The notes beneath the pieces were generated by a model that saw only the letters and a list, made by a program, of their open reading frames with translations, was not told the origin of the DNA and did not search any database. Source: an uncultured Ruminiclostridium sp. (GTDB lineage: Bacteria; Bacillota; Clostridia; Oscillospirales; Ruminococcaceae). Taken from it: a stretch of 64,000 bases of DNA. The position numbers were made by a program, and so were the translations under genes. Shown one piece after another: positions 1-64,000 of this stretch (position 1 is the first letter of the stretch; every line of letters starts with the position of its first letter). The stretch lies in contig CANQIB010000003.1 of assembly GCA_947623915.1 (NCBI GenBank), positions 1-64,000 on the forward strand. Direction: 5' to 3'.

Positions 1-19
1 ATACCGCTTATGCGGTATT

Positions 20-77
20 GCCGATTTTTTCAGCTTGTCGGGAAATCCGACCGTAGGGAGGGTTTTTCGACAAGCTG
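20..77 (+). repeat. Palindromic dispersed element, copy A
   Basis: A 58-nt element whose core is bounded by CAGCTTGTCG and CGACAAGCTG. It differs at one base from the copy at 25391-25448, and a shorter inverted match to its core lies at 20719-20737. It is preceded by an unrelated hairpin (ATACCGC/GCGGTAT, 1-18) and followed by another (GCCTCCCCC/GGGGGAGGC, about 81-104). The conserved core flanked by variable hairpins suggests a REP/MITE-like repeat. No gene is seen in 1-200. Confidence 0.7.
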
Positions 78-200
78 CCCGCCTCCCCCGTTATCGGGGG
101 AGGCGGTGTGTTTGGGGGATGAGAATGAGGACAAGAGAAGTTCATCTGCTTTTTATATTTTTTCCCAACCGTAATTTTTAAAAAAGCTGACAAAATCCGC

Positions 201-782
201 TTATTTTCCTCCTCCGCTTGCCGAAATAGGCTCGATGACCGACGCAAAAATAGCGGATAGCTTTGCCATTCCCTCGGCGGGAGGCTGCTGAACAGCGCGA
301 GCGTAGATGTCGTACTTTGCCGAATGGTCGCTGCTGCGGGTGTGCTGTGAGGAAGCGGATACCTTTCCCGAAATGTTTGCTTTAAAGCCGAATGCGGAGT
401 ATCCCGCGCCGAATGAGCTTTCCTCGCTGCTCTTATTTTCCTGCGCTTCCACTTCCTTGATCTCCATAGTGAAACGAACGGTGGCTTCGTCCATTGTGAG
501 CGCGGGAACAGGTACCAACGCCAAAAGCGGAGCTTCCACTTCAAGCGTTTGAGTCTGAGTATTGCCGCTTTCATCTATTACCATGCGGTTAAGGTTGAAT
601 TTGATAGAATTTACCTCGCTTGCATTGCCGGTATTATCCACATTTTTGAACGCCAGCTTGAACAAGTTTTGAAGATATATCCTGCAAAGCTCCGCCTGAC
701 CGTCGGCTACCGCCAAAATGGGCGTGCAAATGAGATGATGTATAGGTAGAGTTTCAAAACTTTTTCCAATTCCGTCTGCCAT
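201..782 (-). CDS. DUF2589-family protein
   Basis: A 193-residue protein that I recognise as DUF2589 (function unknown). It has an N-terminal helix-rich part, then the segment around LLALVPVPALTMDEATVRF (about residues 85-105) that typifies the family, and a Ser/Gly-rich tail ending near VIEPISASGGGK. The ATG is preceded by CGGAGG at good spacing. No signal peptide or membrane segment is seen. It is the last gene of a four-gene minus-strand set that begins with a WHH nuclease, and a shorter relative lies just upstream. No function can be assigned from sequence. The family call is fairly sure. Confidence 0.8.
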   Translation of the reverse strand: MADGIGKSFETLPIHHLICTPILAVADGQAELCRIYLQNLFKLAFKNVDNTGNASEVNSIKFNLNRMVIDESGNTQTQTLEVEAPLLALVPVPALTMDEATVRFTMEIKEVEAQENKSSEESSFGAGYSAFGFKANISGKVSASSQHTRSSDHSAKYDIYARAVQQPPAEGMAKLSAIFASVIEPISASGGGK

Positions 783-923
783 AAAATATTACCTCCGTTT
801 TCAATGTTATGCGGCGGCTCGCTCCTATCAAAAAGTCGGGCGTCCGCCTAGGCAAAATCAGCAGAGAACACATATCCTGCTGAAGCATACCCCGCCATCT
901 TCAAGACGGGGGAACAATTTTTA

Positions 924-1412
924 TCAGATTATTTTTGTTATATTCTGCACCACCCGTGACACGCCCTCGGAGCAGTTATCTACGTTAAATGTAAGATTTA
1001 TTTCATCGCAGATATTCTCGTTAGGTTCGTCGGGCTGCGAACAGTCGCCCGGCGCGGGAGCGGTCATATCCGCCGTAACTTTGTTGTGTTCGTCCGACCG
1101 CAGCCGCGTGCGGATCTTTACCGTTACCTTGTCAAGATGGACTTGCCGGTGGTGTGTAAGAATTACCAGCGGCACATCATACATTTTGTTTTTAGAAATA
1201 TCTTCCTGACACGGCATTGAGATCTTTACGGACTTTGGTTCAAATTGCGGCGGCTTATTTTGTTGGTCCGTAACAGAGCCGCTGTCTGCGGATAAGTGCG
1301 TATCCTCAAAATAATCAAAAAATCTTCCTAAAGAATGGTTTTCAATAGTCTGCTGGGCTTGCGATACCGACAGACCTACCGCCTCTATCAGTTTCTGAAT
1401 ATCAAGCTCCAA
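924..1412 (-). CDS. Divergent DUF2589-like protein
   Basis: A 162-residue soluble protein that starts on TTG (1412-1410), with AAAGGAG eight bases upstream. The centre, VPLVILTHHRQVHLDKVTVK, aligns in pattern with the family-defining VPVPALTMDEATVRF segment of the neighbouring 193-residue protein. I therefore read it as a diverged paralogue, although overall identity is low. It follows the small protein at 1431-1661 with only 18 bases between them, and lies 141 bases upstream of the DUF2589 gene. The homology is inferred from one segment plus context; function is unknown. Confidence 0.6.
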   Translation of the reverse strand: MELDIQKLIEAVGLSVSQAQQTIENHSLGRFFDYFEDTHLSADSGSVTDQQNKPPQFEPKSVKISMPCQEDISKNKMYDVPLVILTHHRQVHLDKVTVKIRTRLRSDEHNKVTADMTAPAPGDCSQPDEPNENICDEINLTFNVDNCSEGVSRVVQNITKII

Positions 1413-1430
1413 TTTTTATTTCTCCTTTAT

Positions 1431-1661
1431 TCAGCCTGCCGTAAAATAGCAGACGCGTTCCTCAGGAATGTTGTACTTTGCCTTTAAAGCCGCCAAGTCA
1501 TTCCCTACCTCTATCACCTGATGATTTTGGCTGCCCCTTAGCGGCGACCAAACGGCGTATCTCCCTACCGTCACCTCCTTTTTTTCCACCACCGACACCT
1601 GAGTTTCTCCCAAATCGGTGATAAACGCCTTACCTTTCATAAGCTCTGACCATTCCGTAAT
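1431..1661 (-). CDS. Small protein of unknown function, possible ATT start
   Basis: An unrecognised 76-residue protein with the central motif GRYAVWSPLRGSQNHQV. The start is uncertain. A strong ribosome site (AAAAGGAGGG, 1674-1666) lies right after the stop of the nuclease gene. The only codon in frame at proper spacing is ATT (1661-1659). Canonical alternatives are GTG 1724 or ATG 1709, which overlap the nuclease gene and lack a good ribosome site, and ATG 1640, about 26 bases from the site. Sitting next to a nuclease-domain gene, it could be an immunity or partner protein, but nothing in the sequence proves that. Confidence 0.6.
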   Translation of the reverse strand: MTEWSELMKGKAFITDLGETQVSVVEKKEVTVGRYAVWSPLRGSQNHQVIEVGNDLAALKAKYNIPEERVCYFTAG

Positions 1662-1674
1662 TTTTCCCTCCTTT

Positions 1675-2154
1675 TCACCTTTTATATTTAAGTCCCGTAA
1701 GAAGTTCATACTCGTGGACCGCACCCGAATGCTTATTTCCGTTATGATACCAAGACTCTATCAAATACATAAAGCACTCGTAGTGAAGATAACCGACAGG
1801 GATTATTTTTTCTGCATGATGCCATGTGTAATCTTTGGGAGTTTTTTTCAGATCAGCGGCAATGTTTGCTTTATCATAATCGCCTTGTCTGCTGCCCTGC
1901 ATCACTATCTTATAAGGACCCGCATATTGTTTATGTAAATACATTCTGATAAGAGGCGCGCGTCTGCGATTATGTGAGGTAATATAATCGACAAATGAAC
2001 AAATATCCGAAAAATTATTAGGAAAAGGATCATCTTCCAAATATCCTGCCAAAATATTACCGATACGCTCTCCGCGCTGATAACTGTATCCAAACTGACT
2101 TGACAATATTTCATCGTCGATATCGGTTATTTGAACGCCTCCTATTATAAGCAT
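1675..2154 (-). CDS. HNH/EndoVII-superfamily WHH nuclease-like protein
   Basis: A 159-residue protein. The C-terminal part carries YTWHHAEK (WHH at residues 111-113), followed by spaced hydrophobic and His residues (HNGNKHSGAVHEYE, 137-150). This is the pattern of the WHH branch of the HNH/EndoVII nucleases, common as toxin domains in polymorphic toxin systems. The first ~100 residues match nothing I know, and no secretion or delivery domain is visible. A good GGGAGG site precedes the ATG. It heads a four-gene operon with a small unknown protein and two DUF2589-type proteins. The nuclease fold is a motif-based call; a toxin role is inference. Confidence 0.65.
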   Translation of the reverse strand: MLIIGGVQITDIDDEILSSQFGYSYQRGERIGNILAGYLEDDPFPNNFSDICSFVDYITSHNRRRAPLIRMYLHKQYAGPYKIVMQGSRQGDYDKANIAADLKKTPKDYTWHHAEKIIPVGYLHYECFMYLIESWYHNGNKHSGAVHEYELLTGLKYKR

Positions 2155-2511
2155 TTTTGCCTCCCTTTTTCATAATACAGCTTGCCCTACCGTTTAATTT
2201 TATGCTGTGAACAGCAAGGATATGTTAATAAAATGATGTATTTTCGGTGCAAAAACCACTTCTTACACGATAAAGAGCCTTTCAAGAAACACAAAATACA
2301 GCGTACGCATACGCGCATACAAAACAATAAGCGGTAAGAATGTTTACGGTGCTTGGAAAACCGGCTCGGCATCTACTAAATAACAGCCCGCCCGATAGTA
2401 ATAAAGCATTACATAGCGAAGCGCAGCTCCTTTTGGGAGCTGCGCTTTTTATAGGATAGTTTTTTCTTTGCTATACGATTCACGTTATACCGGAGCATAA
2501 AATTATGGTCG
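2155..2511. other. Intergenic stretch without a supported gene
   Basis: No protein gene is supported in these 357 bases. A 61-codon minus-strand frame at 2187-2372 lacks a ribosome site and family resemblance. The only clear feature is the hairpin terminator at 2420-2450. A short TGCTG/CAGCA palindrome lies at about 2204-2217, upstream of the nuclease gene; no convincing -35/-10 pair was found there. Confidence 0.5.
2420..2450 (+). terminator. Rho-independent terminator, plus-strand polarity
   Basis: GCGCAGCTCC and GGAGCTGCGC form a stem around a short loop, followed by TTTTT on the plus strand. No plus-strand gene is seen upstream, so it may be a remnant or may insulate the neighbouring minus-strand operons. 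Confidence 0.65.
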
Positions 2512-2760
2512 TCATTTTTTTATGCGTTCCTTTAAAATATAATCAATAGTCCTTTTTATCCCATCTTCAAAGGAGATCCGCGGCTTAAAGCCTGTGTCGT
2601 TTCTCAAACTCGTTGTGTCAAAGGCCTCCGGCGGAAGAGAAATTGCTTTGCCTTTATATTTTCCAAAGCGTACGTTCCAAGTGTGGTTCGCTTTTGAGCC
2701 GAAATATATCTAAAACCGTATTGAATCGTACCAGTTCGGAGCGACAAATGGTTATCAACT
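2512..2760 (-). pseudogene. C-terminal remnant of an NAD-dependent epimerase/dehydratase
   Basis: The minus strand reads a clean C-terminal tail, ending GFKPRISFEDGIKRT then IDYILKERIKK and a TGA at 2514-2512. This is typical of nucleotide-sugar epimerases of the extended SDR type. The frame is only open for about 65 codons. Upstream, the sequence continues sensibly only in another frame, which points to a frameshift, and it then abuts the stop codon of the acetyltransferase gene. There is no Rossmann N-terminus. It looks like a decayed end of the glycan cluster. Confidence 0.7.
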
Positions 2761-2768
2761 CTTTAAAT

Positions 2769-3515
2769 TTAATTTTTTTCCTCCGTATCCAGTATCTCTT
2801 TTCCTGTCAGTACGGCGGGGGTGTATTTTTGTATTTTTCCGTCTGCAATGTCTTGGCTAACCGTATCAATAAACCGTTCCGGCGGCGCGTCCGCTTCAAT
2901 ATTGAAATCAGTGAAGCGATAATTCCACCATTGCAGCTTCAGCATTTCCCAAATTATGTTATCGGGAAAACGCATTTTTATCACTTTGGCCGGGACGCCG
3001 CCCACTATCGCATATGGCGGTACGTCTTTGGTAACGACTGCGCCGGTAGCAATGATCGCGCCGTCATGGATAGTAATTCCGGGTTTTAAAGCGCAGTGGC
3101 TCCCTATCCACACGTCATTACCTATAGTTATGCGGGGGGGGGTAGATATTGGCTTAGCAAGCAATCCGTTCTTGCCCGTATCTTTTATACATTCCGAAAA
3201 TATGACAAAAGCTCGGTCATATGTAATACTGGAATTAGCAAAGCGCTCATGCGGATGCTGAGTTCCGAATATCCTATTTCCGCCTGCGATACTGCTGTAT
3301 CTTCCGATAATTGTGTCGTGACCCAATGGCGACCAAGAATACGAAAAAGAACCCATAGTAGACATAACATTTCCCGTAAATACGCTATATGGCTCAATTA
3401 GAGTATTTGGTCTGACAATAAGTTCATCTCCGACTTTCAATCTGCCTACCCCTCGAAAGTCTGTAAAAATTCTTCTTGATTTAAGCAGCTCTAAAGTTTT
3501 TTCAGTAATTTTCAT
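2769..3515 (-). CDS. CatB-type hexapeptide-repeat acyltransferase
   Basis: A 248-residue left-handed beta-helix acyltransferase. Hexapeptide turns run from about residue 60 to 185 (for example ITIGNDVWIGSHCALKPG and ATGAVVTKDVPPYAIVGG), with the CatB-like segment GTQHPHERF carrying the likely catalytic His. It probably O- or N-acetylates a sugar in the surface glycan made by this operon. A run of nine C (minus strand; plus 3134-3142) falls inside the codons for ISTPPRI and is presently in frame. Slippage there would truncate the protein. It is the last intact gene of the glycan operon, directly upstream of an epimerase remnant. Confidence 0.85.
   Translation of the reverse strand: MKITEKTLELLKSRRIFTDFRGVGRLKVGDELIVRPNTLIEPYSVFTGNVMSTMGSFSYSWSPLGHDTIIGRYSSIAGGNRIFGTQHPHERFANSSITYDRAFVIFSECIKDTGKNGLLAKPISTPPRITIGNDVWIGSHCALKPGITIHDGAIIATGAVVTKDVPPYAIVGGVPAKVIKMRFPDNIIWEMLKLQWWNYRFTDFNIEADAPPERFIDTVSQDIADGKIQKYTPAVLTGKEILDTEEKN
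3134..3142 (-). repeat. Homopolymer tract (C9 in coding sense) in acetyltransferase gene
   Basis: Nine G on the plus strand, read as nine C within the acetyltransferase codons for Thr-Pro-Pro-Arg. The frame is currently open. A gain or loss of one base would shift the beta-helix domain out of frame. It could also be a chance run, but a second long tract (7218-7228) sits in the same operon. Confidence 0.6.
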
Positions 3516-3525
3516 AATTTCCCAC

Positions 3526-4263
3526 CTATATCTTTTCGCTTATTTCGCTGTTTAAAAACACTTCCAGATCCTCAGGAACTCCAAGACCCCACATTCCGTT
3601 TTGAAGAGAGCCGATGTTGTAATAAGCAAATTTCTTTCCATGCTCAATGAGTATATTGTAGACAGGTGCAACGTAAAACTCGTTGTTGACGCGGATATTT
3701 CTGTCTATCATTTCGTGCGCTCCCGCAACGAAATCGCTGCCCTTGGCAAAGTTGTAAATGCCTACGGTCGCCTCGTCGGAAATGACCTCTTTTTCTTTTA
3801 CCTCGGTAACAAAGCCGCTGTCATCGTACTTGATAAACGACCATTTATTGTCGTGGGCAGTCATCGTCATTATAAGACCGTCATGCGTTTTCAGGTCTTT
3901 CAGATAGTCATTGATATTTATATCGACAAATTGGTCGGAGTTCGCTATCATCATCGGCTCGTCGTTGTTTATGTATTCTTCCGCAAGCAAAACCGTGCAG
4001 GCAGCGCCCTGCGTCACCTGTGAAACAGGGACTATCACACAGTCGGGAGCAATGCTGTTCAGCTTTTCGGTAAGGCCGTATTTTTCTATATGCTCCGCAA
4101 GACAAAGGTAAATAAATCTGTGTTCACATAAAGGTCTGAGGTTATTTGTCACTACCTCGATCATGTATTTTCCTTTTACGTCTATAAGCGGCTTAGGCAT
4201 TTTGTATCCCGCGTTGGCGAACCGGCTCCCGCGCCCCGCCATCGGTATTACTATATTGAGCAT
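3526..4263 (-). CDS. Sugar-phosphate-type nucleotidyltransferase
   Basis: A 245-residue GT-A-fold nucleotidyltransferase. The N-terminus MLNIVIPMAGRGSRF holds the nucleotide-binding loop. KMPKPLIDVKGKYMIE follows, with the conserved PKPL lysine, and then VTQGAACTVLLAEEYI and MMIANSDQF with an acidic metal-binding pair. Such enzymes activate a phosphorylated sugar or other phosphorylated group with NTP for transfer to a surface polymer. Related genes occur in Campylobacter-type capsule loci, so a CDP-linked product is possible; the substrate cannot be read. It is one base from the upstream cupin gene and co-transcribed with a paralogue at 4581-5324. Confidence 0.8.
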   Translation of the reverse strand: MLNIVIPMAGRGSRFANAGYKMPKPLIDVKGKYMIEVVTNNLRPLCEHRFIYLCLAEHIEKYGLTEKLNSIAPDCVIVPVSQVTQGAACTVLLAEEYINNDEPMMIANSDQFVDININDYLKDLKTHDGLIMTMTAHDNKWSFIKYDDSGFVTEVKEKEVISDEATVGIYNFAKGSDFVAGAHEMIDRNIRVNNEFYVAPVYNILIEHGKKFAYYNIGSLQNGMWGLGVPEDLEVFLNSEISEKI

Positions 4264-4264
4264 T

Positions 4265-4594
4265 TTAATGTTCCTCCGTAAGATATTTGTCGTTGTTTGC
4301 GCCGGGTATTTTTATCACAGCGTTTACGCTGTCCGTAACGGCGAGAAAATCCGTTGACTCTCCCGGTTCGATTATGATGATATCGCCCTCGTTATATTCG
4401 ACGCCGTTCATTTTTACCTTTCCTGAAACTATTACGGTGATCTCGGTGGCGAGCTTATGATAATGAGAGTGTTCATACGCTCCCGCCTTGTAGCTTTTTA
4501 CAGCCGCCTCAACGTCGTTGGTACGGTAAAGGCTCGGCTCAAAATTACCCACGAACCAGCCACCCTTCATATCCGACAGTTTACTTGTTTTCAT
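4265..4594 (-). CDS. Single-domain cupin protein
   Basis: A 109-residue small cupin. The metal-binding signature appears as EHSHYHKLATEITVIVSG (about residues 41-58), and the second cupin motif lies near GDIIIIEPGEST. In sugar-nucleotide operons such proteins act as isomerases or epimerases, or as non-enzymatic binding modules. It overlaps the upstream nucleotidyltransferase gene by 14 bases and is one base from the next, so all three are likely translated together. The specific reaction is unknown. Confidence 0.8.
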   Translation of the reverse strand: MKTSKLSDMKGGWFVGNFEPSLYRTNDVEAAVKSYKAGAYEHSHYHKLATEITVIVSGKVKMNGVEYNEGDIIIIEPGESTDFLAVTDSVNAVIKIPGANNDKYLTEEH

Positions 4595-5324
4595 CTTTTG
4601 CCTTTCTGCAATATTCCTCGTACAGTTCTATCCCTTTAACATGGCTGAAATTGAAATACTGCTCTTTTTTTATCCTGTATGTTCCTATTCTTTTCTGATT
4701 AAGTATCATCTCGTTATAGGCGGGGCAGACAAAGAAATTGCCGTTTATTCCCGCGTCCTTTTTTATCATGCTGAACGCGGATTCCACAAAATCGGAGGTG
4801 CGTTTGAAATAATAAAATCCCGTGGTCGCGTTATTGCTTATAGGACGCTTTTCCGCCGCTTCGGTCACTAAGCCCTCGTCATTCAGCCTTACATACGACC
4901 AGCGCGGGTGTATATCTTCAAAGGTTATCACTCCGCCGTCATAATCGTTTTGTATAAAACTGTCGAGCACCTCCTGAAGATCCGCCGTTACAAGCTGGTC
5001 GCCGCCTACTATTATCAAAGGCTCGTTCGGCTCAAAATAGTCCATTCCGAGCAGACAGCTACAAGCCGAACCTTTTGTCTGCCCCTGAGCGGTCACTATC
5101 GCGGCATTTGGCAAGAGCAGCCTTATCACGCTGTCCAGATGGTACTTTTCAACGTTGTTTTTGTTTAAAATAAAGATAAACTCCGCATTTTTGATTTTTG
5201 TCAAAGGCTCGATTATATGCTGAAGTATGGTCTTTCGGTCTATTTCATACAGCGATGTACAATACGCAAAGTCAGCCGCTTTGCTCTTCACTTCGTTTTC
5301 GACCATGGGAATAAGTATTTTCAT
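4581..5324 (-). CDS. Second nucleotidyltransferase-like protein, altered N-terminal loop
   Basis: A 247-residue paralogue of the 245-residue enzyme downstream. It shares the middle of the fold (GQTKGSACSCLLGMDYF, PLIIVGGDQLV, FEDIHPRWSYVRL and the ATTGFYYFKR region). The N-terminus reads MKILIPMVENEVKSKAADF instead of the G-x-G-x-R-F loop, so nucleotide binding may be changed or lost. It could be an inactive partner of the intact paralogue or have a different specificity. Its start codon is 1 base from the stop of the HAD gene upstream. Confidence 0.7.
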   Translation of the reverse strand: MKILIPMVENEVKSKAADFAYCTSLYEIDRKTILQHIIEPLTKIKNAEFIFILNKNNVEKYHLDSVIRLLLPNAAIVTAQGQTKGSACSCLLGMDYFEPNEPLIIVGGDQLVTADLQEVLDSFIQNDYDGGVITFEDIHPRWSYVRLNDEGLVTEAAEKRPISNNATTGFYYFKRTSDFVESAFSMIKKDAGINGNFFVCPAYNEMILNQKRIGTYRIKKEQYFNFSHVKGIELYEEYCRKAKDENK

Positions 5325-5954
5325 TTACTGCACCTCGCATCTTTCGATATTGTTTCGGATATTGTCGTAATTAACGTCATATACCGTTTCCACCTTCATT
5401 ACATTTGCGCCCGAAGCGGCAGCCGCCGCTATGCCGTTTTTGTTGTCCTCCACCACCAGACATTCCGACGGAGCAAGACCGAGCCTTGAAATTGCAACGT
5501 TATATATTTCGGGGTCGGGCTTTGCTTTTGTAACGTCCTGATTACTGAGAGAAAACTCAAGATACCGTTCAAGACTTGCCTTTTGCATCATTATATCGAC
5601 GGTCGCACGAATGGAGTTTGACGCCACCGCAAGCCGATACCCTTCCGATCTCAGCCTTGAAAGGGCATATTCATGCACAAAAAGCGGACGGCAGTTTACG
5701 AATATTTTCTCCATCGTGTATTCCTGCTTCAACGCGTTTATGTATTTGTGCAGACCCTTTGGAAGCTGCTTTTCCAAGGTCATCATCGACAGCTTGTCCG
5801 CTGTCGGAAGTCCGTCGTAGGTCACAAGATGCTCATATCTGCTTATCTCATAACCGAACAGTCCGAGCGCCTTATTAAGTGCTTCGTAATGCCATTCCTT
5901 TGCGTCTATCAAAACGCCGTCCATGTCAAATATTACAGCTTTGATCTTACTCAT
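5325..5954 (-). CDS. HAD-superfamily phosphatase (beta-phosphoglucomutase-like)
   Basis: A 209-residue HAD hydrolase. Motif I is AVIFDMDGVLIDAK (nucleophile and acid Asp), motif II is the Ser in LAVASNSI, and motifs III/IV are KPDPEIY and VVEDNKNGI. The helical cap between residues 15 and 80 is of the C1 type found in phosphoglucomutases and sugar phosphatases. I start it at ATG 5954, where ATGA overlaps the stop of the upstream GDPD gene. A longer frame to 5993 would overlap far into that gene. It probably handles a phosphorylated intermediate of the nucleotide-activated group made by this operon. Confidence 0.85.
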   Translation of the reverse strand: MSKIKAVIFDMDGVLIDAKEWHYEALNKALGLFGYEISRYEHLVTYDGLPTADKLSMMTLEKQLPKGLHKYINALKQEYTMEKIFVNCRPLFVHEYALSRLRSEGYRLAVASNSIRATVDIMMQKASLERYLEFSLSNQDVTKAKPDPEIYNVAISRLGLAPSECLVVEDNKNGIAAAAASGANVMKVETVYDVNYDNIRNNIERCEVQ

Positions 5955-6574
5955 TTGAAATATTCCTCCGCTTCCTTTGGCGTGTCGGTACAAAGAATAA
6001 GGTCATCCCTCTCTTTATACCTCTTTAAAATTTCCCACACAGATCTATTGTCCCTTTTGTGCAGTTCAGGCGATACTACCGAAACATATTTACCGAGATC
6101 CAGCAGCTTTCCGACGGTATCGGCTATATGTCCACATTCCGTGAATTGATCCAGCCACACACCTTTGCTTTGTTCCCAAAACGCTATCTTTTCCTCAAAC
6201 TCGCTGCTTCGGGTGAAAATGTTGTATCCGCGCTTTATGTAGATATACTGCTCCGGCACGGAGGAATCAAAGAGAAAATAATTCTTTTCGGTAAGACCGT
6301 ACTCCTTGAAAATATCCTCCGCCAGCAGATACAATCCGTCGGCTTTGACATTCAGAGCAAGGGCAGGCTTGCCGTATTTTTTCCAAAGCTCCAACATATC
6401 TGTCATAAGCGGGCTGTGCTTATCCGCCGGATTGTGGGAGATCACCATTTCCCCGTCGCGATCCCTTATGTCGGTCTCTATCCCGTAGCCGTTGGAAAAG
6501 GCTCGTTCAAACGCGGCAAGAGTGTTCTTTTCTTCTTCGGTTTTCCAAAAACCGCGGTGGGCTATGATTCGCAT
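5951..6574 (-). CDS. Glycerophosphodiester phosphodiesterase-like protein
   Basis: A 207-residue GDPD-family TIM barrel. RIIAHRGFW gives the HRG motif at the N-terminus, NTLAAFERAF and GIETDIRD the E-x-D metal site, and VISHNPADKHS the catalytic second His. It is shorter than the usual 240-250 residues, with no signal peptide, so it acts in the cytoplasm. In a glycan operon it may process a glycerol-phosphodiester decoration, or have been recruited to another phosphodiester; this is inferred. It overlaps the HAD gene by 4 bases and lies 2 bases after the nucleotidyltransferase domain gene. Confidence 0.8.
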   Translation of the reverse strand: MRIIAHRGFWKTEEEKNTLAAFERAFSNGYGIETDIRDRDGEMVISHNPADKHSPLMTDMLELWKKYGKPALALNVKADGLYLLAEDIFKEYGLTEKNYFLFDSSVPEQYIYIKRGYNIFTRSSEFEEKIAFWEQSKGVWLDQFTECGHIADTVGKLLDLGKYVSVVSPELHKRDNRSVWEILKRYKERDDLILCTDTPKEAEEYFK

Positions 6575-6576
6575 TT

Positions 6577-7242
6577 TTATTTTTCCTTTCCAAAATTTTC
6601 TTTCAGATAATCAAGCGTTGTCGGCGGCACCAACTGTGATATTTCTTCAAAATTATTTTCCTCCAGCAGCTTTCTTACTCTGCTGGCGCTTATTACGCCG
6701 CCGTTCGTTTCCTTTCGCGGAATTACTTCAAATTCAACTCCGTACTTCGGCAGTATTCTTGCCATGGTTTCATTATACTGTCTTGTTACATTGTCGAGAA
6801 GCTCTTCTCCGGCAAAGCGTACCGTTATTCCGAGCTGCGGCGCTATCTCCCTGCCGAAAAGTTCAACATCCATGCTCGGATCAACCGTGCTGTCCTGTAA
6901 TTCCGCTTTGTTGAAGTATCCGGAAAATGTAAGTGCCGATATTATGAATTTACCGCTTGGCAGAACGGTAACGTTTTTTAAGTCCTCCGTCCCTTTCTTC
7001 ACAAGTTCTATCCTGTCGGCAAACGGAAATATACTTTTATCCTCTTCCACAACGAAAATGTACAGTCTTTCTACCCTGCTTGCGGCATATTCCGCAAGGT
7101 ATCTGTGACCAAGCGTAAACGGGTTGCAATTCATCACTATGCTGCCAACTAAAGGGCGTAACGTTCTGAGCTGCGCCTTATACTGTTCAAGCTCCGCTTG
7201 ATATTGACCGATAGCGACCCCCCCCCCCGATTTTGAATACAT
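6577..7242 (-). CDS. Citrate-lyase-ligase-like nucleotidyltransferase domain (3' half of a frame-split gene)
   Basis: An open frame of 221 codons. From about residue 33 it is a cytidylyltransferase-fold domain like the catalytic part of citrate lyase ligase (GSIVMNCNPFTLGHRYL with the T-x-GH motif; GGVISASRVRKLL as the second ATP site). The first ~12 codons read through an 11-G run, and no ribosome site supports the nominal ATG at 7242. The upstream protein (7149-8414) is in the other frame up to the G-run. With 9 or 12 G the two would be one polypeptide. I therefore treat this as the distal domain of a phase-variable fusion, although internal initiation is possible. Confidence 0.75.
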   Translation of the reverse strand: MYSKSGGGVAIGQYQAELEQYKAQLRTLRPLVGSIVMNCNPFTLGHRYLAEYAASRVERLYIFVVEEDKSIFPFADRIELVKKGTEDLKNVTVLPSGKFIISALTFSGYFNKAELQDSTVDPSMDVELFGREIAPQLGITVRFAGEELLDNVTRQYNETMARILPKYGVEFEVIPRKETNGGVISASRVRKLLEENNFEEISQLVPPTTLDYLKENFGKEK

Positions 7243-8414
7243 ACGACTCCATATTGATGTACGGGAGGGAAATCCGATGGAATGTCGTATTTGAAATTTT
7301 TGAAAAAATCATTTTCTCGGAGGTATTCATACATTTTTTGAGCAAGCACTTTATTGCCACGCTCATTTATATGACCGGCATCGGCAAAAACCTCTCCATG
7401 ATCATGAGGACGGTCAAATATGTGATCGATATCAAAAAACGGTATCCCGCGAGCATGAAGTCCTTGCAGGCATATTAAAACAATATCATCTTTTTTTACA
7501 GGCAGCCTGTTCAAATTATAAAATATATCCTGATAACGACCGGAGTAAAATTGCGATACATTTTCCACGCGATATTTGTGACCGTTTTCGTTAAATATCT
7601 TTTGAAGGTAGCTTTCAATGGTTTTATCGTAAGGTGAACCGATACCGTAATAAATACAGGTCCCCATACACCATATCGTATTTTGATATTCACCCTCTTG
7701 ATTTGCGGTTTTACGAATACCGCCTTTAGTCATAACAAGAGGATGGTCGTTATCAAGAAGGTCTGTAGTACCGTCAAGGTTTGTTTTATTTCCGGATAAC
7801 GCTAAAATCGCATGGACTTCGTCATTGCTGTAGCCAAATTCGTCAAACCGTGTTTCTATCGTTTTACCGTTCCGTGTTTCAAGCTCACGCCTTAGCTGAT
7901 GAATACTTTTTTTCAAAACTTTCTTTTCATATTCAGAAGTATACTCATTGTTTTTTATGTTGGGGATATTTGTAACGATGACTTTTGCTCCCGTGTTTTG
8001 ATTTAGATAATCATATAACGGTCTTTCCGCATAAACATACTGTATGAATTGTCCGAGAAGACTATCAAAATATACGGTCTTATCGGCAGGCAGCTCTTTA
8101 AAGCGGTTGGTGGTGAGCATAATTATCCTGTCATATTTGCCTGTGTCATTGTAATTTATCTTATTAAACAACTGACCGTTCAAAACACACGCAACGCTAT
8201 GAGCAACAGTTACCGGCTCGCCTGAGATCAGGCTGAGCTGCGGCATTATCCTCTTATCGTAACGAAACTGTACATATATTTCCCATAAGAACTCAGGGTC
8301 GTATGAAGCTATAAGCGGATTTTTTATTCCGTTATCTATACAATACTGCGGCATGGAATATCCCGCATAAAAGCAGTCGCGCAGCCGGATACATTTGAGT
8401 TGGTCGGGGGTCAT
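7149..8414 (-). CDS. SGNH-hydrolase-like protein (5' half of a frame-split gene)
   Basis: A 421-codon frame. Its C-terminal half resembles SGNH/GDSL hydrolases used in glycan acylation. WCMGTCIYYGIG lies at the nucleophile position (Cys or Ser), LICLQGLHARG at the block III region, and DAGHINERGNKVLAQ is the terminal D-x-x-H block. The N-terminal ~220 residues are unassigned. After the G-run the last 22 residues (SLSVNIKRSLNSIRRS and on) look like out-of-frame noise, so the natural protein probably continues into the nucleotidyltransferase at 6577-7242. It overlaps the upstream 883-residue gene by 4 bases (ATGA). Confidence 0.7.
   Translation of the reverse strand: MTPDQLKCIRLRDCFYAGYSMPQYCIDNGIKNPLIASYDPEFLWEIYVQFRYDKRIMPQLSLISGEPVTVAHSVACVLNGQLFNKINYNDTGKYDRIIMLTTNRFKELPADKTVYFDSLLGQFIQYVYAERPLYDYLNQNTGAKVIVTNIPNIKNNEYTSEYEKKVLKKSIHQLRRELETRNGKTIETRFDEFGYSNDEVHAILALSGNKTNLDGTTDLLDNDHPLVMTKGGIRKTANQEGEYQNTIWCMGTCIYYGIGSPYDKTIESYLQKIFNENGHKYRVENVSQFYSGRYQDIFYNLNRLPVKKDDIVLICLQGLHARGIPFFDIDHIFDRPHDHGEVFADAGHINERGNKVLAQKMYEYLRENDFFKNFKYDIPSDFPPVHQYGVVCIQNRGGGSLSVNIKRSLNSIRRSSERYAL
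7218..7228 (-). repeat. G11 homopolymer tract at an SGNH/nucleotidyltransferase junction
   Basis: Eleven C on the plus strand, G11 in coding sense. Upstream codons end ...CIQN-R. With 11 G the SGNH frame runs on for 22 unrelated residues and stops at 7149. With 9 or 12 G it joins the VAIGQYQAELEQYKAQLR frame of the nucleotidyltransferase. The tract sits exactly at the linker between two complete domains. Confidence 0.8.
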
Positions 8415-11062
8415 GTCTTTTCTCCTTCCTTTGCTTCGCCTGCTCCATTCAAAAGCAATTCTCCAACCTCACAGAAATTATTAAGCGCGTTTTCGACTGC
8501 CTCGCCGACTTTATCTGCTGACTCTAATTGATAAGTCGCCGTTCTTAACCTTATGATCCTGTCGTCCATATTAAAAGCGTTGACCTTTGTTTTATCCAAG
8601 GCGTTAAGCAGCTTAGCCTTAGCAGAACACGGACAGGAATTTAATTCTATGCTGATAATTATTTTGTCGGGTTCGGCTTTTATAAACGCTGCAAATGATG
8701 ATGGAGACGCGCTGTCCGCAAACGGCCATGACCACCAGTCGGCGTTTCGACTCAAAACAAGCTCGGAATTTATTTTGCTGTTGGAAAACTTGTTGTAATT
8801 TATCCATGCGTCTCTTCCGTTTTTCATTGAAAAAAACCTGACTGCTTCGTTTTTTTCCAGTTGCGCGAACAACTCCAGTATCATTCTTCTGAATATATCT
8901 TCCCCATACATATTTAGAAGGACCGTCTTAAAGTGAGAAAGCAGCCTTCTTTCCGTTAAAATCCTTACAAACAAAACGAAATCATCATTTTCGCTCAACT
9001 CTTCCGGATTAAAAGTCAGAATTTCATTTTCATCAATAAAATTCGCTTTTACAAAGCAGGAAACCACGCAGGGATATTTTTCGGCGAGCTTATCAAGCGC
9101 ATCATCTGCCGATTGAGCAAAATCGGGGAAATTCCATTTTTCACGGAGGAGCAATTTTGACACGATCTTTGCTTCAAGCTCAGACTCGGCGTTTTCCGCT
9201 CCTGTCAAAAGACATTCAAACGCATCGTCGTCCGCTGTTTTAAACGGGAGCGAATATTTTCTGTTCAGGGCATATTCAGCCAAGGCTTCCCACTGCTCCG
9301 CGGTAAAAGCATCTTTTCCGAAATCATCGATCAGAAAATCCACCATATTATGGATAGAAGGGTCGCTCATACGTTCATCAAAGTGAGCTGAAACTATTTC
9401 TTTTATAAGGTCAAGGACGGCGTCCGCATAGGATTGCGGTTCGGTGGGAGGCGATAATTTGAATTGTCTTATTAAACTATTATAAAAATCTTTAGGTATT
9501 CTGTTTTTTTCTTTGGGCTCAGCATATTTACCGTAATAGTAATATGCGGAAATCGTATAGCTGTTAAGAGGCATAATATATTTTTCCGATGCAGCGATCC
9601 ATCTGTCAAATATGTAACACATACCATCTTCGTAAATTTGATTGCTCATATTCAGCCGGTTATATAATAACGCTTTGGCTGCCGTTTTTAATAATCTGGG
9701 CGTTCTGCTTCTCAATGCCGAGCTTAAAATGATTTCGGATAGATCACTATTGATCTTGCTTATTTTTTCAATATTTTCTGCCACCGCCAGATTAGCATTT
9801 GCCGAGTTGAAATAAGCAATGTTGCCTATCGAATCATAAAATGACAATTTTTCGGTTGTGCTTATCTGAGAAATATATTTGTCAAAAAGTATATCCAGAG
9901 CCTTGTTAAATCCTATGTCGCTTTTTATTATTATTGCTGATTGTTTAGGAACTAATGCTTTTTTCGGGTCAAGTTTCATCACGTCTTTTACAAATAATGA
10001 AAGCTCATCATACTCTTTTTTAGTTATATGACGTTTTTTTGCATAGCCATTAACAGCAAATTTACAGATTTCCTTGTACAGCTTCATATACCCTTTTGTA
10101 GGCAAACATTCTCCCTCAACTATCATTCGGAGAGCTTCCATATTTGAAAACGATACGATCCCATCTCTTATTAAGCCGATAGAATAATTACCTGTAAAAA
10201 TTTCGGTAAAGTCAAATTGCGGAATTTGTTTATTTACTTTGTATCTTTTAAACAGAAAAAAGCAGTTATAAAGCACTACAAAATAAAGAGCATAGAGAGA
10301 ATTTATAACACTTGGCAATTCAAAATCAAGTTTTTGCTCTGAAGATATTTGAGATAGGTAATTTGCGATACAAGACTGTATTTTATTTATGTTGTTGATT
10401 ATAGAAAAACTCATTGATACGTCGAAATTCGTGTATACATCAGATAAAATGGGAAATGATCCAACAAAAGGCCATAAAAAGAAAGCCATATCAGCCCAAA
10501 TATAAACATTCCAGCGTGTCCCTGTGCTTTCAAAGCTGATCATTTTATACATATCTTGTTTATAAGCCAAAAATGTTCTGTCACTCAACGCAAAAAGTTG
10601 GCTGGCCGAGTAACGCAATACAGCGATTCTATACTCTAATCCAAATTGTAAAGCGCCATGACAACCAAGTGTCATATCCGTTTTCCCAGATAAGATCTCC
10701 GCTATATCGCTTAGTCCGTCTAAGCACAAATCTGTTCTGCATTTAAGAACAAAAACATCGTCCGGTATAAAATCAAGTCCCGATTTGAGTTGAAACGCCT
10801 GACGAGCATAATTTATATGCATGAAGTTTCCAAGGCGCTCATCAAGTTGATTGAGCTCGACAGCATCTATATTCAGTGTTTTAAGTTTTGCTCTGAGATC
10901 CGGAAAGTTATCAATTTCGCCTTTCCATGTAGAAATAACTATTCCGTCAAGCAGCCCTTCCGCGCGATAATCACACAACATTGAAAGGATTATGTATAAT
11001 TCAAACTCCTGCCTTATCGCTCCGCACACTACTGCCCAGACCTTTTTGCCCATTATAGCCAT
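8411..11062 (-). CDS. Large WavE-like glycan synthesis protein
   Basis: An 883-residue cytoplasmic protein. Residues ~5-230 resemble the WavE lipopolysaccharide-synthesis family: VWAVVCGAIRQEFELY at the start, GIVISTWKGEID, then VLKCRTDLCLDGL, the WavE-type K-x-R-T-D block. The remaining ~600 residues are helical and unrecognised, with no membrane segment. WavE alone is about 300 residues, so the C-terminal extension is the odd part and may be a docking or second catalytic region. It follows a 163-bp AT-rich gap in which no confident promoter was found, and overlaps the SGNH gene by 4 bases. Confidence 0.65.
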   Translation of the reverse strand: MAIMGKKVWAVVCGAIRQEFELYIILSMLCDYRAEGLLDGIVISTWKGEIDNFPDLRAKLKTLNIDAVELNQLDERLGNFMHINYARQAFQLKSGLDFIPDDVFVLKCRTDLCLDGLSDIAEILSGKTDMTLGCHGALQFGLEYRIAVLRYSASQLFALSDRTFLAYKQDMYKMISFESTGTRWNVYIWADMAFFLWPFVGSFPILSDVYTNFDVSMSFSIINNINKIQSCIANYLSQISSEQKLDFELPSVINSLYALYFVVLYNCFFLFKRYKVNKQIPQFDFTEIFTGNYSIGLIRDGIVSFSNMEALRMIVEGECLPTKGYMKLYKEICKFAVNGYAKKRHITKKEYDELSLFVKDVMKLDPKKALVPKQSAIIIKSDIGFNKALDILFDKYISQISTTEKLSFYDSIGNIAYFNSANANLAVAENIEKISKINSDLSEIILSSALRSRTPRLLKTAAKALLYNRLNMSNQIYEDGMCYIFDRWIAASEKYIMPLNSYTISAYYYYGKYAEPKEKNRIPKDFYNSLIRQFKLSPPTEPQSYADAVLDLIKEIVSAHFDERMSDPSIHNMVDFLIDDFGKDAFTAEQWEALAEYALNRKYSLPFKTADDDAFECLLTGAENAESELEAKIVSKLLLREKWNFPDFAQSADDALDKLAEKYPCVVSCFVKANFIDENEILTFNPEELSENDDFVLFVRILTERRLLSHFKTVLLNMYGEDIFRRMILELFAQLEKNEAVRFFSMKNGRDAWINYNKFSNSKINSELVLSRNADWWSWPFADSASPSSFAAFIKAEPDKIIISIELNSCPCSAKAKLLNALDKTKVNAFNMDDRIIRLRTATYQLESADKVGEAVENALNNFCEVGELLLNGAGEAKEGEKT

Positions 11063-11225
11063 ATCAGCATATCCCCCTGTAATTCAATATTAAAAAATAA
11101 TTTTCTATTGCTGTAATTTTTTCAAATCCCCATAATGTTTTTATCAAAAAAATACTGAACATTTCTTTAAATTTAGACTACTATTACAAAATTTAACTTT
11201 GTTTAATTACAAAATAACGAGAATT

Positions 11226-12206
11226 TCATTTTTGTTTTTTCGCCCTCACCATGCGTTCATTCAGCATATCCGCAATTTTTTCAGGCTCCATCTTTTGCAC
11301 AAGTCTTGCGTCTTTTCCGGCTCCGGCAGTCCAGTTATTGTATGCGGGGCCGTAATCCGAGACCAAGATCTTCTTCTCCGTGTTGATCTCTATTGAACCC
11401 GTTTGTATATCCCAGTAATCCCCTGCGCCCTCGACCGCAAACATTATCGTCGTCAGATCCCAGCTCTGACGTTTATATGTGCCGGTTTTATCGTTTCCGT
11501 AAATATCATAGGCGAGCCTTACCGGGTCGTCCTCGGTCATCTCGCCGCGTTTATCTCCGGTGAAAATAACCTCGCCTATCTCCTGACCGCTCCATAAAAT
11601 CGATACCGGGCAGTTGTGTATAACGTAATATGCGGCGTCAACGTCAAGCCTTATGTTATATTCACCGGCAGGCGCGGATTTTGGAAATCTCCCGCCCATT
11701 ATTATACAGAGCTTTACCTTTTGCTTTACCAGCTCTATACCGTTCAGCGGACTGTATTTATCGCTTTCCGATTTAAGCAGGTCATGAAGATTATTCAACG
11801 CTCCTATTACGGTGATGACAACGCTGTTATCCTCCGCAGATGACAAAGCCTCACGGTATACCTCCAACGCCGACCTTGCCGATTTATCGTCGGGATAGTC
11901 TTTTCCGTATTTCTCGGCAATGACGCTCTGATAAGGTGATTTTCCGCTGCTCGGACAATGCGGAGATATCCCCACGGGGACATTCGGAAAACCGTAATAC
12001 GCATTTATTCCGCCGATACATTTTACGGCGCATCCGCTGTTGCAGGAGCCTACGGTCGCAAGGACTTCCGCCCGTCCCTCCTGAACATAGGAGTAGAGTA
12101 CAGCCAAAGCGCCGGTATCGTCAACGTCGGTATCCATATCCGTATCAAATATGATTTTAACGGTCTTATCGGGAACGTATGAAAATCCACTCTTAATTTC
12201 ATTCAT
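11226..12206 (-). CDS. Nucleoside hydrolase (IUNH family)
   Basis: A 326-residue inosine/uridine-preferring nucleoside-hydrolase fold. The N-terminal VKIIFDTDMDTDVDDTGAL is the Ca-binding DTDxDxDD motif. TVIGALNNLHDLL and the later KLCIIMGGRFP also match. The C-terminal His position is not obvious. It would hydrolyse the N-glycosidic bond of a nucleoside or related ribosyl compound. This is an unexpected function inside a surface-glycan operon. Its ATG overlaps the end of the 613-residue gene by 8 bases, so it belongs to the operon. It may act on a nucleoside-like intermediate; that is inference. Confidence 0.85.
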   Translation of the reverse strand: MNEIKSGFSYVPDKTVKIIFDTDMDTDVDDTGALAVLYSYVQEGRAEVLATVGSCNSGCAVKCIGGINAYYGFPNVPVGISPHCPSSGKSPYQSVIAEKYGKDYPDDKSARSALEVYREALSSAEDNSVVITVIGALNNLHDLLKSESDKYSPLNGIELVKQKVKLCIIMGGRFPKSAPAGEYNIRLDVDAAYYVIHNCPVSILWSGQEIGEVIFTGDKRGEMTEDDPVRLAYDIYGNDKTGTYKRQSWDLTTIMFAVEGAGDYWDIQTGSIEINTEKKILVSDYGPAYNNWTAGAGKDARLVQKMEPEKIADMLNERMVRAKKQK

Positions 12207-14040
12207 CTTGAGTTTCTTCCTCTGGCTTGTCCTGCACGTCGGACAAAGGCTCGTCTTCTTCGTCTGATGCTTCTAATTCTTTTTTCGCTTTTTCTATCTC
12301 GTCTTTGATTTTTTTGTTGGCGAGCCTGAGATTATACAACTCAAGCTCGGTCTTTAACTCGGCTTCTTCTTGTTTAAGCTCTGCTTTTGCAGAATTGTCG
12401 CCCTCGTATTTTTTTAACTGAGCGTTTAACTGTTCGATTTGTTTTTCCTGCTGAGCTATGCGCTCTTCAAGCTCCCGATGCTGCGACACTATCTCCGCAT
12501 TTTCGTCCATATATTTTTCAAGCTGCTGCTCCGTCGCTTTTAACATTCCGTTTAACGCCAGAATTTGTGTATCTTTATCCATAGTGGAAAAAACATTAAG
12601 CTCAGCGCCTGTTTGAGTAAGCCTTTTTGCAAATTTCATATCGTTTACTTTCCTCCTTATATCGGAATTGTCCGTAAATATAACTATGTGTTCATAGCTT
12701 TCAAGACTTCCGTATTCCTCGTCATTATCCGCCTTGATTTGAAGTTTTTTTACCGTAAACTCATGAGCTTTCATCATACCGTAAAAATAATATGAATCGT
12801 CCTCGTTGAGAAACACGATAATGTCCGACGCGGTCCTTAGATCAAACAAAGCGTTCAAGTCGTCGTCGCTCGGCTTATTCTGTGCGCCGACAAAATATAT
12901 CGTGGGGGAATCGGACTTTACAATGTCGTTTATATTTTCGCAATAATTTACCTTTTGCTTGATCGCGATCCCGCCGAAGTTTATCATGTTTTCAAGCTGC
13001 TTGGAATTTGTTCCTATGGCACAGACCTTATAATCAGGAAATTGCTCCATCATTTTCACGCAAAAATAATAGCGATGGTTCTGCCAAAAAGACTGAATAT
13101 ATTCCTGATTGAATATCAATATTTTTTTGCATATGGAAGAAATATTGTATATGCCTGTCGAGCTTACGGAAGCCCCTACCTCGAAAGGCTCATTAAGTAT
13201 CAGCGTTAACAACTCAGCAGGAAAATGCGCGGGAACTGTTTCCACGTTATCTATAAAAGAACGATACGGCATAAGGTCGCTCGGATGAACTTTGTAATAC
13301 AGACCGTACCCGTCCAGATAATAATCCGTGGTCAACTGATAACAAATTGCATGTTCGTCATAGGTCATTATGCGAAGATTGCAGAAATGCTGCGAAAGCA
13401 TTAAAACGCTATTTGCCTTAAACAAAAGGTTTTTTGGAACATCAAAAAAATCAAGTAATATTTTCTTTTGCTTGTCGGTCAGATAGTTTAATTCTTCTAT
13501 AACATCATAATTTTCAGCCATGGGGTCATAAAAGCCCGAAAGCTGAGCATCCGTTTTTACATATTTCTTCAGTACGCAGGGATTATCGCCGGTGTATAGC
13601 CCGTTATTTAAAGCCATTTCATATCTTTGGGGCAATATTCTTTCGTCATCCGCCATAATTGGTTCAGGCTGAGAAAGCCGTCCGTCCGCTTCCTCAAACC
13701 AGTTAAACGGTTTGTTTTTAAAAATCAGCCATGAACCGAAATAATATTCAGCTCTACATACATTTATTTCCGAAAAATCACTAATGTCAAGTCCGTCGGT
13801 CTTATCACGAAATTCTTTTTCAATATTCCCGAAAATCAGCTCAGGCGCAAGTCCGTTATAATTTTTCTCCCAGTTGAATACAACGCATTTTTTAAATATG
13901 CTTTTATTTTCAAGCCCTTTAAAGCTCCGCACCAAAAAGCCCGGAACTAATAAAACTGCCTCTTCATCGGGGTGAAACCGCAGCTTATGAACTGCGAATT
14001 TCAAAATATGGTACGCAGTTATAGCGTGGTAAAGTATCAT
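12199..14040 (-). CDS. Sialyltransferase-like glycosyltransferase with coiled-coil tail (tentative)
   Basis: A 613-residue protein. The middle segment DGYGLYYKVHPSDLMPYR, followed by VPAHFPAELLTLILNEPFEV and VSSTGIYN, recalls bacterial GT-B sialyl- and polysialyltransferases (an HP motif in the donor site, then a conserved P-x-E-x-L and an S/T-S-x-G block). This fits the adjacent neuB and neuA. Residues ~490-600 form a long charged coiled coil (EQQLEKYMDENAEIV, IAQQEKQIEQLNAQLKKYEG), ending in an acidic tail. There are no membrane segments. The ATG overlaps the previous gene's TGA and has GGAGG upstream. The family assignment is my inference from short motifs. Confidence 0.5.
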   Translation of the reverse strand: MILYHAITAYHILKFAVHKLRFHPDEEAVLLVPGFLVRSFKGLENKSIFKKCVVFNWEKNYNGLAPELIFGNIEKEFRDKTDGLDISDFSEINVCRAEYYFGSWLIFKNKPFNWFEEADGRLSQPEPIMADDERILPQRYEMALNNGLYTGDNPCVLKKYVKTDAQLSGFYDPMAENYDVIEELNYLTDKQKKILLDFFDVPKNLLFKANSVLMLSQHFCNLRIMTYDEHAICYQLTTDYYLDGYGLYYKVHPSDLMPYRSFIDNVETVPAHFPAELLTLILNEPFEVGASVSSTGIYNISSICKKILIFNQEYIQSFWQNHRYYFCVKMMEQFPDYKVCAIGTNSKQLENMINFGGIAIKQKVNYCENINDIVKSDSPTIYFVGAQNKPSDDDLNALFDLRTASDIIVFLNEDDSYYFYGMMKAHEFTVKKLQIKADNDEEYGSLESYEHIVIFTDNSDIRRKVNDMKFAKRLTQTGAELNVFSTMDKDTQILALNGMLKATEQQLEKYMDENAEIVSQHRELEERIAQQEKQIEQLNAQLKKYEGDNSAKAELKQEEAELKTELELYNLRLANKKIKDEIEKAKKELEASDEEDEPLSDVQDKPEEETQDE

Positions 14041-16319
14041 TTTTTACCTCCAAATACATTAGACAAGTTTTCTCTTTTCGTCGGATCTACTCCGGTATTA
14101 TAACTTAAATTCCCTATAATTGAAAAAGTAGCTTTTCTGTTGTTAAGCAGTAATCTGATAGGAATAAAAGTATCATACCCATTAACATTCATTAGATATG
14201 AATACTTAGAAAACGCATGATAGTATTGTTCGCAAAAATCCATTATTCCTTTTTCGATCTCTTTATACCCTCTATAATTATCTATTTCGGGAGGAGCGAA
14301 TTCCATTTCATTTTTATCTGAAAATCCTAAAAATGAATTTTGAGGTGCAGTAAACATTTTTTCAACCATTTCCAATGTCAAAGGAGAATCATTTCTCATT
14401 CTGTCTCGGATTTCTCGATTTAAGCCCGGACCGAACATATAACATTCTATATCCGACGACAACATTTGCGGAGCGTTTTCTCTGGTAGTTAAAGACCCCA
14501 TCATATACATTTTAACTTTTGCGGTATTATCCGATTCTCTCATTATTCTCAAAATTTTGTCCTTTAACGGACATAAACTTTTTGCGCTCCAACCAACATC
14601 TACTATTGCAATAGAACTGCAATCTTTAACGACATTATACAGATAGTCTTTTGTTCTATCTTTGGAGTTAATTAAAATCCGCTCTACTTTATCCCAATAT
14701 TTTACCAACAGATCACATACTATACTTGTATTGCTATCAGATATCAAGCCGGACGACAACAGTCCGTTTCTTTCAAACACCTTTTTCATTTCCGAAAGGC
14801 CAACCCAGTCAAGCATTGCTCCAATTGTGTTGTTTTTTTCGCTTTGTTCCAATATAACACGCTGCAAAAAATGATATCTCTCGCCCGGCTCGACATTTCT
14901 AAAGGCTGTTATGCGTGACCAAAACACATACTCTCCGGGTATATCATTAAACATTTTGTCATAAATAGTTTTTAATAAGAAACCGTCTCGCGACAAAAAG
15001 AGTATCTTATCTATACCCGCTTCTTTTGCCTTATTATGTATCCAATTAACATATCCCATCGCCGCAAGGCCGCCGTAAACAAATCCGTATTCCCATAATC
15101 GTGAAAAAGTTTGTATACCGTTATGCAGGGTGGAATTTACAATGCCACGGTATGCAGAATCGATTAACCATGAAATGCCGCGGCTGCGGTGAGGATCTCC
15201 TAGATCGCGACAAGCTTGATAATATTTTGACGGTATACCGACTTTTTTTGCGCCCTCTACATCAGCTCCTTTATTATCTCCTACATGTATAACTGATGCG
15301 TCTCCTATTTTAGATAACAATATTCTGAATAAATCACCATTTCCTTTTCCGACATGGTAATCACAGGACACTAAAATATCTTCAAATCCTTCATATCCGC
15401 AATGTTGCAACAGTATTTTCATTTTTTCTTTTTGTAGATACATATTGGAAGTAACATATATTCTTTTTCCGGCAGCTTTTAAAATTTGGAAAACCCGATA
15501 CATATAAGGATTTGCAAAGCACATATCAAGCTCGGTCTCAAATTCTGTTTTTGCACCTTTTTCAGGGTCTATACCTGTATAATATGCTACTCTTTCATAT
15601 ATCTCTTCCAACGTCACCTCATTATTTTTTTGTAAAGCATTTCGACGCTTACGCACCTCTTCTTCTGATTTTTTTCGTACACTATCAAAATTAAAAACCC
15701 CCAGTTTTTCGCCTACTAACATAAAGACGTCAACAGGTTGATTTAACTTACGCAATATCAGTGTATCAAAAATGTCAAATGAGATAACGTCAAATTTTAT
15801 TATTGACAACGCAAAACGATAAACATCAGGACGTTTTCCTTTTTCCGATTCAGGGCCATCCATATATGGCATGACGGCTGTGGGAGCTGCCGAAGCCTGA
15901 GGCTTAGGCGAGGGTGTTGCAGGCGCAGCAGCCTTTGCCGCGGGAGCAGGCGGTTTGGGTGCGGGAGGCTTTGCCGCAGGTGCGGGTTTTGGAGATGGCG
16001 CAGGCGAAGCAGGTCTTGCGGGAATATTTGCAGGCACATTGACCTCTTCCGCAGGAGTAAACTGCATCGGCTCCTGCCTGTCGGCATAAACAAAAACACC
16101 GCTCCCTTTTACCGTATAATCCCTTGGCGGCTTGGGAAAATCTCCTTTTTTCCCTTTTTTGTAATATTTATTAAGCTGACGCAGGAATTTAAACGATTTC
16201 AAGCGGTGTGAACGGTGATATTCGGGATTTGAATCCTTATATCCCTCATAATGTGCCTGTACCTCAGGATATGTATGCACTAACTTGAAATATAGTCTGT
16301 CTTTGTACTTTTTGAACAT
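14037..16319 (-). CDS. COG5610-like HAD-domain protein with Pro/Ala linker
   Basis: A 760-residue protein. Residues 1-60 are basic. Residues ~95-150 are a low-complexity Pro/Ala/Lys linker. At ~175 a HAD-like domain begins (DVISFDIFDTLILRKL = motif I; RIYVTSNMYLQ = motif II; VIHVGDNKGADVEGA = motif IV), which is the COG5610 predicted-hydrolase type seen in polysaccharide loci. Residues ~430-740 form a second, unassigned region containing KILFLSRDGFLLKTIYDKMF, itself HAD-like in look. It may process or transfer phosphorylated sugars. A GAGGAG site precedes the ATG, and its stop overlaps the next start. Confidence 0.65.
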   Translation of the reverse strand: MFKKYKDRLYFKLVHTYPEVQAHYEGYKDSNPEYHRSHRLKSFKFLRQLNKYYKKGKKGDFPKPPRDYTVKGSGVFVYADRQEPMQFTPAEEVNVPANIPARPASPAPSPKPAPAAKPPAPKPPAPAAKAAAPATPSPKPQASAAPTAVMPYMDGPESEKGKRPDVYRFALSIIKFDVISFDIFDTLILRKLNQPVDVFMLVGEKLGVFNFDSVRKKSEEEVRKRRNALQKNNEVTLEEIYERVAYYTGIDPEKGAKTEFETELDMCFANPYMYRVFQILKAAGKRIYVTSNMYLQKEKMKILLQHCGYEGFEDILVSCDYHVGKGNGDLFRILLSKIGDASVIHVGDNKGADVEGAKKVGIPSKYYQACRDLGDPHRSRGISWLIDSAYRGIVNSTLHNGIQTFSRLWEYGFVYGGLAAMGYVNWIHNKAKEAGIDKILFLSRDGFLLKTIYDKMFNDIPGEYVFWSRITAFRNVEPGERYHFLQRVILEQSEKNNTIGAMLDWVGLSEMKKVFERNGLLSSGLISDSNTSIVCDLLVKYWDKVERILINSKDRTKDYLYNVVKDCSSIAIVDVGWSAKSLCPLKDKILRIMRESDNTAKVKMYMMGSLTTRENAPQMLSSDIECYMFGPGLNREIRDRMRNDSPLTLEMVEKMFTAPQNSFLGFSDKNEMEFAPPEIDNYRGYKEIEKGIMDFCEQYYHAFSKYSYLMNVNGYDTFIPIRLLLNNRKATFSIIGNLSYNTGVDPTKRENLSNVFGGKK

Positions 16320-16341
16320 TATTTGACTCCTCTTTTTTGTT

Positions 16342-17493
16342 TTAACCGTTTTTTTCGATGATCATCTTATCCACTATCTCTCTTATCACGCCACCGCCGC
16401 CGTTTGCGGAGGTAACGTGGACCGACGCTTCCTTTACGATTTCGGCGGCGTCATGCGGACAAAACGCGTGCCCGACCTCATTCAAAACAGGAATGTCGTT
16501 TATATCGTCGCCGACATATGCTATCTCCTCCATAGGTATGCCGTACTTTTCCGAAAGCTCTTTCACTACCGACAGCTTATCCTTTACTCCCATGTGCAGC
16601 TCGTCTATTTTTAATTTTTCTGCCCTGCGTCGATTAAGCTCAACATTTTCGCTTGTGATGATGCCGGTAATTATGCCGTGAGCCCTTAATATCTCAAAGC
16701 CCATTCCGTCCCGCGTGTTGAATTTCTTCAGTTCGTCTCCGTTTTCGCTGTAATACATTCCGCCGTCGGTAAGGCAGCCGTCACAATCCGTCAACAGCAT
16801 TTTTATCACGGGTCTTTCCTTTTTTGCTTCCCTCTTTTTCATCAGCCGCTCTATTATTATCCAGTCGTCCGGCTCGTCGATCTCAAAGGCGGTATCTTCC
16901 GGCATTTCGTAGGCTTTTATCCTGCCCGAAAGTCTACATTTGCTTTTTAAAAGCGCACTGCGTTCGGTAATGTAGAACGCGCCGTTCTCCATTATATAAC
17001 CGTCAAAATCCTGTCTGCGCGGTCTGCTGTTAAAATCGTAATTTTTAGGCACGGCGAACCCGTCCCTGCCGTTTTCCCAAATGAAACGGTACTGTCTTAC
17101 CACAGACAGCACGCTGTCGCAGTCGGGCTCTTCAAACAGCCGAAACCCTCCGTCTATATCCGCCGACGTCAACAACGGAGAGGTAGCCTGTATCAGTATG
17201 ATATTGTCAAAATCCGTTTTCTCGGCAAATTCAAGCATTGCAAACTCCGTCGAGGCGGTATCGTCGGCGGACTCTTTGCTCCTGCCTATTACCGTTACTT
17301 TGTCTATGTCGAATTTTTCAACAGTCGAGCGAATAACGTCGCTGTCCGTCGCCACATAGACCTTGTCTATGTATTCGCTTTCCGCGGCTGCTTTCACCGT
17401 CCAGTAAACCAACGGTTTTCCGTTCATCGATTTAATGTTTTTTAGCGGGATAGATTTGCTTCCGCCGCGCACGGGAATAAACGCTGCATTCAT
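16342..17493 (-). CDS. neuA: CMP-nonulosonate cytidylyltransferase fused to HAD phosphatase
   Basis: A 383-residue bifunctional protein. Residues 1-220 are an acylneuraminate cytidylyltransferase (AFIPVRGGSKSIPLKNIK nucleotide loop; ATDSDVI; LIQATSPL; MENGAFYITER), which couples CTP to sialic or legionaminic-type acid. Residues ~230-380 are a KdsC/YrbI-type HAD (MLLTDCDGCLTDGGMYY; AYVGDDINDIPVLNEVG), expected to dephosphorylate a 9-phosphate or 8-phosphate ulosonate. Fusion of the two steps is known in other NeuA proteins. It lies 11 bases after neuB. Together they supply a CMP-activated nine-carbon sugar for the transferases downstream. Confidence 0.88.
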   Translation of the reverse strand: MNAAFIPVRGGSKSIPLKNIKSMNGKPLVYWTVKAAAESEYIDKVYVATDSDVIRSTVEKFDIDKVTVIGRSKESADDTASTEFAMLEFAEKTDFDNIILIQATSPLLTSADIDGGFRLFEEPDCDSVLSVVRQYRFIWENGRDGFAVPKNYDFNSRPRRQDFDGYIMENGAFYITERSALLKSKCRLSGRIKAYEMPEDTAFEIDEPDDWIIIERLMKKREAKKERPVIKMLLTDCDGCLTDGGMYYSENGDELKKFNTRDGMGFEILRAHGIITGIITSENVELNRRRAEKLKIDELHMGVKDKLSVVKELSEKYGIPMEEIAYVGDDINDIPVLNEVGHAFCPHDAAEIVKEASVHVTSANGGGGVIREIVDKMIIEKNG

Positions 17494-17504
17494 ATACTTA
17501 TCAC

Positions 17505-18377
17505 TTACCTTTTTCTATACTTCAGCTTATCTCTTTGCACCTGTTCTATCGGCAGTATCTCCTGCTCCTTTTCCGTCAAAGCCTCATGCACCGCGTTGAG
17601 ATTCCTGACCAGCTTGCGTATCCCGTCAGGTTCGAGCGAAGCGGCGTGGTCCGTGCCTTTCCATGTTCTGTCCAGCGTGTAGTGACGTTCGATATATGAC
17701 GCGCCAAGCGTATATGCGGCGATATCTACAGCTATGCCGAGATGATGGCCGGAAAATCCTATCGCTTTTACTCTGCTTTCGTACTTTTCGCGCATACGCG
17801 TTATCTCCAGCAGACAAACATCTTTAAAAGGTACGGGATAACCCGATGTACAGTTGTAAAGCACGAGGTCTTTATTTCTCCCGTTTTCCTCGAAAAGCCT
17901 TACTATTTTTTCCTCTTCCTCATGGGTGGTCATGCCGAACGACAGTTGTATTTCTCCCTGATAATTGTCACAGAGCCATTGCAGCATTTCATAATGATTG
18001 TTGCATGCCGACGGTATTTTGATAAACTTCGGTTTTAAGCCCGCGATCTCCTTTGCGGACGTCATATCCCAAACGGACGTCGAGTAAGTGATACCGAATT
18101 CCTCACACCACTCTTTGAGCTGAGCGTGCTGATCCACGGTAAACTCAAGGTATTCTCTATGCTCGCCGTAGGTCTTTCCGTAAGAATTGGCGGGATTAGG
18201 GTGCGGAGCGTTGTACTGCTCGGGAGTAAGCAGCTCCTTATTGCACCTTTTTTGAAATTTTATCGCGTCGGCTTTACAGAAAAATGCCGCGACTTTTATC
18301 AGCTCCTTGGCTATCTCCATTTCTCCTTTGTGGTTACAGCCCGCTTCGGCTATAACGTAGGGCTTGCTGTAGTTCAT
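17505..18377 (-). CDS. neuB: Nonulosonate (sialic acid) synthase, short form
   Basis: A 290-residue NeuB-type synthase condensing PEP with a six-carbon amino sugar. Visible blocks are YVIAEAGCNHKGEMEIAKEL, AIKFQKR, FIKIPSACNNH, YNCTSGYPVP, GFSGHHLGI and IERHYTLDRTWKGTDHAASL. The TIM barrel is complete, but the chain ends soon after it. The ~60-residue SAF (antifreeze-like) domain that closes the active site of classic NeuB is missing; barrel-only homologues exist. No NeuC epimerase gene is in the window. AAGGAGG precedes the ATG, 24 bases after the recombinase homologue, so both are probably on one transcript. Confidence 0.88.
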   Translation of the reverse strand: MNYSKPYVIAEAGCNHKGEMEIAKELIKVAAFFCKADAIKFQKRCNKELLTPEQYNAPHPNPANSYGKTYGEHREYLEFTVDQHAQLKEWCEEFGITYSTSVWDMTSAKEIAGLKPKFIKIPSACNNHYEMLQWLCDNYQGEIQLSFGMTTHEEEEKIVRLFEENGRNKDLVLYNCTSGYPVPFKDVCLLEITRMREKYESRVKAIGFSGHHLGIAVDIAAYTLGASYIERHYTLDRTWKGTDHAASLEPDGIRKLVRNLNAVHEALTEKEQEILPIEQVQRDKLKYRKR

Positions 18378-18401
18378 TGTTTTTTCCTCCTTGGGTTTGA
18401 G

Positions 18402-19334
18402 TTATTTTATCTGTTTTATGTAACTCGCTTTGTTAAACGATTCCATTATACGAATTTTGGTATTCATTGTGGGCTTTGCGCAGTACGGCAGTACGTTCTG
18501 TACGGTAGCGTTGCCAAGTATTTCGGACAGCGCCGCGATATCGGGACTGACGCAGCGTTCGATAAACAACTTTCTCAGCTTGCCGAAAGTTATATTCGGA
18601 AGCCCTTCTCTATTCAAAAACGACCTTAATCTGTACTGCATAGTCCTAGGCTCCAAAGGAGCGCTCGTGCCTGACAAAAAATATTTTTCGCCGTCAGTCA
18701 CGAACGGTCGGAGATACTCTGCGAGCGGCGGAGTGACCGGCACCGTCCGCATGCCGGCACGACTTTTCGGAGCGTCCATTATCAATCCCCCCGCATCGCC
18801 CATAGACACTCTTTGAATCGTTTTGCTGACTGTGATCGTGCCGTTTTCAAGGTCTATATCCGACCATTTCAGCGCACAAAGCTCGCCTATACGCAATCCC
18901 GTATACAATGTCACAAGTATCCCCGCTTTTGTGAGATCGGGTCTGTCAAAAAGCACTCTGTACATCTTCTGAAAGCTGTATTCGTCATATACCGACGCAA
19001 CTCCCGAAACGTTTTGTTCCTTTGGCAGCTCCAGACCCGCTGTCGGATCAACAAAATCATATTTATTTGACAGATATTTCATTATCATTTTTAAAACGGA
19101 CAATATATTTGCCGTATACCTCTCGCTCATGCCCTCGGATAAAAGATGTTCTTGGAACATTTTTACCTTTTCGACTGTAATTTTATTGATGCGTATATCG
19201 GCAAAATACGGCAGTATATTCTTTTCGAGTTTTACCTTATATTGCGCGTAGGAGGAAAGCCGAATACGGCTTTTTATATGGTCGATCCATTCCGCCGCGC
19301 CCACGCTGAATAAAGGACAGCTTTTTGCCGTCAT
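18402..19334 (-). CDS. Tyrosine-recombinase homologue with lost catalytic residues
   Basis: A 310-residue paralogue of the recombinase at 19475-20527. The N-terminal core-binding domain and the first catalytic Arg (LYTGLRIGELCALKWSDI) are kept. The H-x-x-R-H box is GKLRK instead of HALRH, the H/W position reads GNATV instead of GHSGV, and the Tyr aligns with Cys in LPYCAKP (a Tyr lies one position earlier). It is therefore probably catalytically dead. It has a GGAGG site, and it is the first gene of the glycan operon, 24 bases before neuB. It might bind recombination sites as a regulator of inversion or of the promoter; that is inference. Confidence 0.8.
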   Translation of the reverse strand: MTAKSCPLFSVGAAEWIDHIKSRIRLSSYAQYKVKLEKNILPYFADIRINKITVEKVKMFQEHLLSEGMSERYTANILSVLKMIMKYLSNKYDFVDPTAGLELPKEQNVSGVASVYDEYSFQKMYRVLFDRPDLTKAGILVTLYTGLRIGELCALKWSDIDLENGTITVSKTIQRVSMGDAGGLIMDAPKSRAGMRTVPVTPPLAEYLRPFVTDGEKYFLSGTSAPLEPRTMQYRLRSFLNREGLPNITFGKLRKLFIERCVSPDIAALSEILGNATVQNVLPYCAKPTMNTKIRIMESFNKASYIKQIK

Positions 19335-19402
19335 CTTCTCACCTCCGACTTGTTTTTTAAAAATTTTTGCGTTATATTTAAATAAACGGTTATTTTTTCA
19401 TA

Positions 19403-19421
19403 AATTCCGTCATTTGCGAAA
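19403..19421 (+). repeat. Left inverted repeat of candidate invertible segment
   Basis: AATTCCGTCATTTGCGAAA, an exact reverse complement of 20616-20634. It lies 69 bp upstream of the start codon of the first glycan-operon gene and 53 bp past the recombinase stop codon. Flanking bases are partly similar, so the recognition site may be longer. Confidence 0.8.
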
Positions 19422-19474
19422 GATATTTCATCACGGTCGAGGGATAAATTGTCAAAGGGCAAAGAACCGCGTTA

Positions 19475-20527
19475 TTATGCGGCAAAACGCAGATTTTTCA
19501 TAAAACGTTTTTTTCGCTCAAGGGAAGAATGTACATATCTGTTGAGTGTTATTTCTACGCCGGAATGTCCGAGAATTTCCGACAGGGTCTTTATGTCAAA
19601 TCCCATTTCCACGCAGTTTGTGGCGAAAACATGGCGCAGCGCGTGAAAGTGTATTGACGGCAGTTTTGCTTTTTTCAGCACGGACTTGAATCTGTATTGC
19701 ATAGTGCGCGGTTCGACCGGCTTTTCCATGCCGGAAAGGAAAAAGCAGTCCCCCTCCGCCTTAAATTTAGTCAGTAGCTTTACGACGCGGTCGGGAATGG
19801 GAACGACTCTGACCGAGGACGCACTTTTAGGCTCGGTGATGACCAGCTTTGTGCCGTGCGGACAGCTTATACGCTGAATGGTTTTGGAAACCGACAAAGT
19901 TTTGCCCGAAATGTCTATATCCGACCATTTCAGCGCGCAAAGCTCGCCCAGTCTTATACCGGTATACATACAGAGCATTATCCCTGCGGAGGTCACGTTC
20001 ATGTTGTCGCAGAGCCATTTTTCCAGCCGTTTGCGCTGAACGCTGTCCGGCAGAGATATCTCCGCTCTTTTCTTTTTCGGCAGAATGACCTCCGATATAT
20101 TGTTTTTAATGTTGTGCCTTTTCTCTCCGTATTTCAAAACGGATTTAAAGAGAATGACTATATCCGCCACATATCCGGCTGATAATCCGTCGGCAAGCCG
20201 TTCGGTAATAAATCCTCTCAGCATATCCGGCGTGAGCTCATCGGTGCAGAGAGAGCCGAAACGAGGCAGGATATGTGCCTGTGCTTTTCCGACATAATTT
20301 GCAAAAGTAGATTCTTTTACCTTAAATTTCATTTCCTCGAGCCATTCGGCGAAAAGCATTTTGACCGTCAAACGCTCGTCGGATACCTCCCGTGCGGATA
20401 TGTACGCCGTCATTTTCCGCTCCACCTCCGCTTTAGACCTGCCGTAAAAATACCGCGTCTTTACTGTTTTGGAATCACGGAACCTGCCCTCAAAACGCCC
20501 GTCATTCCGTCTGTAAACATTTTTCAT
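19475..20527 (-). CDS. Tyrosine recombinase (integrase/invertase)
   Basis: A 350-residue phage-integrase-family recombinase with all catalytic positions: Arg in YTGIRLGELCALKW, His-Arg-His in FHALRHVFA, His in GHSGVEIT and Tyr in LNRYVHSS near the C-terminus. An N-terminal arm-binding-like strand set (RRNDGRFEGRFRD) precedes the SAM-like core-binding domain. I use ATG 20527, which has GGGAGG six bases upstream; the frame is open to 20623, but those residues are unlikely. It lies between 19-bp perfect inverted repeats, with a divergent outward promoter beside its start. It probably catalyses inversion of its own segment, although an integrase of a decayed element is the alternative. Confidence 0.85.
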   Translation of the reverse strand: MKNVYRRNDGRFEGRFRDSKTVKTRYFYGRSKAEVERKMTAYISAREVSDERLTVKMLFAEWLEEMKFKVKESTFANYVGKAQAHILPRFGSLCTDELTPDMLRGFITERLADGLSAGYVADIVILFKSVLKYGEKRHNIKNNISEVILPKKKRAEISLPDSVQRKRLEKWLCDNMNVTSAGIMLCMYTGIRLGELCALKWSDIDISGKTLSVSKTIQRISCPHGTKLVITEPKSASSVRVVPIPDRVVKLLTKFKAEGDCFFLSGMEKPVEPRTMQYRFKSVLKKAKLPSIHFHALRHVFATNCVEMGFDIKTLSEILGHSGVEITLNRYVHSSLERKKRFMKNLRFAA

Positions 20528-20547
20528 TTTTTTCCTCCCGATTTTTA

Positions 20548-20576
20548 TTGACAACCATATTTTTTTGTGATAGAAT
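20548..20576 (+). promoter_or_regulatory. Outward sigma-A promoter inside the invertible segment
   Basis: TTGACA (20548-20553), 17-base spacer, TAGAAT (20571-20576). It points right, through the right inverted repeat (39 bp beyond) towards hairpins at 20676-20772. After inversion it would fire left, through the left repeat, into the glycan operon. Confidence 0.75.
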
Positions 20577-20615
20577 ATGAATGTATCTGTAGATATTATC
20601 GCTTTATTTCCGTGT

Positions 20616-20634
20616 TTTCGCAAATGACGGAATT
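20616..20634 (-). repeat. Right inverted repeat of candidate invertible segment
   Basis: TTTCGCAAATGACGGAATT, a perfect inverse copy of 19403-19421. It lies just outside the recombinase start region and its divergent promoter. Confidence 0.8.
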
Positions 20635-20670
20635 AACGAAAGTTTTCCTTGTTTTTCTGACAACTATAAC

Positions 20671-20702
20671 AAAAAACGGACAGGACTGAAACACCTGTCC
20701 GT
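20671..20702 (-). terminator. Hairpin terminator, minus-strand polarity
   Basis: ACGGACAGG pairs with CCTGTCCGT across a 9-base loop. On the minus strand it is followed by TTTTTT. It would stop transcripts entering the invertible segment from the right. In the plus direction it lacks a T-run but would still form. Confidence 0.65.
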
Positions 20703-20712
20703 TCATCTTGTT

Positions 20713-20738
20713 AAAAATCCTCCCTACGGTCGGATTTT
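20713..20738 (-). repeat. Partial copy of the palindromic element
   Basis: The reverse complement matches the core of the elements at 20-77 and 25391-25448 (AAATCCGACCGTAGGGAGG at 20737-20719). The flanking palindromic arms are degenerate (CAGTTTGTC and TTTTTAACAAG). Confidence 0.55.
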
Positions 20739-20751
20739 TGACAAACTGCTG

Positions 20752-20784
20752 CCGTCTATCACCGATAGACGGTATTTTAATTTT
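20752..20784 (+). terminator. Hairpin terminator or leader hairpin, plus strand
   Basis: CCGTCTATC-acc-GATAGACGG followed by TATTTTAATTTT. It lies downstream of the outward promoter at 20548 and upstream of the separate promoter at 20904. In the present orientation it probably ends the outward transcript before the lipoprotein gene. Confidence 0.6.
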
Positions 20785-20903
20785 ATGCGTCGAAATCTGC
20801 GGATAAGGAGAAACAATTTTCGGCTTGTTTTCAACATTTCAAAACATCTAAATATCTCGGGTTTAAAAATTACAGTTAAATGATGATTTTTACCTTTCGG
20901 GGA

Positions 20904-20932
20904 TTGACAAAGAGAGAGAAATATTCTACAAT
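20904..20932 (+). promoter_or_regulatory. Sigma-A promoter for lipoprotein/hybrid-kinase pair
   Basis: TTGACA (20904-20909), 17-base spacer, TACAAT (20927-20932). It lies about 50 bases upstream of the ATG at 20982, with an AAGGAG site before that ATG. Confidence 0.75.
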
Positions 20933-20981
20933 ATTTAATGTCTGATGTTATTAGCAGCTAAAATAAGGAGAACGGGGAAAA

Positions 20982-22913
20982 ATGGATTTTAGGAAAATGC
21001 TTTGTCTGACGCTTGCCATGCTGTGCGTTGCGGGTTGTTCCGACCAAAGAAACGAATCTTCGCCGACCGAAGAAAAAACGGTAGTCACCATGATATTCAC
21101 AAGCGATCTGCCAAATCTGGAAAATCTGGTGGAAAGCACATATACGAATATTGATCTGCAAATAGAGACCAACGCTGCCGGCACTATTGACGGCGAGGTG
21201 GAACGCCGTCTGCGCAACGGCCACGGAAACGATATAGTCACCTCTTCGCTGGCGACCGGCGACATACTGAACTATCTTGCCGACCTTAGCGCGGAGGAAT
21301 ACATATCGTCTTATGAGGCGGGCATCATGCACAAGACCTCCAGAGACGGGCGAAATTACTTTATACCGCTGCCCGCGCAGTATTACGGCTATATTTATAA
21401 CGCAACGCTCGTAAAGGAAAACGGGCTTACCCTACCCACAACACAGGAAGGACTGCTGAAATTGCTGGAACAAGCAAAGTCCGCAGGCATAGGCACGGAC
21501 GAAAACGGGTTTGTTTTTACCGTGAACGGAACGCCGGCAACTACCGCCGCGTTTGCGTTTGCGAACAAGATACCCGACTTTTTCGGGCTTTCCGACGGGA
21601 TAAAGTGGCTGGACGACCTGAAAAACGGAGAAGCGAGATTTTCGGGCACGCTTGAATCATGCCTTGACCTGCCGCTTAAAATGATAGAAAAAGGGTATTT
21701 GGACTCTACTCCCTTTACTTCAATCTCAAACTGCGCGCCTGTTCTTGAAAAGATGAGCAGCGGCAAAATGCTCGTAGCGTTCGACAACGTGACCATGCTT
21801 GACGACATACGCAAAAACAGCGATTACGAATTTGATATGCTGCCAATCATGAGCGATAAGGGCAACCCTGCGTGGACGGTATCCGCTCCGACCGCGTATT
21901 TAGGCATAAACAAGGCCCTTACCGAAGAAGGCAACGAGGCAAAATTGGACGCCTGCCGAAAAATAGTAAACCTGTTGTCCACTCCCGAGGGTCACGAGGC
22001 GTTTATGCTGGATAACGGCGCGGGATATGCTTATCTTGTTGACTACACGCCCACCTCCGATATTGTTCCCGATGGGATAAAGAAAACTATCGACGAGGGC
22101 TACAACTACAATATTTCTATTTCAAACGATTTTATGAGGTATTTCGGCAACCGCTGCAATGCGGTTTTGTGTGCGCAAAAGGACATAGCGGACGCTTTTG
22201 CCGAGGTCGACGAGTATATGAAAAAGGGCAACGAGCAGGTAGTAACGCTTATAGGCACTATCGACCACGATATGATGGTAGAAAACTACAATGTCCGTTT
22301 GCAGGAGACCGAGATAGCAAACCTTATCGCAGACGCGGTAAGGGAGATGGCAAAAACCGACTTTGCGGCGGTAAACGGCGGTTCTATAAGAGGGAGCTTA
22401 TATAAAGGCGACGTGTACAGTTACGACCTTGACTATGTATGTCCGTACGACAACCATGTAATAGTGCTCGAGGTAAACGCCGAGGTCATACGCAGTATGC
22501 TTGCTAACGGGCTTTCGGCTATGATACCGAAAAATAATAATATACCGGGCGGAAGATTTTTGAACGTTTCGGGGCTGAAATATTCGTTCGCGCCCCCGAA
22601 AGGAGATACTCCGGCACAGCTGGTCGACGTTACCTTAGCGGACGGCTCACCGCTTGACGAAAACTCAAAATACACCATCGCGGTCACCGATTACATGGCG
22701 GGGATCAGCGGCTACACCGACAACAACGGCGACGGCTTCAGCATGCTGAACGTTTACAGCGACGACGCGCCTAAGCCCGATAACGTCAAGCTCTTGCGTG
22801 AAACGGAATACACTTTCCGCAAAACGCTGGAAGAGTATATCATAAAGCACAACAACGAGGAAATTGCGTCAAGGATAGAAGGAAGGATCACAGCGGTGAG
22901 CGAAGATGAGTAA
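20982..22913 (+). CDS. Lipoprotein: solute-binding domain fused to 5'-nucleotidase C-terminal domain
   Basis: A 643-residue lipoprotein with signal peptide and lipobox VAGC (Cys19). Residues ~33-410 resemble an extracellular family-1 solute-binding protein (IYNATLVKENGLTLP, VSAPTAYLGINKAL, KIVNLLSTPEGHEAFM). From ~425 to the end is a 5'-nucleotidase C-terminal domain (NLIADAVREMAKTDFAAVNG, GSIRGSLYKGDV, YDNHVIVLEV, TIAVTDYMAGI), without the metallophosphoesterase half. It probably senses a ligand outside the membrane; catalysis is doubtful without the metal domain. Its last 8 bases overlap the start of a hybrid kinase, which suggests a binding-protein/sensor pair. Confidence 0.8.
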   Translation: MDFRKMLCLTLAMLCVAGCSDQRNESSPTEEKTVVTMIFTSDLPNLENLVESTYTNIDLQIETNAAGTIDGEVERRLRNGHGNDIVTSSLATGDILNYLADLSAEEYISSYEAGIMHKTSRDGRNYFIPLPAQYYGYIYNATLVKENGLTLPTTQEGLLKLLEQAKSAGIGTDENGFVFTVNGTPATTAAFAFANKIPDFFGLSDGIKWLDDLKNGEARFSGTLESCLDLPLKMIEKGYLDSTPFTSISNCAPVLEKMSSGKMLVAFDNVTMLDDIRKNSDYEFDMLPIMSDKGNPAWTVSAPTAYLGINKALTEEGNEAKLDACRKIVNLLSTPEGHEAFMLDNGAGYAYLVDYTPTSDIVPDGIKKTIDEGYNYNISISNDFMRYFGNRCNAVLCAQKDIADAFAEVDEYMKKGNEQVVTLIGTIDHDMMVENYNVRLQETEIANLIADAVREMAKTDFAAVNGGSIRGSLYKGDVYSYDLDYVCPYDNHVIVLEVNAEVIRSMLANGLSAMIPKNNNIPGGRFLNVSGLKYSFAPPKGDTPAQLVDVTLADGSPLDENSKYTIAVTDYMAGISGYTDNNGDGFSMLNVYSDDAPKPDNVKLLRETEYTFRKTLEEYIIKHNNEEIASRIEGRITAVSEDE

Positions 22914-25119
22914 AAGTCAAGGTAAAAAGGTCTTGCACCGGTGGTTTTATATCGTACTGATATTTGCGGTATTGCTGGTATGCCTTTTAGTGTACTGGCT
23001 TATCGCTGCCGCCGCCGATATAACCTCTAATTTTACTAAAGAGATGAACAGCATTTATCTGCGAGAGATGACTAATCTTACGCAGGCAAATTTCAAATCG
23101 GCGCTTTCCATGAGATACAGCGGTCTGAAGTCTGTGGCGGAGAGCGTCAACGGCGAGGACGTTGAGAGCATGGAGGCGTTGGAAAGATTTATTTACGACG
23201 CCGAACAAAACAACGATTTTGAGTTCCTTGCGTTTGTAGACGAAAACGGCTTTTACTACAGCGAAGACGGGAAACGTCCCGCGGCGTCAAAACTGAGCTT
23301 TCTGGCTCAGCTCCTTGACGGAGAGGACGAGCTTATTTCGTACAACGAAACATTCCTTGAAAGCAACATGATAGTTTTAGGCGCGCAGATAACGCCCATA
23401 TATTTTGACGATACGAAAATAATTGCGATACTTGCGGGCTTTACGGCGGACTCCATCGGTCGGCATCTGTCTTTGCGCAGCGAGGACGGTCAAACTAACG
23501 CAAGCATAGTGACAAAGGACGGCAGCTTTATAGTTTATAACACGTTCTTTTCCGACCTGCCCAAGGGCAGCAATGTTATCTCGAAATTCAAAGAGTTCGC
23601 GGCGTTTGACGAGGGATTTTCGGCAGAAAAGCTCGAAAGCGATTTTGCAAGCGGGAAGTCGGGCATGGCGGTATTCAAAGCGGACGATGTTCATATGTGT
23701 ATGTACTACTCGCCTATCGAGGGCACGGAATGGTATATGCTCATGGAAGTGCCTTACAAGGTCGTAGACGAGATGACCGAGGATCTGAGCAGCCGCCTGA
23801 ATCGGAACGCCATAATGATGATGGCTACCGTCATGCTGCTGATACTTATTATCTTCTTCATATATCTTATAAATCTGCGGGCGCACTCCAAGCAGTTGGA
23901 GGCGGCGCGTGAATCCGCCGAAAAGGCGCAGAGAGCCGCCGAGCAGGCAAACATTGCCAAGAGCGAATTTTTGAGCCGCATGAGCCACGAGATACGCACG
24001 CCGATGAACGGGATAATAGGCATGACGGAGATAGCGCGCCAAAACAAGGACGACCCCGAAAAGGTGAACGACAGTCTTAAAAAGGTGGCGCTTTCGTCAA
24101 AGCACCTTATGCTGCTTATAAACGACGTACTTGATATGTCAAAAATAGAAAGCGGAAAGATACAGCTCAAAAACGAGCTTTTCGACTTGCAGCTTTTCCT
24201 TGAGAATATCGAGAACATTTACAGCGTACAGGCGGAGGAGAAAGGCATAGACTTTAAGATAACGCTTTCGGGTCATATCGACAAGTTTGTGGGCGGCGAT
24301 TCGCTGCGTTTAAACCAGATACTTACAAATCTTCTCTCGAACGCTTTCAAGTTCACGCCGAACGGCGGCAGAATAACGCTCGGCGTAAACGAGCTTAAAC
24401 ACGAGGGCGACACGGTCCTGCTGCGCTTTTTTGTTAAGGATACGGGCATCGGCATAAAGGAAGAGAACCTTGATAAGATATTCGAGGCGTTTGAACAGGA
24501 AAATGCCGAGATTACGCATAAATACGGAGGCACGGGACTCGGACTTTCGATAGTTAAGCGGTTCTCGGAGCTTATGGGCGGCAGCGTTTCGGTAAGCAGC
24601 AAATACGGCGGCGGCTCGGAATTTATTGTACAGCTTCCTTTCTCCGTTACCGAAAATTCACAGAGGATAGAATGGAAAAAAGACAGCTTTGCAACCGGCA
24701 AGGCTGCCGACGAAAAGACTTACGATTTCAGCGGAAAGCATATACTGCTTGCCGAGGATAACGAGACCAACCGCGAGATCGCCGTTGAGCTGCTGGGCTC
24801 GACGACGGGAGCGACGATCGACCAAGCCGAGGACGGACAAATAGCCGTCGAGCTTTTTGAAAAGAGCGAAACAGGTCACTACGACCTTATTCTGATGGAT
24901 ATACAAATGCCGCGTATGAACGGGTTTGAAGCGACAAAGCGTATACGCGCCATGGATCGCCCCGACGCGGCGACCGTGCCCATTTTCGCCATGACCGCCA
25001 ACGCGTTTGCGGAGGACGAAGAAAAGAGCATAGAGGCAGGCATGAACGCGCATATCTCAAAGCCGCTGGAAACCACGGCGGTGCTTGCCGCGATGAACGA
25101 TGTGTTTAACAGGAACTGA
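22906..25119 (+). CDS. Membrane hybrid sensor histidine kinase
   Basis: A 737-residue kinase. Membrane segment at about residues 11-36, extracellular Cache-like sensor at ~37-300, second membrane segment at ~303-325 (MMATVMLLILIIFFIYLI). Then HisKA with SRMSHEIRTPMNGIIG (phospho-His), HATPase_c (NLLSNAFKFTPNGG, DTGIGIKEENLDKIFEAF, GGTGLGLSIVKRF), and a C-terminal receiver (ILLAEDNETNREIA, YDLILMDIQMPRMNGFEA, ISKP). The start overlaps the preceding lipoprotein gene by 8 bases, so the lipoprotein is its likely input partner. No separate response regulator lies next to it. A strong hairpin follows at 25128. Confidence 0.9.
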   Translation: MSKSQGKKVLHRWFYIVLIFAVLLVCLLVYWLIAAAADITSNFTKEMNSIYLREMTNLTQANFKSALSMRYSGLKSVAESVNGEDVESMEALERFIYDAEQNNDFEFLAFVDENGFYYSEDGKRPAASKLSFLAQLLDGEDELISYNETFLESNMIVLGAQITPIYFDDTKIIAILAGFTADSIGRHLSLRSEDGQTNASIVTKDGSFIVYNTFFSDLPKGSNVISKFKEFAAFDEGFSAEKLESDFASGKSGMAVFKADDVHMCMYYSPIEGTEWYMLMEVPYKVVDEMTEDLSSRLNRNAIMMMATVMLLILIIFFIYLINLRAHSKQLEAARESAEKAQRAAEQANIAKSEFLSRMSHEIRTPMNGIIGMTEIARQNKDDPEKVNDSLKKVALSSKHLMLLINDVLDMSKIESGKIQLKNELFDLQLFLENIENIYSVQAEEKGIDFKITLSGHIDKFVGGDSLRLNQILTNLLSNAFKFTPNGGRITLGVNELKHEGDTVLLRFFVKDTGIGIKEENLDKIFEAFEQENAEITHKYGGTGLGLSIVKRFSELMGGSVSVSSKYGGGSEFIVQLPFSVTENSQRIEWKKDSFATGKAADEKTYDFSGKHILLAEDNETNREIAVELLGSTTGATIDQAEDGQIAVELFEKSETGHYDLILMDIQMPRMNGFEATKRIRAMDRPDAATVPIFAMTANAFAEDEEKSIEAGMNAHISKPLETTAVLAAMNDVFNRN

Positions 25120-25127
25120 TAAAGCTG

Positions 25128-25150
25128 CCCCGCCGCTTAAAGCGGCGGGG
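25128..25150 (+). terminator. Hairpin after the hybrid kinase gene
   Basis: CCCCGCCGCT and AGCGGCGGGG form a 10-bp GC-rich stem 8 bases after the kinase stop codon. The tail (TAGTCATATTTG) has only a weak T-run. Confidence 0.55.
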
Positions 25151-25494
25151 TAGTCATATTTGTGCATTAGTGTTACCAAAAATTACGGTAAACATAAAAA
25201 CACGTTCCCTTATGGGAGCGTCAGTCTGTAGAAAAAGGTCAATATAAAGCGGAAGGAAAGAGTTGAGTTTAAAACTGTCCGCCGTTCGGCGGAAAGTTCA
25301 CGGGGAAAACCATCAGGGTTTTCACCCTCAAGTTTAATAAGAGCCGCGCAAAGCGCGGCAAAAATCGAGCTAGACTGCTTAAGCAGTCTAGCCGATTTTT
25401 TCAGCTTGTCGGAAAATCCGACCGTAGGGAGGGTTTTTCGACAAGCTGAAACACGCTCCCTTATGGGAGCGTGTTTTGTCCGGCGTCATGCCGA
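25151..25494. other. Hairpin-rich intergenic region
   Basis: No gene is seen. The region holds successive inverted repeats: GTCCGCC/GGCGGA near 25277-25292, AGGGT/ACCCT at about 25315-25328, GCCGCGC/GCGCGGC at about 25343-25359, a perfect 22-bp palindrome at 25370-25391, the 58-nt palindromic element at 25391-25448, and ACACGCTCCC/GGGAGCGTGT at 25451-25474. It lies between the kinase gene and a convergent tRNA gene. Confidence 0.6.
25391..25448 (+). repeat. Palindromic dispersed element, copy B
   Basis: 57 of 58 bases match copy A at 20-77. It is flanked by different hairpins on each side, as in copy A. Confidence 0.75.
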
Positions 25495-25571
25495 TGGTCG
25501 AGGTGACGGGATTCGAACCCACGGCCTCTGCGTCCCGAACGCAGCGCTCTACCAAACTGAGCCACACCTCG
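25495..25571 (-). tRNA. tRNA-Pro (CGG)
   Basis: The minus strand folds as a full cloverleaf. The acceptor CGAGGTG pairs with CACCTCG, and 3' ACCA is encoded. The D arm is GCTCAGTTTGGTAGAGC. The anticodon stem CTGCG/CGCAG has loop TTCGGGA (anticodon CGG), and the T arm is GTGGGTTCGAATCCCGT. It reads CCG proline codons. No integrase gene abuts it. Confidence 0.95.
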
Positions 25572-25611
25572 TTATTTGCCCGTCTGAGCGGGCAGCGAAT
25601 TTTTCAGATAA

Positions 25612-26271
25612 TCAATATGCCGCGCCGTACTGAGCGCGATACTCTCTCATAGAGGGTAAGTGTTCCTCACCCTCTATGACTTTATTTTCGATAGCGGAAA
25701 TTATATCGTCCATATTTACTATCGAATATACCTTTACGCCGAAATCGCGGTATGCCGACTGAACGGCGGAAAGCTCGCTGTCCAGCGCTTTTTCCATACG
25801 GTCGACGGTTATCACCATTCCGGTAACATCAACGTCGGCGGCGCCCTTTAATTTGGGCAAAACCTCTCTCAGCGCTTTTCCCGAAGTCATAACGTCCTCG
25901 ATGATAACGACCTTATCTCCGTCGGCAAGCTGTTTGCCGACAAACATTCCGCCCTCTCCGTGGTCCTTGACTTCCTTGCGGTCAAAGCAATAACTGCCGT
26001 TCCAACCCGTCTTGCCGTACAAAGCGACTGCCGCGCTGACCGCAAGCGGTATGCCCTTGTATGCGGGGCCAAAAAGCACGTCCGCCTCGACCTTGTTGTC
26101 GGTAAGGCAATCGGCGTAAAATTCGCCGAGACGCGCTAACTGCGCGCCGGTCTTGTAGTTGCCGGTATTTATGAAATAAGGAGCGATACGCCCGCTTTTC
26201 AGCGTGAAGCGTCCGAATGTCAGCACGCCGCTGTCCACCATAAATTTGATAAAGCTCTCTTTATACGTCAT
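25612..26271 (-). CDS. pyrE: Orotate phosphoribosyltransferase
   Basis: A 219-residue type-I phosphoribosyltransferase that transfers ribose-5-phosphate from PRPP to orotate in pyrimidine synthesis. Visible features are the N-terminal GRFTLKSGRIAPYFINTGNY, GPAYKGIPLAV, the catalytic-loop Lys/His region FDRKEVKDHGEGG, and the PRPP motif VVIIEDVMTSGKA. I start at ATG 26271 (MTYKESF), with AAAGGAG upstream; the frame is open further but without a site. It stands alone, away from other pyr genes, with its own promoter at 26309-26337. Confidence 0.95.
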   Translation of the reverse strand: MTYKESFIKFMVDSGVLTFGRFTLKSGRIAPYFINTGNYKTGAQLARLGEFYADCLTDNKVEADVLFGPAYKGIPLAVSAAVALYGKTGWNGSYCFDRKEVKDHGEGGMFVGKQLADGDKVVIIEDVMTSGKALREVLPKLKGAADVDVTGMVITVDRMEKALDSELSAVQSAYRDFGVKVYSIVNMDDIISAIENKVIEGEEHLPSMREYRAQYGAAY

Positions 26272-26308
26272 GGCGTGTTCTCCTTTTTCCGTAATTTCCG
26301 ACCATATT

Positions 26309-26337
26309 ATTTTAACATATCGCTTTGTCCTTGTCAA
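26309..26337 (-). promoter_or_regulatory. Sigma-A promoter for pyrE
   Basis: On the minus strand: TTGACA (26337-26332), 17 bases, TAAAAT (26314-26309), about 38 bases before the pyrE ATG. Confidence 0.75.
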
Positions 26338-26493
26338 GGGGGAAAATCATTTTTCAAAAATGTTTTTTTAAACTTGACCCGCCGCCCGTACTTTTTTAAA
26401 TCATTCCGGCCGTGTAAAAACAGCCCGATTATTTTTTACTTAAAAAACTTAAATTATCTCTAAAATTTAAGTAAAAAATTTTTAAAATTACTA

Positions 26494-26522
26494 TTGCATT
26501 TTTCAAAACATTATGTTATACT
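26494..26522 (+). promoter_or_regulatory. Sigma-A promoter for GH130 gene
   Basis: TTGCAT (26494-26499), 17-base spacer, TATACT (26517-26522), in an AT-rich stretch. TAAGGAGAG follows just before the ATG at 26585. Confidence 0.75.
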
Positions 26523-26584
26523 GTTTAACAAGAGAGAGATAAAACTTCTCTGAAAACGGAAATTTATTTTTAAGGAGAGAAAAA

Positions 26585-27583
26585 ATGAGCGTAAAGATCA
26601 TTAACGGCACATCTTTGCCCAACATACCGTGGCAGGATCGCCCCCAAGGCTGCAAAGACGTTATATGGAGAGCAAGCTATAATCCCATCATTCCCCGTGA
26701 TATGCTTCCCACCAGCAATTCCATCTTCAACAGCGCGGTAGTTCCCTTTAACGGCAAATTCGCGGGCGTGTTCCGTGTTGACGACAAAGAGCGCAACATG
26801 GCTATCCACGCGGGATTTTCCGACGACGGGATCCATTGGAACATCAACGAAAAGAAAGTCGAGTGGATAAACGACGATCCCGAAACCGCCGAAGCTAATC
26901 CTTGGCAGTACGGCTACGATCCCCGCTGCGTATGGATAGAGGACAGATATTGGATAACCTGGTGCAACGCATACGGTTGGAAGCCCACCATCGGCGTAGG
27001 CTGGACAAAGGACTTTGTAGAGTTCCATCAATGCGAGAACGCGTTCCTGCCCTTTAACAGAAACGGCGTTATGTTCCCGCGCAAGATAAACGGCAAGTAT
27101 GTAATGTTCAGCCGTCCGTCGGATTCGGGTCACACTCCTTTCGGAGATATGTACCTTTCCCAGTCGCCCGATATGAAATACTGGGGCGAGCACAGACACG
27201 TTATGGCTCCGCTCAAGGGCTGGGAGGCAAAGAAGATAGGCGCAGGTCCTATCCCGATAGAGACCGACGAGGGCTGGCTGATATTCTATCACGGCGTACT
27301 GGAAAGCTGCAACGGCTTTGTATACAGCTTCGGCGCCGCTATCCTCGACACCGACAAGCCGTGGAAGGTAAAATATCGTTGCAGCGAATACCTCATCAAC
27401 CCCAGAGAGCTGTATGAGTGCGTGGGCGACGTCCAGAACGTAACATTCCCCTGCGCGGCTCTTTGCGACGCCGACACCGGCAGGATCGCTATCTACTACG
27501 GCTGCGCCGACACCTGCGTAAGCATGGCGTTCTGCACCGTCGACGAGGTAGTCGAATACGTTAAAAATCACAGCAGCGTATGA
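26585..27583 (+). CDS. GH130-family mannoside phosphorylase
   Basis: A 332-residue five-bladed-propeller glycoside phosphorylase of family GH130, which cleaves beta-mannosides with phosphate to give alpha-mannose-1-phosphate. Recognisable parts are [20 protein letters not shown], the catalytic-Asp region [35 protein letters not shown] and [19 protein letters not shown]. There is no signal peptide, so it acts on imported oligosaccharides (mannan or mannosylglucose type). Codon choice is strongly biased, suggesting high expression. It has its own promoter and stands alone, followed by a hairpin array and a terminator at 27820. Confidence 0.9.
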
Positions 27584-27847
27584 AAAGATTATGATATAAT
27601 AACCTCAACACCAAATTTGCATACGCAAATTTCCTGCGCAAAGCGCAGGTGTCCGACTCCGCAACGTCTATGAGCGGCTCTTGACATATTAAGAAAATTT
27701 GTGCTGTCGTTAAGTTTAAGACACAGGGCAGGAGTTTTGAATTATATAAATTCAAAACTCCGACGCGAACAGCCTTTCAGGCTGTTCGTAATGGTGCTGT
27801 GGGTTTATCGACAGTCTGTGCCCGTTTCCGCAAGGAAACGGGCATTT
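27584..27847 (+). other. Array of distinct hairpins after the GH130 gene
   Basis: No gene is seen. Five clear palindromes follow one another: AAATTTGC/GCAAATTT (27613-27632), CCTGCGC/GCGCAGG (27633-27649), a 13-bp stem GGAGTTTTGAATT (27731-27761), CGAACAGCCT/AGGCTGTTCG (27766-27788), and the terminator stem at 27820-27843. Stems differ in sequence, so this is not one repeated unit. Confidence 0.6.
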
Positions 27848-27853
27848 TTATTG
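27820..27853 (+). terminator. Rho-independent terminator, plus strand
   Basis: GCCCGTTTCC-gcaa-GGAAACGGGC followed by ATTTTTATT. It ends the GH130 transcript just before the convergent TtcA-like gene. Confidence 0.8.
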
Positions 27854-28684
27854 TTCGTCGTGAGGCAGGCTGTCATATTCCTCCAGAAAAGAGTGCTTGG
27901 TCTTTCCTATTTTGTAACACGGGAAAGTGTTCAGGCATACCGAGTGTATGCTGTTGAAAATGCTTTTTTCTATGTTGGGATTAGTTTGCTTCAGCGTGCG
28001 GATAAGCTCCTTTATCTCCAGCCGCTTGGATTCTCCCGTGCCGTCGCCCTCGGTTTTTTCGGTAAAACGGCAGGCGCAGCGGATAAAGTCCAGTCCGTTA
28101 TAACGGCTCCAAGCGATTATATCCTCCTCATGGACGCGATACAAAGGACGGATAAGCTCCATGCCCTCAAAATTTTGGCTGTGCAGCTTGGGTATCATTG
28201 CCTGCAGCTGCGAGCCATAAAACATACCCATCACCGTGGTTTCTATAACATCGTTGAAATGATGTCCCAAAGCTATCTTATTACAGCCCAGCTCCTTTGC
28301 CTTGCTGTACAGATAGCCGCGCCGCATGCGGGCGCACAGATAGCAGGGATTTTTTTCGGTCTTGTTTGCGACCGCGAAAACGTTCGTTTCAAACACCGTT
28401 ATCGGGATATCCAAAAGCGCCGCGTTCTCCTCCGTCTTGCGGCGGTTAAGCTCGTTATAGCCGGGGTCCATGACAAGATATACCGCGTCGAACGGTACAT
28501 CGCTGAACCGCTGCAGCATTCTGAACAGTTTTGCCATAAGCATGGAATCTTTTCCGCCGGAAATGCAGACGGCTATCCTGTCGCCGCTTTGTATAAGCTC
28601 ATATTGCCGTATAGCCGCCACAAACGGATTCCATACGGTCTTTCTGAATTTTTTGGTGATGCTTCTCTCAACATCCGCGTTCAT
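27848..28684 (-). CDS. TtcA/TilS-type PP-loop ATPase (tRNA thiolation-like)
   Basis: A 278-residue PP-loop protein of the TtcA group. The ATP-pyrophosphatase loop is ICISGGKDSMLM-like (VCISGGKDSMLMAKL, near residue 42). A CxxC pair lies in NPCYLCARMRRGYLY, and ALGHHFNDVIETT is the conserved H-x-x-D block. TtcA enzymes thiolate cytidine 32 of tRNA using an Fe-S cluster. The exact target here is not provable, so no symbol is given. An AAAGGAG site precedes the ATG. A TATACT box sits upstream, next to the 30-nt repeat at 28731. Confidence 0.85.
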   Translation of the reverse strand: MNADVERSITKKFRKTVWNPFVAAIRQYELIQSGDRIAVCISGGKDSMLMAKLFRMLQRFSDVPFDAVYLVMDPGYNELNRRKTEENAALLDIPITVFETNVFAVANKTEKNPCYLCARMRRGYLYSKAKELGCNKIALGHHFNDVIETTVMGMFYGSQLQAMIPKLHSQNFEGMELIRPLYRVHEEDIIAWSRYNGLDFIRCACRFTEKTEGDGTGESKRLEIKELIRTLKQTNPNIEKSIFNSIHSVCLNTFPCYKIGKTKHSFLEEYDSLPHDEQ

Positions 28685-28730
28685 CTGAAAAACTCCTTTT
28701 TACTGCGTTTTCAGTATATCATCGTTTGAG

Positions 28731-28760
28731 TTAGGCATACGGGAGCCGAACCCAAGCCGC
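28731..28760 (+). repeat. 30-nt repeat shared with the 33.9-kb structured element
   Basis: Matches 33911-33940 with one mismatch; both begin TTAGGCATACGGGAG. Here it is solitary, lying between the ABC-fusion stop codon and the promoter region of the TtcA-like gene. The rest of the 33.9-kb element is absent. Confidence 0.7.
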
Positions 28761-28761
28761 T

Positions 28762-31700
28762 CTATATTTTTATGATAAGTCTGTTTGCGCCGTCCGTATG
28801 GTCGTAACTGAACTCGCTTGCCGACGCCTTTACCAGCATAACGGAAAGCTCGTCGCCGTTCTCCATAGGATCATACCGCTCGCCCTGCCAAGCAAAACGC
28901 ATTTCCAGGCTGTCTTCCTTTTCCGAATACTCCGCCGAGACAGCGATGGGGAATTTTACTTCCTCGGCTAAAACAAGGTTCTGCGCCAGTATCTCCTCAT
29001 ATACGCGGCGAAGACGGTCTATCCGCCTTTTTGCCAGCATATTCTTTTCACCAAACTGACGGATACTTTCCGACATGGCGATAAAATCATAGTCCGCAGA
29101 CTCAACGGAAAGGGTAAGCGTTTTCAGCCGATTTACAAAGGCGCGCGTCTTATCCCGTTTCGGGCTGTCAAAGATCTCATTCGGAGTGCCATCCTCGTAG
29201 ATCATGCCCTCGTCCATATAAAAGATACGGGTGGAAACATCGCGGGCAAACTGCATTTCATGCGTAACTATCATCATGGTGAGCCCTTCCGACGCAAGCC
29301 GTTTCATAACGCTAAGCACCTCGCCCACCATTGTCGGGTCGAGCGCCGACGTCGGCTCGTCAAAAAGTACTATCTCAGGCTTCATCGCAAGGGTGCGGGC
29401 GATAGCAACTCTCTGCTTTTGTCCGCCCGACAGCTCGTCGGGATAGCTTGTAGCTTTCTGTGCCATTCCCACCATGCGCAGCAGCTTCATTCCGTCGATC
29501 AGCGCTTCCTGTTTCGGTACGCCCTTTAACACGATAGGCGCAAGCATCACGTTTTCTATCACCGTCAGATGTCCGAACAGGTTAAAGGACTGGAATACCA
29601 TGCCCATTCGCTGCCTGAGCATATTAAGGTTTACTTTTTTATCCGAAGTATCATTTCCGAAAACTTTTATCTTGCCGTCCGTCGGAGCTTCAAGGCGGTT
29701 GATACAGCGCAGCAGCGTGGATTTTCCCGTGCCTGACGGTCCGATGACCGTTATGACGTCGCCCTTAAAGATATCCGCGCTGACGTCCAAAAGCGGCGTA
29801 ACGTTCGGATAGGATTTTTTAAGATGAGAAATGGAAATTACGGGGCCCGTGCCGTTCGTTTCTTCCGTTCGGTTTTCGGTTTTATTATTCGTATCAAGCG
29901 TTTTTTCGGCGTTTTCGATGACCGTCATGAGTCGGCTTGCCCTTTTGCGGCGTGCGTTCGGACCGTCTCTCCTTTCGGCGATACCCAAAAGCGAGGTCAG
30001 CGCCCATGCCAGAATGAAATATATAGCCGCCGATACTATAAGCGGGAAAAACGCCTCGAAGGTACGGCTGCGGATAAGGTCGGTAGCTTTGGTAAGATCC
30101 TGCACCGCAATATAACCTACCACCGAGGTCATTTTGACCATGGAAATAAACTCGCCCTTATAGACGGGAAGTATATGCCGCACCGCCTGCGGAGCGATTA
30201 TCTTGGTAAAGGTCTTAACGCGGCCGAATCCTATCGCCGTTGCCGCCTCCCATTGTCCCGCATCGACGGCGTCTATGCCGGTCCGCATCATTTCGGACAC
30301 ATATACCGCAAAATTGACGGAAAACGCCGCGATAGAAACGATTATCCCGCTAAGCTGCGCCTTTGCGAACACCACATAAAACATTATCATCAGCAGCACA
30401 AGCACGGGTATGCCCTGAAGCAGGCGTATAAATCCCGCGGTGATACGGGAAATCACGGGGTAACGGCTCCTGCGCAAAAGACACAGCCCGAAGCCCAGTA
30501 CAGTACCGAACAACGCCGAAAACACGGATATCACAAAGGTAGTCCCAAGGCCGGAAAATATCATTTTCCAGCGGCCCTCCTGAATAAACGTCTTGTTAAA
30601 GCTATTGTATAAGCCGCTGAAGAGATCGGTGTTTTCCTGTTTTGACGTTATCCCGATATCCTCCGCCCGAACAAGAAGCACCGTTCCGCCTATATAGTGC
30701 GGATCGGCAAGGTCGATGCTCTCCCTGCGTTCGTCCGTTATGCTTATGGAACCTGAAACAATATCGGCCCGCCCGCTCGCAAGCATGGGAATAAGCGCGT
30801 TAAATGTCCCCTGCGTTATCTCAAGCTCCATTCCGAGCTCTTTTGCTATCAGAGAAACCAGTTCTACCTCCAGCCCAAGCGACTCGCCGTTTCCGCCGAC
30901 ATAGCTCATAGGCTCCAGCGTGGAATCATGCACATATCTGAGCGTGCCGTTAGGCGCATCGTAATCGCCTATATCTATCGTCTTTTTGCTCTCGTCCGCA
31001 CCGAGCCATTTTTCACGGAGCGCTTGCAGCGTCCCGTCGGCCTCATATTTTTTAATGATGTCGTTTACCTGCTCCGTCAGCGGGCTGTCCTTTTGCAGAC
31101 CGAGTCCGTAGCTGTCCGGCGCTATCGTTTCGGGGAATATTGCAAACTCGGGCTGACGCGCCACGGCAAGCTCGGCTATCGGCATATCCGTCGCGATCGC
31201 ATCCAACGTTCCCGTATTTAGCGCCAACAGCTGCGAAGAAAAATCATCGTAATATTGGGGGATCGTACCGTCTACAATTTCATCAAGCAGTTTATCAAAA
31301 ACCGTTCCTGTCACCATTCCTACATTTTTGCCGGAAAAATCCTGTAGGCTTTGATAACGCGGCGCGCCGCCTGAGCCTTTCGCGACCACCGCAACTATCC
31401 CGCTCGTGTAATTCGGCTCGGAGAAGTACACTTTTTCGGCTCTCTCCTCGGTCACGGTAAAGCCGGAAGCGCCCATATCGTACTTGCCCGACTCCACGCC
31501 GGAAAGGAAAGCGGCCGCCTCCACATTATTTATATTCAGTCCGTAGCCGTATTCCTTACAAAAGCGCACGGCTATATCCACGTCATACCCCACCGCCTGA
31601 TTGTCCTTTATGTAGGCAAACGGAGCGTTTCCGAGATTTAAGGCAAGCTCCACCGTGCCGTTTAACGCGGGCAGCTCTTTAGCCGATCCGACGGTCTTCA

Positions 31701-32226
31701 AGCTCTCGTCCGAACCGAACCAGACGTTATCCAGCTCTTTGAGCGTGCCGTCGGCTTTCATTCCGTCAAGGAACTTGTTTAGCTCGTCGCGCAGGCGTTT
31801 TCCCTTGTCCGTCTTCGGAAACGCAAACGCATAGCTGTCCTCCGTCAGATGTTCCGACAGATAGGTAACGCCGTCGTTTTCCGAACACAGCACGCGCGCC
31901 ATCGGCTCGTCCATTATGAAACCGGCTATCTTGCCCTGTTTGACAGCCTCTACCATGTCGGCATATCCGTTGTAATATTTTTTATCGGCGTCATTTATAA
32001 ATTCATCGGTGTATATATCAAAGGCGCTGCCTGTCATAACGCCGACCGACTGTCCGTCCAGTTGGCGGATATCGGTTATCGACCCGTTTTCCACGCCGCT
32101 TTCCGCACAGCCCCCAAGAAGCAGACATATCAAAATGATAGGGAAAATTCGATAAAGGCAGAATTTTTTATCCGACCGCACCGCCGTCCTTTTTTGTTTT
32201 CCTGACATTTTATTGTTTTCCTTCAT
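28762..32226 (-). CDS. All-in-one amino-acid-type ABC transporter fusion
   Basis: A 1154-residue single polypeptide. N-terminal signal with lipobox LGGC (Cys40). Then come SBP_bac_3-like modules: partial at ~55-175, full at ~185-410, partial at ~425-540. Next is a HisM-type permease (~565-770; [40 protein letters not shown]) and a polar-amino-acid ATPase (~815-1045; [31 protein letters not shown]). A C-terminal ~100 residues resemble a degenerate HATPase of the RsbW type. Normally these are three or four proteins. AAAAGGAG precedes the ATG. It may double as a sensor, like the nearby kinases. Confidence 0.85.
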
Positions 32227-32343
32227 GGCGCGCTCCTTTTCGGCTTATTTTCGTCAAGCATCCCGACCGTCCGTCAAGCGCCGCCCGATATACGGTCTTA
32301 CGGATCGAAAAGCGCACGCAGGCATAGTTATGGGCGCTCGTGT

Positions 32344-33471
32344 TTAACTTCCCTGTCTTTTAAGGGCGAGATCCATCCAGTCGCAGGACGGCATAAAGCT
32401 CTTGTCCGTATAGGAAGAGTCCGCCACATCCGAAAGATTTTTTACGGTAATATTTTCTCCCGACATGACCTGTTCCTGCGTTACCACCACGGACGGTATC
32501 TCCATCCACATTCCGGGGTCTTCATAATAGCAGGATGCCGCTTTGATATCGTCATACTGTCCCGCCATCTCCAAAGCCAGCACCCGACAGGCAAACTCTC
32601 CGTTCAGCGTCCAGTTGGTAGTGGCGCAAGCCTTCCAGTTTTTGCCCTCCGCCATAAGCTGTATATCCTCGTCACAGATGTCTACCGATACCATGGGAAT
32701 ATCGCTGTCCAATTCCCGCAGGGCTTTATATACTCCCCTGGCATAGGCGTCATAGCTGCACCATATGGCGTCTATTTCACCGTCATTGTATTTTCCGATG
32801 ATGCTCTTTGCCGTTTCCTGCATGGAAGACACCGGATCCAGGTGATCCTCCGGCGCCATCTGCTCCAGCGTCTTTATCCGGCCCTCGGTCTCATAAGGCT
32901 GATAGCCGGCCTGACGGCGGTCAAAAGCGATAATGTAGTTTTCCTCCTGCACCTGTAAGATATTGACGGGTTCGTTCTTCTCGGTCTTGTCGGGATACAT
33001 GGCAAGTATCTCCTCCACCAGAGCCGACGCAAGCTCGGAATCCTGCTGGAAAAGCTGTACCACACCGTCTATCGTTTTCGTTTCCCCGTTTTCATCTTTG
33101 AAAGAGGTATCGAAGGTCGTTATTTTCAGATTCGGGTATTCTTTCATCACGTCCGTCAGAAATTCCCACGCGTAATCTACTCCGCCGTGCGATACCAGAA
33201 GTCCGTCATAGCCGTCCTTTGCACATTGTAATATCCTGTTTTTCCATTCCTCGTCGCTGTCGTCACAGAAAAAAGTGTCCGCCTCCATGCCGAGTGATTC
33301 CGCCGTCTTTGTAAACGACTCCGACCACAGCTCAAAAATGGGCGAGGAAGACATATACATGATATACGCCGTTTTTTTCTTTTCCACAGGATTGGTTTCC
33401 TTTGCGGAGCAGCCTGTCAAACAGACCGCTGTCATGGCAGCCGCCGTAAATAATGCGATTATTTTTCTCAT
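32344..33471 (-). CDS. Sugar-type periplasmic-binding lipoprotein
   Basis: A 375-residue lipoprotein (signal peptide, lipobox LTGC) of the Peripla_BP_4/LacI-like sugar-binding fold: KKTAYIMYMSSSPIFELW, RILQCAKDGYDGLLVSHGG, ILQVQEENYIIAFDRRQAGY, AIWCSYDAYARGVYKAL and PMVSVDICDEDIQLMA. I start at ATG 33471, which has AAGGAG upstream; the frame continues to 33498 without a site. No cognate permease or ATPase lies beside it. The next genes are the ABC fusion downstream and a DUF6485 gene upstream. It may be a receptor for a signalling protein or an ABC system elsewhere. Confidence 0.85.
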   Translation of the reverse strand: MRKIIALFTAAAMTAVCLTGCSAKETNPVEKKKTAYIMYMSSSPIFELWSESFTKTAESLGMEADTFFCDDSDEEWKNRILQCAKDGYDGLLVSHGGVDYAWEFLTDVMKEYPNLKITTFDTSFKDENGETKTIDGVVQLFQQDSELASALVEEILAMYPDKTEKNEPVNILQVQEENYIIAFDRRQAGYQPYETEGRIKTLEQMAPEDHLDPVSSMQETAKSIIGKYNDGEIDAIWCSYDAYARGVYKALRELDSDIPMVSVDICDEDIQLMAEGKNWKACATTNWTLNGEFACRVLALEMAGQYDDIKAASCYYEDPGMWMEIPSVVVTQEQVMSGENITVKNLSDVADSSYTDKSFMPSCDWMDLALKRQGS

Positions 33472-33512
33472 TTTTGATCTCCTTGATAGCTCCGACATTA
33501 TTGACCGCGGAC

Positions 33513-33704
33513 TTATAAAAGCCCCTTATCCCTTGCCAGGTTTTTAATGCTCCTGTCGTAGGTCGCCTCCGCTTCTTTTGAAAAGAAACAGCCCGGAACG
33601 CCCTCGTCGTTGTCGCGGTGGTGCGCTACGCACGCGCAGCATTTTCCGTGACGCGGGCAGTCATAAGTACACGGGCAAGGTCTGTTGTTGTCACAAGCGT
33701 TCAT
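33513..33704 (-). CDS. Small Cys-rich DUF6485-like protein
   Basis: A 63-residue protein with Cys/His clusters: CPCTYDCPRHGKCCACVAHH near the start, then GVPGCFF. It resembles DUF6485, short Cys-rich proteins common in Clostridia, with probable metal binding. TAAGGAGGAG precedes the ATG. The 5' leader between the promoter at 33825-33853 and the start contains nested hairpins (for example GGCTGATTTCAGCC at about 33722-33735), so expression may be controlled in the leader. Function unknown. Confidence 0.75.
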   Translation of the reverse strand: MNACDNNRPCPCTYDCPRHGKCCACVAHHRDNDEGVPGCFFSKEAEATYDRSIKNLARDKGLL

Positions 33705-33824
33705 AAACAGCTCCTCCTTATCGGCTGAAATCAGCCCGACCCGCGCAAAGCAACGGCGCGTTTAAACGCCGAGGTCGGGTCGATACTGCGTTCATCGAAA
33801 AAACATTTTTTTACAGTTGATTTT

Positions 33825-33853
33825 AGTATAACATTGTTTGAGATTTCTGTCAA
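33825..33853 (-). promoter_or_regulatory. Sigma-A promoter, minus strand
   Basis: TTGACA (33853-33848), 17-base spacer, TATACT (33830-33825). It drives the DUF6485 gene through a ~115-base hairpin-rich leader and is divergent from the promoter at 33878. Confidence 0.8.
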
Positions 33854-33877
33854 GCGTGCTCCGCGAAAATACAAGCA

Positions 33878-33906
33878 TTGACAATCCGACTTTTAAAGAG
33901 TATAAT
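33878..33906 (+). promoter_or_regulatory. Perfect-consensus sigma-A promoter, plus strand
   Basis: TTGACA (33878-33883), exactly 17 bases, TATAAT (33901-33906). The predicted start falls at about 33912, the first base of the multistem element. The -35 is 24 bp from that of the divergent promoter. Confidence 0.85.
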
Positions 33907-33911
33907 TTGTT

Positions 33912-34190
33912 TAGGCATACGGGAGTCGAACCCAAGCCGCCCCACGGCGATGCCTTTGGGCGCTTTTCGTCCCTTTCGGCTTGACAGGCGCCAGCCTGCC
34001 TGCGCCTCAAGAAACAAAAATCACCTCAAATTCATTCACCGTGGGGTGCATAGCAGTTTTTACGGAGCAGATTTTCGTCAAGACAAGGAAACCGAACGAT
34101 GGCATACTCGCATATATCGAGTGAGGTTGACGCGGGATTGGCGGAAATATGCCCGTAAAAACCGACTAGGGTTCAACTCCCGTATGCCTA
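33912..34190 (+). ncRNA. Candidate structured RNA (about 280 nt) or structured leader
   Basis: Nested complementary segments are visible. A closing stem joins 33912-33933 to 34169-34190 (21 of 22 paired). CCCCACGG (33940-33947) pairs with CCGTGGGG (34039-34046) and encloses AGGCGC/GCGCCT (33986/34002). GTTTTTACGG (34056-34065) pairs with CCGTAAAAAC (34153-34162) and encloses ACTCG/CGAGT (34106/34118). It starts at the predicted transcription start of a perfect promoter and ends 27 bases before the hybrid-kinase GTG, with no terminator between. It could be a cis-acting leader, an independent RNA, or a mobile repeat with long terminal inverted repeats. A 30-nt part recurs at 28731. It matches no RNA family I can name. 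Confidence 0.55.
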
Positions 34191-34217
34191 GGCGATTTTT
34201 CCTAAGGAGGAGCAATA

Positions 34218-36338
34218 GTGAAACACATAGCGATAAAGGCTGTTTTATTGTCCGCGGTCTGCGCGGCGACGGTCTGTGCCGCCGTACTCGAAGTATCCGC
34301 TCAGGACGCGGCGGCGTACACGCCTCCCGCCTTTACGATGGAAGAAAAAGAATATATATCCTCTCACAGCAGCTTAAAGGTCGGCTATGTACAGGATCGC
34401 GTACCGATATGCTTTGTCGGCGAGAACGGCGAAGCGGCAGGCATTTCCCGCTACATATTTGACCGCGTTAGCGAAATATCGGGTCTGGATTTTGAATATG
34501 TCGCTTTGCCGAACGGAGACGTCACCTACGACTTTTTGCAGCGGGAGCGGTTTGACCTTGTGACCAGCGTCGAATACAACGAGGAAAACAAAAACGCGCG
34601 CGGCATACTTATAAGCGACCCGTACCTTTCCAGCCGAAAGGTCATCGTCGCAAAGGAAAATCTGGAATTCAGATACGGCGACGATTTGTCGGTCGCGGTA
34701 TCCACCGGCTCTCAGACTCTTAAAAAAGTGCTGGCGAGAATGTTCCCGAATTTTGAGCTTAAAGATTACGATTCCATCTCCGCCTGCTTTGACGCGGTGG
34801 ACATCGGCGACGCCGATCTTATGATACAAAACCAGTATGTGGTGGAATACTGGCTTTCAAAGCCGAAATACGAAAGTCTGAGCGTTATCCCCATGGCGGG
34901 ACTGGAGGATCAGCTTTGCTTTTCGGCGGTCGTGGACTTTCAAGGAACGGGAGAAGGTCGATCCCAGGAAGAGGGAGAGATGCTGATAAGCATACTGGAT
35001 AAGTCCATAGCCTGCCTGACCGAAGACGAGACCGGCAGCTACATAATCCAAGGCGTGATGGAAAATCAGTACGAATACGGCTTTTGGGATTTCCTCGACC
35101 GCTACCGCTTTTCCGTTATCATTTTCTTTGTATCCGTGCTGGTGATAATAGTTATGATAATCGTCATAATGAAGCAGCGAATAAGGTTTGCCGAAAGCAA
35201 GGCGGACGCCAAAGCCAAGGGGCGGTTTTTATCCACCATGAGCCACGAGATACGCACGCCGCTGAACGGGCTTATCGGGCTAAACTATCTGATGTCACAG
35301 AAAATCGATAATAAGGAAAAAATGCAGGAGTATCTGCGGCAATCCTCCGTTACCGCAAAATATCTCTTATCATTGGTAAACGATATTCTGGATTCCTCGA
35401 AATTGCAGGAGCAAAAGCTGGAGCTTGTTAAAAGTCCCGTCGACCTTTCGTTAGTGCTCGATACGGTAAGCTCGATAGAGCATAACTCAATAGTCAAAAA
35501 GAATTTGGATTATTCGGTGGACGCGGAGTTTATCTGTCCTATCGTAAACGCGGACGAGGTGCGCATACAGCAGGTGCTGCTAAACCTGTTGGATAATGCG
35601 AGAAAATTCACACAGGACGGCGGCAGGATAAAGCTGACGGCAAGGCAGGAGCAAGCCGATAACGGCAGGATACTCACCACCGTCACCGTATCCGACAACG
35701 GACGCGGAATGAGCGAGGAATTTCAAAAGAAAGTCTTTGACGTGTTTTCTCAGGAGCTTGCAACGGTGTCCAAAGGAAATCAAGGCACGGGGCTGGGGCT
35801 TTCGATAAGCAGCAGGCTCGCAAAGCTGATGGACGGCGACCTTACCTGCGTAAGCGAAAAAGGCAAAGGCAGCACCTTTACCTTTACATTCCTTGCCGAA
35901 CCCGCCGACGCCGTTAAGAAAAAGTCGGATTTCAGGCTTTCCTCGGACAGGCTGCCGCATATACTGGTAGCCGAGGACAACGAGCTGAACGGCGAGATAA
36001 TGCTGGAGCTGCTGCGCAGCGAGGGATTTGAGGCGGATATCGCCGTAAACGGCAAGGAAGCTCTGAATATGTTCACCGCGTCTAAAACGGGCGGCTACGA
36101 CGTTATCCTTATGGATCTGCTTATGCCGGAAATGGACGGATTTGAGACCGCAAAAGCTATCCGCGCTCTTGACAGACCCGACGCGAAAACCGTAAAAATA
36201 TTCGCCTGCACCGCAAACTCCTTTACGGAGGAAAAGGACAAAGCCATCGCAAGCGGTATGGACGATTTTCTCACCAAGCCGGTGGACATCGGTGTGCTGC
36301 TGAAAAAGCTGGATTCCGCCGTATCTGAAAACGATTGA
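34218..36338 (+). CDS. Hybrid sensor histidine kinase with SBP_bac_3 sensor
   Basis: A 706-residue protein with a GTG start and TAAGGAGGAG upstream. Signal-like N-terminus, then an extracytoplasmic SBP_bac_3 domain at ~45-270 (LKVGYVQDRVPICFVGENGE, VAVSTGSQTLKKVL). One membrane segment at ~298-318 (VIIFFVSVLVIIVMIIVIM), HisKA (STMSHEIRTPLNGLIGL), HATPase (NLLDNARKFTQDGG, GTGLGLSISS), and a C-terminal receiver (ILVAEDNELNGEIM, YDVILMDLLMPEMDG, LTKP). It is BvgS-like in domain order, probably sensing an amino acid or similar ligand. The long structured leader at 33912-34190 precedes it. Confidence 0.9.
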   Translation: MKHIAIKAVLLSAVCAATVCAAVLEVSAQDAAAYTPPAFTMEEKEYISSHSSLKVGYVQDRVPICFVGENGEAAGISRYIFDRVSEISGLDFEYVALPNGDVTYDFLQRERFDLVTSVEYNEENKNARGILISDPYLSSRKVIVAKENLEFRYGDDLSVAVSTGSQTLKKVLARMFPNFELKDYDSISACFDAVDIGDADLMIQNQYVVEYWLSKPKYESLSVIPMAGLEDQLCFSAVVDFQGTGEGRSQEEGEMLISILDKSIACLTEDETGSYIIQGVMENQYEYGFWDFLDRYRFSVIIFFVSVLVIIVMIIVIMKQRIRFAESKADAKAKGRFLSTMSHEIRTPLNGLIGLNYLMSQKIDNKEKMQEYLRQSSVTAKYLLSLVNDILDSSKLQEQKLELVKSPVDLSLVLDTVSSIEHNSIVKKNLDYSVDAEFICPIVNADEVRIQQVLLNLLDNARKFTQDGGRIKLTARQEQADNGRILTTVTVSDNGRGMSEEFQKKVFDVFSQELATVSKGNQGTGLGLSISSRLAKLMDGDLTCVSEKGKGSTFTFTFLAEPADAVKKKSDFRLSSDRLPHILVAEDNELNGEIMLELLRSEGFEADIAVNGKEALNMFTASKTGGYDVILMDLLMPEMDGFETAKAIRALDRPDAKTVKIFACTANSFTEEKDKAIASGMDDFLTKPVDIGVLLKKLDSAVSEND

Positions 36339-36351
36339 GTATAAAAGACCG

Positions 36352-36385
36352 CGTCCCGCCTCTTTCGAGGCGGGACGATATTTTT
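36352..36385 (+). terminator. Rho-independent terminator after hybrid kinase
   Basis: CGTCCCGCCTC and GAGGCGGGACG form an 11-bp stem followed by ATATTTTTTATTTT. It lies between the kinase and the convergent groEL gene. Confidence 0.85.
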
Positions 36386-36404
36386 TATTTTACTTTCGGC
36401 GGGA

Positions 36405-38340
<1,936 letters not shown>

Positions 38341-38402
38341 TGTTGTTCCTCCTTTTATTCAGGGTGCTTTATGCACCTTGCTTTGTTATGTCGTTTTTGT
38401 GT

Positions 38403-38429
38403 TTAGCACTCTTGGACTTTGAGTGCTAA
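38403..38429 (-). promoter_or_regulatory. CIRCE operator (HrcA site)
   Basis: TTAGCACTC-N9-GAGTGCTAA, a perfect 9-9-9 CIRCE inverted repeat, 63 bases upstream of groES. It predicts HrcA repression and heat induction. hrcA itself is not in the window. Confidence 0.97.
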
Positions 38430-38442
38430 CTCACTATTCAAT

Positions 38443-38470
38443 ATTATAATCACTTTCGCCAAAAAATCAA
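38443..38470 (-). promoter_or_regulatory. groESL promoter
   Basis: TTGATT (38470-38465), 16-base spacer, TATAAT (38448-38443), immediately upstream of the CIRCE element. Confidence 0.75.
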
Positions 38471-38650
38471 GTACCTGAGCGCAAATTTTACTAAGTTTGT
38501 CACTTTTTAACAAAATACCGCTGTATAACACCCGTTTATTTGTGAATATGTACCGTTAAATTAAACAAAACCCGCCCACGGTTTTGTTTTATCCTGTCAA
38601 ACGGTTACAGCGGCGGCGTGAAATTTTTTTATAAAAAACGCAAAATTATG

Positions 38651-38679
38651 TTGAAAAAAATCACAGGTCGTTATATAAT
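38651..38679 (+). promoter_or_regulatory. Sigma-A promoter for the 38.8-43.8 kb gene run
   Basis: TTGAAA (38651-38656), 17-base spacer, TATAAT (38674-38679), about 130 bases upstream of the ATG at 38808. The remaining 38480-38640 shows no gene. Confidence 0.75.
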
Positions 38680-38807
38680 TAAATAAGGAATGTATTCGTC
38701 CGACCGACCGTATTTCTAAAGCCGCGTCAAAACGGCAGGCCGAGGGATATATTTCTTCCGCAATAAGACTTCATGCGGATAAAGCGGGAAATATTAAGGA
38801 GCGCCAA

Positions 38808-39395
38808 ATGAACAAGGTCGTATTGATAGCGGACAGCGACGCGCAAACGCGCGAATTTATCTCACTTGCCGCAAAGAGCGCGGGCTACACGCCGGTCACG
38901 GCGGATAAGGACGTACTACCGGACACGGAAAGTCCGTATGCCGCCGTCCTTTCTTCGGACAACGCCGAGCTTGCAAAGCGGCTGCGAAAAAAATATAAGG
39001 ACTGCGCGATATACTTTCTCGGTGCGGAAAAGGGCGAAAACACCGTCTGCGTACCGATCGATCCGGCGCAGCTTTCAAAGATATTCGGCGCGGCGGCTAT
39101 GCCGAACGGCGTTTTACTTGACGAAAAGGCGGGCGTGCTTACGGTTGGGGATAAAAAACTGACGCTCACGCTCAATGAGCAGGAACTGTTCAGGCATTTT
39201 GCCGCGAATCCGAACCGCGCTTTCAGCAACGAGGAGCTTGCTCTGGAGGTTTTCGGAGCGGATATACAGGACGTGCGCACGCTTGCGCGGGACACCGCGT
39301 CATCGCTCGCGCGCAAGCTGGAGGGAATATCCGAAAACTGGGCGCTGAAACATCTTTGGGGAGTAGGTTATAAATTCGAGATAATGACCTCCTGA
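38808..39395 (+). CDS. Winged-helix response-regulator-like protein with degenerate receiver
   Basis: A 195-residue protein. Residues 1-90 look like a shortened receiver (KVVLIADSDAQTREFISLAA), but the phospho-acceptor region reads YAAVLSSDNAEL with no clear Asp acceptor at the strand end. Residues ~105-190 are an OmpR-type winged helix (LTLNEQELFRHFAANPNRAF, DVRTLARDTASSLARKL, WGVGYKFE). It probably binds DNA without classic phosphorylation. AAGGAG precedes the ATG. It opens a plus-strand run with a sigma-like protein and a membrane protein. Confidence 0.7.
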   Translation: MNKVVLIADSDAQTREFISLAAKSAGYTPVTADKDVLPDTESPYAAVLSSDNAELAKRLRKKYKDCAIYFLGAEKGENTVCVPIDPAQLSKIFGAAAMPNGVLLDEKAGVLTVGDKKLTLTLNEQELFRHFAANPNRAFSNEELALEVFGADIQDVRTLARDTASSLARKLEGISENWALKHLWGVGYKFEIMTS

Positions 39396-39415
39396 GATAC
39401 GAAACGAATAAACCG

Positions 39416-39449
39416 AAAGGAGCGTGCCCTAACGGGCACTACCCGAAAT
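39416..39449 (+). promoter_or_regulatory. Hairpin between ribosome site and start codon
   Basis: AAAGGAG (39416-39422) is separated from ATG 39450 by 27 bases. Of these, GTGCCC-taac-GGGCAC (39424-39439) can form a 6-bp hairpin, bringing the effective distance to about 11 bases. Confidence 0.5.
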
Positions 39450-39938
39450 ATGAACAACAATGAGCTTGCCGAGCTTGTCGGCAAATCGAGAAAAGGCGAC
39501 AGCAACGCATTTATAAAGCTGTATTCCGCCGTATACCGTCCACTGTACAAAATAGCGAGATTCGCGCTCAAAAGCGAGGAAAGCGCCGTTACCGCGCTTC
39601 ACCAGACGGTACAGGACGGCTTTGCCGCCATCGCGGGCGCCGAAATATCCGGAATAGGTTCATTCATCGAATGGATAGTAAAGATATTATGTGTAAAGAT
39701 AAAACTGCAATACAAAGCGGCGCATGACGACGACCGCCCCGCTCAGGGGAATTTTACTGTCCGTTCGGGTCTGGACAGCCTGCCGAATATCGATCGGCTG
39801 GTGCTGGCGGTCAGCATGATATGCGGCTGCCCCGCCGAAAAGACCGCCGCGCTTTGCGGATATACTAAAAGCACAGTCGAGGTCTGTCTGACCAACGCGG
39901 AAGTGGTGCTTAAAACGGGGCTTTTGGCTCAGGTTTGA
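39450..39938 (+). CDS. Sigma-70-like (ECF-type) protein, divergent
   Basis: A 162-residue protein. The N-terminus (ELVGKSRKGDSNAFIKLYSA, VYRPLYKIARFALKSEES) looks like sigma region 2. The C-terminus (LPNIDRLVLAVSMICGCPAE, KTAALCGYTKSTVEVCLTNA) looks like region 4 with its helix-turn-helix. Conserved core-binding residues are weak, so it may be a degenerate ECF sigma factor. The unusual 27-base gap between its ribosome site and ATG contains a hairpin. It is followed 38 bases later by a large one-span membrane protein that could act as an anti-sigma-like sensor; that link is inferred from position only. Confidence 0.5.
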   Translation: MNNNELAELVGKSRKGDSNAFIKLYSAVYRPLYKIARFALKSEESAVTALHQTVQDGFAAIAGAEISGIGSFIEWIVKILCVKIKLQYKAAHDDDRPAQGNFTVRSGLDSLPNIDRLVLAVSMICGCPAEKTAALCGYTKSTVEVCLTNAEVVLKTGLLAQV

Positions 39939-39976
39939 CGATACAGTATCCGAAAAGAAGCTGAGGAGCGTGACAA

Positions 39977-42565
39977 ATGGAACTTGATAAAATACTGAAG
40001 GACTATATCGCCTCGATAGAAATACCCGAACAGGTATATCCCGAAGCGATAAAGGATATGATACTTCAAAACTCCGAAATGACGGCGGGTACTTTTTTAA
40101 AGAGCCTTAAACAACTGAAAATTTCCGGCTCGGAATTTCTCGAACTGCTGGGCAATTCCAAGATAGGAAACGCCGAATATCGCCGTATCGAAGAAAACCC
40201 GCATCTTAAATTTGACGAGCTGCTTGAAATACTGGATAATTCCGCGCTTACCGGCGACGATTACCGTATGCTGCTTGCCGCCGCGACGCACCGCCGCAAC
40301 CTGCGGGAGGAACGCCGCCGCCGCGAGGAAGAAGCGGTCGCGCGCTTGGAAAACGACCGCAAAAAAGCCGAATCCGCCACCGAGCCCGTCGAGGAGCAAC
40401 CCGCCGAGCCTGTTGCGGAACAGCCCGCCGAGCCTGTTGCGGAACAACCCGCAGAGCCCGTCGAGGAGCAGCCCGCAGAGCCCGTCGAGGAGCAGCCCGC
40501 CGAGCCTGTCGAGGAACAGCCCGCCGAGCCTGTCGAGGAACAGTCCGCCGAGCCTGTTGCGGAGCAGCCCGCCGAGCCTGTCGAGGAACAACCCGCCGAG
40601 CCTGTTGAAGAACAGCCCACCGAGCCTGTTGAAGAGTCACCTGAAAAGGTTACTCAGGAGTCACCCGCAGGGGTTACTCAAGAGTCACCTGAAAAGGTTA
40701 CTCAAGAGTCACCCGCAGGGGTTACTCAAGAGTCACCTGAAAAGGTTACTCAAGAGTCACCTGAAAAGGTTACTCAAGAGCAACCGAACGAGGACGACGA
40801 ATACGAGGAATACGACGAAAACGACGAGGACGACTGGGAGTACGAGGAATACGGAGAGGACGACGATTACGAATACGACGATGAGGATTATTCCGCCGAG
40901 GCTATAGGAAACGCTTTGGAGGAGCTGGTGGACGAGAACGGCGAGCCGCTCCCCTCCCGCAGATCCCGCCCCGCGCTTATCGCGGCTTTCATACTGGCGG
41001 CGATAGTTATAATGTGCGGCGTGGGCTATAAGCTGCTGAAATATTACAACATCATACCCACCTACACATATACGATACCTCAGACGTTTTCACAGCAGAT
41101 AACCACCTATGCGGAGCTTGCGCAAGAGGTATCCGCAGCCGAAAACACCGTCGGTTACGCCCTGCCCGAACGTTCTAAGGCTCAGCCTGTCCGCACTTTC
41201 GGGGAGAGCAATACCGCCATAGGCAAAAAATTTATCATTCATGTGACCGAATCCGACGGTAAAAAAGCCGTAGACGGCTGCGGGATCGGCAGCGACGGCA
41301 AGACCTCGGAGACCTTTACCGCCGACGTATTTGACTTTGAACCGGAAAAGCTGAACGTTTACTCTGCCGAAGCCGAGGGAATAGGATATTTTATCCTTAC
41401 CGCCGAATACGACGGCGAAACTTATGTAAAAATATACGAAGAAGAAGCCTTGAGCAAGTCGGAACAGCCGGTCGCCGACTTCGGTATGTCCGGCTCGCAG
41501 GTCGGATTTTATATAGGCGACGACGCGTTTTATCCCATCACCTATGTTGCCATGGACGTCGATAAAGCAAACTCCGAAAAGCCGGAGACCTTTGTTCCCG
41601 GCATAACCTCCGACGGCAGGACAAGAGCCATGTCTTTCAACGATATAATGCTGCCGTATGCGGCCGCAAGATTCAACTATTATGTGACCGCGAGAATACC
41701 CTTTCACAACGTCGGCGACAGCTTTGTGAAATCGGTGGCGGTCGGCAACAGCTGCGGATTTGCGGTAGGCGGCGGCGCTATGTTCTGCGCGGATTATACC
41801 GTTATCGGTCCCGCGCCGCATACGCACATCACCCGTATAGCCTTTGACGGCAGTCTTACTCCGTCGTATGCGGAGATGACCGAGTACGTCAATCCCACCA
41901 TGCTTGCGGCGGGCAATAAACATATCGCTCTGCCCGGTCCGGACAGTCAGGACGCGTACACGCTTTATGTATACACAAACGAGCTTTCCGGCCCTACGGT
42001 TATGGAGGGGCTCGCCAAAGGTCAGACGCTCGCGTCCGACAGCTGCACCGGCGACGTTATCACACTTATAACCGACGGTAACGAGCCCGTAAGGTACGAT
42101 ATAGACCTTACCACAATGAAAAGCGCATCGCCCGCTCCCGTCACAGCGGAAGCGGAGGAGGGCGTATACAGCGCGTCAGCGCAGGAGGACAAGGTACAGC
42201 TTACGCTTACCTCTCCCGACGGTAAAACGCTCGCGTCCGCCGATATTACCGCACAGGGCGGCTCAAACTGGCGCATACCCGCCCAAACCGATACGGGCGC
42301 GTTTGCCGTGTCGGGCTCGCAGGGAAATACCGTAATAGGGCTGCCGGTAATATATTTTGACGGTGTTACCGACGTTTACAAATACGAAGTGTTTACATAT
42401 TCCGACGGAAAGCTCACCGAAAACGGTTCGCTGATACTTATGGAGGGCGCGTACCAACAGATACTTGCGAAGATATATGACAAGTATATCCTTACCGTAT
42501 GGGACGGCAGAGTCATTACCGCAGATACCGCCAAGGTCGAGAAAATTTCCGATACGGCGCTTTGA
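39977..42565 (+). CDS. One-span membrane protein with octapeptide repeats and beta-propeller-like outer domain
   Basis: An 862-residue protein. Residues 1-135 are cytoplasmic and helical. Residues ~136-270 are tandem 8-residue repeats (11 of EPVEEQPA type, then 6 of ESPEKVTQ/ESPAGVTQ type), followed by a very acidic Tyr/Asp/Glu-rich stretch. The membrane segment is at about residues 335-355 (LIAAFILAAIVIMCGVGY). The outer ~500 residues resemble the beta-propeller domain found in Firmicute surface proteins (ending QQILAKIYDKYILTVWDGRV). A GAGGAG site precedes the ATG. A cell-surface sensor or anti-sigma partner is plausible; the function is unproven. Confidence 0.65.
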   Translation: MELDKILKDYIASIEIPEQVYPEAIKDMILQNSEMTAGTFLKSLKQLKISGSEFLELLGNSKIGNAEYRRIEENPHLKFDELLEILDNSALTGDDYRMLLAAATHRRNLREERRRREEEAVARLENDRKKAESATEPVEEQPAEPVAEQPAEPVAEQPAEPVEEQPAEPVEEQPAEPVEEQPAEPVEEQSAEPVAEQPAEPVEEQPAEPVEEQPTEPVEESPEKVTQESPAGVTQESPEKVTQESPAGVTQESPEKVTQESPEKVTQEQPNEDDEYEEYDENDEDDWEYEEYGEDDDYEYDDEDYSAEAIGNALEELVDENGEPLPSRRSRPALIAAFILAAIVIMCGVGYKLLKYYNIIPTYTYTIPQTFSQQITTYAELAQEVSAAENTVGYALPERSKAQPVRTFGESNTAIGKKFIIHVTESDGKKAVDGCGIGSDGKTSETFTADVFDFEPEKLNVYSAEAEGIGYFILTAEYDGETYVKIYEEEALSKSEQPVADFGMSGSQVGFYIGDDAFYPITYVAMDVDKANSEKPETFVPGITSDGRTRAMSFNDIMLPYAAARFNYYVTARIPFHNVGDSFVKSVAVGNSCGFAVGGGAMFCADYTVIGPAPHTHITRIAFDGSLTPSYAEMTEYVNPTMLAAGNKHIALPGPDSQDAYTLYVYTNELSGPTVMEGLAKGQTLASDSCTGDVITLITDGNEPVRYDIDLTTMKSASPAPVTAEAEEGVYSASAQEDKVQLTLTSPDGKTLASADITAQGGSNWRIPAQTDTGAFAVSGSQGNTVIGLPVIYFDGVTDVYKYEVFTYSDGKLTENGSLILMEGAYQQILAKIYDKYILTVWDGRVITADTAKVEKISDTAL
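40382..40777 (+). repeat. 24-bp in-frame tandem repeats
   Basis: Eleven copies encoding EPV(E/A)EQPA (40382 to about 40633), followed by six encoding ESPEKVTQ or ESPAGVTQ. Units are close to identical at the DNA level, so copy number may vary between strains without breaking the frame. Confidence 0.85.
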
Positions 42566-42577
42566 TATGGAGGAGAT

Positions 42578-43069
42578 ATGCACGAACAGCTTATCATCGC
42601 CGCGATAAAGTACAACGGCGGCGACCCGAAAAGAATACAGCACCTTATCAAGGTGTATCAATTTGCATTGCTTATCGCCGACGGCGAGGGGCTTTCACAG
42701 GAGCAAAAGAAAACGATATCCGCCGCGGCGATACTCCACGATATAGGGATACGCGAGGGCGAACGCCTTTACGGACGCTGTGACGGAGAGATACAAGAGC
42801 GGCTCGGCCCCGACATAGCGTTAAAAATAATGGCTCAAACAGGAGGATATGAGGACGTTGCCGAACGTGCGGCGCAGCTTATAGGACGCCATCACAGCTA
42901 TGAAAATATCGACGGGACAGACTGCCGAATACTTATCGAGGCAGATTTTCTGGTAAATCTGTACGAGGACGGCTGTTCCAAAGAGGCGGTAAAAACGGCA
43001 CGGGACAAAATATTTTCCACCGATACCGGCAAAATGCTGCTGGACAGTATGTTTTTAGGAGAAGTTTAA
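42578..43069 (+). CDS. HD-domain phosphohydrolase-like protein
   Basis: A 163-residue HD-fold protein with HLIKVYQFALLIA (first His), AAILHDIGIREGERLYG (HD pair) and IGRHHSYENIDGTDCRILIEADFLVNLY (later His and Asp). The small size resembles stand-alone HD hydrolases acting on nucleotides. GGAGGAG precedes the ATG, 12 bases after the membrane-protein gene. The substrate is unknown. Confidence 0.8.
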   Translation: MHEQLIIAAIKYNGGDPKRIQHLIKVYQFALLIADGEGLSQEQKKTISAAAILHDIGIREGERLYGRCDGEIQERLGPDIALKIMAQTGGYEDVAERAAQLIGRHHSYENIDGTDCRILIEADFLVNLYEDGCSKEAVKTARDKIFSTDTGKMLLDSMFLGEV

Positions 43070-43073
43070 GCAT

Positions 43074-43799
43074 ATGGGAAACGAAAACGGCGTATGGATA
43101 ATGCGCGGGGTCAGGCGTGACGACCCGCGCTGTATACATTCCGCTTTAAAGCTGGAGGAATATATTAACAAGGTCGGGTTTTTGCCGCTGTTTGCAAACG
43201 GTATACCCGGCTTTTCCTCGGAGGAACAGACAGTACCGAACGACTGGTGGTGCGGCGACGCGGAGCGCGACCCGTGGATATGGCGGGAGGAGATAGCGCG
43301 GGGCGGCAGGGTCGTTTACGGCAAATTCTTTGCGGGAAAAGCCGGCTACATCTCGACGGAGTGGCTGCCTTATTTCGCCAACTGGCGCAGGGACGGCTAT
43401 GATTTCGACAGCCTGTATGAGGACGGGAAAGCGCAGCACCGCGCCAAAAAGATAATGGACCTTTTTGTAAACGGAGAGCGGCTGTTTTCCTATGAGATAA
43501 AAAAGCTGGCGGGCTTTGGGAAAAGCGGGGAGAAAAATTTCCCCGGAGTGCTTACCAAGCTGCAAGAGCAGCTGTATCTTACCGCCTGCGATTTTCGCCG
43601 CCGCGTCAACGCAAAGGGAGAACCTTACGGCATGACGGTAGCGCAGTTCACCATGCCGGAAACGCTGTGGGGCTACGACACTGTGACCTCCGCCTATAAG
43701 GAAGAACCTGAGCAGTCCCGTCAAAGAATATACGAACACCTGAAAAAGCTGTACGGCAATATCGAGGATAAAGCGATAAGCGATATTATGGGAATATAA
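43074..43799 (+). CDS. AlkZ-related protein
   Basis: A 241-residue protein like those named AlkZ-related in Clostridia: MRGVRRDDPRCIHSALKLEE, VGFLPLFANGIPGFS, WWCGDAERDPWIWREEIA, YGKFFAGKAGYIS and YRAKKIMDLF-like HRAKKIMDLFVNGE. These resemble part of the winged-helix AlkZ/YcaQ DNA glycosylases, but catalytic function is not established. It is 4 bases after the HD gene and closes the run, with a bidirectional terminator behind. Confidence 0.75.
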   Translation: MGNENGVWIMRGVRRDDPRCIHSALKLEEYINKVGFLPLFANGIPGFSSEEQTVPNDWWCGDAERDPWIWREEIARGGRVVYGKFFAGKAGYISTEWLPYFANWRRDGYDFDSLYEDGKAQHRAKKIMDLFVNGERLFSYEIKKLAGFGKSGEKNFPGVLTKLQEQLYLTACDFRRRVNAKGEPYGMTVAQFTMPETLWGYDTVTSAYKEEPEQSRQRIYEHLKKLYGNIEDKAISDIMGI

Positions 43800-43800
43800 A

Positions 43801-43840
43801 AAAGAGCAGCAGACCATCTTTTCGGTCTGCTGCTCTTTTT
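43801..43840 (+). terminator. Bidirectional terminator
   Basis: GAGCAGCAGACC and GGTCTGCTGCTC form a 12-bp stem with T-runs on both strands. It separates the AlkZ-related gene from the convergent serA gene. Confidence 0.9.
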
Positions 43841-43851
43841 AAATCAATTCC

Positions 43852-45015
43852 TTACTTTATAACTCTTACCGAGATAACGCAATCGATAGCGCTCATCTTT
43901 TCCGCTACGCCGTCGGCGTTTCCCGTAACGTCGAGAGCGGTATAGCTGTACTCCTTTTTGGAGGCGTTAGCCATGTTCTCGATGTTCAAGCCGGATTCGG
44001 TCGCGCAGCCTGTTATCTTGGTAAGCGCGCCCTCTACGTTCTTATGTATAACGCAGATCTTCGCATCTCCCGTCTTGGGAAGCGTAACATTCGGCAGATT
44101 TACGCTGTTTACGATATTGCCTTTTTCGATATAGTCTATTATCTCATGCACCGCCATTACAGCGCAGTTGTCCTCGCTTTCGGGAGTAGACGCGCCGAGG
44201 TGCGGTATTGCGATAACTCCGGGTACTCCGATAACGTCGTCGCTCGGAAAATCGGTAACGTATGCGGCTATCTTTCCTGTGCCGAGCGCGTCGATTATCG
44301 CCTTCTCGTTGCAAAGTCCGCCTCTTGCGAAGTTCATTATACGCACGCCGTCCTTCATGGTCGCGATGGTATCGGCGTTTACCAGATCCTTGGTATCCGG
44401 CAGCAGCGGAACGTGCAGAGTGATGTAATCGCAGTTCTCGAATATCTCCTTATTGGAGGAAACATACTTGATATTTGTGGAAAGATGCAGCGCGCCCTGG
44501 AGCGAAAGGAACGGATCGGCTCCCCAAACCTCCATGCCGAGGTCGTTCGCGGCGTTAGCTACCAGCGCGCCTATCGCGCCCAGACCGATAACGCCGAGCT
44601 TCTTACCCTTTATTTCGGGGCCCGCAAACTGGCTCTTGCCTTTTTCCACCAGCTTACCTACCTCGTCGCCCTTGCCCTTGAGGGTTTTTGCCCAGTCTAC
44701 CGCGTCGGTGACCTTACGGCTGCTCATCAGCATACCCATTATCACCAGCTCTTTAACGGCGTTTGCGTTTGCGCCGGGAGTGTTGAATACCGCTATGCCC
44801 TTTTCGGTGCAGGCGTCAACGGGAATGTTGTTTACACCCGCGCCTGCGCGTGCTATCGCAAGCAGCTTATCGCCGAACTGCATTTCGTGCAGCGACGCGG
44901 AACGAACCAGTATCGCGTCGGGATCTTCCTCGTTGTCGCCGAATACATACTTGCTCTTATCCAAAAGATCTGTACCGCAAGCGGCGATCTTATTCATTGT
45001 CTTAATGCTGTACAT
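43852..45015 (-). CDS. serA: D-3-phosphoglycerate dehydrogenase
   Basis: A 387-residue enzyme for the first step of serine synthesis. The N-terminal catalytic half has ILVRSASLHEMQF and GAGVNNIPVDACTEKGIAVF. The NAD domain carries LGVIGLGAIGALVANAA, and MNFARGGLCNEKAIIDAL and GVIAIPHLGASTPESEDNC include the catalytic His. A C-terminal ACT domain (ICVIHKNVEGALTKITGCA) is present. It lies 23 bases after serC, one transcript. Confidence 0.96.
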   Translation of the reverse strand: MYSIKTMNKIAACGTDLLDKSKYVFGDNEEDPDAILVRSASLHEMQFGDKLLAIARAGAGVNNIPVDACTEKGIAVFNTPGANANAVKELVIMGMLMSSRKVTDAVDWAKTLKGKGDEVGKLVEKGKSQFAGPEIKGKKLGVIGLGAIGALVANAANDLGMEVWGADPFLSLQGALHLSTNIKYVSSNKEIFENCDYITLHVPLLPDTKDLVNADTIATMKDGVRIMNFARGGLCNEKAIIDALGTGKIAAYVTDFPSDDVIGVPGVIAIPHLGASTPESEDNCAVMAVHEIIDYIEKGNIVNSVNLPNVTLPKTGDAKICVIHKNVEGALTKITGCATESGLNIENMANASKKEYSYTALDVTGNADGVAEKMSAIDCVISVRVIK

Positions 45016-45038
45016 ATCAAAAACCTTCCCTCTGCTTT

Positions 45039-46118
45039 TTATGCGTTTTCCTCTTCAAATTTCTTCATGAACTCTACCAGCTTTTCAACGCCCTCGATAG
45101 GCATTGCGTTGTAGATGGAAGCTCTCATGCCGCCTACCGTTCTGTGTCCCTTGAGGTTCTCAAAACCGGCTGCCTTTGCCTCCTTGACAAACTTAGCGTC
45201 CAGCTCCTCGTTGCCGGTAACAAAAGGCACGTTCATAAGCGAACGATCCTTCTTCTCAACGGTGCCCTTGAACAGCTTGGACTGATCGAGGAAGTCATAG
45301 AGTATCTTCGCTTTCTTCTCGTTGCGCTCTTTCATAGCCTCAAGTCCGCCCATCTTCTTGAGCCACTTGAACACCTTGCCGCAGATGTAGATGCCGTATG
45401 CCGGCGGGGTGTTGTACAGCGACTTGTTGTCGGCATGGGTCTTGTATTTCAGCATGGTGGGAGTGCCGGGCAGAGTGTCCTCGGTGATAAGGTCCTCACG
45501 AATTATAACGATAACAACGCCGGCAGGTCCGATATTCTTCTGTACGCCGCCGTAGATTATGCCGTACTTGGTAACGTCCACCGGCTCCGATAAGAAGCAG
45601 GAGGAAACGTCCGCTACCAGCGTCTTGCCCTTGGTGTTGGGGAGCTGCTTGAACTTCGTACCGTAAATGGTGTTGTTCTCGCAGATGTATACATAATCCG
45701 CGTCTTCGGGTATATCAAGATCCGAGCAGTCGGGTATGTAAGAAAAAGTCTTGTCGGCGGAGGACGCTACCGCTACCGCGTCGCCGTAATTCTGCGCCTC
45801 CTGATACGCTTTCTTCGCCCATTGACCGGTAATGATGTAAGCCGCCTTTTTATTCTTCATAAGGTTCATGGGTATCATTGCGAACTGCTGTGAAGCGCCG
45901 CCCTGCAAAAACAGTACCTTGTAATTGTCGGGTATGTTCATAAGATCCCTGAGATCCTGCTCCGCAGTCGTGATGATCTCCTCAAAAGCCTTGGAACGGT
46001 GGGACATTTCCATTACGGACATTCCTGTGCCGTTGTAATCAAGCATTTCCGCTGCCGCTTCCTTCAACACCTCTTCGGGAAGGACCGCGGGGCCCGCGCT
46101 GAAGTTGTAAACTCTCAT
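45039..46118 (-). CDS. serC: Phosphoserine aminotransferase
   Basis: A 359-residue PLP enzyme for the second serine step. It has MRVYNFSAGPAVLPEEVLKE, MSVMEMSHRSKAFEEI, LFLQGGASQQFAMIPMNLM, the PLP-Lys region YGIIYGGVQKNIGPAGV and a C-terminal GGMRASIYNAMPIEGV. I start at ATG 46118, with GGAGG upstream; the frame is open to 46196 but unlikely. Its promoter is at 46206-46234. Confidence 0.97.
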   Translation of the reverse strand: MRVYNFSAGPAVLPEEVLKEAAAEMLDYNGTGMSVMEMSHRSKAFEEIITTAEQDLRDLMNIPDNYKVLFLQGGASQQFAMIPMNLMKNKKAAYIITGQWAKKAYQEAQNYGDAVAVASSADKTFSYIPDCSDLDIPEDADYVYICENNTIYGTKFKQLPNTKGKTLVADVSSCFLSEPVDVTKYGIIYGGVQKNIGPAGVVIVIIREDLITEDTLPGTPTMLKYKTHADNKSLYNTPPAYGIYICGKVFKWLKKMGGLEAMKERNEKKAKILYDFLDQSKLFKGTVEKKDRSLMNVPFVTGNEELDAKFVKEAKAAGFENLKGHRTVGGMRASIYNAMPIEGVEKLVEFMKKFEEENA

Positions 46119-46205
46119 TTGTTTAGCCTCCGTATTTCTTTTTGCTCCGCCGCGTAAGACCGACGGTATTATCGCGGTCTTTCTCTTTGACCGCATACTA
46201 TGATA

Positions 46206-46234
46206 ATTATACTATGAAATTTCGTCTTTGTCAA
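46206..46234 (-). promoter_or_regulatory. Sigma-A promoter for serC-serA
   Basis: TTGACA (46234-46229), 17-base spacer, TATAAT (46211-46206): full consensus, about 88 bases before the serC ATG. Confidence 0.85.
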
Positions 46235-46296
46235 TCATTTTTTGCCGTATCGCCCTTTTTTGCGTCCGTTTTTAACGAAAGACTTGCCGCGTCGTT

Positions 46297-46343
46297 AAAA
46301 ACCGCGGCGCTCCGACGGACGATAAGTCCGTGCGAAACGCCGC
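46297..46343 (-). terminator. Terminator after the 277-residue membrane protein gene
   Basis: On the minus strand GCGGCG...CGCCGC encloses an inner ACGGAC/GTCCGT stem, and GGTTTTTAA follows. Confidence 0.7.
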
Positions 46344-46366
46344 AGTCAATAAACAAGCTGTAAAGG

Positions 46367-47200
46367 TCAGCCCGCGGAGCTGAGGTCGCTGCTGCCGGAA
46401 TCCACCCCGCCGTAATGATTTTCGCCGCTAAAGCTGATAGAGGTGACCGTTTTCCTGTCGCCGGCGCTTTTTACCACCACATAGGTCATTTCCTTGACAG
46501 GCTCGTTTCTGTCGTCAAGCCCCGGTATGGAGGGCGAAAGAGGATAATATTCCACTTCCAGCGTGTAGGTATCTCCGACGTTCTCGATATTAGTCACTTT
46601 GGGCACATAGTTTGCGGTACGGTTGGTGTTCGCAACGGCGTAAGCCTTTTTTTCCGCGTTGTAGGAGGCGCGCTCGTTCATGCTGCCGACCGTTTCATGC
46701 TCTATCTTTATATCCGTACCGAACAAAGCCGCCGCGTTTACCTCGACGTCAAGTTCGGGTATATAGGTTATTCCCGTATCGACCTCATAGTTTGAAATAT
46801 CGCCGGTCAGCAATATCTTGGATATTGCCGCTCTTATCACGGTGGAATTTGTAAGCGTTGCCGCCTCCTCGAAGGTAGGCGTATCTACCGCCACGAGCGG
46901 GTAGAGATACAGCTCAAATTCGTTTTTCAGCGCGGTCTTGTTTACCGCGTTGCCGACGGTATCTTTTATAAATATCACGGAGGACACTATCCCTATGACG
47001 GTGAAAAATATTATCAACAGCCCGCATACAAAGAAAAACGCTTTTTTCCCCTGTACACGGTGAGTTTTTTCGGGTATGTCCACCACTATGACGTCGTCTT
47101 CCGCAAACTCCTCTTCGTTTTCCGATAACGCCTCTTCAAGAGAGCCCGCAATAGAGTGCAGAACGTGCTTTTCCTCGCGGGGCTTATTCTTTTTCTTCAT
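46367..47200 (-). CDS. Single-span membrane protein of unknown function
   Basis: A 277-residue protein. The N-terminal ~50 residues are cytoplasmic, acidic and charged (EEALSENEEEFAEDDVIVVD). There is one membrane segment at about residues 53-77 (AFFFVCGLLIIFFTVIGIVS). The outer domain of ~200 residues includes YEVDTGITYIPELDVEVNAA and VEYYPLSPSIPGLDDRNEPV and ends in a Ser/Gly tail. I do not recognise the outer domain. It is 27 bases after proA on the same strand, possibly co-transcribed, and is followed by a terminator. Confidence 0.8.
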   Translation of the reverse strand: MKKKNKPREEKHVLHSIAGSLEEALSENEEEFAEDDVIVVDIPEKTHRVQGKKAFFFVCGLLIIFFTVIGIVSSVIFIKDTVGNAVNKTALKNEFELYLYPLVAVDTPTFEEAATLTNSTVIRAAISKILLTGDISNYEVDTGITYIPELDVEVNAAALFGTDIKIEHETVGSMNERASYNAEKKAYAVANTNRTANYVPKVTNIENVGDTYTLEVEYYPLSPSIPGLDDRNEPVKEMTYVVVKSAGDRKTVTSISFSGENHYGGVDSGSSDLSSAG

Positions 47201-47227
47201 TTATTGCTCCTTATCGCAACGGCGGTA

Positions 47228-48475
47228 TTATCCCCTTATCTGACCGTTTCCGTTTATAAGATATTTATAGGTCGTCAGAGCCTCCAGCCCCATCGGACCG
47301 CGTGCGTGCAGCTTTTGCGTGGATATCCCTATTTCCGCGCCCAAGCCGAATTCAAACCCGTCGGTAAAGCGCGTGCTGGCGTTCACATATACCGCCGCCG
47401 CGTCTATCTCCCTTTGGAATTTCTCCGCATTTTCCATGCTGCGGGTGACTATGCACTCGCTGTGGCGCGTACCGAAACGGTTGATATGCTCTATCGCCTC
47501 GTCGATGTCCGCCACCACCTTTACCGCCAGAGTGTAATCCAAAAATTCCTTACGGTAATCCGAATCGTCGGCGGTCTTTTGCAGCTTGAGATACCGCCCG
47601 CTCTCCTCGTCTCCGATAAACGCCACCCGACCGTTCCACCGCTCGGAAAGGCGTGTCAAAAACTCCTCGGCCGCCGCTTTATGCACCAGTACGTTTTCTA
47701 TCGCGTTGCAGACCGACGGACGCTGCGTTTTCGCGTTGTCGGTGATGTTCAGCGCCATATCTATATCCGCCGACTCATCGACGTAAACGTGACAGTTGCC
47801 CTCGCCCGTCTGTATGACGGGAACGGTGGCGTTTTGCATAACGGTGCGGATAAGCCCTCCGCCCCCTCTGGGTATCAGCACGTCGAGATATTCGTTTGCG
47901 CACATAAGCTCCCGTGCGTTTTCGCGGGAGGTGTCCTCCACAAGCTGTATAATGTTCGCGTCATGCCCTGCCGCCTCTATCGCCGCGCGCATTATCCCCA
48001 CCAAGCATTTGTTGGAATTTATCGCGTCGCTGCCGCCCCGCAGTATGACGGTATTTCCTGCCTTAAAGCACAGGCAGCCCGCGTCGGCGGTAACGTTGGG
48101 GCGCGACTCGAAGATTATCCCGATAACTCCGAGCGGCACAGTCTTTTTTATCACGGAAAGTCCGTTATCCAGCGTGCCGCCGCCTATGACCTTTCCCACA
48201 GGATCGGGAAGAGCCGCCACCTGGCGCACGCCATCGGACATTCCGTCTATCCGCGCGTCGGTAAGGGTAAGTCGGTCGATAAGCGACGCCGCCATACCGT
48301 TGTTTTTGCCGTTTTGTATATCCTTGAGATTTTGGGCTTTTATCTCTTCTCTTTTTTGCTCCAGCATATCCGCTATATTGAGCAGTATGCGGTCTTTCTC
48401 GCCGCGAGAAAGCGCCGCAGACTCCTTGGCGGCTTTCCTCGCGTTTTCTCCGAGCTGCTGTATGTAAGTCATCAT
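47228..48475 (-). CDS. proA: Glutamate-5-semialdehyde dehydrogenase
   Basis: A 415-residue aldehyde-dehydrogenase-fold enzyme that reduces glutamyl-5-phosphate in proline synthesis. It shows GVIGIIFESRPNVTADAGCL, GNTVILRGGSDAINSN, VLIPRGGGGLIRTV, the catalytic Cys region KTQRPSVCNAIENVLVHKAA and GFEFGLGAEIGISTQKLHAR. It is 6 bases downstream of proB. Confidence 0.97.
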   Translation of the reverse strand: MMTYIQQLGENARKAAKESAALSRGEKDRILLNIADMLEQKREEIKAQNLKDIQNGKNNGMAASLIDRLTLTDARIDGMSDGVRQVAALPDPVGKVIGGGTLDNGLSVIKKTVPLGVIGIIFESRPNVTADAGCLCFKAGNTVILRGGSDAINSNKCLVGIMRAAIEAAGHDANIIQLVEDTSRENARELMCANEYLDVLIPRGGGGLIRTVMQNATVPVIQTGEGNCHVYVDESADIDMALNITDNAKTQRPSVCNAIENVLVHKAAAEEFLTRLSERWNGRVAFIGDEESGRYLKLQKTADDSDYRKEFLDYTLAVKVVADIDEAIEHINRFGTRHSECIVTRSMENAEKFQREIDAAAVYVNASTRFTDGFEFGLGAEIGISTQKLHARGPMGLEALTTYKYLINGNGQIRG

Positions 48476-48481
48476 GCTCTC

Positions 48482-49270
48482 CTATTTGTTCCCCTGAGGC
48501 AAAAATACCGTGCAGGTAGCTTTGTTTTCAAAAAGGTCGTACAAAATATTCGGGTCGGAGCCCTTGATTATCACCGTGGGTATGCCGTTTTCTCCCGCTA
48601 TTATAGACGCTTCCAGCTTGGTAAGCATTCCGCCGCTCGCAAACTCGCTGCCCTTATCCTTAGCGGAGGCTATCATCTCGTCGGTGACTTTGTTCACCAC
48701 GGGTATCAGCTTTGCGTCCGGCAGTCGGGGGTTTTTGTCAAACAACCCGTCCACGTCGGTAAGTATCACCAGCAGATCTGCCCTGCACAACGTCGCAACG
48801 ATGGCGGAAAGCGTGTCGTTCTCGTCAAAGTCCAGTTCTTCTATAGACACCGTGTCGTTGGCGTTTATTATCGGGACTATATTCATGTCCAGCAGCGTTT
48901 CCAGCGTATTTATTACGTTTTCCTTGCGCAGCTTGTTGCTGATGACGTCGCGCGTAAGCAGCACCTGTGCGACGGTATGGTCGTACTTTTGAAATTCGCG
49001 GTCGTATATGTGCATAAGCTCGCATTGTCCTATCGCCGCGCACGCCTGTTTTTCGGGTATGGCGGTCGGCTTATGCCGCAGACCCGCGCGCGCCGCGCCT
49101 ACGCCCTGCGCTCCCGACGACACGAACACCAGTTCTCTCCCCGCGTTTTTAAGGTCCGAAAACACCTCTATAAGTTTAGATACCCGCCTAAGATTAAGGC
49201 TGCCGGTATTATGCGCGAGGGTGCTGGTGCCCACCTTTACAACTATTCTTTTTTTATCGCTGAAATCCAT
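48482..49270 (-). CDS. proB: Glutamate 5-kinase, short form
   Basis: A 262-residue amino-acid-kinase-fold enzyme: IVVKVGTSTLAHNTG, LVFVSSGAQGVGAARAGL, PIINANDTVSIEELDFDEND, LVILTDVDGLFDKNPRLPDA and GSEFASGGMLTKLEAS. The C-terminal PUA domain of longer ProB proteins is missing, as in many Firmicutes. I start at ATG 49270 (MDFSDKKRI); the frame is open much further but overlaps a divergent gene. Confidence 0.95.
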   Translation of the reverse strand: MDFSDKKRIVVKVGTSTLAHNTGSLNLRRVSKLIEVFSDLKNAGRELVFVSSGAQGVGAARAGLRHKPTAIPEKQACAAIGQCELMHIYDREFQKYDHTVAQVLLTRDVISNKLRKENVINTLETLLDMNIVPIINANDTVSIEELDFDENDTLSAIVATLCRADLLVILTDVDGLFDKNPRLPDAKLIPVVNKVTDEMIASAKDKGSEFASGGMLTKLEASIIAGENGIPTVIIKGSDPNILYDLFENKATCTVFLPQGNK

Positions 49271-49319
49271 TGTATTATCTCTTTTCCGTCCGCGCCGCTG
49301 CGCGGAATATTCCTTATAT

Positions 49320-49348
49320 ATATTATCACACATCGACTTTCCTGTCAA
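49320..49348 (-). promoter_or_regulatory. Sigma-A promoter for proBA
   Basis: TTGACA (49348-49343), 17-base spacer, TAATAT (49325-49320), divergent from the promoter at 49361. Confidence 0.75.
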
Positions 49349-49360
49349 GAAAAAAGTAAA

Positions 49361-49389
49361 TTGACTAAAGCCGCGAACTGTGCTATACT
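49361..49389 (+). promoter_or_regulatory. Sigma-A promoter for the DUF3783 gene
   Basis: TTGACT (49361-49366), 17-base spacer, TATACT (49384-49389). AAGGAG follows just before ATG 49409. Confidence 0.8.
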
Positions 49390-49408
49390 TAAAAAAAGGA
49401 GTGACGGC

Positions 49409-49792
49409 ATGAGATCGAAAGTTATACCCAAAATACCCGAACAGCTTCTGTCCTACAACCTCGGCGACAGAGAAACGCCGCTGCAAAAAGCAGCCGAAGA
49501 GCTTGATATAAAATACACCGTGATACCGCTCGACAAAGCCGGTGAAAGCGTCGGGCTGCTCGCGGGCTATCCCGGATTTACCGAAAAAGGCACGCGGGAG
49601 TATGCCGAGGGCGAATGTCTTATATTTTCCGGAATTACCTCCGCCCGTCTGGGAGAGGTCTTGAAAAAGCTCAAACACATAGACCTGCCGCTTAAAGCGG
49701 TAGTGACCGAATACAATCAACGCTACAGCGTCGCGGAGCTTATCACGGAGCTTGAGGCGGAGCGTGCGGCTATCGGAAAGGGCAGAAAATGA
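49409..49792 (+). CDS. DUF3783-like protein
   Basis: A 127-residue soluble protein. The C-terminal half carries the DUF3783 pattern (GECLIFSGITSARLGEVLKK, LPLKAVVTEYNQRYSVAELI). Upstream is VIPKIPEQLLSYNLGDRETP. The true start is ATG 49409, with AAGGAG and its own promoter. The open frame extends back to 47156 only as a shadow of proBA. It overlaps the next gene by 4 bases. Function unknown. Confidence 0.75.
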   Translation: MRSKVIPKIPEQLLSYNLGDRETPLQKAAEELDIKYTVIPLDKAGESVGLLAGYPGFTEKGTREYAEGECLIFSGITSARLGEVLKKLKHIDLPLKAVVTEYNQRYSVAELITELEAERAAIGKGRK

Positions 49793-50121
49793 ACATACAG
49801 ATATTCGGAAAAAACAAATGCTTTGACACCAAAAAGGCACAGCGTTGGTTCAAAGAACGGGGGATAAAATTCCAATATGTGGATATACTCTCAAAAGGCT
49901 TGAGCCGCGGCGAACAAAACAGCGTCATCGCGGCGGTCGGCGGGATAGACGCGCTGATAGACCAAAACGCCAAAGACTACCCGCTGATAAAATACCTGCT
50001 GGACGACGCTAAGCCTGACAAGCTGGCGGAATGTCCTAACCTTTACAAAACTCCCATCGTTCGCAACGGCAGGCTCGCAACGGTGGGCTACGCTCCCGAA
50101 GTATGGAAAGACTGGGAGTAA
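49789..50121 (+). CDS. ArsC/Spx-family thioredoxin-fold protein
   Basis: A 110-residue protein of the arsenate-reductase/Spx family: MNIQIFGKNKCFDTKKAQRW with a single N-terminal Cys, GIKFQYVDILSKGLSRGEQN, and the cis-Pro region LYKTPIVRNGRLATVGYAPE. It lacks the CxxC of Spx, so a reductase or regulator of the YffB/ArsC-like kind is likelier. Its ATG overlaps the DUF3783 stop codon. Confidence 0.85.
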   Translation: MNIQIFGKNKCFDTKKAQRWFKERGIKFQYVDILSKGLSRGEQNSVIAAVGGIDALIDQNAKDYPLIKYLLDDAKPDKLAECPNLYKTPIVRNGRLATVGYAPEVWKDWE

Positions 50122-50146
50122 CTGCCGCGCGGCGTACCGCGCATAA

Positions 50147-50178
50147 AAAATCGGCGGATCATTGATCCGCCGATTTTG
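50147..50178 (+). terminator. Bidirectional terminator
   Basis: TCGGCGGATC and GATCCGCCGA around a short loop, A-run before and TTTTGTTTT after, between the ArsC-like gene and the convergent GH5 gene. Confidence 0.88.
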
Positions 50179-50196
50179 TTTTATTTTCCGCACTTG

Positions 50197-51396
50197 TTAA
50201 GCCGCATCTCTCATGCTTTCGATAAGCGCGTCGGATTCCGCTATTATCTCGTCCATGGTATATTCGCCGTTGGCGGCCGCTACCATAGCGTCTACGAGCG
50301 GCTGAGAATACCAGGTAAGATCTCTGCGGTTGAGCAGCGCGAACAGCTCTCCGTCACCGGAGCTTGCATGGTTATCCCATACGACGCAGGGAACGCCTAT
50401 CTCTCTCATCTTGGTGATGTAGTATTTCGCCCAATTTACTCTGAATTCCTCGTTGTCGCGGTCTACCGCGCCCATCTCGCCTACTATTACCGCTTGACCC
50501 TTATCCAGGAACAAGGTCTTGATGTTTTCCGCAAGATGGTCGATGTCCTGCGAATTGCGGGACGCGAGGAAATACTTTCCGCCGTTGGACGCAAGCGCGA
50601 AGTTGTACGGGATATAAGCGTGTACCGAAACGATGACCTTATCGTCGTCGGGCACTTTTATCGCTTTAAGAGCGTCGTCGCTGTTCGACGCGGCGTATCC
50701 CGGTATCATAAGATGACGCTTGGGGTTGTTTCCGCCGAGCGAACGTATAGTCGCCACAAAATCCGCGTCGAGCTTATTTACCACCTCGCGCGCTTCGGGA
50801 GTACCGCCGTTCCATTCGTCGGCAGTCCCGCGCAGACGCGGCTCGTTCATTCCCTCAAAAATAAGATGCTCGTCGTAATTCTGGAAACGGTTGCCTATCT
50901 GCGTCCAAACCTTTTTCAGTCGGTCGCTCGCCGCCTCGTAATTGTCCTCGTACGGGTCGTGCCAAGTCTCGTGGTGAAGGTCCAGTATCACGAACATTTC
51001 ATTGTCTATGCCGTAATCCACTACCTCCTGCACTCTGTCCAGCCATTCCTCGCTTATGGTATAATCCGGCGCCTCGCCTGTGCTCCAGTCCCATGTAACG
51101 GGTAATCTGAACACATTAAAGCCCTGCGCCTTTACCGTGTCTATCATTTCCTTGGTGGTAACGGGATTTCCCCACGCGGTCTCTATGGTTTCGGGATCCG
51201 CGCCCCTGACGCTTTCCTGTCCGCCGTCCAGCGTATTGCCGAGGTTCCAGCCTATCTTCATCTCGGACACCAGTTCAAGAGAGGATATGTCGCGTATAGG
51301 CTTGGGCTGATCTCCCGATTCTGAGCAGCCGGAAAAAGCGGCGGCAGTTCCCGCGCAAAGCGCGGCAGTAAGGATAAATGTGACTGTTTTTTTCAT
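50197..51396 (-). CDS. GH5 endoglucanase lipoprotein
   Basis: A 399-residue secreted lipoprotein (signal peptide, lipobox FSGC) with a GH5 (subfamily 4-like) cellulase domain: MKIGWNLGNTLDGGQ, GFNVFRLPVTWDWSTG, MFVILDLHHETWHDPYEDNY, acid/base Glu in LIFEGMNEPRLRG, VSVHAYIPYNFAL, and nucleophile Glu in AVIVGEMGAVDRDNEEFR. It cleaves beta-1,4-glucans such as xyloglucan or mixed-linkage glucan. There is no carbohydrate-binding or dockerin module. It stands alone next to the his operon end and shows only a weak ribosome site. Confidence 0.93.
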   Translation of the reverse strand: MKKTVTFILTAALCAGTAAAFSGCSESGDQPKPIRDISSLELVSEMKIGWNLGNTLDGGQESVRGADPETIETAWGNPVTTKEMIDTVKAQGFNVFRLPVTWDWSTGEAPDYTISEEWLDRVQEVVDYGIDNEMFVILDLHHETWHDPYEDNYEAASDRLKKVWTQIGNRFQNYDEHLIFEGMNEPRLRGTADEWNGGTPEAREVVNKLDADFVATIRSLGGNNPKRHLMIPGYAASNSDDALKAIKVPDDDKVIVSVHAYIPYNFALASNGGKYFLASRNSQDIDHLAENIKTLFLDKGQAVIVGEMGAVDRDNEEFRVNWAKYYITKMREIGVPCVVWDNHASSGDGELFALLNRRDLTWYSQPLVDAMVAAANGEYTMDEIIAESDALIESMRDAA

Positions 51397-51451
51397 GTTA
51401 TTGTTCCGCCCGAATAAGAGCGTCCCCCTTTTTTTCTTTATTTTTAGCCCG

Positions 51452-51790
51452 TCAACTGAGCTTATCTGTCTTGTGAAATGTTTTGAGATTTCCTATCTTC
51501 TCGTTACGCTCCTCCAGCACCTTTTCGACTTCCGACCATTCCAGCCCCCTGTCGGCAGCCAGTACCATCACATGGTATAACAGGTCGTTTATCTCGTTTT
51601 TCAGTTCGTCGTTATCGCCGTTTTTCGCGGCGATTATGGTTTCGGCGGCTTCCTCTCCCACCTTTTTGCATATCTTGTCAACGCCCTTGTCAAAAAGATA
51701 ACAGGTGTAGGAATTTTCCTGCGCCTCCCCTTTTTCGTAAGCGGACTTGCGCGCCTTTATGACCTCAAATATCTCCTGATATACCGTCAT
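51452..51790 (-). CDS. hisE: Phosphoribosyl-ATP pyrophosphatase
   Basis: A 112-residue HisE of the MazG-like fold, step 2 of histidine synthesis: [40 protein letters not shown] and [20 protein letters not shown]. It is the last gene of the operon and overlaps hisI by 4 bases. In many bacteria it is fused to HisI; here it is separate. Confidence 0.95.
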
Positions 51791-52137
51791 ATATCCTCCC
51801 CGTCAGTATATATCTCCTTAAAAAAACAGCTGTACGAGCCGGTATGACAGGCGGCTCCGCTCTGCCTTACGTTTACCAGCAGCGTATCATCGTCGCAGTC
51901 CGCGTAAACGGACACGACCTTCTGCAAATGTCCGCTGGTCGCTCCCTTGTTCCACAGCTCTTTGCGGGAACGGCTCCAGTACCATGTATACCCCGTTTCC
52001 AGCGTTTTTTTCAGGCTCTCTTTGTTCATATAAGCCAGCATCAGCACCGTTTTGGTATCCACGTCGTATGCTATAGCCGGTATAAGCTCCCCCTTGGCAA
52101 AAAATCTGTCAAGGTCGTTTAAGTTAACTTTAATCAT
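51787..52137 (-). CDS. hisI: Phosphoribosyl-AMP cyclohydrolase
   Basis: A 116-residue HisI, step 3: [39 protein letters not shown], the zinc-binding [10 protein letters not shown] and [13 protein letters not shown] cysteines. I start at ATG 52137 (MIKVNLND), with CGGAG upstream; the frame extends to 52161. Confidence 0.95.
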
Positions 52138-52171
52138 AACATCTCCGATAAATTTTGTCAAGTTTTTTATG

Positions 52172-52927
52172 CTATCTTACGGGTATTCCCTTAGCGCGGC
52201 AGTCGTCCTTTACCTCTCCAACCGTAAGCTCGCGGAAATGGAAAAGCGAGGCGGCGAGCGCCGCGGAGCAGTCGGTCTGTAAAAACGCGTCGGCAAAGTC
52301 GCCCACCCGACCCGCGCCTCCGCTGGCTATCACGGGTATATTCACCGCCTGCACCACCGCTTTAAGCATGGGTATGTCAAAGCCGCCGCGCACTCCGTCG
52401 GTGTCCATGGAGTTAAGGCATATCTCCCCCGCTCCCAGCCGCTCGACGGTCTTTGCCCATTCGATAAGGTCAAGGTGCATATCTATCCTGCCGCCGTTTA
52501 TAAACACCGTCCATTTGCCCTGCGCGTTGCGCTTTGTGTCTATCCCCACGCAGATACATTGACTGCCGAAAATATCCGCTCCGTCCTTTATCAGCTGCGG
52601 ATTTTTTACCGCCTGAGAATTTACGGAGATCTTGTCCGCGCCCGCGCGCAGCGTGCTGCGCATATCCTCGACGCTTTTTATCCCGCCGCCCACCGTCAGC
52701 GGTACGAAAACCTTTTTCGCGGCGCTTCTCACCACGTCGAGTATCACGCCTCTCCCCTCGTGGGAGGCGGTTATATCGTAAAAAACTATCTCGTCCGCGC
52801 CCTGTGCGTTGTACTCGCAGGCACATTCCACAGGATCGCCGACTTCCTTTATCCCCTCAAAATTTACTCCCTTTACCACCTTGCCGTCACGCACGTCAAG
52901 GCAGGGTATTATCCTTTTAGCAAGCAT
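52172..52927 (-). CDS. hisF: Imidazole glycerol phosphate synthase, cyclase subunit
   Basis: A 251-residue (beta/alpha)8 barrel that closes the imidazole ring together with HisH. It has [67 protein letters not shown] and [16 protein letters not shown]. Its ATG follows the hisA stop codon directly. Confidence 0.97.
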
Positions 52928-53644
52928 TTATCCCTCCGCAGCTTTTATCGCCTGAGCAAGCTCCAGCGTTCCCTCGTACAGCGACTTTCCGCATATAACT
53001 CCGTACAGCCCCAGCGCCTTGCAGTCGGTAATGTCTTTCAGCGTATGCACCCCGCCGCTCGCGATGATGTTGCAGGAGCAGCAGTCGTTTATCTTACCGA
53101 GCTGTTCGAGATTTACGCCGGACAACATTCCGTCGCGGGATATATCGGTAAAAATTATATGCTCCACTCCGACTTTTTCCATAGCGCGCGCAAGGTCGGT
53201 GAACAGCACGTCGGACTGCTCCAGCCAGCCCTCGGTAGCGACGTACCCGTTCTTAGCGTCGATACCGACGGCTATCCGCCCGCCGTATTCGGCGACGGCG
53301 CGTTTTACAAGGTCGGGATCTTTTACCGCGGCGGAACCGATTATCACCCGCGATATCCCCGCCGAAAGATACATCTCCACCGTGTCAAGGCTGCGTATGC
53401 CTCCGCCAAGCTCCACTTTGAGCCCCGAACGTTTAGCGACCTCCGTGAATATCTCCCTGTTCGGTTGAGCGGCGTCCTTTGCTCCGTCCAGATCAACCAT
53501 ATGTATCCATTTTGCGCCCGCCCGTTTAAATTCGAGCGCGGTATCCATATAGCTTTCAGCCACCGTATGCGCGGTGGAATAATCCCCCCTGCGCAGTCTT
53601 ACGCATTTTCCGTCTTTTATGTCTATTGCGGGTAAAACCGTCAT
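52928..53644 (-). CDS. hisA: ProFAR isomerase
   Basis: A 238-residue barrel enzyme, step 4: [87 protein letters not shown] and [13 protein letters not shown]. It is 24 bases after hisH. Confidence 0.97.
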
Positions 53645-53668
53645 TTGTTTATTTTCCTTTCGATAAGC

Positions 53669-54262
53669 TCACAGCGCCGCAAATCTTCTCAGAATATCCA
53701 GTCCCGTTTCTCCGCTCTTTTCCGGATGGAACTGGCAGCCGTACACCGAACCGTTTTGCACCAGAGCCGGCACTTTCATTCCGTAATCGCAGTACGCCGC
53801 GACGTATTTTTCATCGGTGACAGCCGCGTAGGAATGTACGAAATACACATACTCTCCCTTTTTATCCGTCAACAAGGGCGACGGTATGTTTTTCTCCAGC
53901 TCGTTCCAACCTATATGAGGTATCGGCAGCCCGACGGGAGTCATAAGCTCCACGCTTCCGGGGATAAGCCCCAGTCCGTCGGTCTTGCCGAACTCAAGGC
54001 TGGTATCGAACAGCATTTGCATACCCAGACAAATGCCCATAAGCGGCTTTTTTGCAGCCTGTTCCTTTATGACCTCGGTCAAGCCCGCCTTTGAAAGCAT
54101 TTTCATAGCGTCGGGAAACGCGCCCACGCCGGGCAGTATCAGCCTGTCCGCCGTTTCTATCTCCGACGGGTCGCGGGATATTTTACATTCCGCGCCGATA
54201 TGCTCAAGCGCGTTTTGCACGCTGAACAGGTTTCCCGCGCCGTAATCAATTATTACCGTCAT
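53669..54262 (-). CDS. hisH: Imidazole glycerol phosphate synthase, glutaminase subunit
   Basis: A 197-residue class-I glutamine amidotransferase: VIIDYGAGNLFSVQNALEHI, LPGVGAFPDAM, nucleophile Cys in MGICLGMQMLFDTSLEFG, and the His-Glu pair in GCQFHPEKSGETG. It overlaps hisB by 4 bases. Confidence 0.97.
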   Translation of the reverse strand: MTVIIDYGAGNLFSVQNALEHIGAECKISRDPSEIETADRLILPGVGAFPDAMKMLSKAGLTEVIKEQAAKKPLMGICLGMQMLFDTSLEFGKTDGLGLIPGSVELMTPVGLPIPHIGWNELEKNIPSPLLTDKKGEYVYFVHSYAAVTDEKYVAAYCDYGMKVPALVQNGSVYGCQFHPEKSGETGLDILRRFAAL

Positions 54263-54834
54263 AGCGTCCCCTTTGACGACATTACCGAGCCGTCGGCGTT
54301 TTTCGCGCAGGCGCGCTTTAAAGCGTACGCCGCCGCCTTGAACATGGATTCCGTTTTATGATGGTCGTTTTTTCCGTAAAGATTTTTAATGTGCAGCGTT
54401 ATCCCCGCGTTAAAGGCAAAGGCGCGGAAAAATTCCTCGGTCAGGCAGTTGTCGTACTCTCCCGTCTTTTCGGTATCGAACGCGGCGTCATACACCAGAT
54501 ACGGTCTGCCGCTTATATCCGCCGCGCAGAACGACAAAGCCTCGTCCATGGGTATGAAAGCCTCGGCAAACCGCATTATGCCGCCTTTATCGCCAAGCTC
54601 CTGCGCCAGCGCCCTGCCCAAGACTATCCCGACGTCCTCTACCGTGTGATGGCAGTCCACCTCAAGATCTCCCTTGCAGCTCAGCTTCAGATCAAATCCG
54701 CCGTGTACCGTCAGCGCGGTAAGCATATGGTCGAAAAATCCGACCCCCGTGTTTATCTCGTGCCTGCCCGTACCGTATAAATTAAATTCCGCTTTTATCT
54801 CGGTCTCAAGTGTTTTCCTTTCGATAACGCTCAT
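54259..54834 (-). CDS. hisB: Imidazoleglycerol-phosphate dehydratase
   Basis: A 191-residue monofunctional HisB with both metal-binding His clusters (GVGFFDHMLTALTVHGG, DCHHTVEDVGIVLGRAL, LYGKNDHHKTESMFKAAAYA). I start at ATG 54834 (MSVIERKT), with AAAGGAG upstream. No HisN phosphatase domain is fused. Confidence 0.97.
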   Translation of the reverse strand: MSVIERKTLETEIKAEFNLYGTGRHEINTGVGFFDHMLTALTVHGGFDLKLSCKGDLEVDCHHTVEDVGIVLGRALAQELGDKGGIMRFAEAFIPMDEALSFCAADISGRPYLVYDAAFDTEKTGEYDNCLTEEFFRAFAFNAGITLHIKNLYGKNDHHKTESMFKAAAYALKRACAKNADGSVMSSKGTL

Positions 54835-54847
54835 AACCGCTCCTTTC

Positions 54848-55900
54848 TCACAACAGCTCTTTAAGCGCCGCAAACAGCGCGTCCATCTGCTCCTTTGTGC
54901 CTACCGTTATCCTGAGCCGGTCGGATATTTCCGGCTTATCCCACCAACGGACGTATATCCCGCGGGCTTTCAAAGCGGAAAACAATTCTCCCGCCGTTTT
55001 GCCCGACGGCTTGGCAAACAGGAAATTCGCCGCCGAATCGGTAAGCGAAAATCCCAATTCCTCCAGTTTTGCCTTGGAATACTCCCGCACTCGGATTATC
55101 TCCGCGCGGGTCTTTTCAAAATATTCCCTGTCCCGCAGCGCCGCAAGTCCTCCCACCTGCGATAACGTGTTCATGGTGTAGGAGTTTACCGAAAACCTCA
55201 CGTCGCTGAGATATTTTATCAGCTTTTTGTCGCCGTAAGCCATTCCTATGCGCAATCCCGCCAACGAACGGGATTTTGAAAAGGTCTGCACCACCAGCAA
55301 ATTTTCATAGCGCGCCGTAAGTCCCACCGCGCTTTTCCCGCCGAAATCTATATACGCCTCGTCTATTATCACCACGCTGTCGGGATTTGCCGCGACAATG
55401 CTCTCTATCTCCTCAAGCCCCAGCAATATGCCTGTAGGCGCGTTGGGATTTGCTATAACTATCCCGCCGTTTTTTTCAAAATAGTCCTGCGTATGTATCC
55501 GAAATTCTTTGTCCAACGCGACGGTTTTGTACTTTATGCCGTATACCTTTGCCCACACGTCGTAAAACGAATAGGTGACGTTCGGGAAAAGCACCGGCTC
55601 GTCGGTGTTGAAAAACGTAAGGAACGCCATCGACAGCACGTCGTCCGAGCCTACTCCGATAAACACCTGCTCCGGCTCTACTCCTGCCTGCGCCGCAAGC
55701 TCGGCGGTAAGCTCCCTGCATACCGTGTCGGGATACAGCCGCAGCCTGCCGTCCGACACCGCGTCGACAGCCGCCTTTACCTTTGGCGATGGAGGATAGG
55801 GGTTTTCGTTGGTGTTCAGCTTTATCACATCGCCGCTCGGCTGCTCTCCGGGGGTATAAGGCACTACCCTGCGCACCCCGCGCTCCCAGTTACCGCTCAT
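54848..55900 (-). CDS. hisC: Histidinol-phosphate aminotransferase
   Basis: A 350-residue PLP aminotransferase: IKLNTNENPYPPSPKVKAAV, VFIGVGSDDVLSMAFLTFF, IVIANPNAPTGILLGLEEIE, IIDEAYIDFGG, the PLP-Lys in TFSKSRSLAGLRIGMAYG, and RLRITVGTKEQMDAL. I start at ATG 55900 (MSGNWERG), which overlaps the hisD end; 55918 is the alternative. Confidence 0.95.
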   Translation of the reverse strand: MSGNWERGVRRVVPYTPGEQPSGDVIKLNTNENPYPPSPKVKAAVDAVSDGRLRLYPDTVCRELTAELAAQAGVEPEQVFIGVGSDDVLSMAFLTFFNTDEPVLFPNVTYSFYDVWAKVYGIKYKTVALDKEFRIHTQDYFEKNGGIVIANPNAPTGILLGLEEIESIVAANPDSVVIIDEAYIDFGGKSAVGLTARYENLLVVQTFSKSRSLAGLRIGMAYGDKKLIKYLSDVRFSVNSYTMNTLSQVGGLAALRDREYFEKTRAEIIRVREYSKAKLEELGFSLTDSAANFLFAKPSGKTAGELFSALKARGIYVRWWDKPEISDRLRITVGTKEQMDALFAALKELL

Positions 55901-57194
55901 CTTTTCCGTCCTTGTCAAACCGCACTCCTATCGCGTTTGCGTGAGCCGTCAGGCTCTCTCTGTTTGCCATCAGCATTATATCGTCCTTTGCGGAATATAA
56001 CGCGTCGCGGGTATAATAAATATAGCTGTACTTCTTTATAAAGCTGTCCACCGACAAGGGCGAGAAAAACCGTGCCGTACCGCTGGTGGGAAGTACATGG
56101 TTCGGGCCCGCGTAATAATCCCCCAGCGGTTCGGGGGAGTATTCTCCCAAAAACAGCGAACCGCAGTTGGTCAGCCTGCCGATATATTCAAGCGGGGCTT
56201 TCACCAAGACCTCCAAATGTTCGGGCGAGATCTCGTTTGCTATATGGCAGGCGCTTTCCATATCGCGGCAGACTATTATCGCGCCGTGACGCGCCAAAGC
56301 CTCGTCGATTATCTCCTTTCGGGAAAGCGACGCGCTCTGCCGCTCTATCTCCTTTACCACCTCGTCGGCGAGCCGCTCGCTTGTCGTTACCAGCACGCAC
56401 CCCGCAAGACGGTCATGCTCCGCCTGCGACATAAGGTCCGCCGCCGCGTATACGGGATCGGCGTTCTCGTCGGCAAGCACCAACACCTCGCTCGGCCCCG
56501 CTATCATGTCTATATCCACCGTGCCGAAAAGCTGCTTTTTCGCGGTAGCGACATAAATATTCCCGGGGCCTACTATCTTTGACACCTTGGGTATCTCGTC
56601 GGTACCGTAAGCCAGCGCGGCTATCGCCTGCGCGCCTCCGCAAAGGAATATCTTATCCACCCCGCAAAGGCTTGCCGCTACCAGTATATCCTTATTTGCG
56701 CTGCCGTCCTTCTGCGGAGGAGTTACCATGATTATCTCGCCCACGCCCGCTATCTTAGCGGGTATGGCGTTCATCAAAACGGAGGAGAACAGCGCGGCGG
56801 TCCCGCACGGAACATACAGCCCGACGCGGTCAAGCCCTCTTACCCGCTGTCCGAGTATGCAGCCCCGCTCGTCGGTCATCATGTAGCCGTTTTGCTTTTG
56901 CCGCTCGTGGAATTTGGTGATGTTTTCGATACTGTTGAGCATGGCGTCCACAAATTCGGGATCGGCTTCGGTCAGCGCGTCGTTTATCATTTCCTCCGTC
57001 ACTCTGTAGCATACGGGAGAGCTGCAATCGAATTTCGCGGTATATTCCTTTACCGCCTCGTCCTTTCGCTCGGCAACGTCGGCAAGTATGCTCCTTACCG
57101 TCTGCTCCGTCTTTTCGTCGCTGCCGCTGCCGCGTTTTTTCAGTCCGTCGAGATATTCCCGTATCTCTTCGCCCGTCTTTATTATCTTTATCAT
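55890..57194 (-). CDS. hisD: Histidinol dehydrogenase
   Basis: A 434-residue zinc enzyme for the last two oxidation steps: RVGLYVPCGTAALFSSVLMN, ILVAASLCGVDKIFLCGGAQ, KIVGPGNIYVATAKKQLFG, DMIAGPSEVLVLADENA, LMSQAEHDRLAGCVLVT, EISPEHLEVL and YAGPNHVLPTSGTARF. It lies 2 bases after hisG. Confidence 0.97.
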   Translation of the reverse strand: MIKIIKTGEEIREYLDGLKKRGSGSDEKTEQTVRSILADVAERKDEAVKEYTAKFDCSSPVCYRVTEEMINDALTEADPEFVDAMLNSIENITKFHERQKQNGYMMTDERGCILGQRVRGLDRVGLYVPCGTAALFSSVLMNAIPAKIAGVGEIIMVTPPQKDGSANKDILVAASLCGVDKIFLCGGAQAIAALAYGTDEIPKVSKIVGPGNIYVATAKKQLFGTVDIDMIAGPSEVLVLADENADPVYAAADLMSQAEHDRLAGCVLVTTSERLADEVVKEIERQSASLSRKEIIDEALARHGAIIVCRDMESACHIANEISPEHLEVLVKAPLEYIGRLTNCGSLFLGEYSPEPLGDYYAGPNHVLPTSGTARFFSPLSVDSFIKKYSYIYYTRDALYSAKDDIMLMANRESLTAHANAIGVRFDKDGKDER

Positions 57195-57196
57195 GC

Positions 57197-57838
57197 TTAT
57201 TCTCCTCTGTGTTGTTCCATTTGCGCGACGATTTTTTCTATCGCCGCTTTTTTCAGCTTCATGCTTACCGGATTGACTATCACCCGCGCGGAAATGGGCG
57301 ATACGTCCTCGTATACCTCAAGCCCGTTTTCTTTTAGCGTCGTGCCGGTCTCCACTATATCCACTATCCCGTGGGACAGTCCCAGCAACGGCGCAAGCTC
57401 TACCGAGCCCTCTATCTTTACTATATCCACGTCCATTCCCTTAGCCTCGAAAAACCGTCGGGTAACGTTGGGATATTTGGTCGCTATCGTCTTTACGCCG
57501 AACCCCTCGTAAAAGTTCTCGCCTTTCCTGCCGGCAAGCGCGAATTTGCACTTTCCGAATCCGAGGTCGCACACCTCGAAAAAGCTGCCCTGATGCTCGT
57601 CTATCGTGTCCTTGCCGACTACTCCCATATCGCATACGCCGTGCTCGACGTAGGTGATAACGTCCGCCGCCTTAGCAAGCACTACCTCTATCCCCGTTTC
57701 GGGTATCTCGATTATCAGCCGTCTACCTTTATTCCTCAGCATTTCGACGTTATAGCCCGCCTTTTCAAACAAAGCCGCCGTATCCTTTTCCAGCCTGCCC
57801 TTGGTGAGCGCTATCCGTATATTTTTACTGTCGTTCAT
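57197..57838 (-). CDS. hisG: ATP phosphoribosyltransferase, short form
   Basis: A 213-residue HisG-S catalytic subunit, step 1: IRIALTKGRLEKDTAALFEK, DVITYVEHGVCDMGVVGKDT, TKYPNVTRRFF and GIVDIVETGTTLKENGLEV. It lacks the regulatory C-terminal domain of the long form, which fits the hisZ gene just upstream. It overlaps hisZ by 4 bases. Confidence 0.97.
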   Translation of the reverse strand: MNDSKNIRIALTKGRLEKDTAALFEKAGYNVEMLRNKGRRLIIEIPETGIEVVLAKAADVITYVEHGVCDMGVVGKDTIDEHQGSFFEVCDLGFGKCKFALAGRKGENFYEGFGVKTIATKYPNVTRRFFEAKGMDVDIVKIEGSVELAPLLGLSHGIVDIVETGTTLKENGLEVYEDVSPISARVIVNPVSMKLKKAAIEKIVAQMEQHRGE

Positions 57839-59031
57839 TTTGCTTTCGCCCCGCTTTGCTCCGCGCCGATAACGTCAATGCGCGTTATACCGCGGCTTTT
57901 TGCGTATTCTCTCGCCGCCTGCTCGTCTTCGCCGTCGTAATACTCCGCGATAAGTCCGCTCTGTGCGAGCGACCTGCAATGCCGTATCCCGTCGGTAAGA
58001 CAGCCGTCCCTCGCGTATACTAACACGTCCGGCGCTTTCAGCTTTACGTTCTTATGCACGGCGGCGGCTATCGCGTTTATGTTTGCGGCAAACCCGACCG
58101 CGGCTACCTCCTCGATGCCGAAGCTGCCGATAAGCGTATCGTATCTGCCTCCCGAAATGACCGCCTGCCCGTATTCTTCGATATACCCCCTGAAGATGAT
58201 GCCGGTGTAATAATCCGCCTTGTTGACAAGACCCAGATCCACCGTTATCCTGTCGCCGCGCTCCAACTCACACAGCGCGTCATAGGTCTGTTTAAGCTCC
58301 GCGAGCCTTGCCTTGAGTTCGGGATAATCAAGCAGCGCGTCCGCTTTTTCAAACACCTCGCCCGCGCCGAACAGCTTGGGCAGTCCCAGCAGCATTTTCG
58401 CCGCTTTCTCCTTGTCCGTGCCGAAATACGCCTCCAGCAGCCTTTCAAGCTCCGGCGTGTTCTTGTTCTTGATAAGCACCCGCACCGACTCGTCGTCCTC
58501 TATGCCCAGCTCCCTTATCAAAAACTTGTAAAACCCGTTGTCGCCCAGCTCCAGCCTTACCTCTTTGCTGCCGAACAGATCCAGCGCCTGCGCCGCAAGG
58601 CTCAGCGCCTCAAGGTCAGAACGCTTTTTCTCTCCGCCTATTATCTCGATACCGCTTTGAGTTATCTCGTCATCTCTGCCGGACATTTTGGGGTTTGCAC
58701 GGTAGATGTTCTGACTGTAAAACAGCTTGAGCGGAAGAGTACAGCCGCGCAGCCTTGTCGCCATTATTCGGGCGATAGGCAGAGTGCTGTCCGGCCGCAA
58801 AGCCATCAGCCTGCCCTTTTCGTCGGTCAGCTTGTACATGGATTCCTGCCGTATATTCCTCGTTTTGTTGTTGAATACATCGTAAAACTCCAACGCGGGG
58901 GTGATGACCTCGCTGTACCCGTGGGAAAGGAATATCCCCCTCAGAGTTTCCTCCGCGCCGCGCCGCGCGGCACATTCCCCGTACAGCAGATCCCTCGTTC
59001 CCTCCGGCGTGATAAGATCGTAGCTTTTCAT
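57835..59031 (-). CDS. hisZ: ATP phosphoribosyltransferase regulatory subunit
   Basis: A 398-residue HisRS-like paralogue without tRNA-charging function: TPEGTRDLLYGECAARRGAE, EVITPALEFYDVFN, LRPDSTLPIARIMATRL, LFYSQNIYRAN and ITQSGIEIIGGEKKRSDLEA. It forms the HisG-S/HisZ complex that gives feedback control by histidine. I prefer ATG 59031 (MKSYDLIT) with AAAGGTGA upstream; GTG 59040 is the alternative. It is the first gene of the ten-gene operon. Confidence 0.93.
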   Translation of the reverse strand: MKSYDLITPEGTRDLLYGECAARRGAEETLRGIFLSHGYSEVITPALEFYDVFNNKTRNIRQESMYKLTDEKGRLMALRPDSTLPIARIMATRLRGCTLPLKLFYSQNIYRANPKMSGRDDEITQSGIEIIGGEKKRSDLEALSLAAQALDLFGSKEVRLELGDNGFYKFLIRELGIEDDESVRVLIKNKNTPELERLLEAYFGTDKEKAAKMLLGLPKLFGAGEVFEKADALLDYPELKARLAELKQTYDALCELERGDRITVDLGLVNKADYYTGIIFRGYIEEYGQAVISGGRYDTLIGSFGIEEVAAVGFAANINAIAAAVHKNVKLKAPDVLVYARDGCLTDGIRHCRSLAQSGLIAEYYDGEDEQAAREYAKSRGITRIDVIGAEQSGAKAK

Positions 59032-59049
59032 TAACCTCACCTTTTCACT

Positions 59050-59068
59050 TTAGCACGCTAACGCGTTA
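59050..59068. promoter_or_regulatory. Palindromic candidate operator in the his leader
   Basis: TTAGCACGCTAA (59050-59061) partly overlaps a perfect palindrome TAACGCGTTA (59059-59068), between the promoter and hisZ. It may be an operator of a histidine-responsive repressor. No T-box or His-codon leader peptide is evident in this short leader. Confidence 0.4.
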
Positions 59069-59094
59069 ATTAGATAACACGATAATACTTTAAC

Positions 59095-59123
59095 AGTTTA
59101 CCACATTATCGCCGCGTTGTCAA
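59095..59123 (-). promoter_or_regulatory. Sigma-A promoter for the his operon
   Basis: TTGACA (59123-59118), 17-base spacer, TAAACT (59100-59095), about 64 bases upstream of the hisZ ATG. Confidence 0.75.
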
Positions 59124-59190
59124 GTGGAAATTTTTCATATTATCACAGCAATATCGGGCGGAAGACATTATCCGTCCGATACCGCAATTT

Positions 59191-62100
59191 TTAAAAGAAA
59201 GACATCTGCGCCGACTGGGGAAGCTCGCCGAACACCTTCATATCGGTCAGTTTCTGTATGACCGTGGAATTAAGTCCGGACTGCACCTGTATATCGTCTA
59301 TGCAGATATAATTGCCCTCGTCAAGCACGGCTCTTATCTTCAGTGCGGCGTTTTCTCCGCAGCCGTCCACCGCCAAAAACGGGAGCCTAAGGTCGCCGTT
59401 TTCTATCGCGTAGGTAGTAGCTCTCGACTTTTTGTAATCCACCGGCAGGAAGCTGATCCCGCGAAGGTTCATCTCATATATCAGCTGCAAAGCGTCCAGC
59501 ATGGATTTTTCCTTGGCGGACGCGTCGGGACTGGACTGGATAAGCTGTATTTTCCTGCGTACCGCGTCCTTTCCTCCCAGCACCGTTTCAACGTCGATAT
59601 TTTCGGTGTGCTTGGTCAGCACCGCGGAGTAAAATTCGGACGGATAATATATCTTGAACCATGCCAGCTTTACCGCTCCCGTGACGTAAGCCGCCGCGTG
59701 CGCCTTGGGGAACATATACTTTATCTTCTTACAGCTTTCGACATACCAGTCGGGCACGTCGTTGTCCTTGAACGCTTGGTATATCTCGTCGTTAAATTCC
59801 TTTTTCGCCTTGCCCTTACGGGTCTTTTCCATTATATTGAACGCCATTTTGGGCGGCAGACCTTTTTGCATAAGGTACACCATTATATCGTCGCGGCAGC
59901 CTATGACTTCGGATATGGTGCAGGTGCCGTTTGCGATAAGCTCCTGCGCGTTGCCGAGCCATACGTCCGTGCCGTGCGACAGCCCCGATATTTGCAGCAG
60001 GTCGGAAAACTTCTTGGGCTGCGCGTCCTTCAACATTTGCAGCGTAAAGGAAGTGCCGAATTCGGGTATACCGTATGTGCCGCTGGACGCGCCCAGCTCC
60101 TCGGCGGTAAGTCCGAGCGGTTCGGGCGAGGTGAACAGCTTCATCACCTTTTCGTCGGAGGTCGGTACATCGGCTATCTTAATACCGGTCATGTCCTCAA
60201 GGTGCTTGTACAGCGTCGGGACATCGTGTCCCAGCTCGTCCAGCTTGAGTATGGTATCATGCAGCGCGTGGAAGTCGAAGTGGGTGGTTATCATATCGCT
60301 TTCCGACTTGTCGGCGGGGTGCTGCACGGCGGTAAAATCATACACGTCAAATTCGCTCGGCACTACCACCATTCCGCCGGGGTGCTGAGAGGTCGTGCGC
60401 TTTACTCCGACGCAGCCCGCCGCAAGACGCGCTATCTCTATCTGAGGCGCCGTCATGCCTCTTTGCTCCAGCCACTTGCGGACAAACGCCTCGGCGGTCT
60501 TTTCCTGCACCGCCGAGATAGTGCCCGCCTTGAACACATGGTCCTTACCGAACAGTTCTTCGGTGTATCTGTGTACCTTGCCCTGCACTTCTCCCGAAAA
60601 ATTAAGGTCTATATCCGGCGATTTGTCGCCGTCAAATCCGAGGAAAGTTTCAAAAGGTATATCATGCCCGTCGCGTATCATATCCGTGCCGCATTCGGGG
60701 CAGTTTTTCTGAGGCAGGTCAAACCCGCTCGCGACGCTGCCGTCGGTGATAAATTCATTGTGGCGGCATTTGGGACAGCGATAGTGAGGAGGCAGAGGAT
60801 TTACCTCCGAAATGCCCGCCATTATCGCTACCACCGACGAGCCTACCGAACCTCTCGAACCGACCAGATAGCCGTTTTGCTCGCTGTATGCCACCAGCTT
60901 TTGCGCTATCATGTACAGCACGCCGAATCCGTGCTTGATTATCGAATCCAGCTCCTTTTTGAGCCTGTTCTCCACTATTTCGGGCAGCTCGTCACCGTAC
61001 CACGCGTGTGCACGGTCCCAGCAGCGCTGTTGCAATTCCTCGTCCGCTCCGTCTATATGCGGGGTGAAAGTGCCTTTCGGTATCGGTCTTACCACCTCGG
61101 TCATATCCGCGATAAGCTGAGGATTTTTTACCACTACCTCGTACGCCTTTTCCTTTCCGAGATAGGAAAATTCCTCCAACATCTCGTCGGTGGTGCGGAA
61201 ATACAGCGGCGCTTGCGCCGAAGCGTCGGTGTAACCCTGTCCCGTCTGCAATATCTCGCGGAAAACGCTGTCCTCGGGATCTTTAAAATGCACGTCGCAG
61301 GTCGCGACCACGGGTTTGTTCAGCTTTTCGCCGAGCTGCACTATTTTTCGGTTTATGCCGCGCAGCTCCTCCTCGTCGGCTGCCTCCCCCGCGCGCACCA
61401 AAAACATATTGTTGCCGGTAGGCTGTATCTCAAGATAATCGTAAAAGGACGCTATCTCCTCCAGCTTTTCCTCCGACGCTTTGCCGCGAATGGCGCGGTA
61501 AAGCTCTCCCGCCTCGCAGGCGCTGCCTAAGATAAGTCCCTCGCGGTATTTAGTAAGCAAAGAGCGCGGTATCCTCGGCTTTTTGTAAAAATAGTCAAGG
61601 TTGGACGCCGATATGAGCCGATACATATTTTTAAGTCCCGTTTTGTTCTTTACAAGTATTATCTGATGGAAATACGGGAGCCGTTTGGGATCGGACTTGC
61701 CGAATACGTCGTTAAGCTCGCCTATGTAGGAGATATCGTTCTGCTGCCTGATGTCCTTTATCATGTGGCGGTATATCTCGCACAGCATTTCCGCGTCCGC
61801 TACCGCCCTGTGATGGTCGAAATCGCCCAGCTTGTAATATTTTGCGACGGTGTCCAGCTTGTAGTTTTTAAGTCCCGTCAGCGCCGCCTTGGAAATAGCC
61901 AAAGTATCGGCGACGGGATTGTCAAAGGTCATGCCGCAGCGCTGCGCCGCCGACTTTATAAAAGATACGTCAAACGTCGCGTTATGCGCTATTACGACGC
62001 TTTCGCCGCAAAACTCCTTGAACCGCTTTACCGCCTCGTCCTCCCTGGGCGCGCCCTTTACCATTTCGTCGGTAATGCCGGTAAGCTCCGTTATCCGCGA

Positions 62101-63981
62101 CGGTATAGGCATCAAAGGATCGACAAAGGTGGAAAATCTGTCGATTATCTCCATATTGCGCAGCTTGACCGCGCCTATTTCGGTTATCCGCTCGTTAGCG
62201 GGGTGCAGTCCCGTGGTCTCTATATCGAATACCACCGTATCCCCGTCTATAAGGCATTTGTCGCAGCCGTCCACCACCGTGGCTCCGTCATTGACAAAAT
62301 ATGCCTCCATACCGTATATGACCTTGAAATTCGGGTCGGTCTTGTTTATCGCCTCCACGGTATTCATCGCCTCGGGATACGCCTGCGCGTTGCCGTGGTC
62401 GGTTATGGCTATCGCCTTGTGTCCCCATTTATGCGCCTGCTTTATAAGCGACTCGGCGGAGTTTATCGCGTCCATATCCGACATATTTGTATGCAGATGC
62501 AGCTCCACGCGCTTTTCAGGCGCGTTGTCGGTCTTTTCCTTTACCGTTACCAGCATGACGGACAGCGGATTTATCACGTTGTAGTGCAGAAATTCGTCCG
62601 CCTTGTAGCTGCCGTTGACCAGTATGCAGTTCCCCTCTTTTAAAAACGAATAGCTGTCCAGCTTGGTGTTATACACGAACAGCTTTAACATCATCGAGGA
62701 GGTACGGTCGCTGAACGCGGCGGTTATGATGGTGGATCTGCCGCTTTTGGTCTCCTTTTTCTCCACGCTGAAAATACGACCCCATACCGTGATGTCGTCA
62801 AGCTCGCTCATGACCGATTCCATCGGCATAGGCGGGTCGTTTATCGGCTTGCCCATCACAAGCTCCGCCTCGTTTTCAAACTTGTCGCAGTCAAACATCA
62901 GCCGCATTTTCTCCGCCGAGGCAAGCACCGCCGACGCGGTGGGAGCGCCGAACCCGCCGGAAGTGCGCCGCGCCGCCTCCGTCTTTACGGTAAGCTCGTT
63001 TTTCACCTTTACCGACGCGATATTTTCGGGAACAAAGCAGTTTTCCTTGGTGAACTTGTCCTGCTTATAGCTGCCGCTCATGACAAACGCCGCGTCGTCC
63101 TCCAAAAAATCGTACAGCGCGATATTTTCCGTCAGCGCGAACAGCTTTACGGCAACGCTTCCCGTATCGTCGCACAGTCTGCCGTTGATTATCGTATACA
63201 CTCCCTGTCGGGTGTCCTTTCGCTCCATATCCGCGAGAAATCCCCACAGCGTAACGCTGTCGCGTTCCTCGCTCAAGGAGGATATGCCGACCGGCTCTTC
63301 AAAAGCGCTTTCTCCGAGGTAAAGCGCCGCATCCTTTTCCAGCTTGTCATATGTAAACGAAAGCTCCGTCTTTTGAGGCTTTTTGTACGGCAAAGCACGC
63401 GCCTTTCGCTTATGTCCAGCGGAGGACTTTTCCTCCTCGTGACGGGATATCGCGTCGAAATCCGGCATCGGCAGCGCGGATATTTCGCCGTAATACCTGC
63501 TGTCCAGCTCCTGCGCGGCTACCGTCCCGCCCTCGACAAAACGCACGGTGATGTTTTTGGAGAAAACTCCCTTTACGAATTTTTCTATTTCTCTGTCTAT
63601 CTTTTCGCCGATCAGCAGCTCGTACCCGCCGTGATTTAAAGTAAACTCGTACACGTCGCCGTCGTCGTTTATCTCCGCGTCGTCCATATATCCGTTTATC
63701 ATGCCGTACTGCGGCTTCATTATCTCAACTACGTCGTACAGATATTCCTTGCAAAACAGCTCGCTGTCATATTTCGGATATATCCGCACGGAGGGCACTC
63801 CCAGATATTCCTTTATCGCGCTGCCCGCCGCGAAAAGCTCGCCGTAAGGTATCAGCCTGTCGCAGGCAAGCTGCAATATCATGCTTTTGTCCTGTTCGTC
63901 GCACAATACCGACAAAAGCTCGCCGTCGGCGACCGCCTGCGGCAGCTCCGCCTCTTTAAGCAGTTTTTTTAATTCAGCCAT
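59191..63981 (-). CDS. polC: DNA polymerase III alpha subunit, PolC type
   Basis: A 1596-residue Gram-positive replicative polymerase. An N-terminal domain is followed by two OB-like domains in tandem (~211-325 and ~366-478; both read (V/I)T-(L/V)WG and end with NGSYK/SGSYK). Then come the PHP domain (VELHLHTNMSDMDAINSAES, ~492), the embedded 3'-5' exonuclease (VVFDIETTGLHPANERITEI; DDEDDh residues, HHRAVADAEML), and the polymerase with zinc motif (YRCPKCRHN, KNCPECGTD), GSRGSVGSSVVA and PDIDLNFSGE. Most PolC proteins are near 1430-1460 residues; the extra OB copy accounts for the surplus. The ATG has AAAGGA upstream and lies 20 bases from the window end. Confidence 0.96.
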   Translation of the reverse strand: MAELKKLLKEAELPQAVADGELLSVLCDEQDKSMILQLACDRLIPYGELFAAGSAIKEYLGVPSVRIYPKYDSELFCKEYLYDVVEIMKPQYGMINGYMDDAEINDDGDVYEFTLNHGGYELLIGEKIDREIEKFVKGVFSKNITVRFVEGGTVAAQELDSRYYGEISALPMPDFDAISRHEEEKSSAGHKRKARALPYKKPQKTELSFTYDKLEKDAALYLGESAFEEPVGISSLSEERDSVTLWGFLADMERKDTRQGVYTIINGRLCDDTGSVAVKLFALTENIALYDFLEDDAAFVMSGSYKQDKFTKENCFVPENIASVKVKNELTVKTEAARRTSGGFGAPTASAVLASAEKMRLMFDCDKFENEAELVMGKPINDPPMPMESVMSELDDITVWGRIFSVEKKETKSGRSTIITAAFSDRTSSMMLKLFVYNTKLDSYSFLKEGNCILVNGSYKADEFLHYNVINPLSVMLVTVKEKTDNAPEKRVELHLHTNMSDMDAINSAESLIKQAHKWGHKAIAITDHGNAQAYPEAMNTVEAINKTDPNFKVIYGMEAYFVNDGATVVDGCDKCLIDGDTVVFDIETTGLHPANERITEIGAVKLRNMEIIDRFSTFVDPLMPIPSRITELTGITDEMVKGAPREDEAVKRFKEFCGESVVIAHNATFDVSFIKSAAQRCGMTFDNPVADTLAISKAALTGLKNYKLDTVAKYYKLGDFDHHRAVADAEMLCEIYRHMIKDIRQQNDISYIGELNDVFGKSDPKRLPYFHQIILVKNKTGLKNMYRLISASNLDYFYKKPRIPRSLLTKYREGLILGSACEAGELYRAIRGKASEEKLEEIASFYDYLEIQPTGNNMFLVRAGEAADEEELRGINRKIVQLGEKLNKPVVATCDVHFKDPEDSVFREILQTGQGYTDASAQAPLYFRTTDEMLEEFSYLGKEKAYEVVVKNPQLIADMTEVVRPIPKGTFTPHIDGADEELQQRCWDRAHAWYGDELPEIVENRLKKELDSIIKHGFGVLYMIAQKLVAYSEQNGYLVGSRGSVGSSVVAIMAGISEVNPLPPHYRCPKCRHNEFITDGSVASGFDLPQKNCPECGTDMIRDGHDIPFETFLGFDGDKSPDIDLNFSGEVQGKVHRYTEELFGKDHVFKAGTISAVQEKTAEAFVRKWLEQRGMTAPQIEIARLAAGCVGVKRTTSQHPGGMVVVPSEFDVYDFTAVQHPADKSESDMITTHFDFHALHDTILKLDELGHDVPTLYKHLEDMTGIKIADVPTSDEKVMKLFTSPEPLGLTAEELGASSGTYGIPEFGTSFTLQMLKDAQPKKFSDLLQISGLSHGTDVWLGNAQELIANGTCTISEVIGCRDDIMVYLMQKGLPPKMAFNIMEKTRKGKAKKEFNDEIYQAFKDNDVPDWYVESCKKIKYMFPKAHAAAYVTGAVKLAWFKIYYPSEFYSAVLTKHTENIDVETVLGGKDAVRRKIQLIQSSPDASAKEKSMLDALQLIYEMNLRGISFLPVDYKKSRATTYAIENGDLRLPFLAVDGCGENAALKIRAVLDEGNYICIDDIQVQSGLNSTVIQKLTDMKVFGELPQSAQMSFF

Positions 63982-64000
63982 TTTTTCGACCTGTCCTTTT

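Follow-up and report, generated by a model that had tools for sequence, protein, structure and literature searches.

The Hin switch has an invertible segment with a promoter directed outward at one of its ends, and Hin itself is a serine recombinase. The recombinase gene of this flagellar phase switch lies inside the invertible segment (PMC5903667). Among Clostridia, the RecV switches of Clostridioides difficile and gut invertons with tyrosine recombinases nearby have been described (PMC5903667, PMC11892184), while in Bacteroides most capsule operons are headed by the regulators UpxY and UpxZ (PMC7315117), and B. fragilis has one master serine recombinase, Mpi (PMC5903667). As far as the available portions of these sources go, invertible promoters, recombinases within them (Hin) and clostridial tyrosine invertases are already known.

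Here we describe a 1.2-kb segment in a stretch of 64,000 nucleotides from an uncultured Ruminiclostridium sp. (assembly GCA_947623915.1, contig CANQIB010000003.1; the whole stretch is hereafter called the window). Judging by its sequence, it probably has the capacity to invert itself and thereby to switch a sugar-coat operon on and off, and it is very probably a phase-variation switch acting on a nonulosonate/glycan operon. Like the Hin segment, it holds its recombinase gene (recA) within the segment and carries a putative promoter directed outward at one end; unlike in Hin, the recombinase is of the tyrosine type and the first gene under its presumed control (recB) encodes a dead paralogue. 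With the RecV switches and the clostridial invertons it shares the tyrosine recombinase, the affiliation to Clostridia and an apparent role of inversion in governing surface functions, but two Clostridia group-139 invertons are only about 255 bp long and too short to contain a recombinase gene (PMC5903667, PMC11892184), and the available parts of these accounts yielded no dead recombinase partner for RecV or the gut Clostridia invertons. As in the Bacteroides capsule loci, there are several glycan operons per genome, some with invertible promoters, and a regulator-like gene comes first (PMC7315117); in contrast to the single master Mpi of B. fragilis (PMC5903667), a recombinase is found inside each cassette. 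In the accessible portions of the open-access literature (including PMC5903667, PMC11892184, PMC8138268 and PMC7315117) we found no tyrosine inverton that contains its recombinase gene and is accompanied by a dead partner; this does not prove that none exists.

Anatomy of the Candidate Invertible Segment

The segment and its immediate surroundings comprise the following features.

19396-19421, plus strand: left putative recombination site, with a perfect stretch at 19403-19421
20616-20641, minus strand: right putative recombination site, an inverted copy whose spacer is identical to that of the left site
19475-20527, minus strand: recA, a tyrosine recombinase of 350 aa with a complete catalytic set, inside the segment
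20548-20576, plus strand: predicted outward promoter TTGACA-N17-TAGAAT, matching the consensus at 11 of 12 positions and aimed away from the operon as sequenced
20595-20623, minus strand: candidate weak recA promoter TTGCGA-N17-GATAAT (9 of 12), its TTGCGA lying within the right repeat
20676-20702, minus strand: hairpin followed by T6, terminator-like for leftward transcription
20750-20784, plus strand: terminator-like stem-loop (stem 20750-20774) with a T-rich tail, faced by the outward promoter as sequenced
19335-19402, minus strand: recB leader with a ribosome-binding site
19350-19378, plus strand: weak candidate promoter TTGTTT-N17-TATATT, aimed into the cassette

The first-pass annotation had reported perfect 19-bp inverted repeats enclosing a single recombinase with all catalytic residues and a promoter firing outward through the right repeat, and each of these parts was recovered. 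The repeats (19403-19421 and 20616-20634) extend to 26 nt at 92% identity (19396-19421 and 20616-20641) and bracket the promoter, as would be expected of inverted recombination sites. The left one can be read as an outer arm TTTCATAAAT, a 6-bp spacer TCCGTC and an inner arm ATTTGCGAAA, the division into arms and spacer being ours, and both look like the core site of a tyrosine recombinase, with inverted arms flanking a 6-bp spacer that is the same in the two copies. Allowing up to three mismatches, the window contains only these two copies, compared with a mean of 0.04 matches in shuffled sequences and two or more in 1 of 100 shuffles. The search for further copies in the genome, suggested by the same annotation, yielded a third exact one on contig C14 (L015, G000:C14), 80 bp from the contig end. 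The terminal 168 bp of this contig are 99% identical to the right end of the cassette (window positions 20536-20703), the final 77 bases being identical, and the cassette must therefore have been duplicated in part or as a whole in this genome; the contig end looks like an assembly break inside the second copy. Next to the cassette, at 20701-20749, lies a REP-like intergenic hairpin repeat of about 48 bp (AAAAATCC...GGATTTTT) with at least 37 other matches in the genome (40 of 85 candidates scored) and with matches in sister species too.

RecA matches PF00589 (E 8.8e-29) and PF14659 and is thus a tyrosine and not a Hin-type serine recombinase; the catalytic residues R-K-H-R-H-Y are complete in it as well as in all 57 RecA relatives, so that the segment would encode in cis an enzyme equipped for its own inversion. 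Its reading frame reaches back to a TTG at 20623, but the ATG at 20527 is the likely start. The weak recA promoter candidate upstream would persist in both orientations, judging by its position.

Two hairpins had been placed in the path of rightward transcription, and only one of them points that way. The stem at 20750-20774 on the plus strand scored as a rightward terminator-like structure in one analysis and was not reported by a second, stricter hairpin script, while in the hairpin at 20676-20702 the T-run lies to the left, and this one would act on leftward transcripts. The annotation's caution that leftward transcription might read through into the operon stands: recA is aimed at recB, and since no terminator was found between the two genes in the window, the off state may leak. 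The absence of a clear promoter between the left repeat and the first operon gene was likewise reproduced, a sense promoter in the recB leader upstream of 18402-19334 being rejected as no better than shuffled sequences (p 0.45). Upon inversion, the end of the -10 element would come to lie 127 bases from the recB start codon, close to the roughly 100 bases upstream of the operon that had been estimated, and RecB should therefore be produced chiefly in the on state.

The promoter-like pair that points from the leader into the cassette is weak in the window (p 0.23); it occupies the same position in 7 of 12 recB leaders and is significant in four (three cassettes of G018 and that on contig C5 of the window's genome, G000). 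Relative to recA it would read antisense while the operon is off and sense once it is on, and an orientation-dependent control of recA is possible.

Promoter Position and Orientation in Related Cassettes

From the scanned loci we compiled 54 distinct cassettes. Each has a RecA score of 120 or more and an inverted repeat of 16 nt or longer at 85% identity, and duplicates were removed by comparing the last 200 residues; type-A matches lacking such a repeat were excluded, and L111, L116 and L119, whose repeats are imperfect, stand outside this set. The outward promoter at the 5′ end of the recombinase gene surpassed all 30 shuffles, which preserve base composition only, in 47 of the 54 cassettes and failed to do so in seven. 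Median promoter scores were 18.1 for this position, 14.8 for the inward direction at the same end, 13.95 and 13.5 at the other end and about 14-15 in shuffles. The best outward promoter has a 17-bp spacer in 51 of 54 cases, the score slightly favouring this length by a bonus of 0.5, and a single cassette, L188, has a better match at the opposite end. A putative promoter directed outward from the 5′ end throughout the class corresponds to the layout of an invertible promoter and not to that of an insertion element.

Homologous flanks could be compared in 49 pairs of loci, many of which share a locus; they lie on the same side of the cassette in 33 pairs and on swapped sides in 16, the swaps resting on five inverted cassettes (L118, L187, L021, L176, and L019 or L022). 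Both flanks of L159 and L187 are found on opposite sides, and the left flank of L019 matches the right flank of L022 starting from the repeat, in both cases between genomes of different species. In L117 and L118, which are paralogous loci of one genome and not one locus caught in two states, recB adjoins opposite ends of the cassette. Both orientations thus occur at homologous loci of relatives and were not seen in the window's own genome, for whose species we infer inversion from these comparisons. A comparison of orientation in related genomes had been proposed as a check, and the class indeed does not keep to one orientation.

The promoter points away from recB in nine of the ten complete recB cassettes, the window included, and toward it in one (L118). 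Over the 54 cassettes, 31 are unambiguously in the away state and six in the toward state, with ten two-sided and seven unassigned, the last group including L018, L114 and L118, in which recB was missed by the simple gene caller; the window shows the commoner, away state. Given this bias of 31 to 6 and the 33 of 49 pairs that agree in orientation, inversion may be slow; other possible causes of the bias are an asymmetry of flipping and a small number of loci being on at any one time. That RecB itself causes the off bias was considered and dropped, as cassettes without recB show the same bias. A T-tailed hairpin is stronger on the far, promoter-side flank in 32 of 54 cassettes and on the near flank in 21 (median energy -9.7 vs. 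-7.4), which makes a terminator sink at best a weak trend of the class; in the window the same script reported no such hairpin on the far flank, and its one hit was located within recB. Taken together, the outward promoters, the swapped flanks and the 9:1 orientation relative to recB support the initial proposal that an invertible promoter cassette was sequenced in its promoter-away state.

A Second, Catalytically Inactive Recombinase Heads the Operon

Beyond the left site, all genes of the presumed operon are read in the same direction.

18402-19334, minus strand: recB, a catalytically dead tyrosine recombinase paralogue of 310 aa, first gene of the operon
17505-18377, minus strand: NeuB-family nonulosonate synthase, directly after recB
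16342-17493, minus strand: cytidylyltransferase fused to a KDN-9-P/KdsC-type HAD phosphatase
7149-16319, minus strand: remaining genes of the co-directional operon, for a HAD-domain protein, three products that match no family and a nucleoside-hydrolase-like protein
3526-5993, minus strand: more genes, with nucleotidyltransferase and HAD matches

The first of these had been taken for the first glycan gene, a description that has to be replaced: it encodes a second tyrosine recombinase (PF14659, E 1.6e-12; PF00589, E 2e-12) whose Pfam and NCBIfam matches are confined to recombinase families. None of the 16 full-length RecB sequences, a count that leaves out five contig-end partials (L163, L164, L166, L167 and L168), has the R-K-H-R-H-Y set of an active tyrosine recombinase. 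Both catalytic histidines are lost in all 16, the tyrosine is absent at the nucleophile column in 15 and the lysine is lost in 13, and the first arginine is replaced by lysine in five. The RecB sequences form one group, and recB is under purifying selection. A structural model, built on an alignment whose rows are mostly RecA-type relatives, predicts that RecB has kept the tyrosine recombinase fold with core-binding and catalytic domains, i.e., the DNA clamp. The nearest solved fold to this model is the integrase of Tn1549 (PDB 6en2, 6emz, 6emy), which is also the top sequence match of RecA; it is a transposon integrase whose catalytic residues are absent from RecB.

Across loci L111-L119, the RecA proteins of one genome resemble each other and the RecB proteins do not: in G018, RecA of contig C2 is 91-92% identical to those of C25, C11 and C4, whereas RecB of the same cassettes is 60-62% identical, which suggests gene conversion of recA between cassettes. 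An apparent tracking of the spacer, as read by eye in G018, with RecB rather than with RecA was rejected, because recB adjoins the repeat and plain linkage explains the pattern.

In the window the co-directional genes extend as far as 7149, and no gap between them exceeds 163 bp. Its NeuB homolog is short (290 aa) and below both NCBIfam cut-offs, so the identity of the nonulosonic acid that it would make is uncertain. A gene of glycan or sugar-nucleotide type follows recB in 13 of 15 loci scanned, one to two genes having been considered per locus (more in the window) and L114 and the contig-end loci L164-L168 left out. The families include NeuB, the rhamnan-synthesis protein RgpF, IspD-type cytidylyltransferases (two loci), UDP-galactopyranose mutase, a galactofuranosyltransferase domain and glycosyltransferases of families 1, 2 and 8, the exceptions being L163 (no family match) and L201 (a HAD-type hydrolase).

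Distribution of the Cassettes and of recB

A RecB profile was searched against 71 genomes of the genus (E at most 1e-50, matches without a fetched locus being classed by score alone) and detected RecB, whole or at contig ends, in five of them (G000, G005, G018, G029 and G035), all of which carry multiple copies or fragments. Ten complete recA-recB cassettes were examined, in G000 (1), G018 (5), G029 (3) and G035 (1), and in all of them recA lies between inverted sites and recB starts just past one site. Repeat pairs were detected automatically in seven; those of the other three (L111, L116 and L119) are imperfect, with 21, 19 and 19 of 26 positions matching and an identical central spacer, and were equalled in 0, 2 and 0 of 200 shuffles. 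In the window's genome, contig C5 ends in another recB, adjoining a different repeat, and two repeat-flanked recombinases lie on C2 and C13, beside which no recB was found.

Outside the genus, RecB was found in one MAG, on two contigs labelled Acetatifactor (L017, L018), and a search of 248 genomes of the family (E at most 1e-72, one of 31 rows being without a locus) detected it in one genome of another genus, G299, in two copies. These RecB-like dead recombinases are located at L200 8806-9723 and L201 8517-9476, and no repeat-flanked recA was found near them in the fetched 18 kb. One of them is followed by the gene of a more distant integrase, in which the histidines and the tyrosine are retained, and then by a UDP-galactopyranose mutase gene.

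No recB was found next to the majority of the 54 cassettes, and flipping therefore does not require it. Such cassettes adjoin genes for LytTR response regulators (L019 7501-8229, L022 1575-2306, L144 2622-3338), a surface protein of BspA/dockerin type, helicases, a beta-helix protein and a TadZ-like protein, two of ten genes being without a match. Some of the switches next to LytTR regulators may control whole regulons.

A Model for the Switch and Its Alternatives

We propose that RecA, made in both states from the weak promoter with its -35 element inside the repeat, would recombine the two inverted sites and flip the 1.2-kb segment. With the segment as sequenced, the strong promoter inside it would fire rightward into the terminator-like site, leaving the operon off or leaky; after flipping, it would drive recB together with the nonulosonate/glycan operon. 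RecB, a recombinase paralogue that has lost catalysis while keeping the DNA-clamp fold, would then be in excess over RecA and, being the first product of the on state, its ratio to RecA would report the orientation. It might bind the repeats or form mixed complexes with RecA and so alter the rate of flipping, an effect that we would expect to stabilise the on state. Since RecB has kept the clamp, lost the chemistry and is the first product of the very state to be sensed, it is best explained as a modulator of RecA at shared sites, and we give an even chance to its modulating flipping in either direction. A conserved dead recombinase as the first switched gene suggests a built-in feedback device. 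As a more speculative extension, which we hold to be doubtful, the domesticated RecB would sense orientation, be made mainly when its operon is on and occupy the repeats of its own and of sister cassettes with shared arms, locking the active locus and keeping the others from flipping, so that one glycan at a time would be chosen through control of recombination and not of transcription.

Alternatively, RecB might work on transcription, as a repeat-binding activator, an antiterminator-like factor or a trans-inhibitor of other glycan loci in the manner of UpxY and UpxZ. UpxY is a NusG-type protein, and regulators of the UpxY/UpxZ kind are either antiterminators resembling NusG or inhibitors of these. 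RecB has no relation to UpxY and matches recombinases only, in family as well as in fold, which makes a transcriptional role rather unlikely even though the gene occupies the same position as those of UpxY and UpxZ (PMC7315117) and several differing recB-headed operons can occur in one genome, e.g., five recB in G018.

Xis-type directionality factors are small winged-helix DNA-bending proteins. RecB, modelled as a recombinase fold of 310 aa, is of another kind and might act similarly all the same, if mixed RecA-RecB synapses favoured one direction of flipping and thereby set the off bias. We regard this as unlikely. Geometry would indeed have RecB arise mainly in one orientation, and several recB cassettes have imperfect repeats whose differences lie mostly outside the spacer, but the off bias is present in recB-less cassettes as well.

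It is very improbable that the predominant orientation, with the recombinase reading toward the operon, is the true on state, in which recA, recB and the operon would form one transcript and the outward promoter would be an off-state sink; the lack of a detectable terminator from recA to recB would suit such a transcript, but the recA promoter candidate is weak while the outward promoter is near consensus. Least probable is a small mobile tyrosine-recombinase element with the repeats as its ends and an incidental promoter, as the second, nearly identical partial copy with which C14 ends and the several cassettes per genome might suggest, since homologous flanks swap around inverted cassettes, both sites share the spacer and the outward promoter is found class-wide.

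The switch proposed here suggests that Clostridia possess a large family of promoter switches, each self-contained and worked by a tyrosine recombinase, and a recombinase that is conserved yet catalytically dead, and whose gene belongs to the very operon being switched, would offer a new regulatory principle. If RecB couples orientation to flipping, the cassette would represent a simple natural memory device and provide a route to test how these bacteria choose among their surface glycans.
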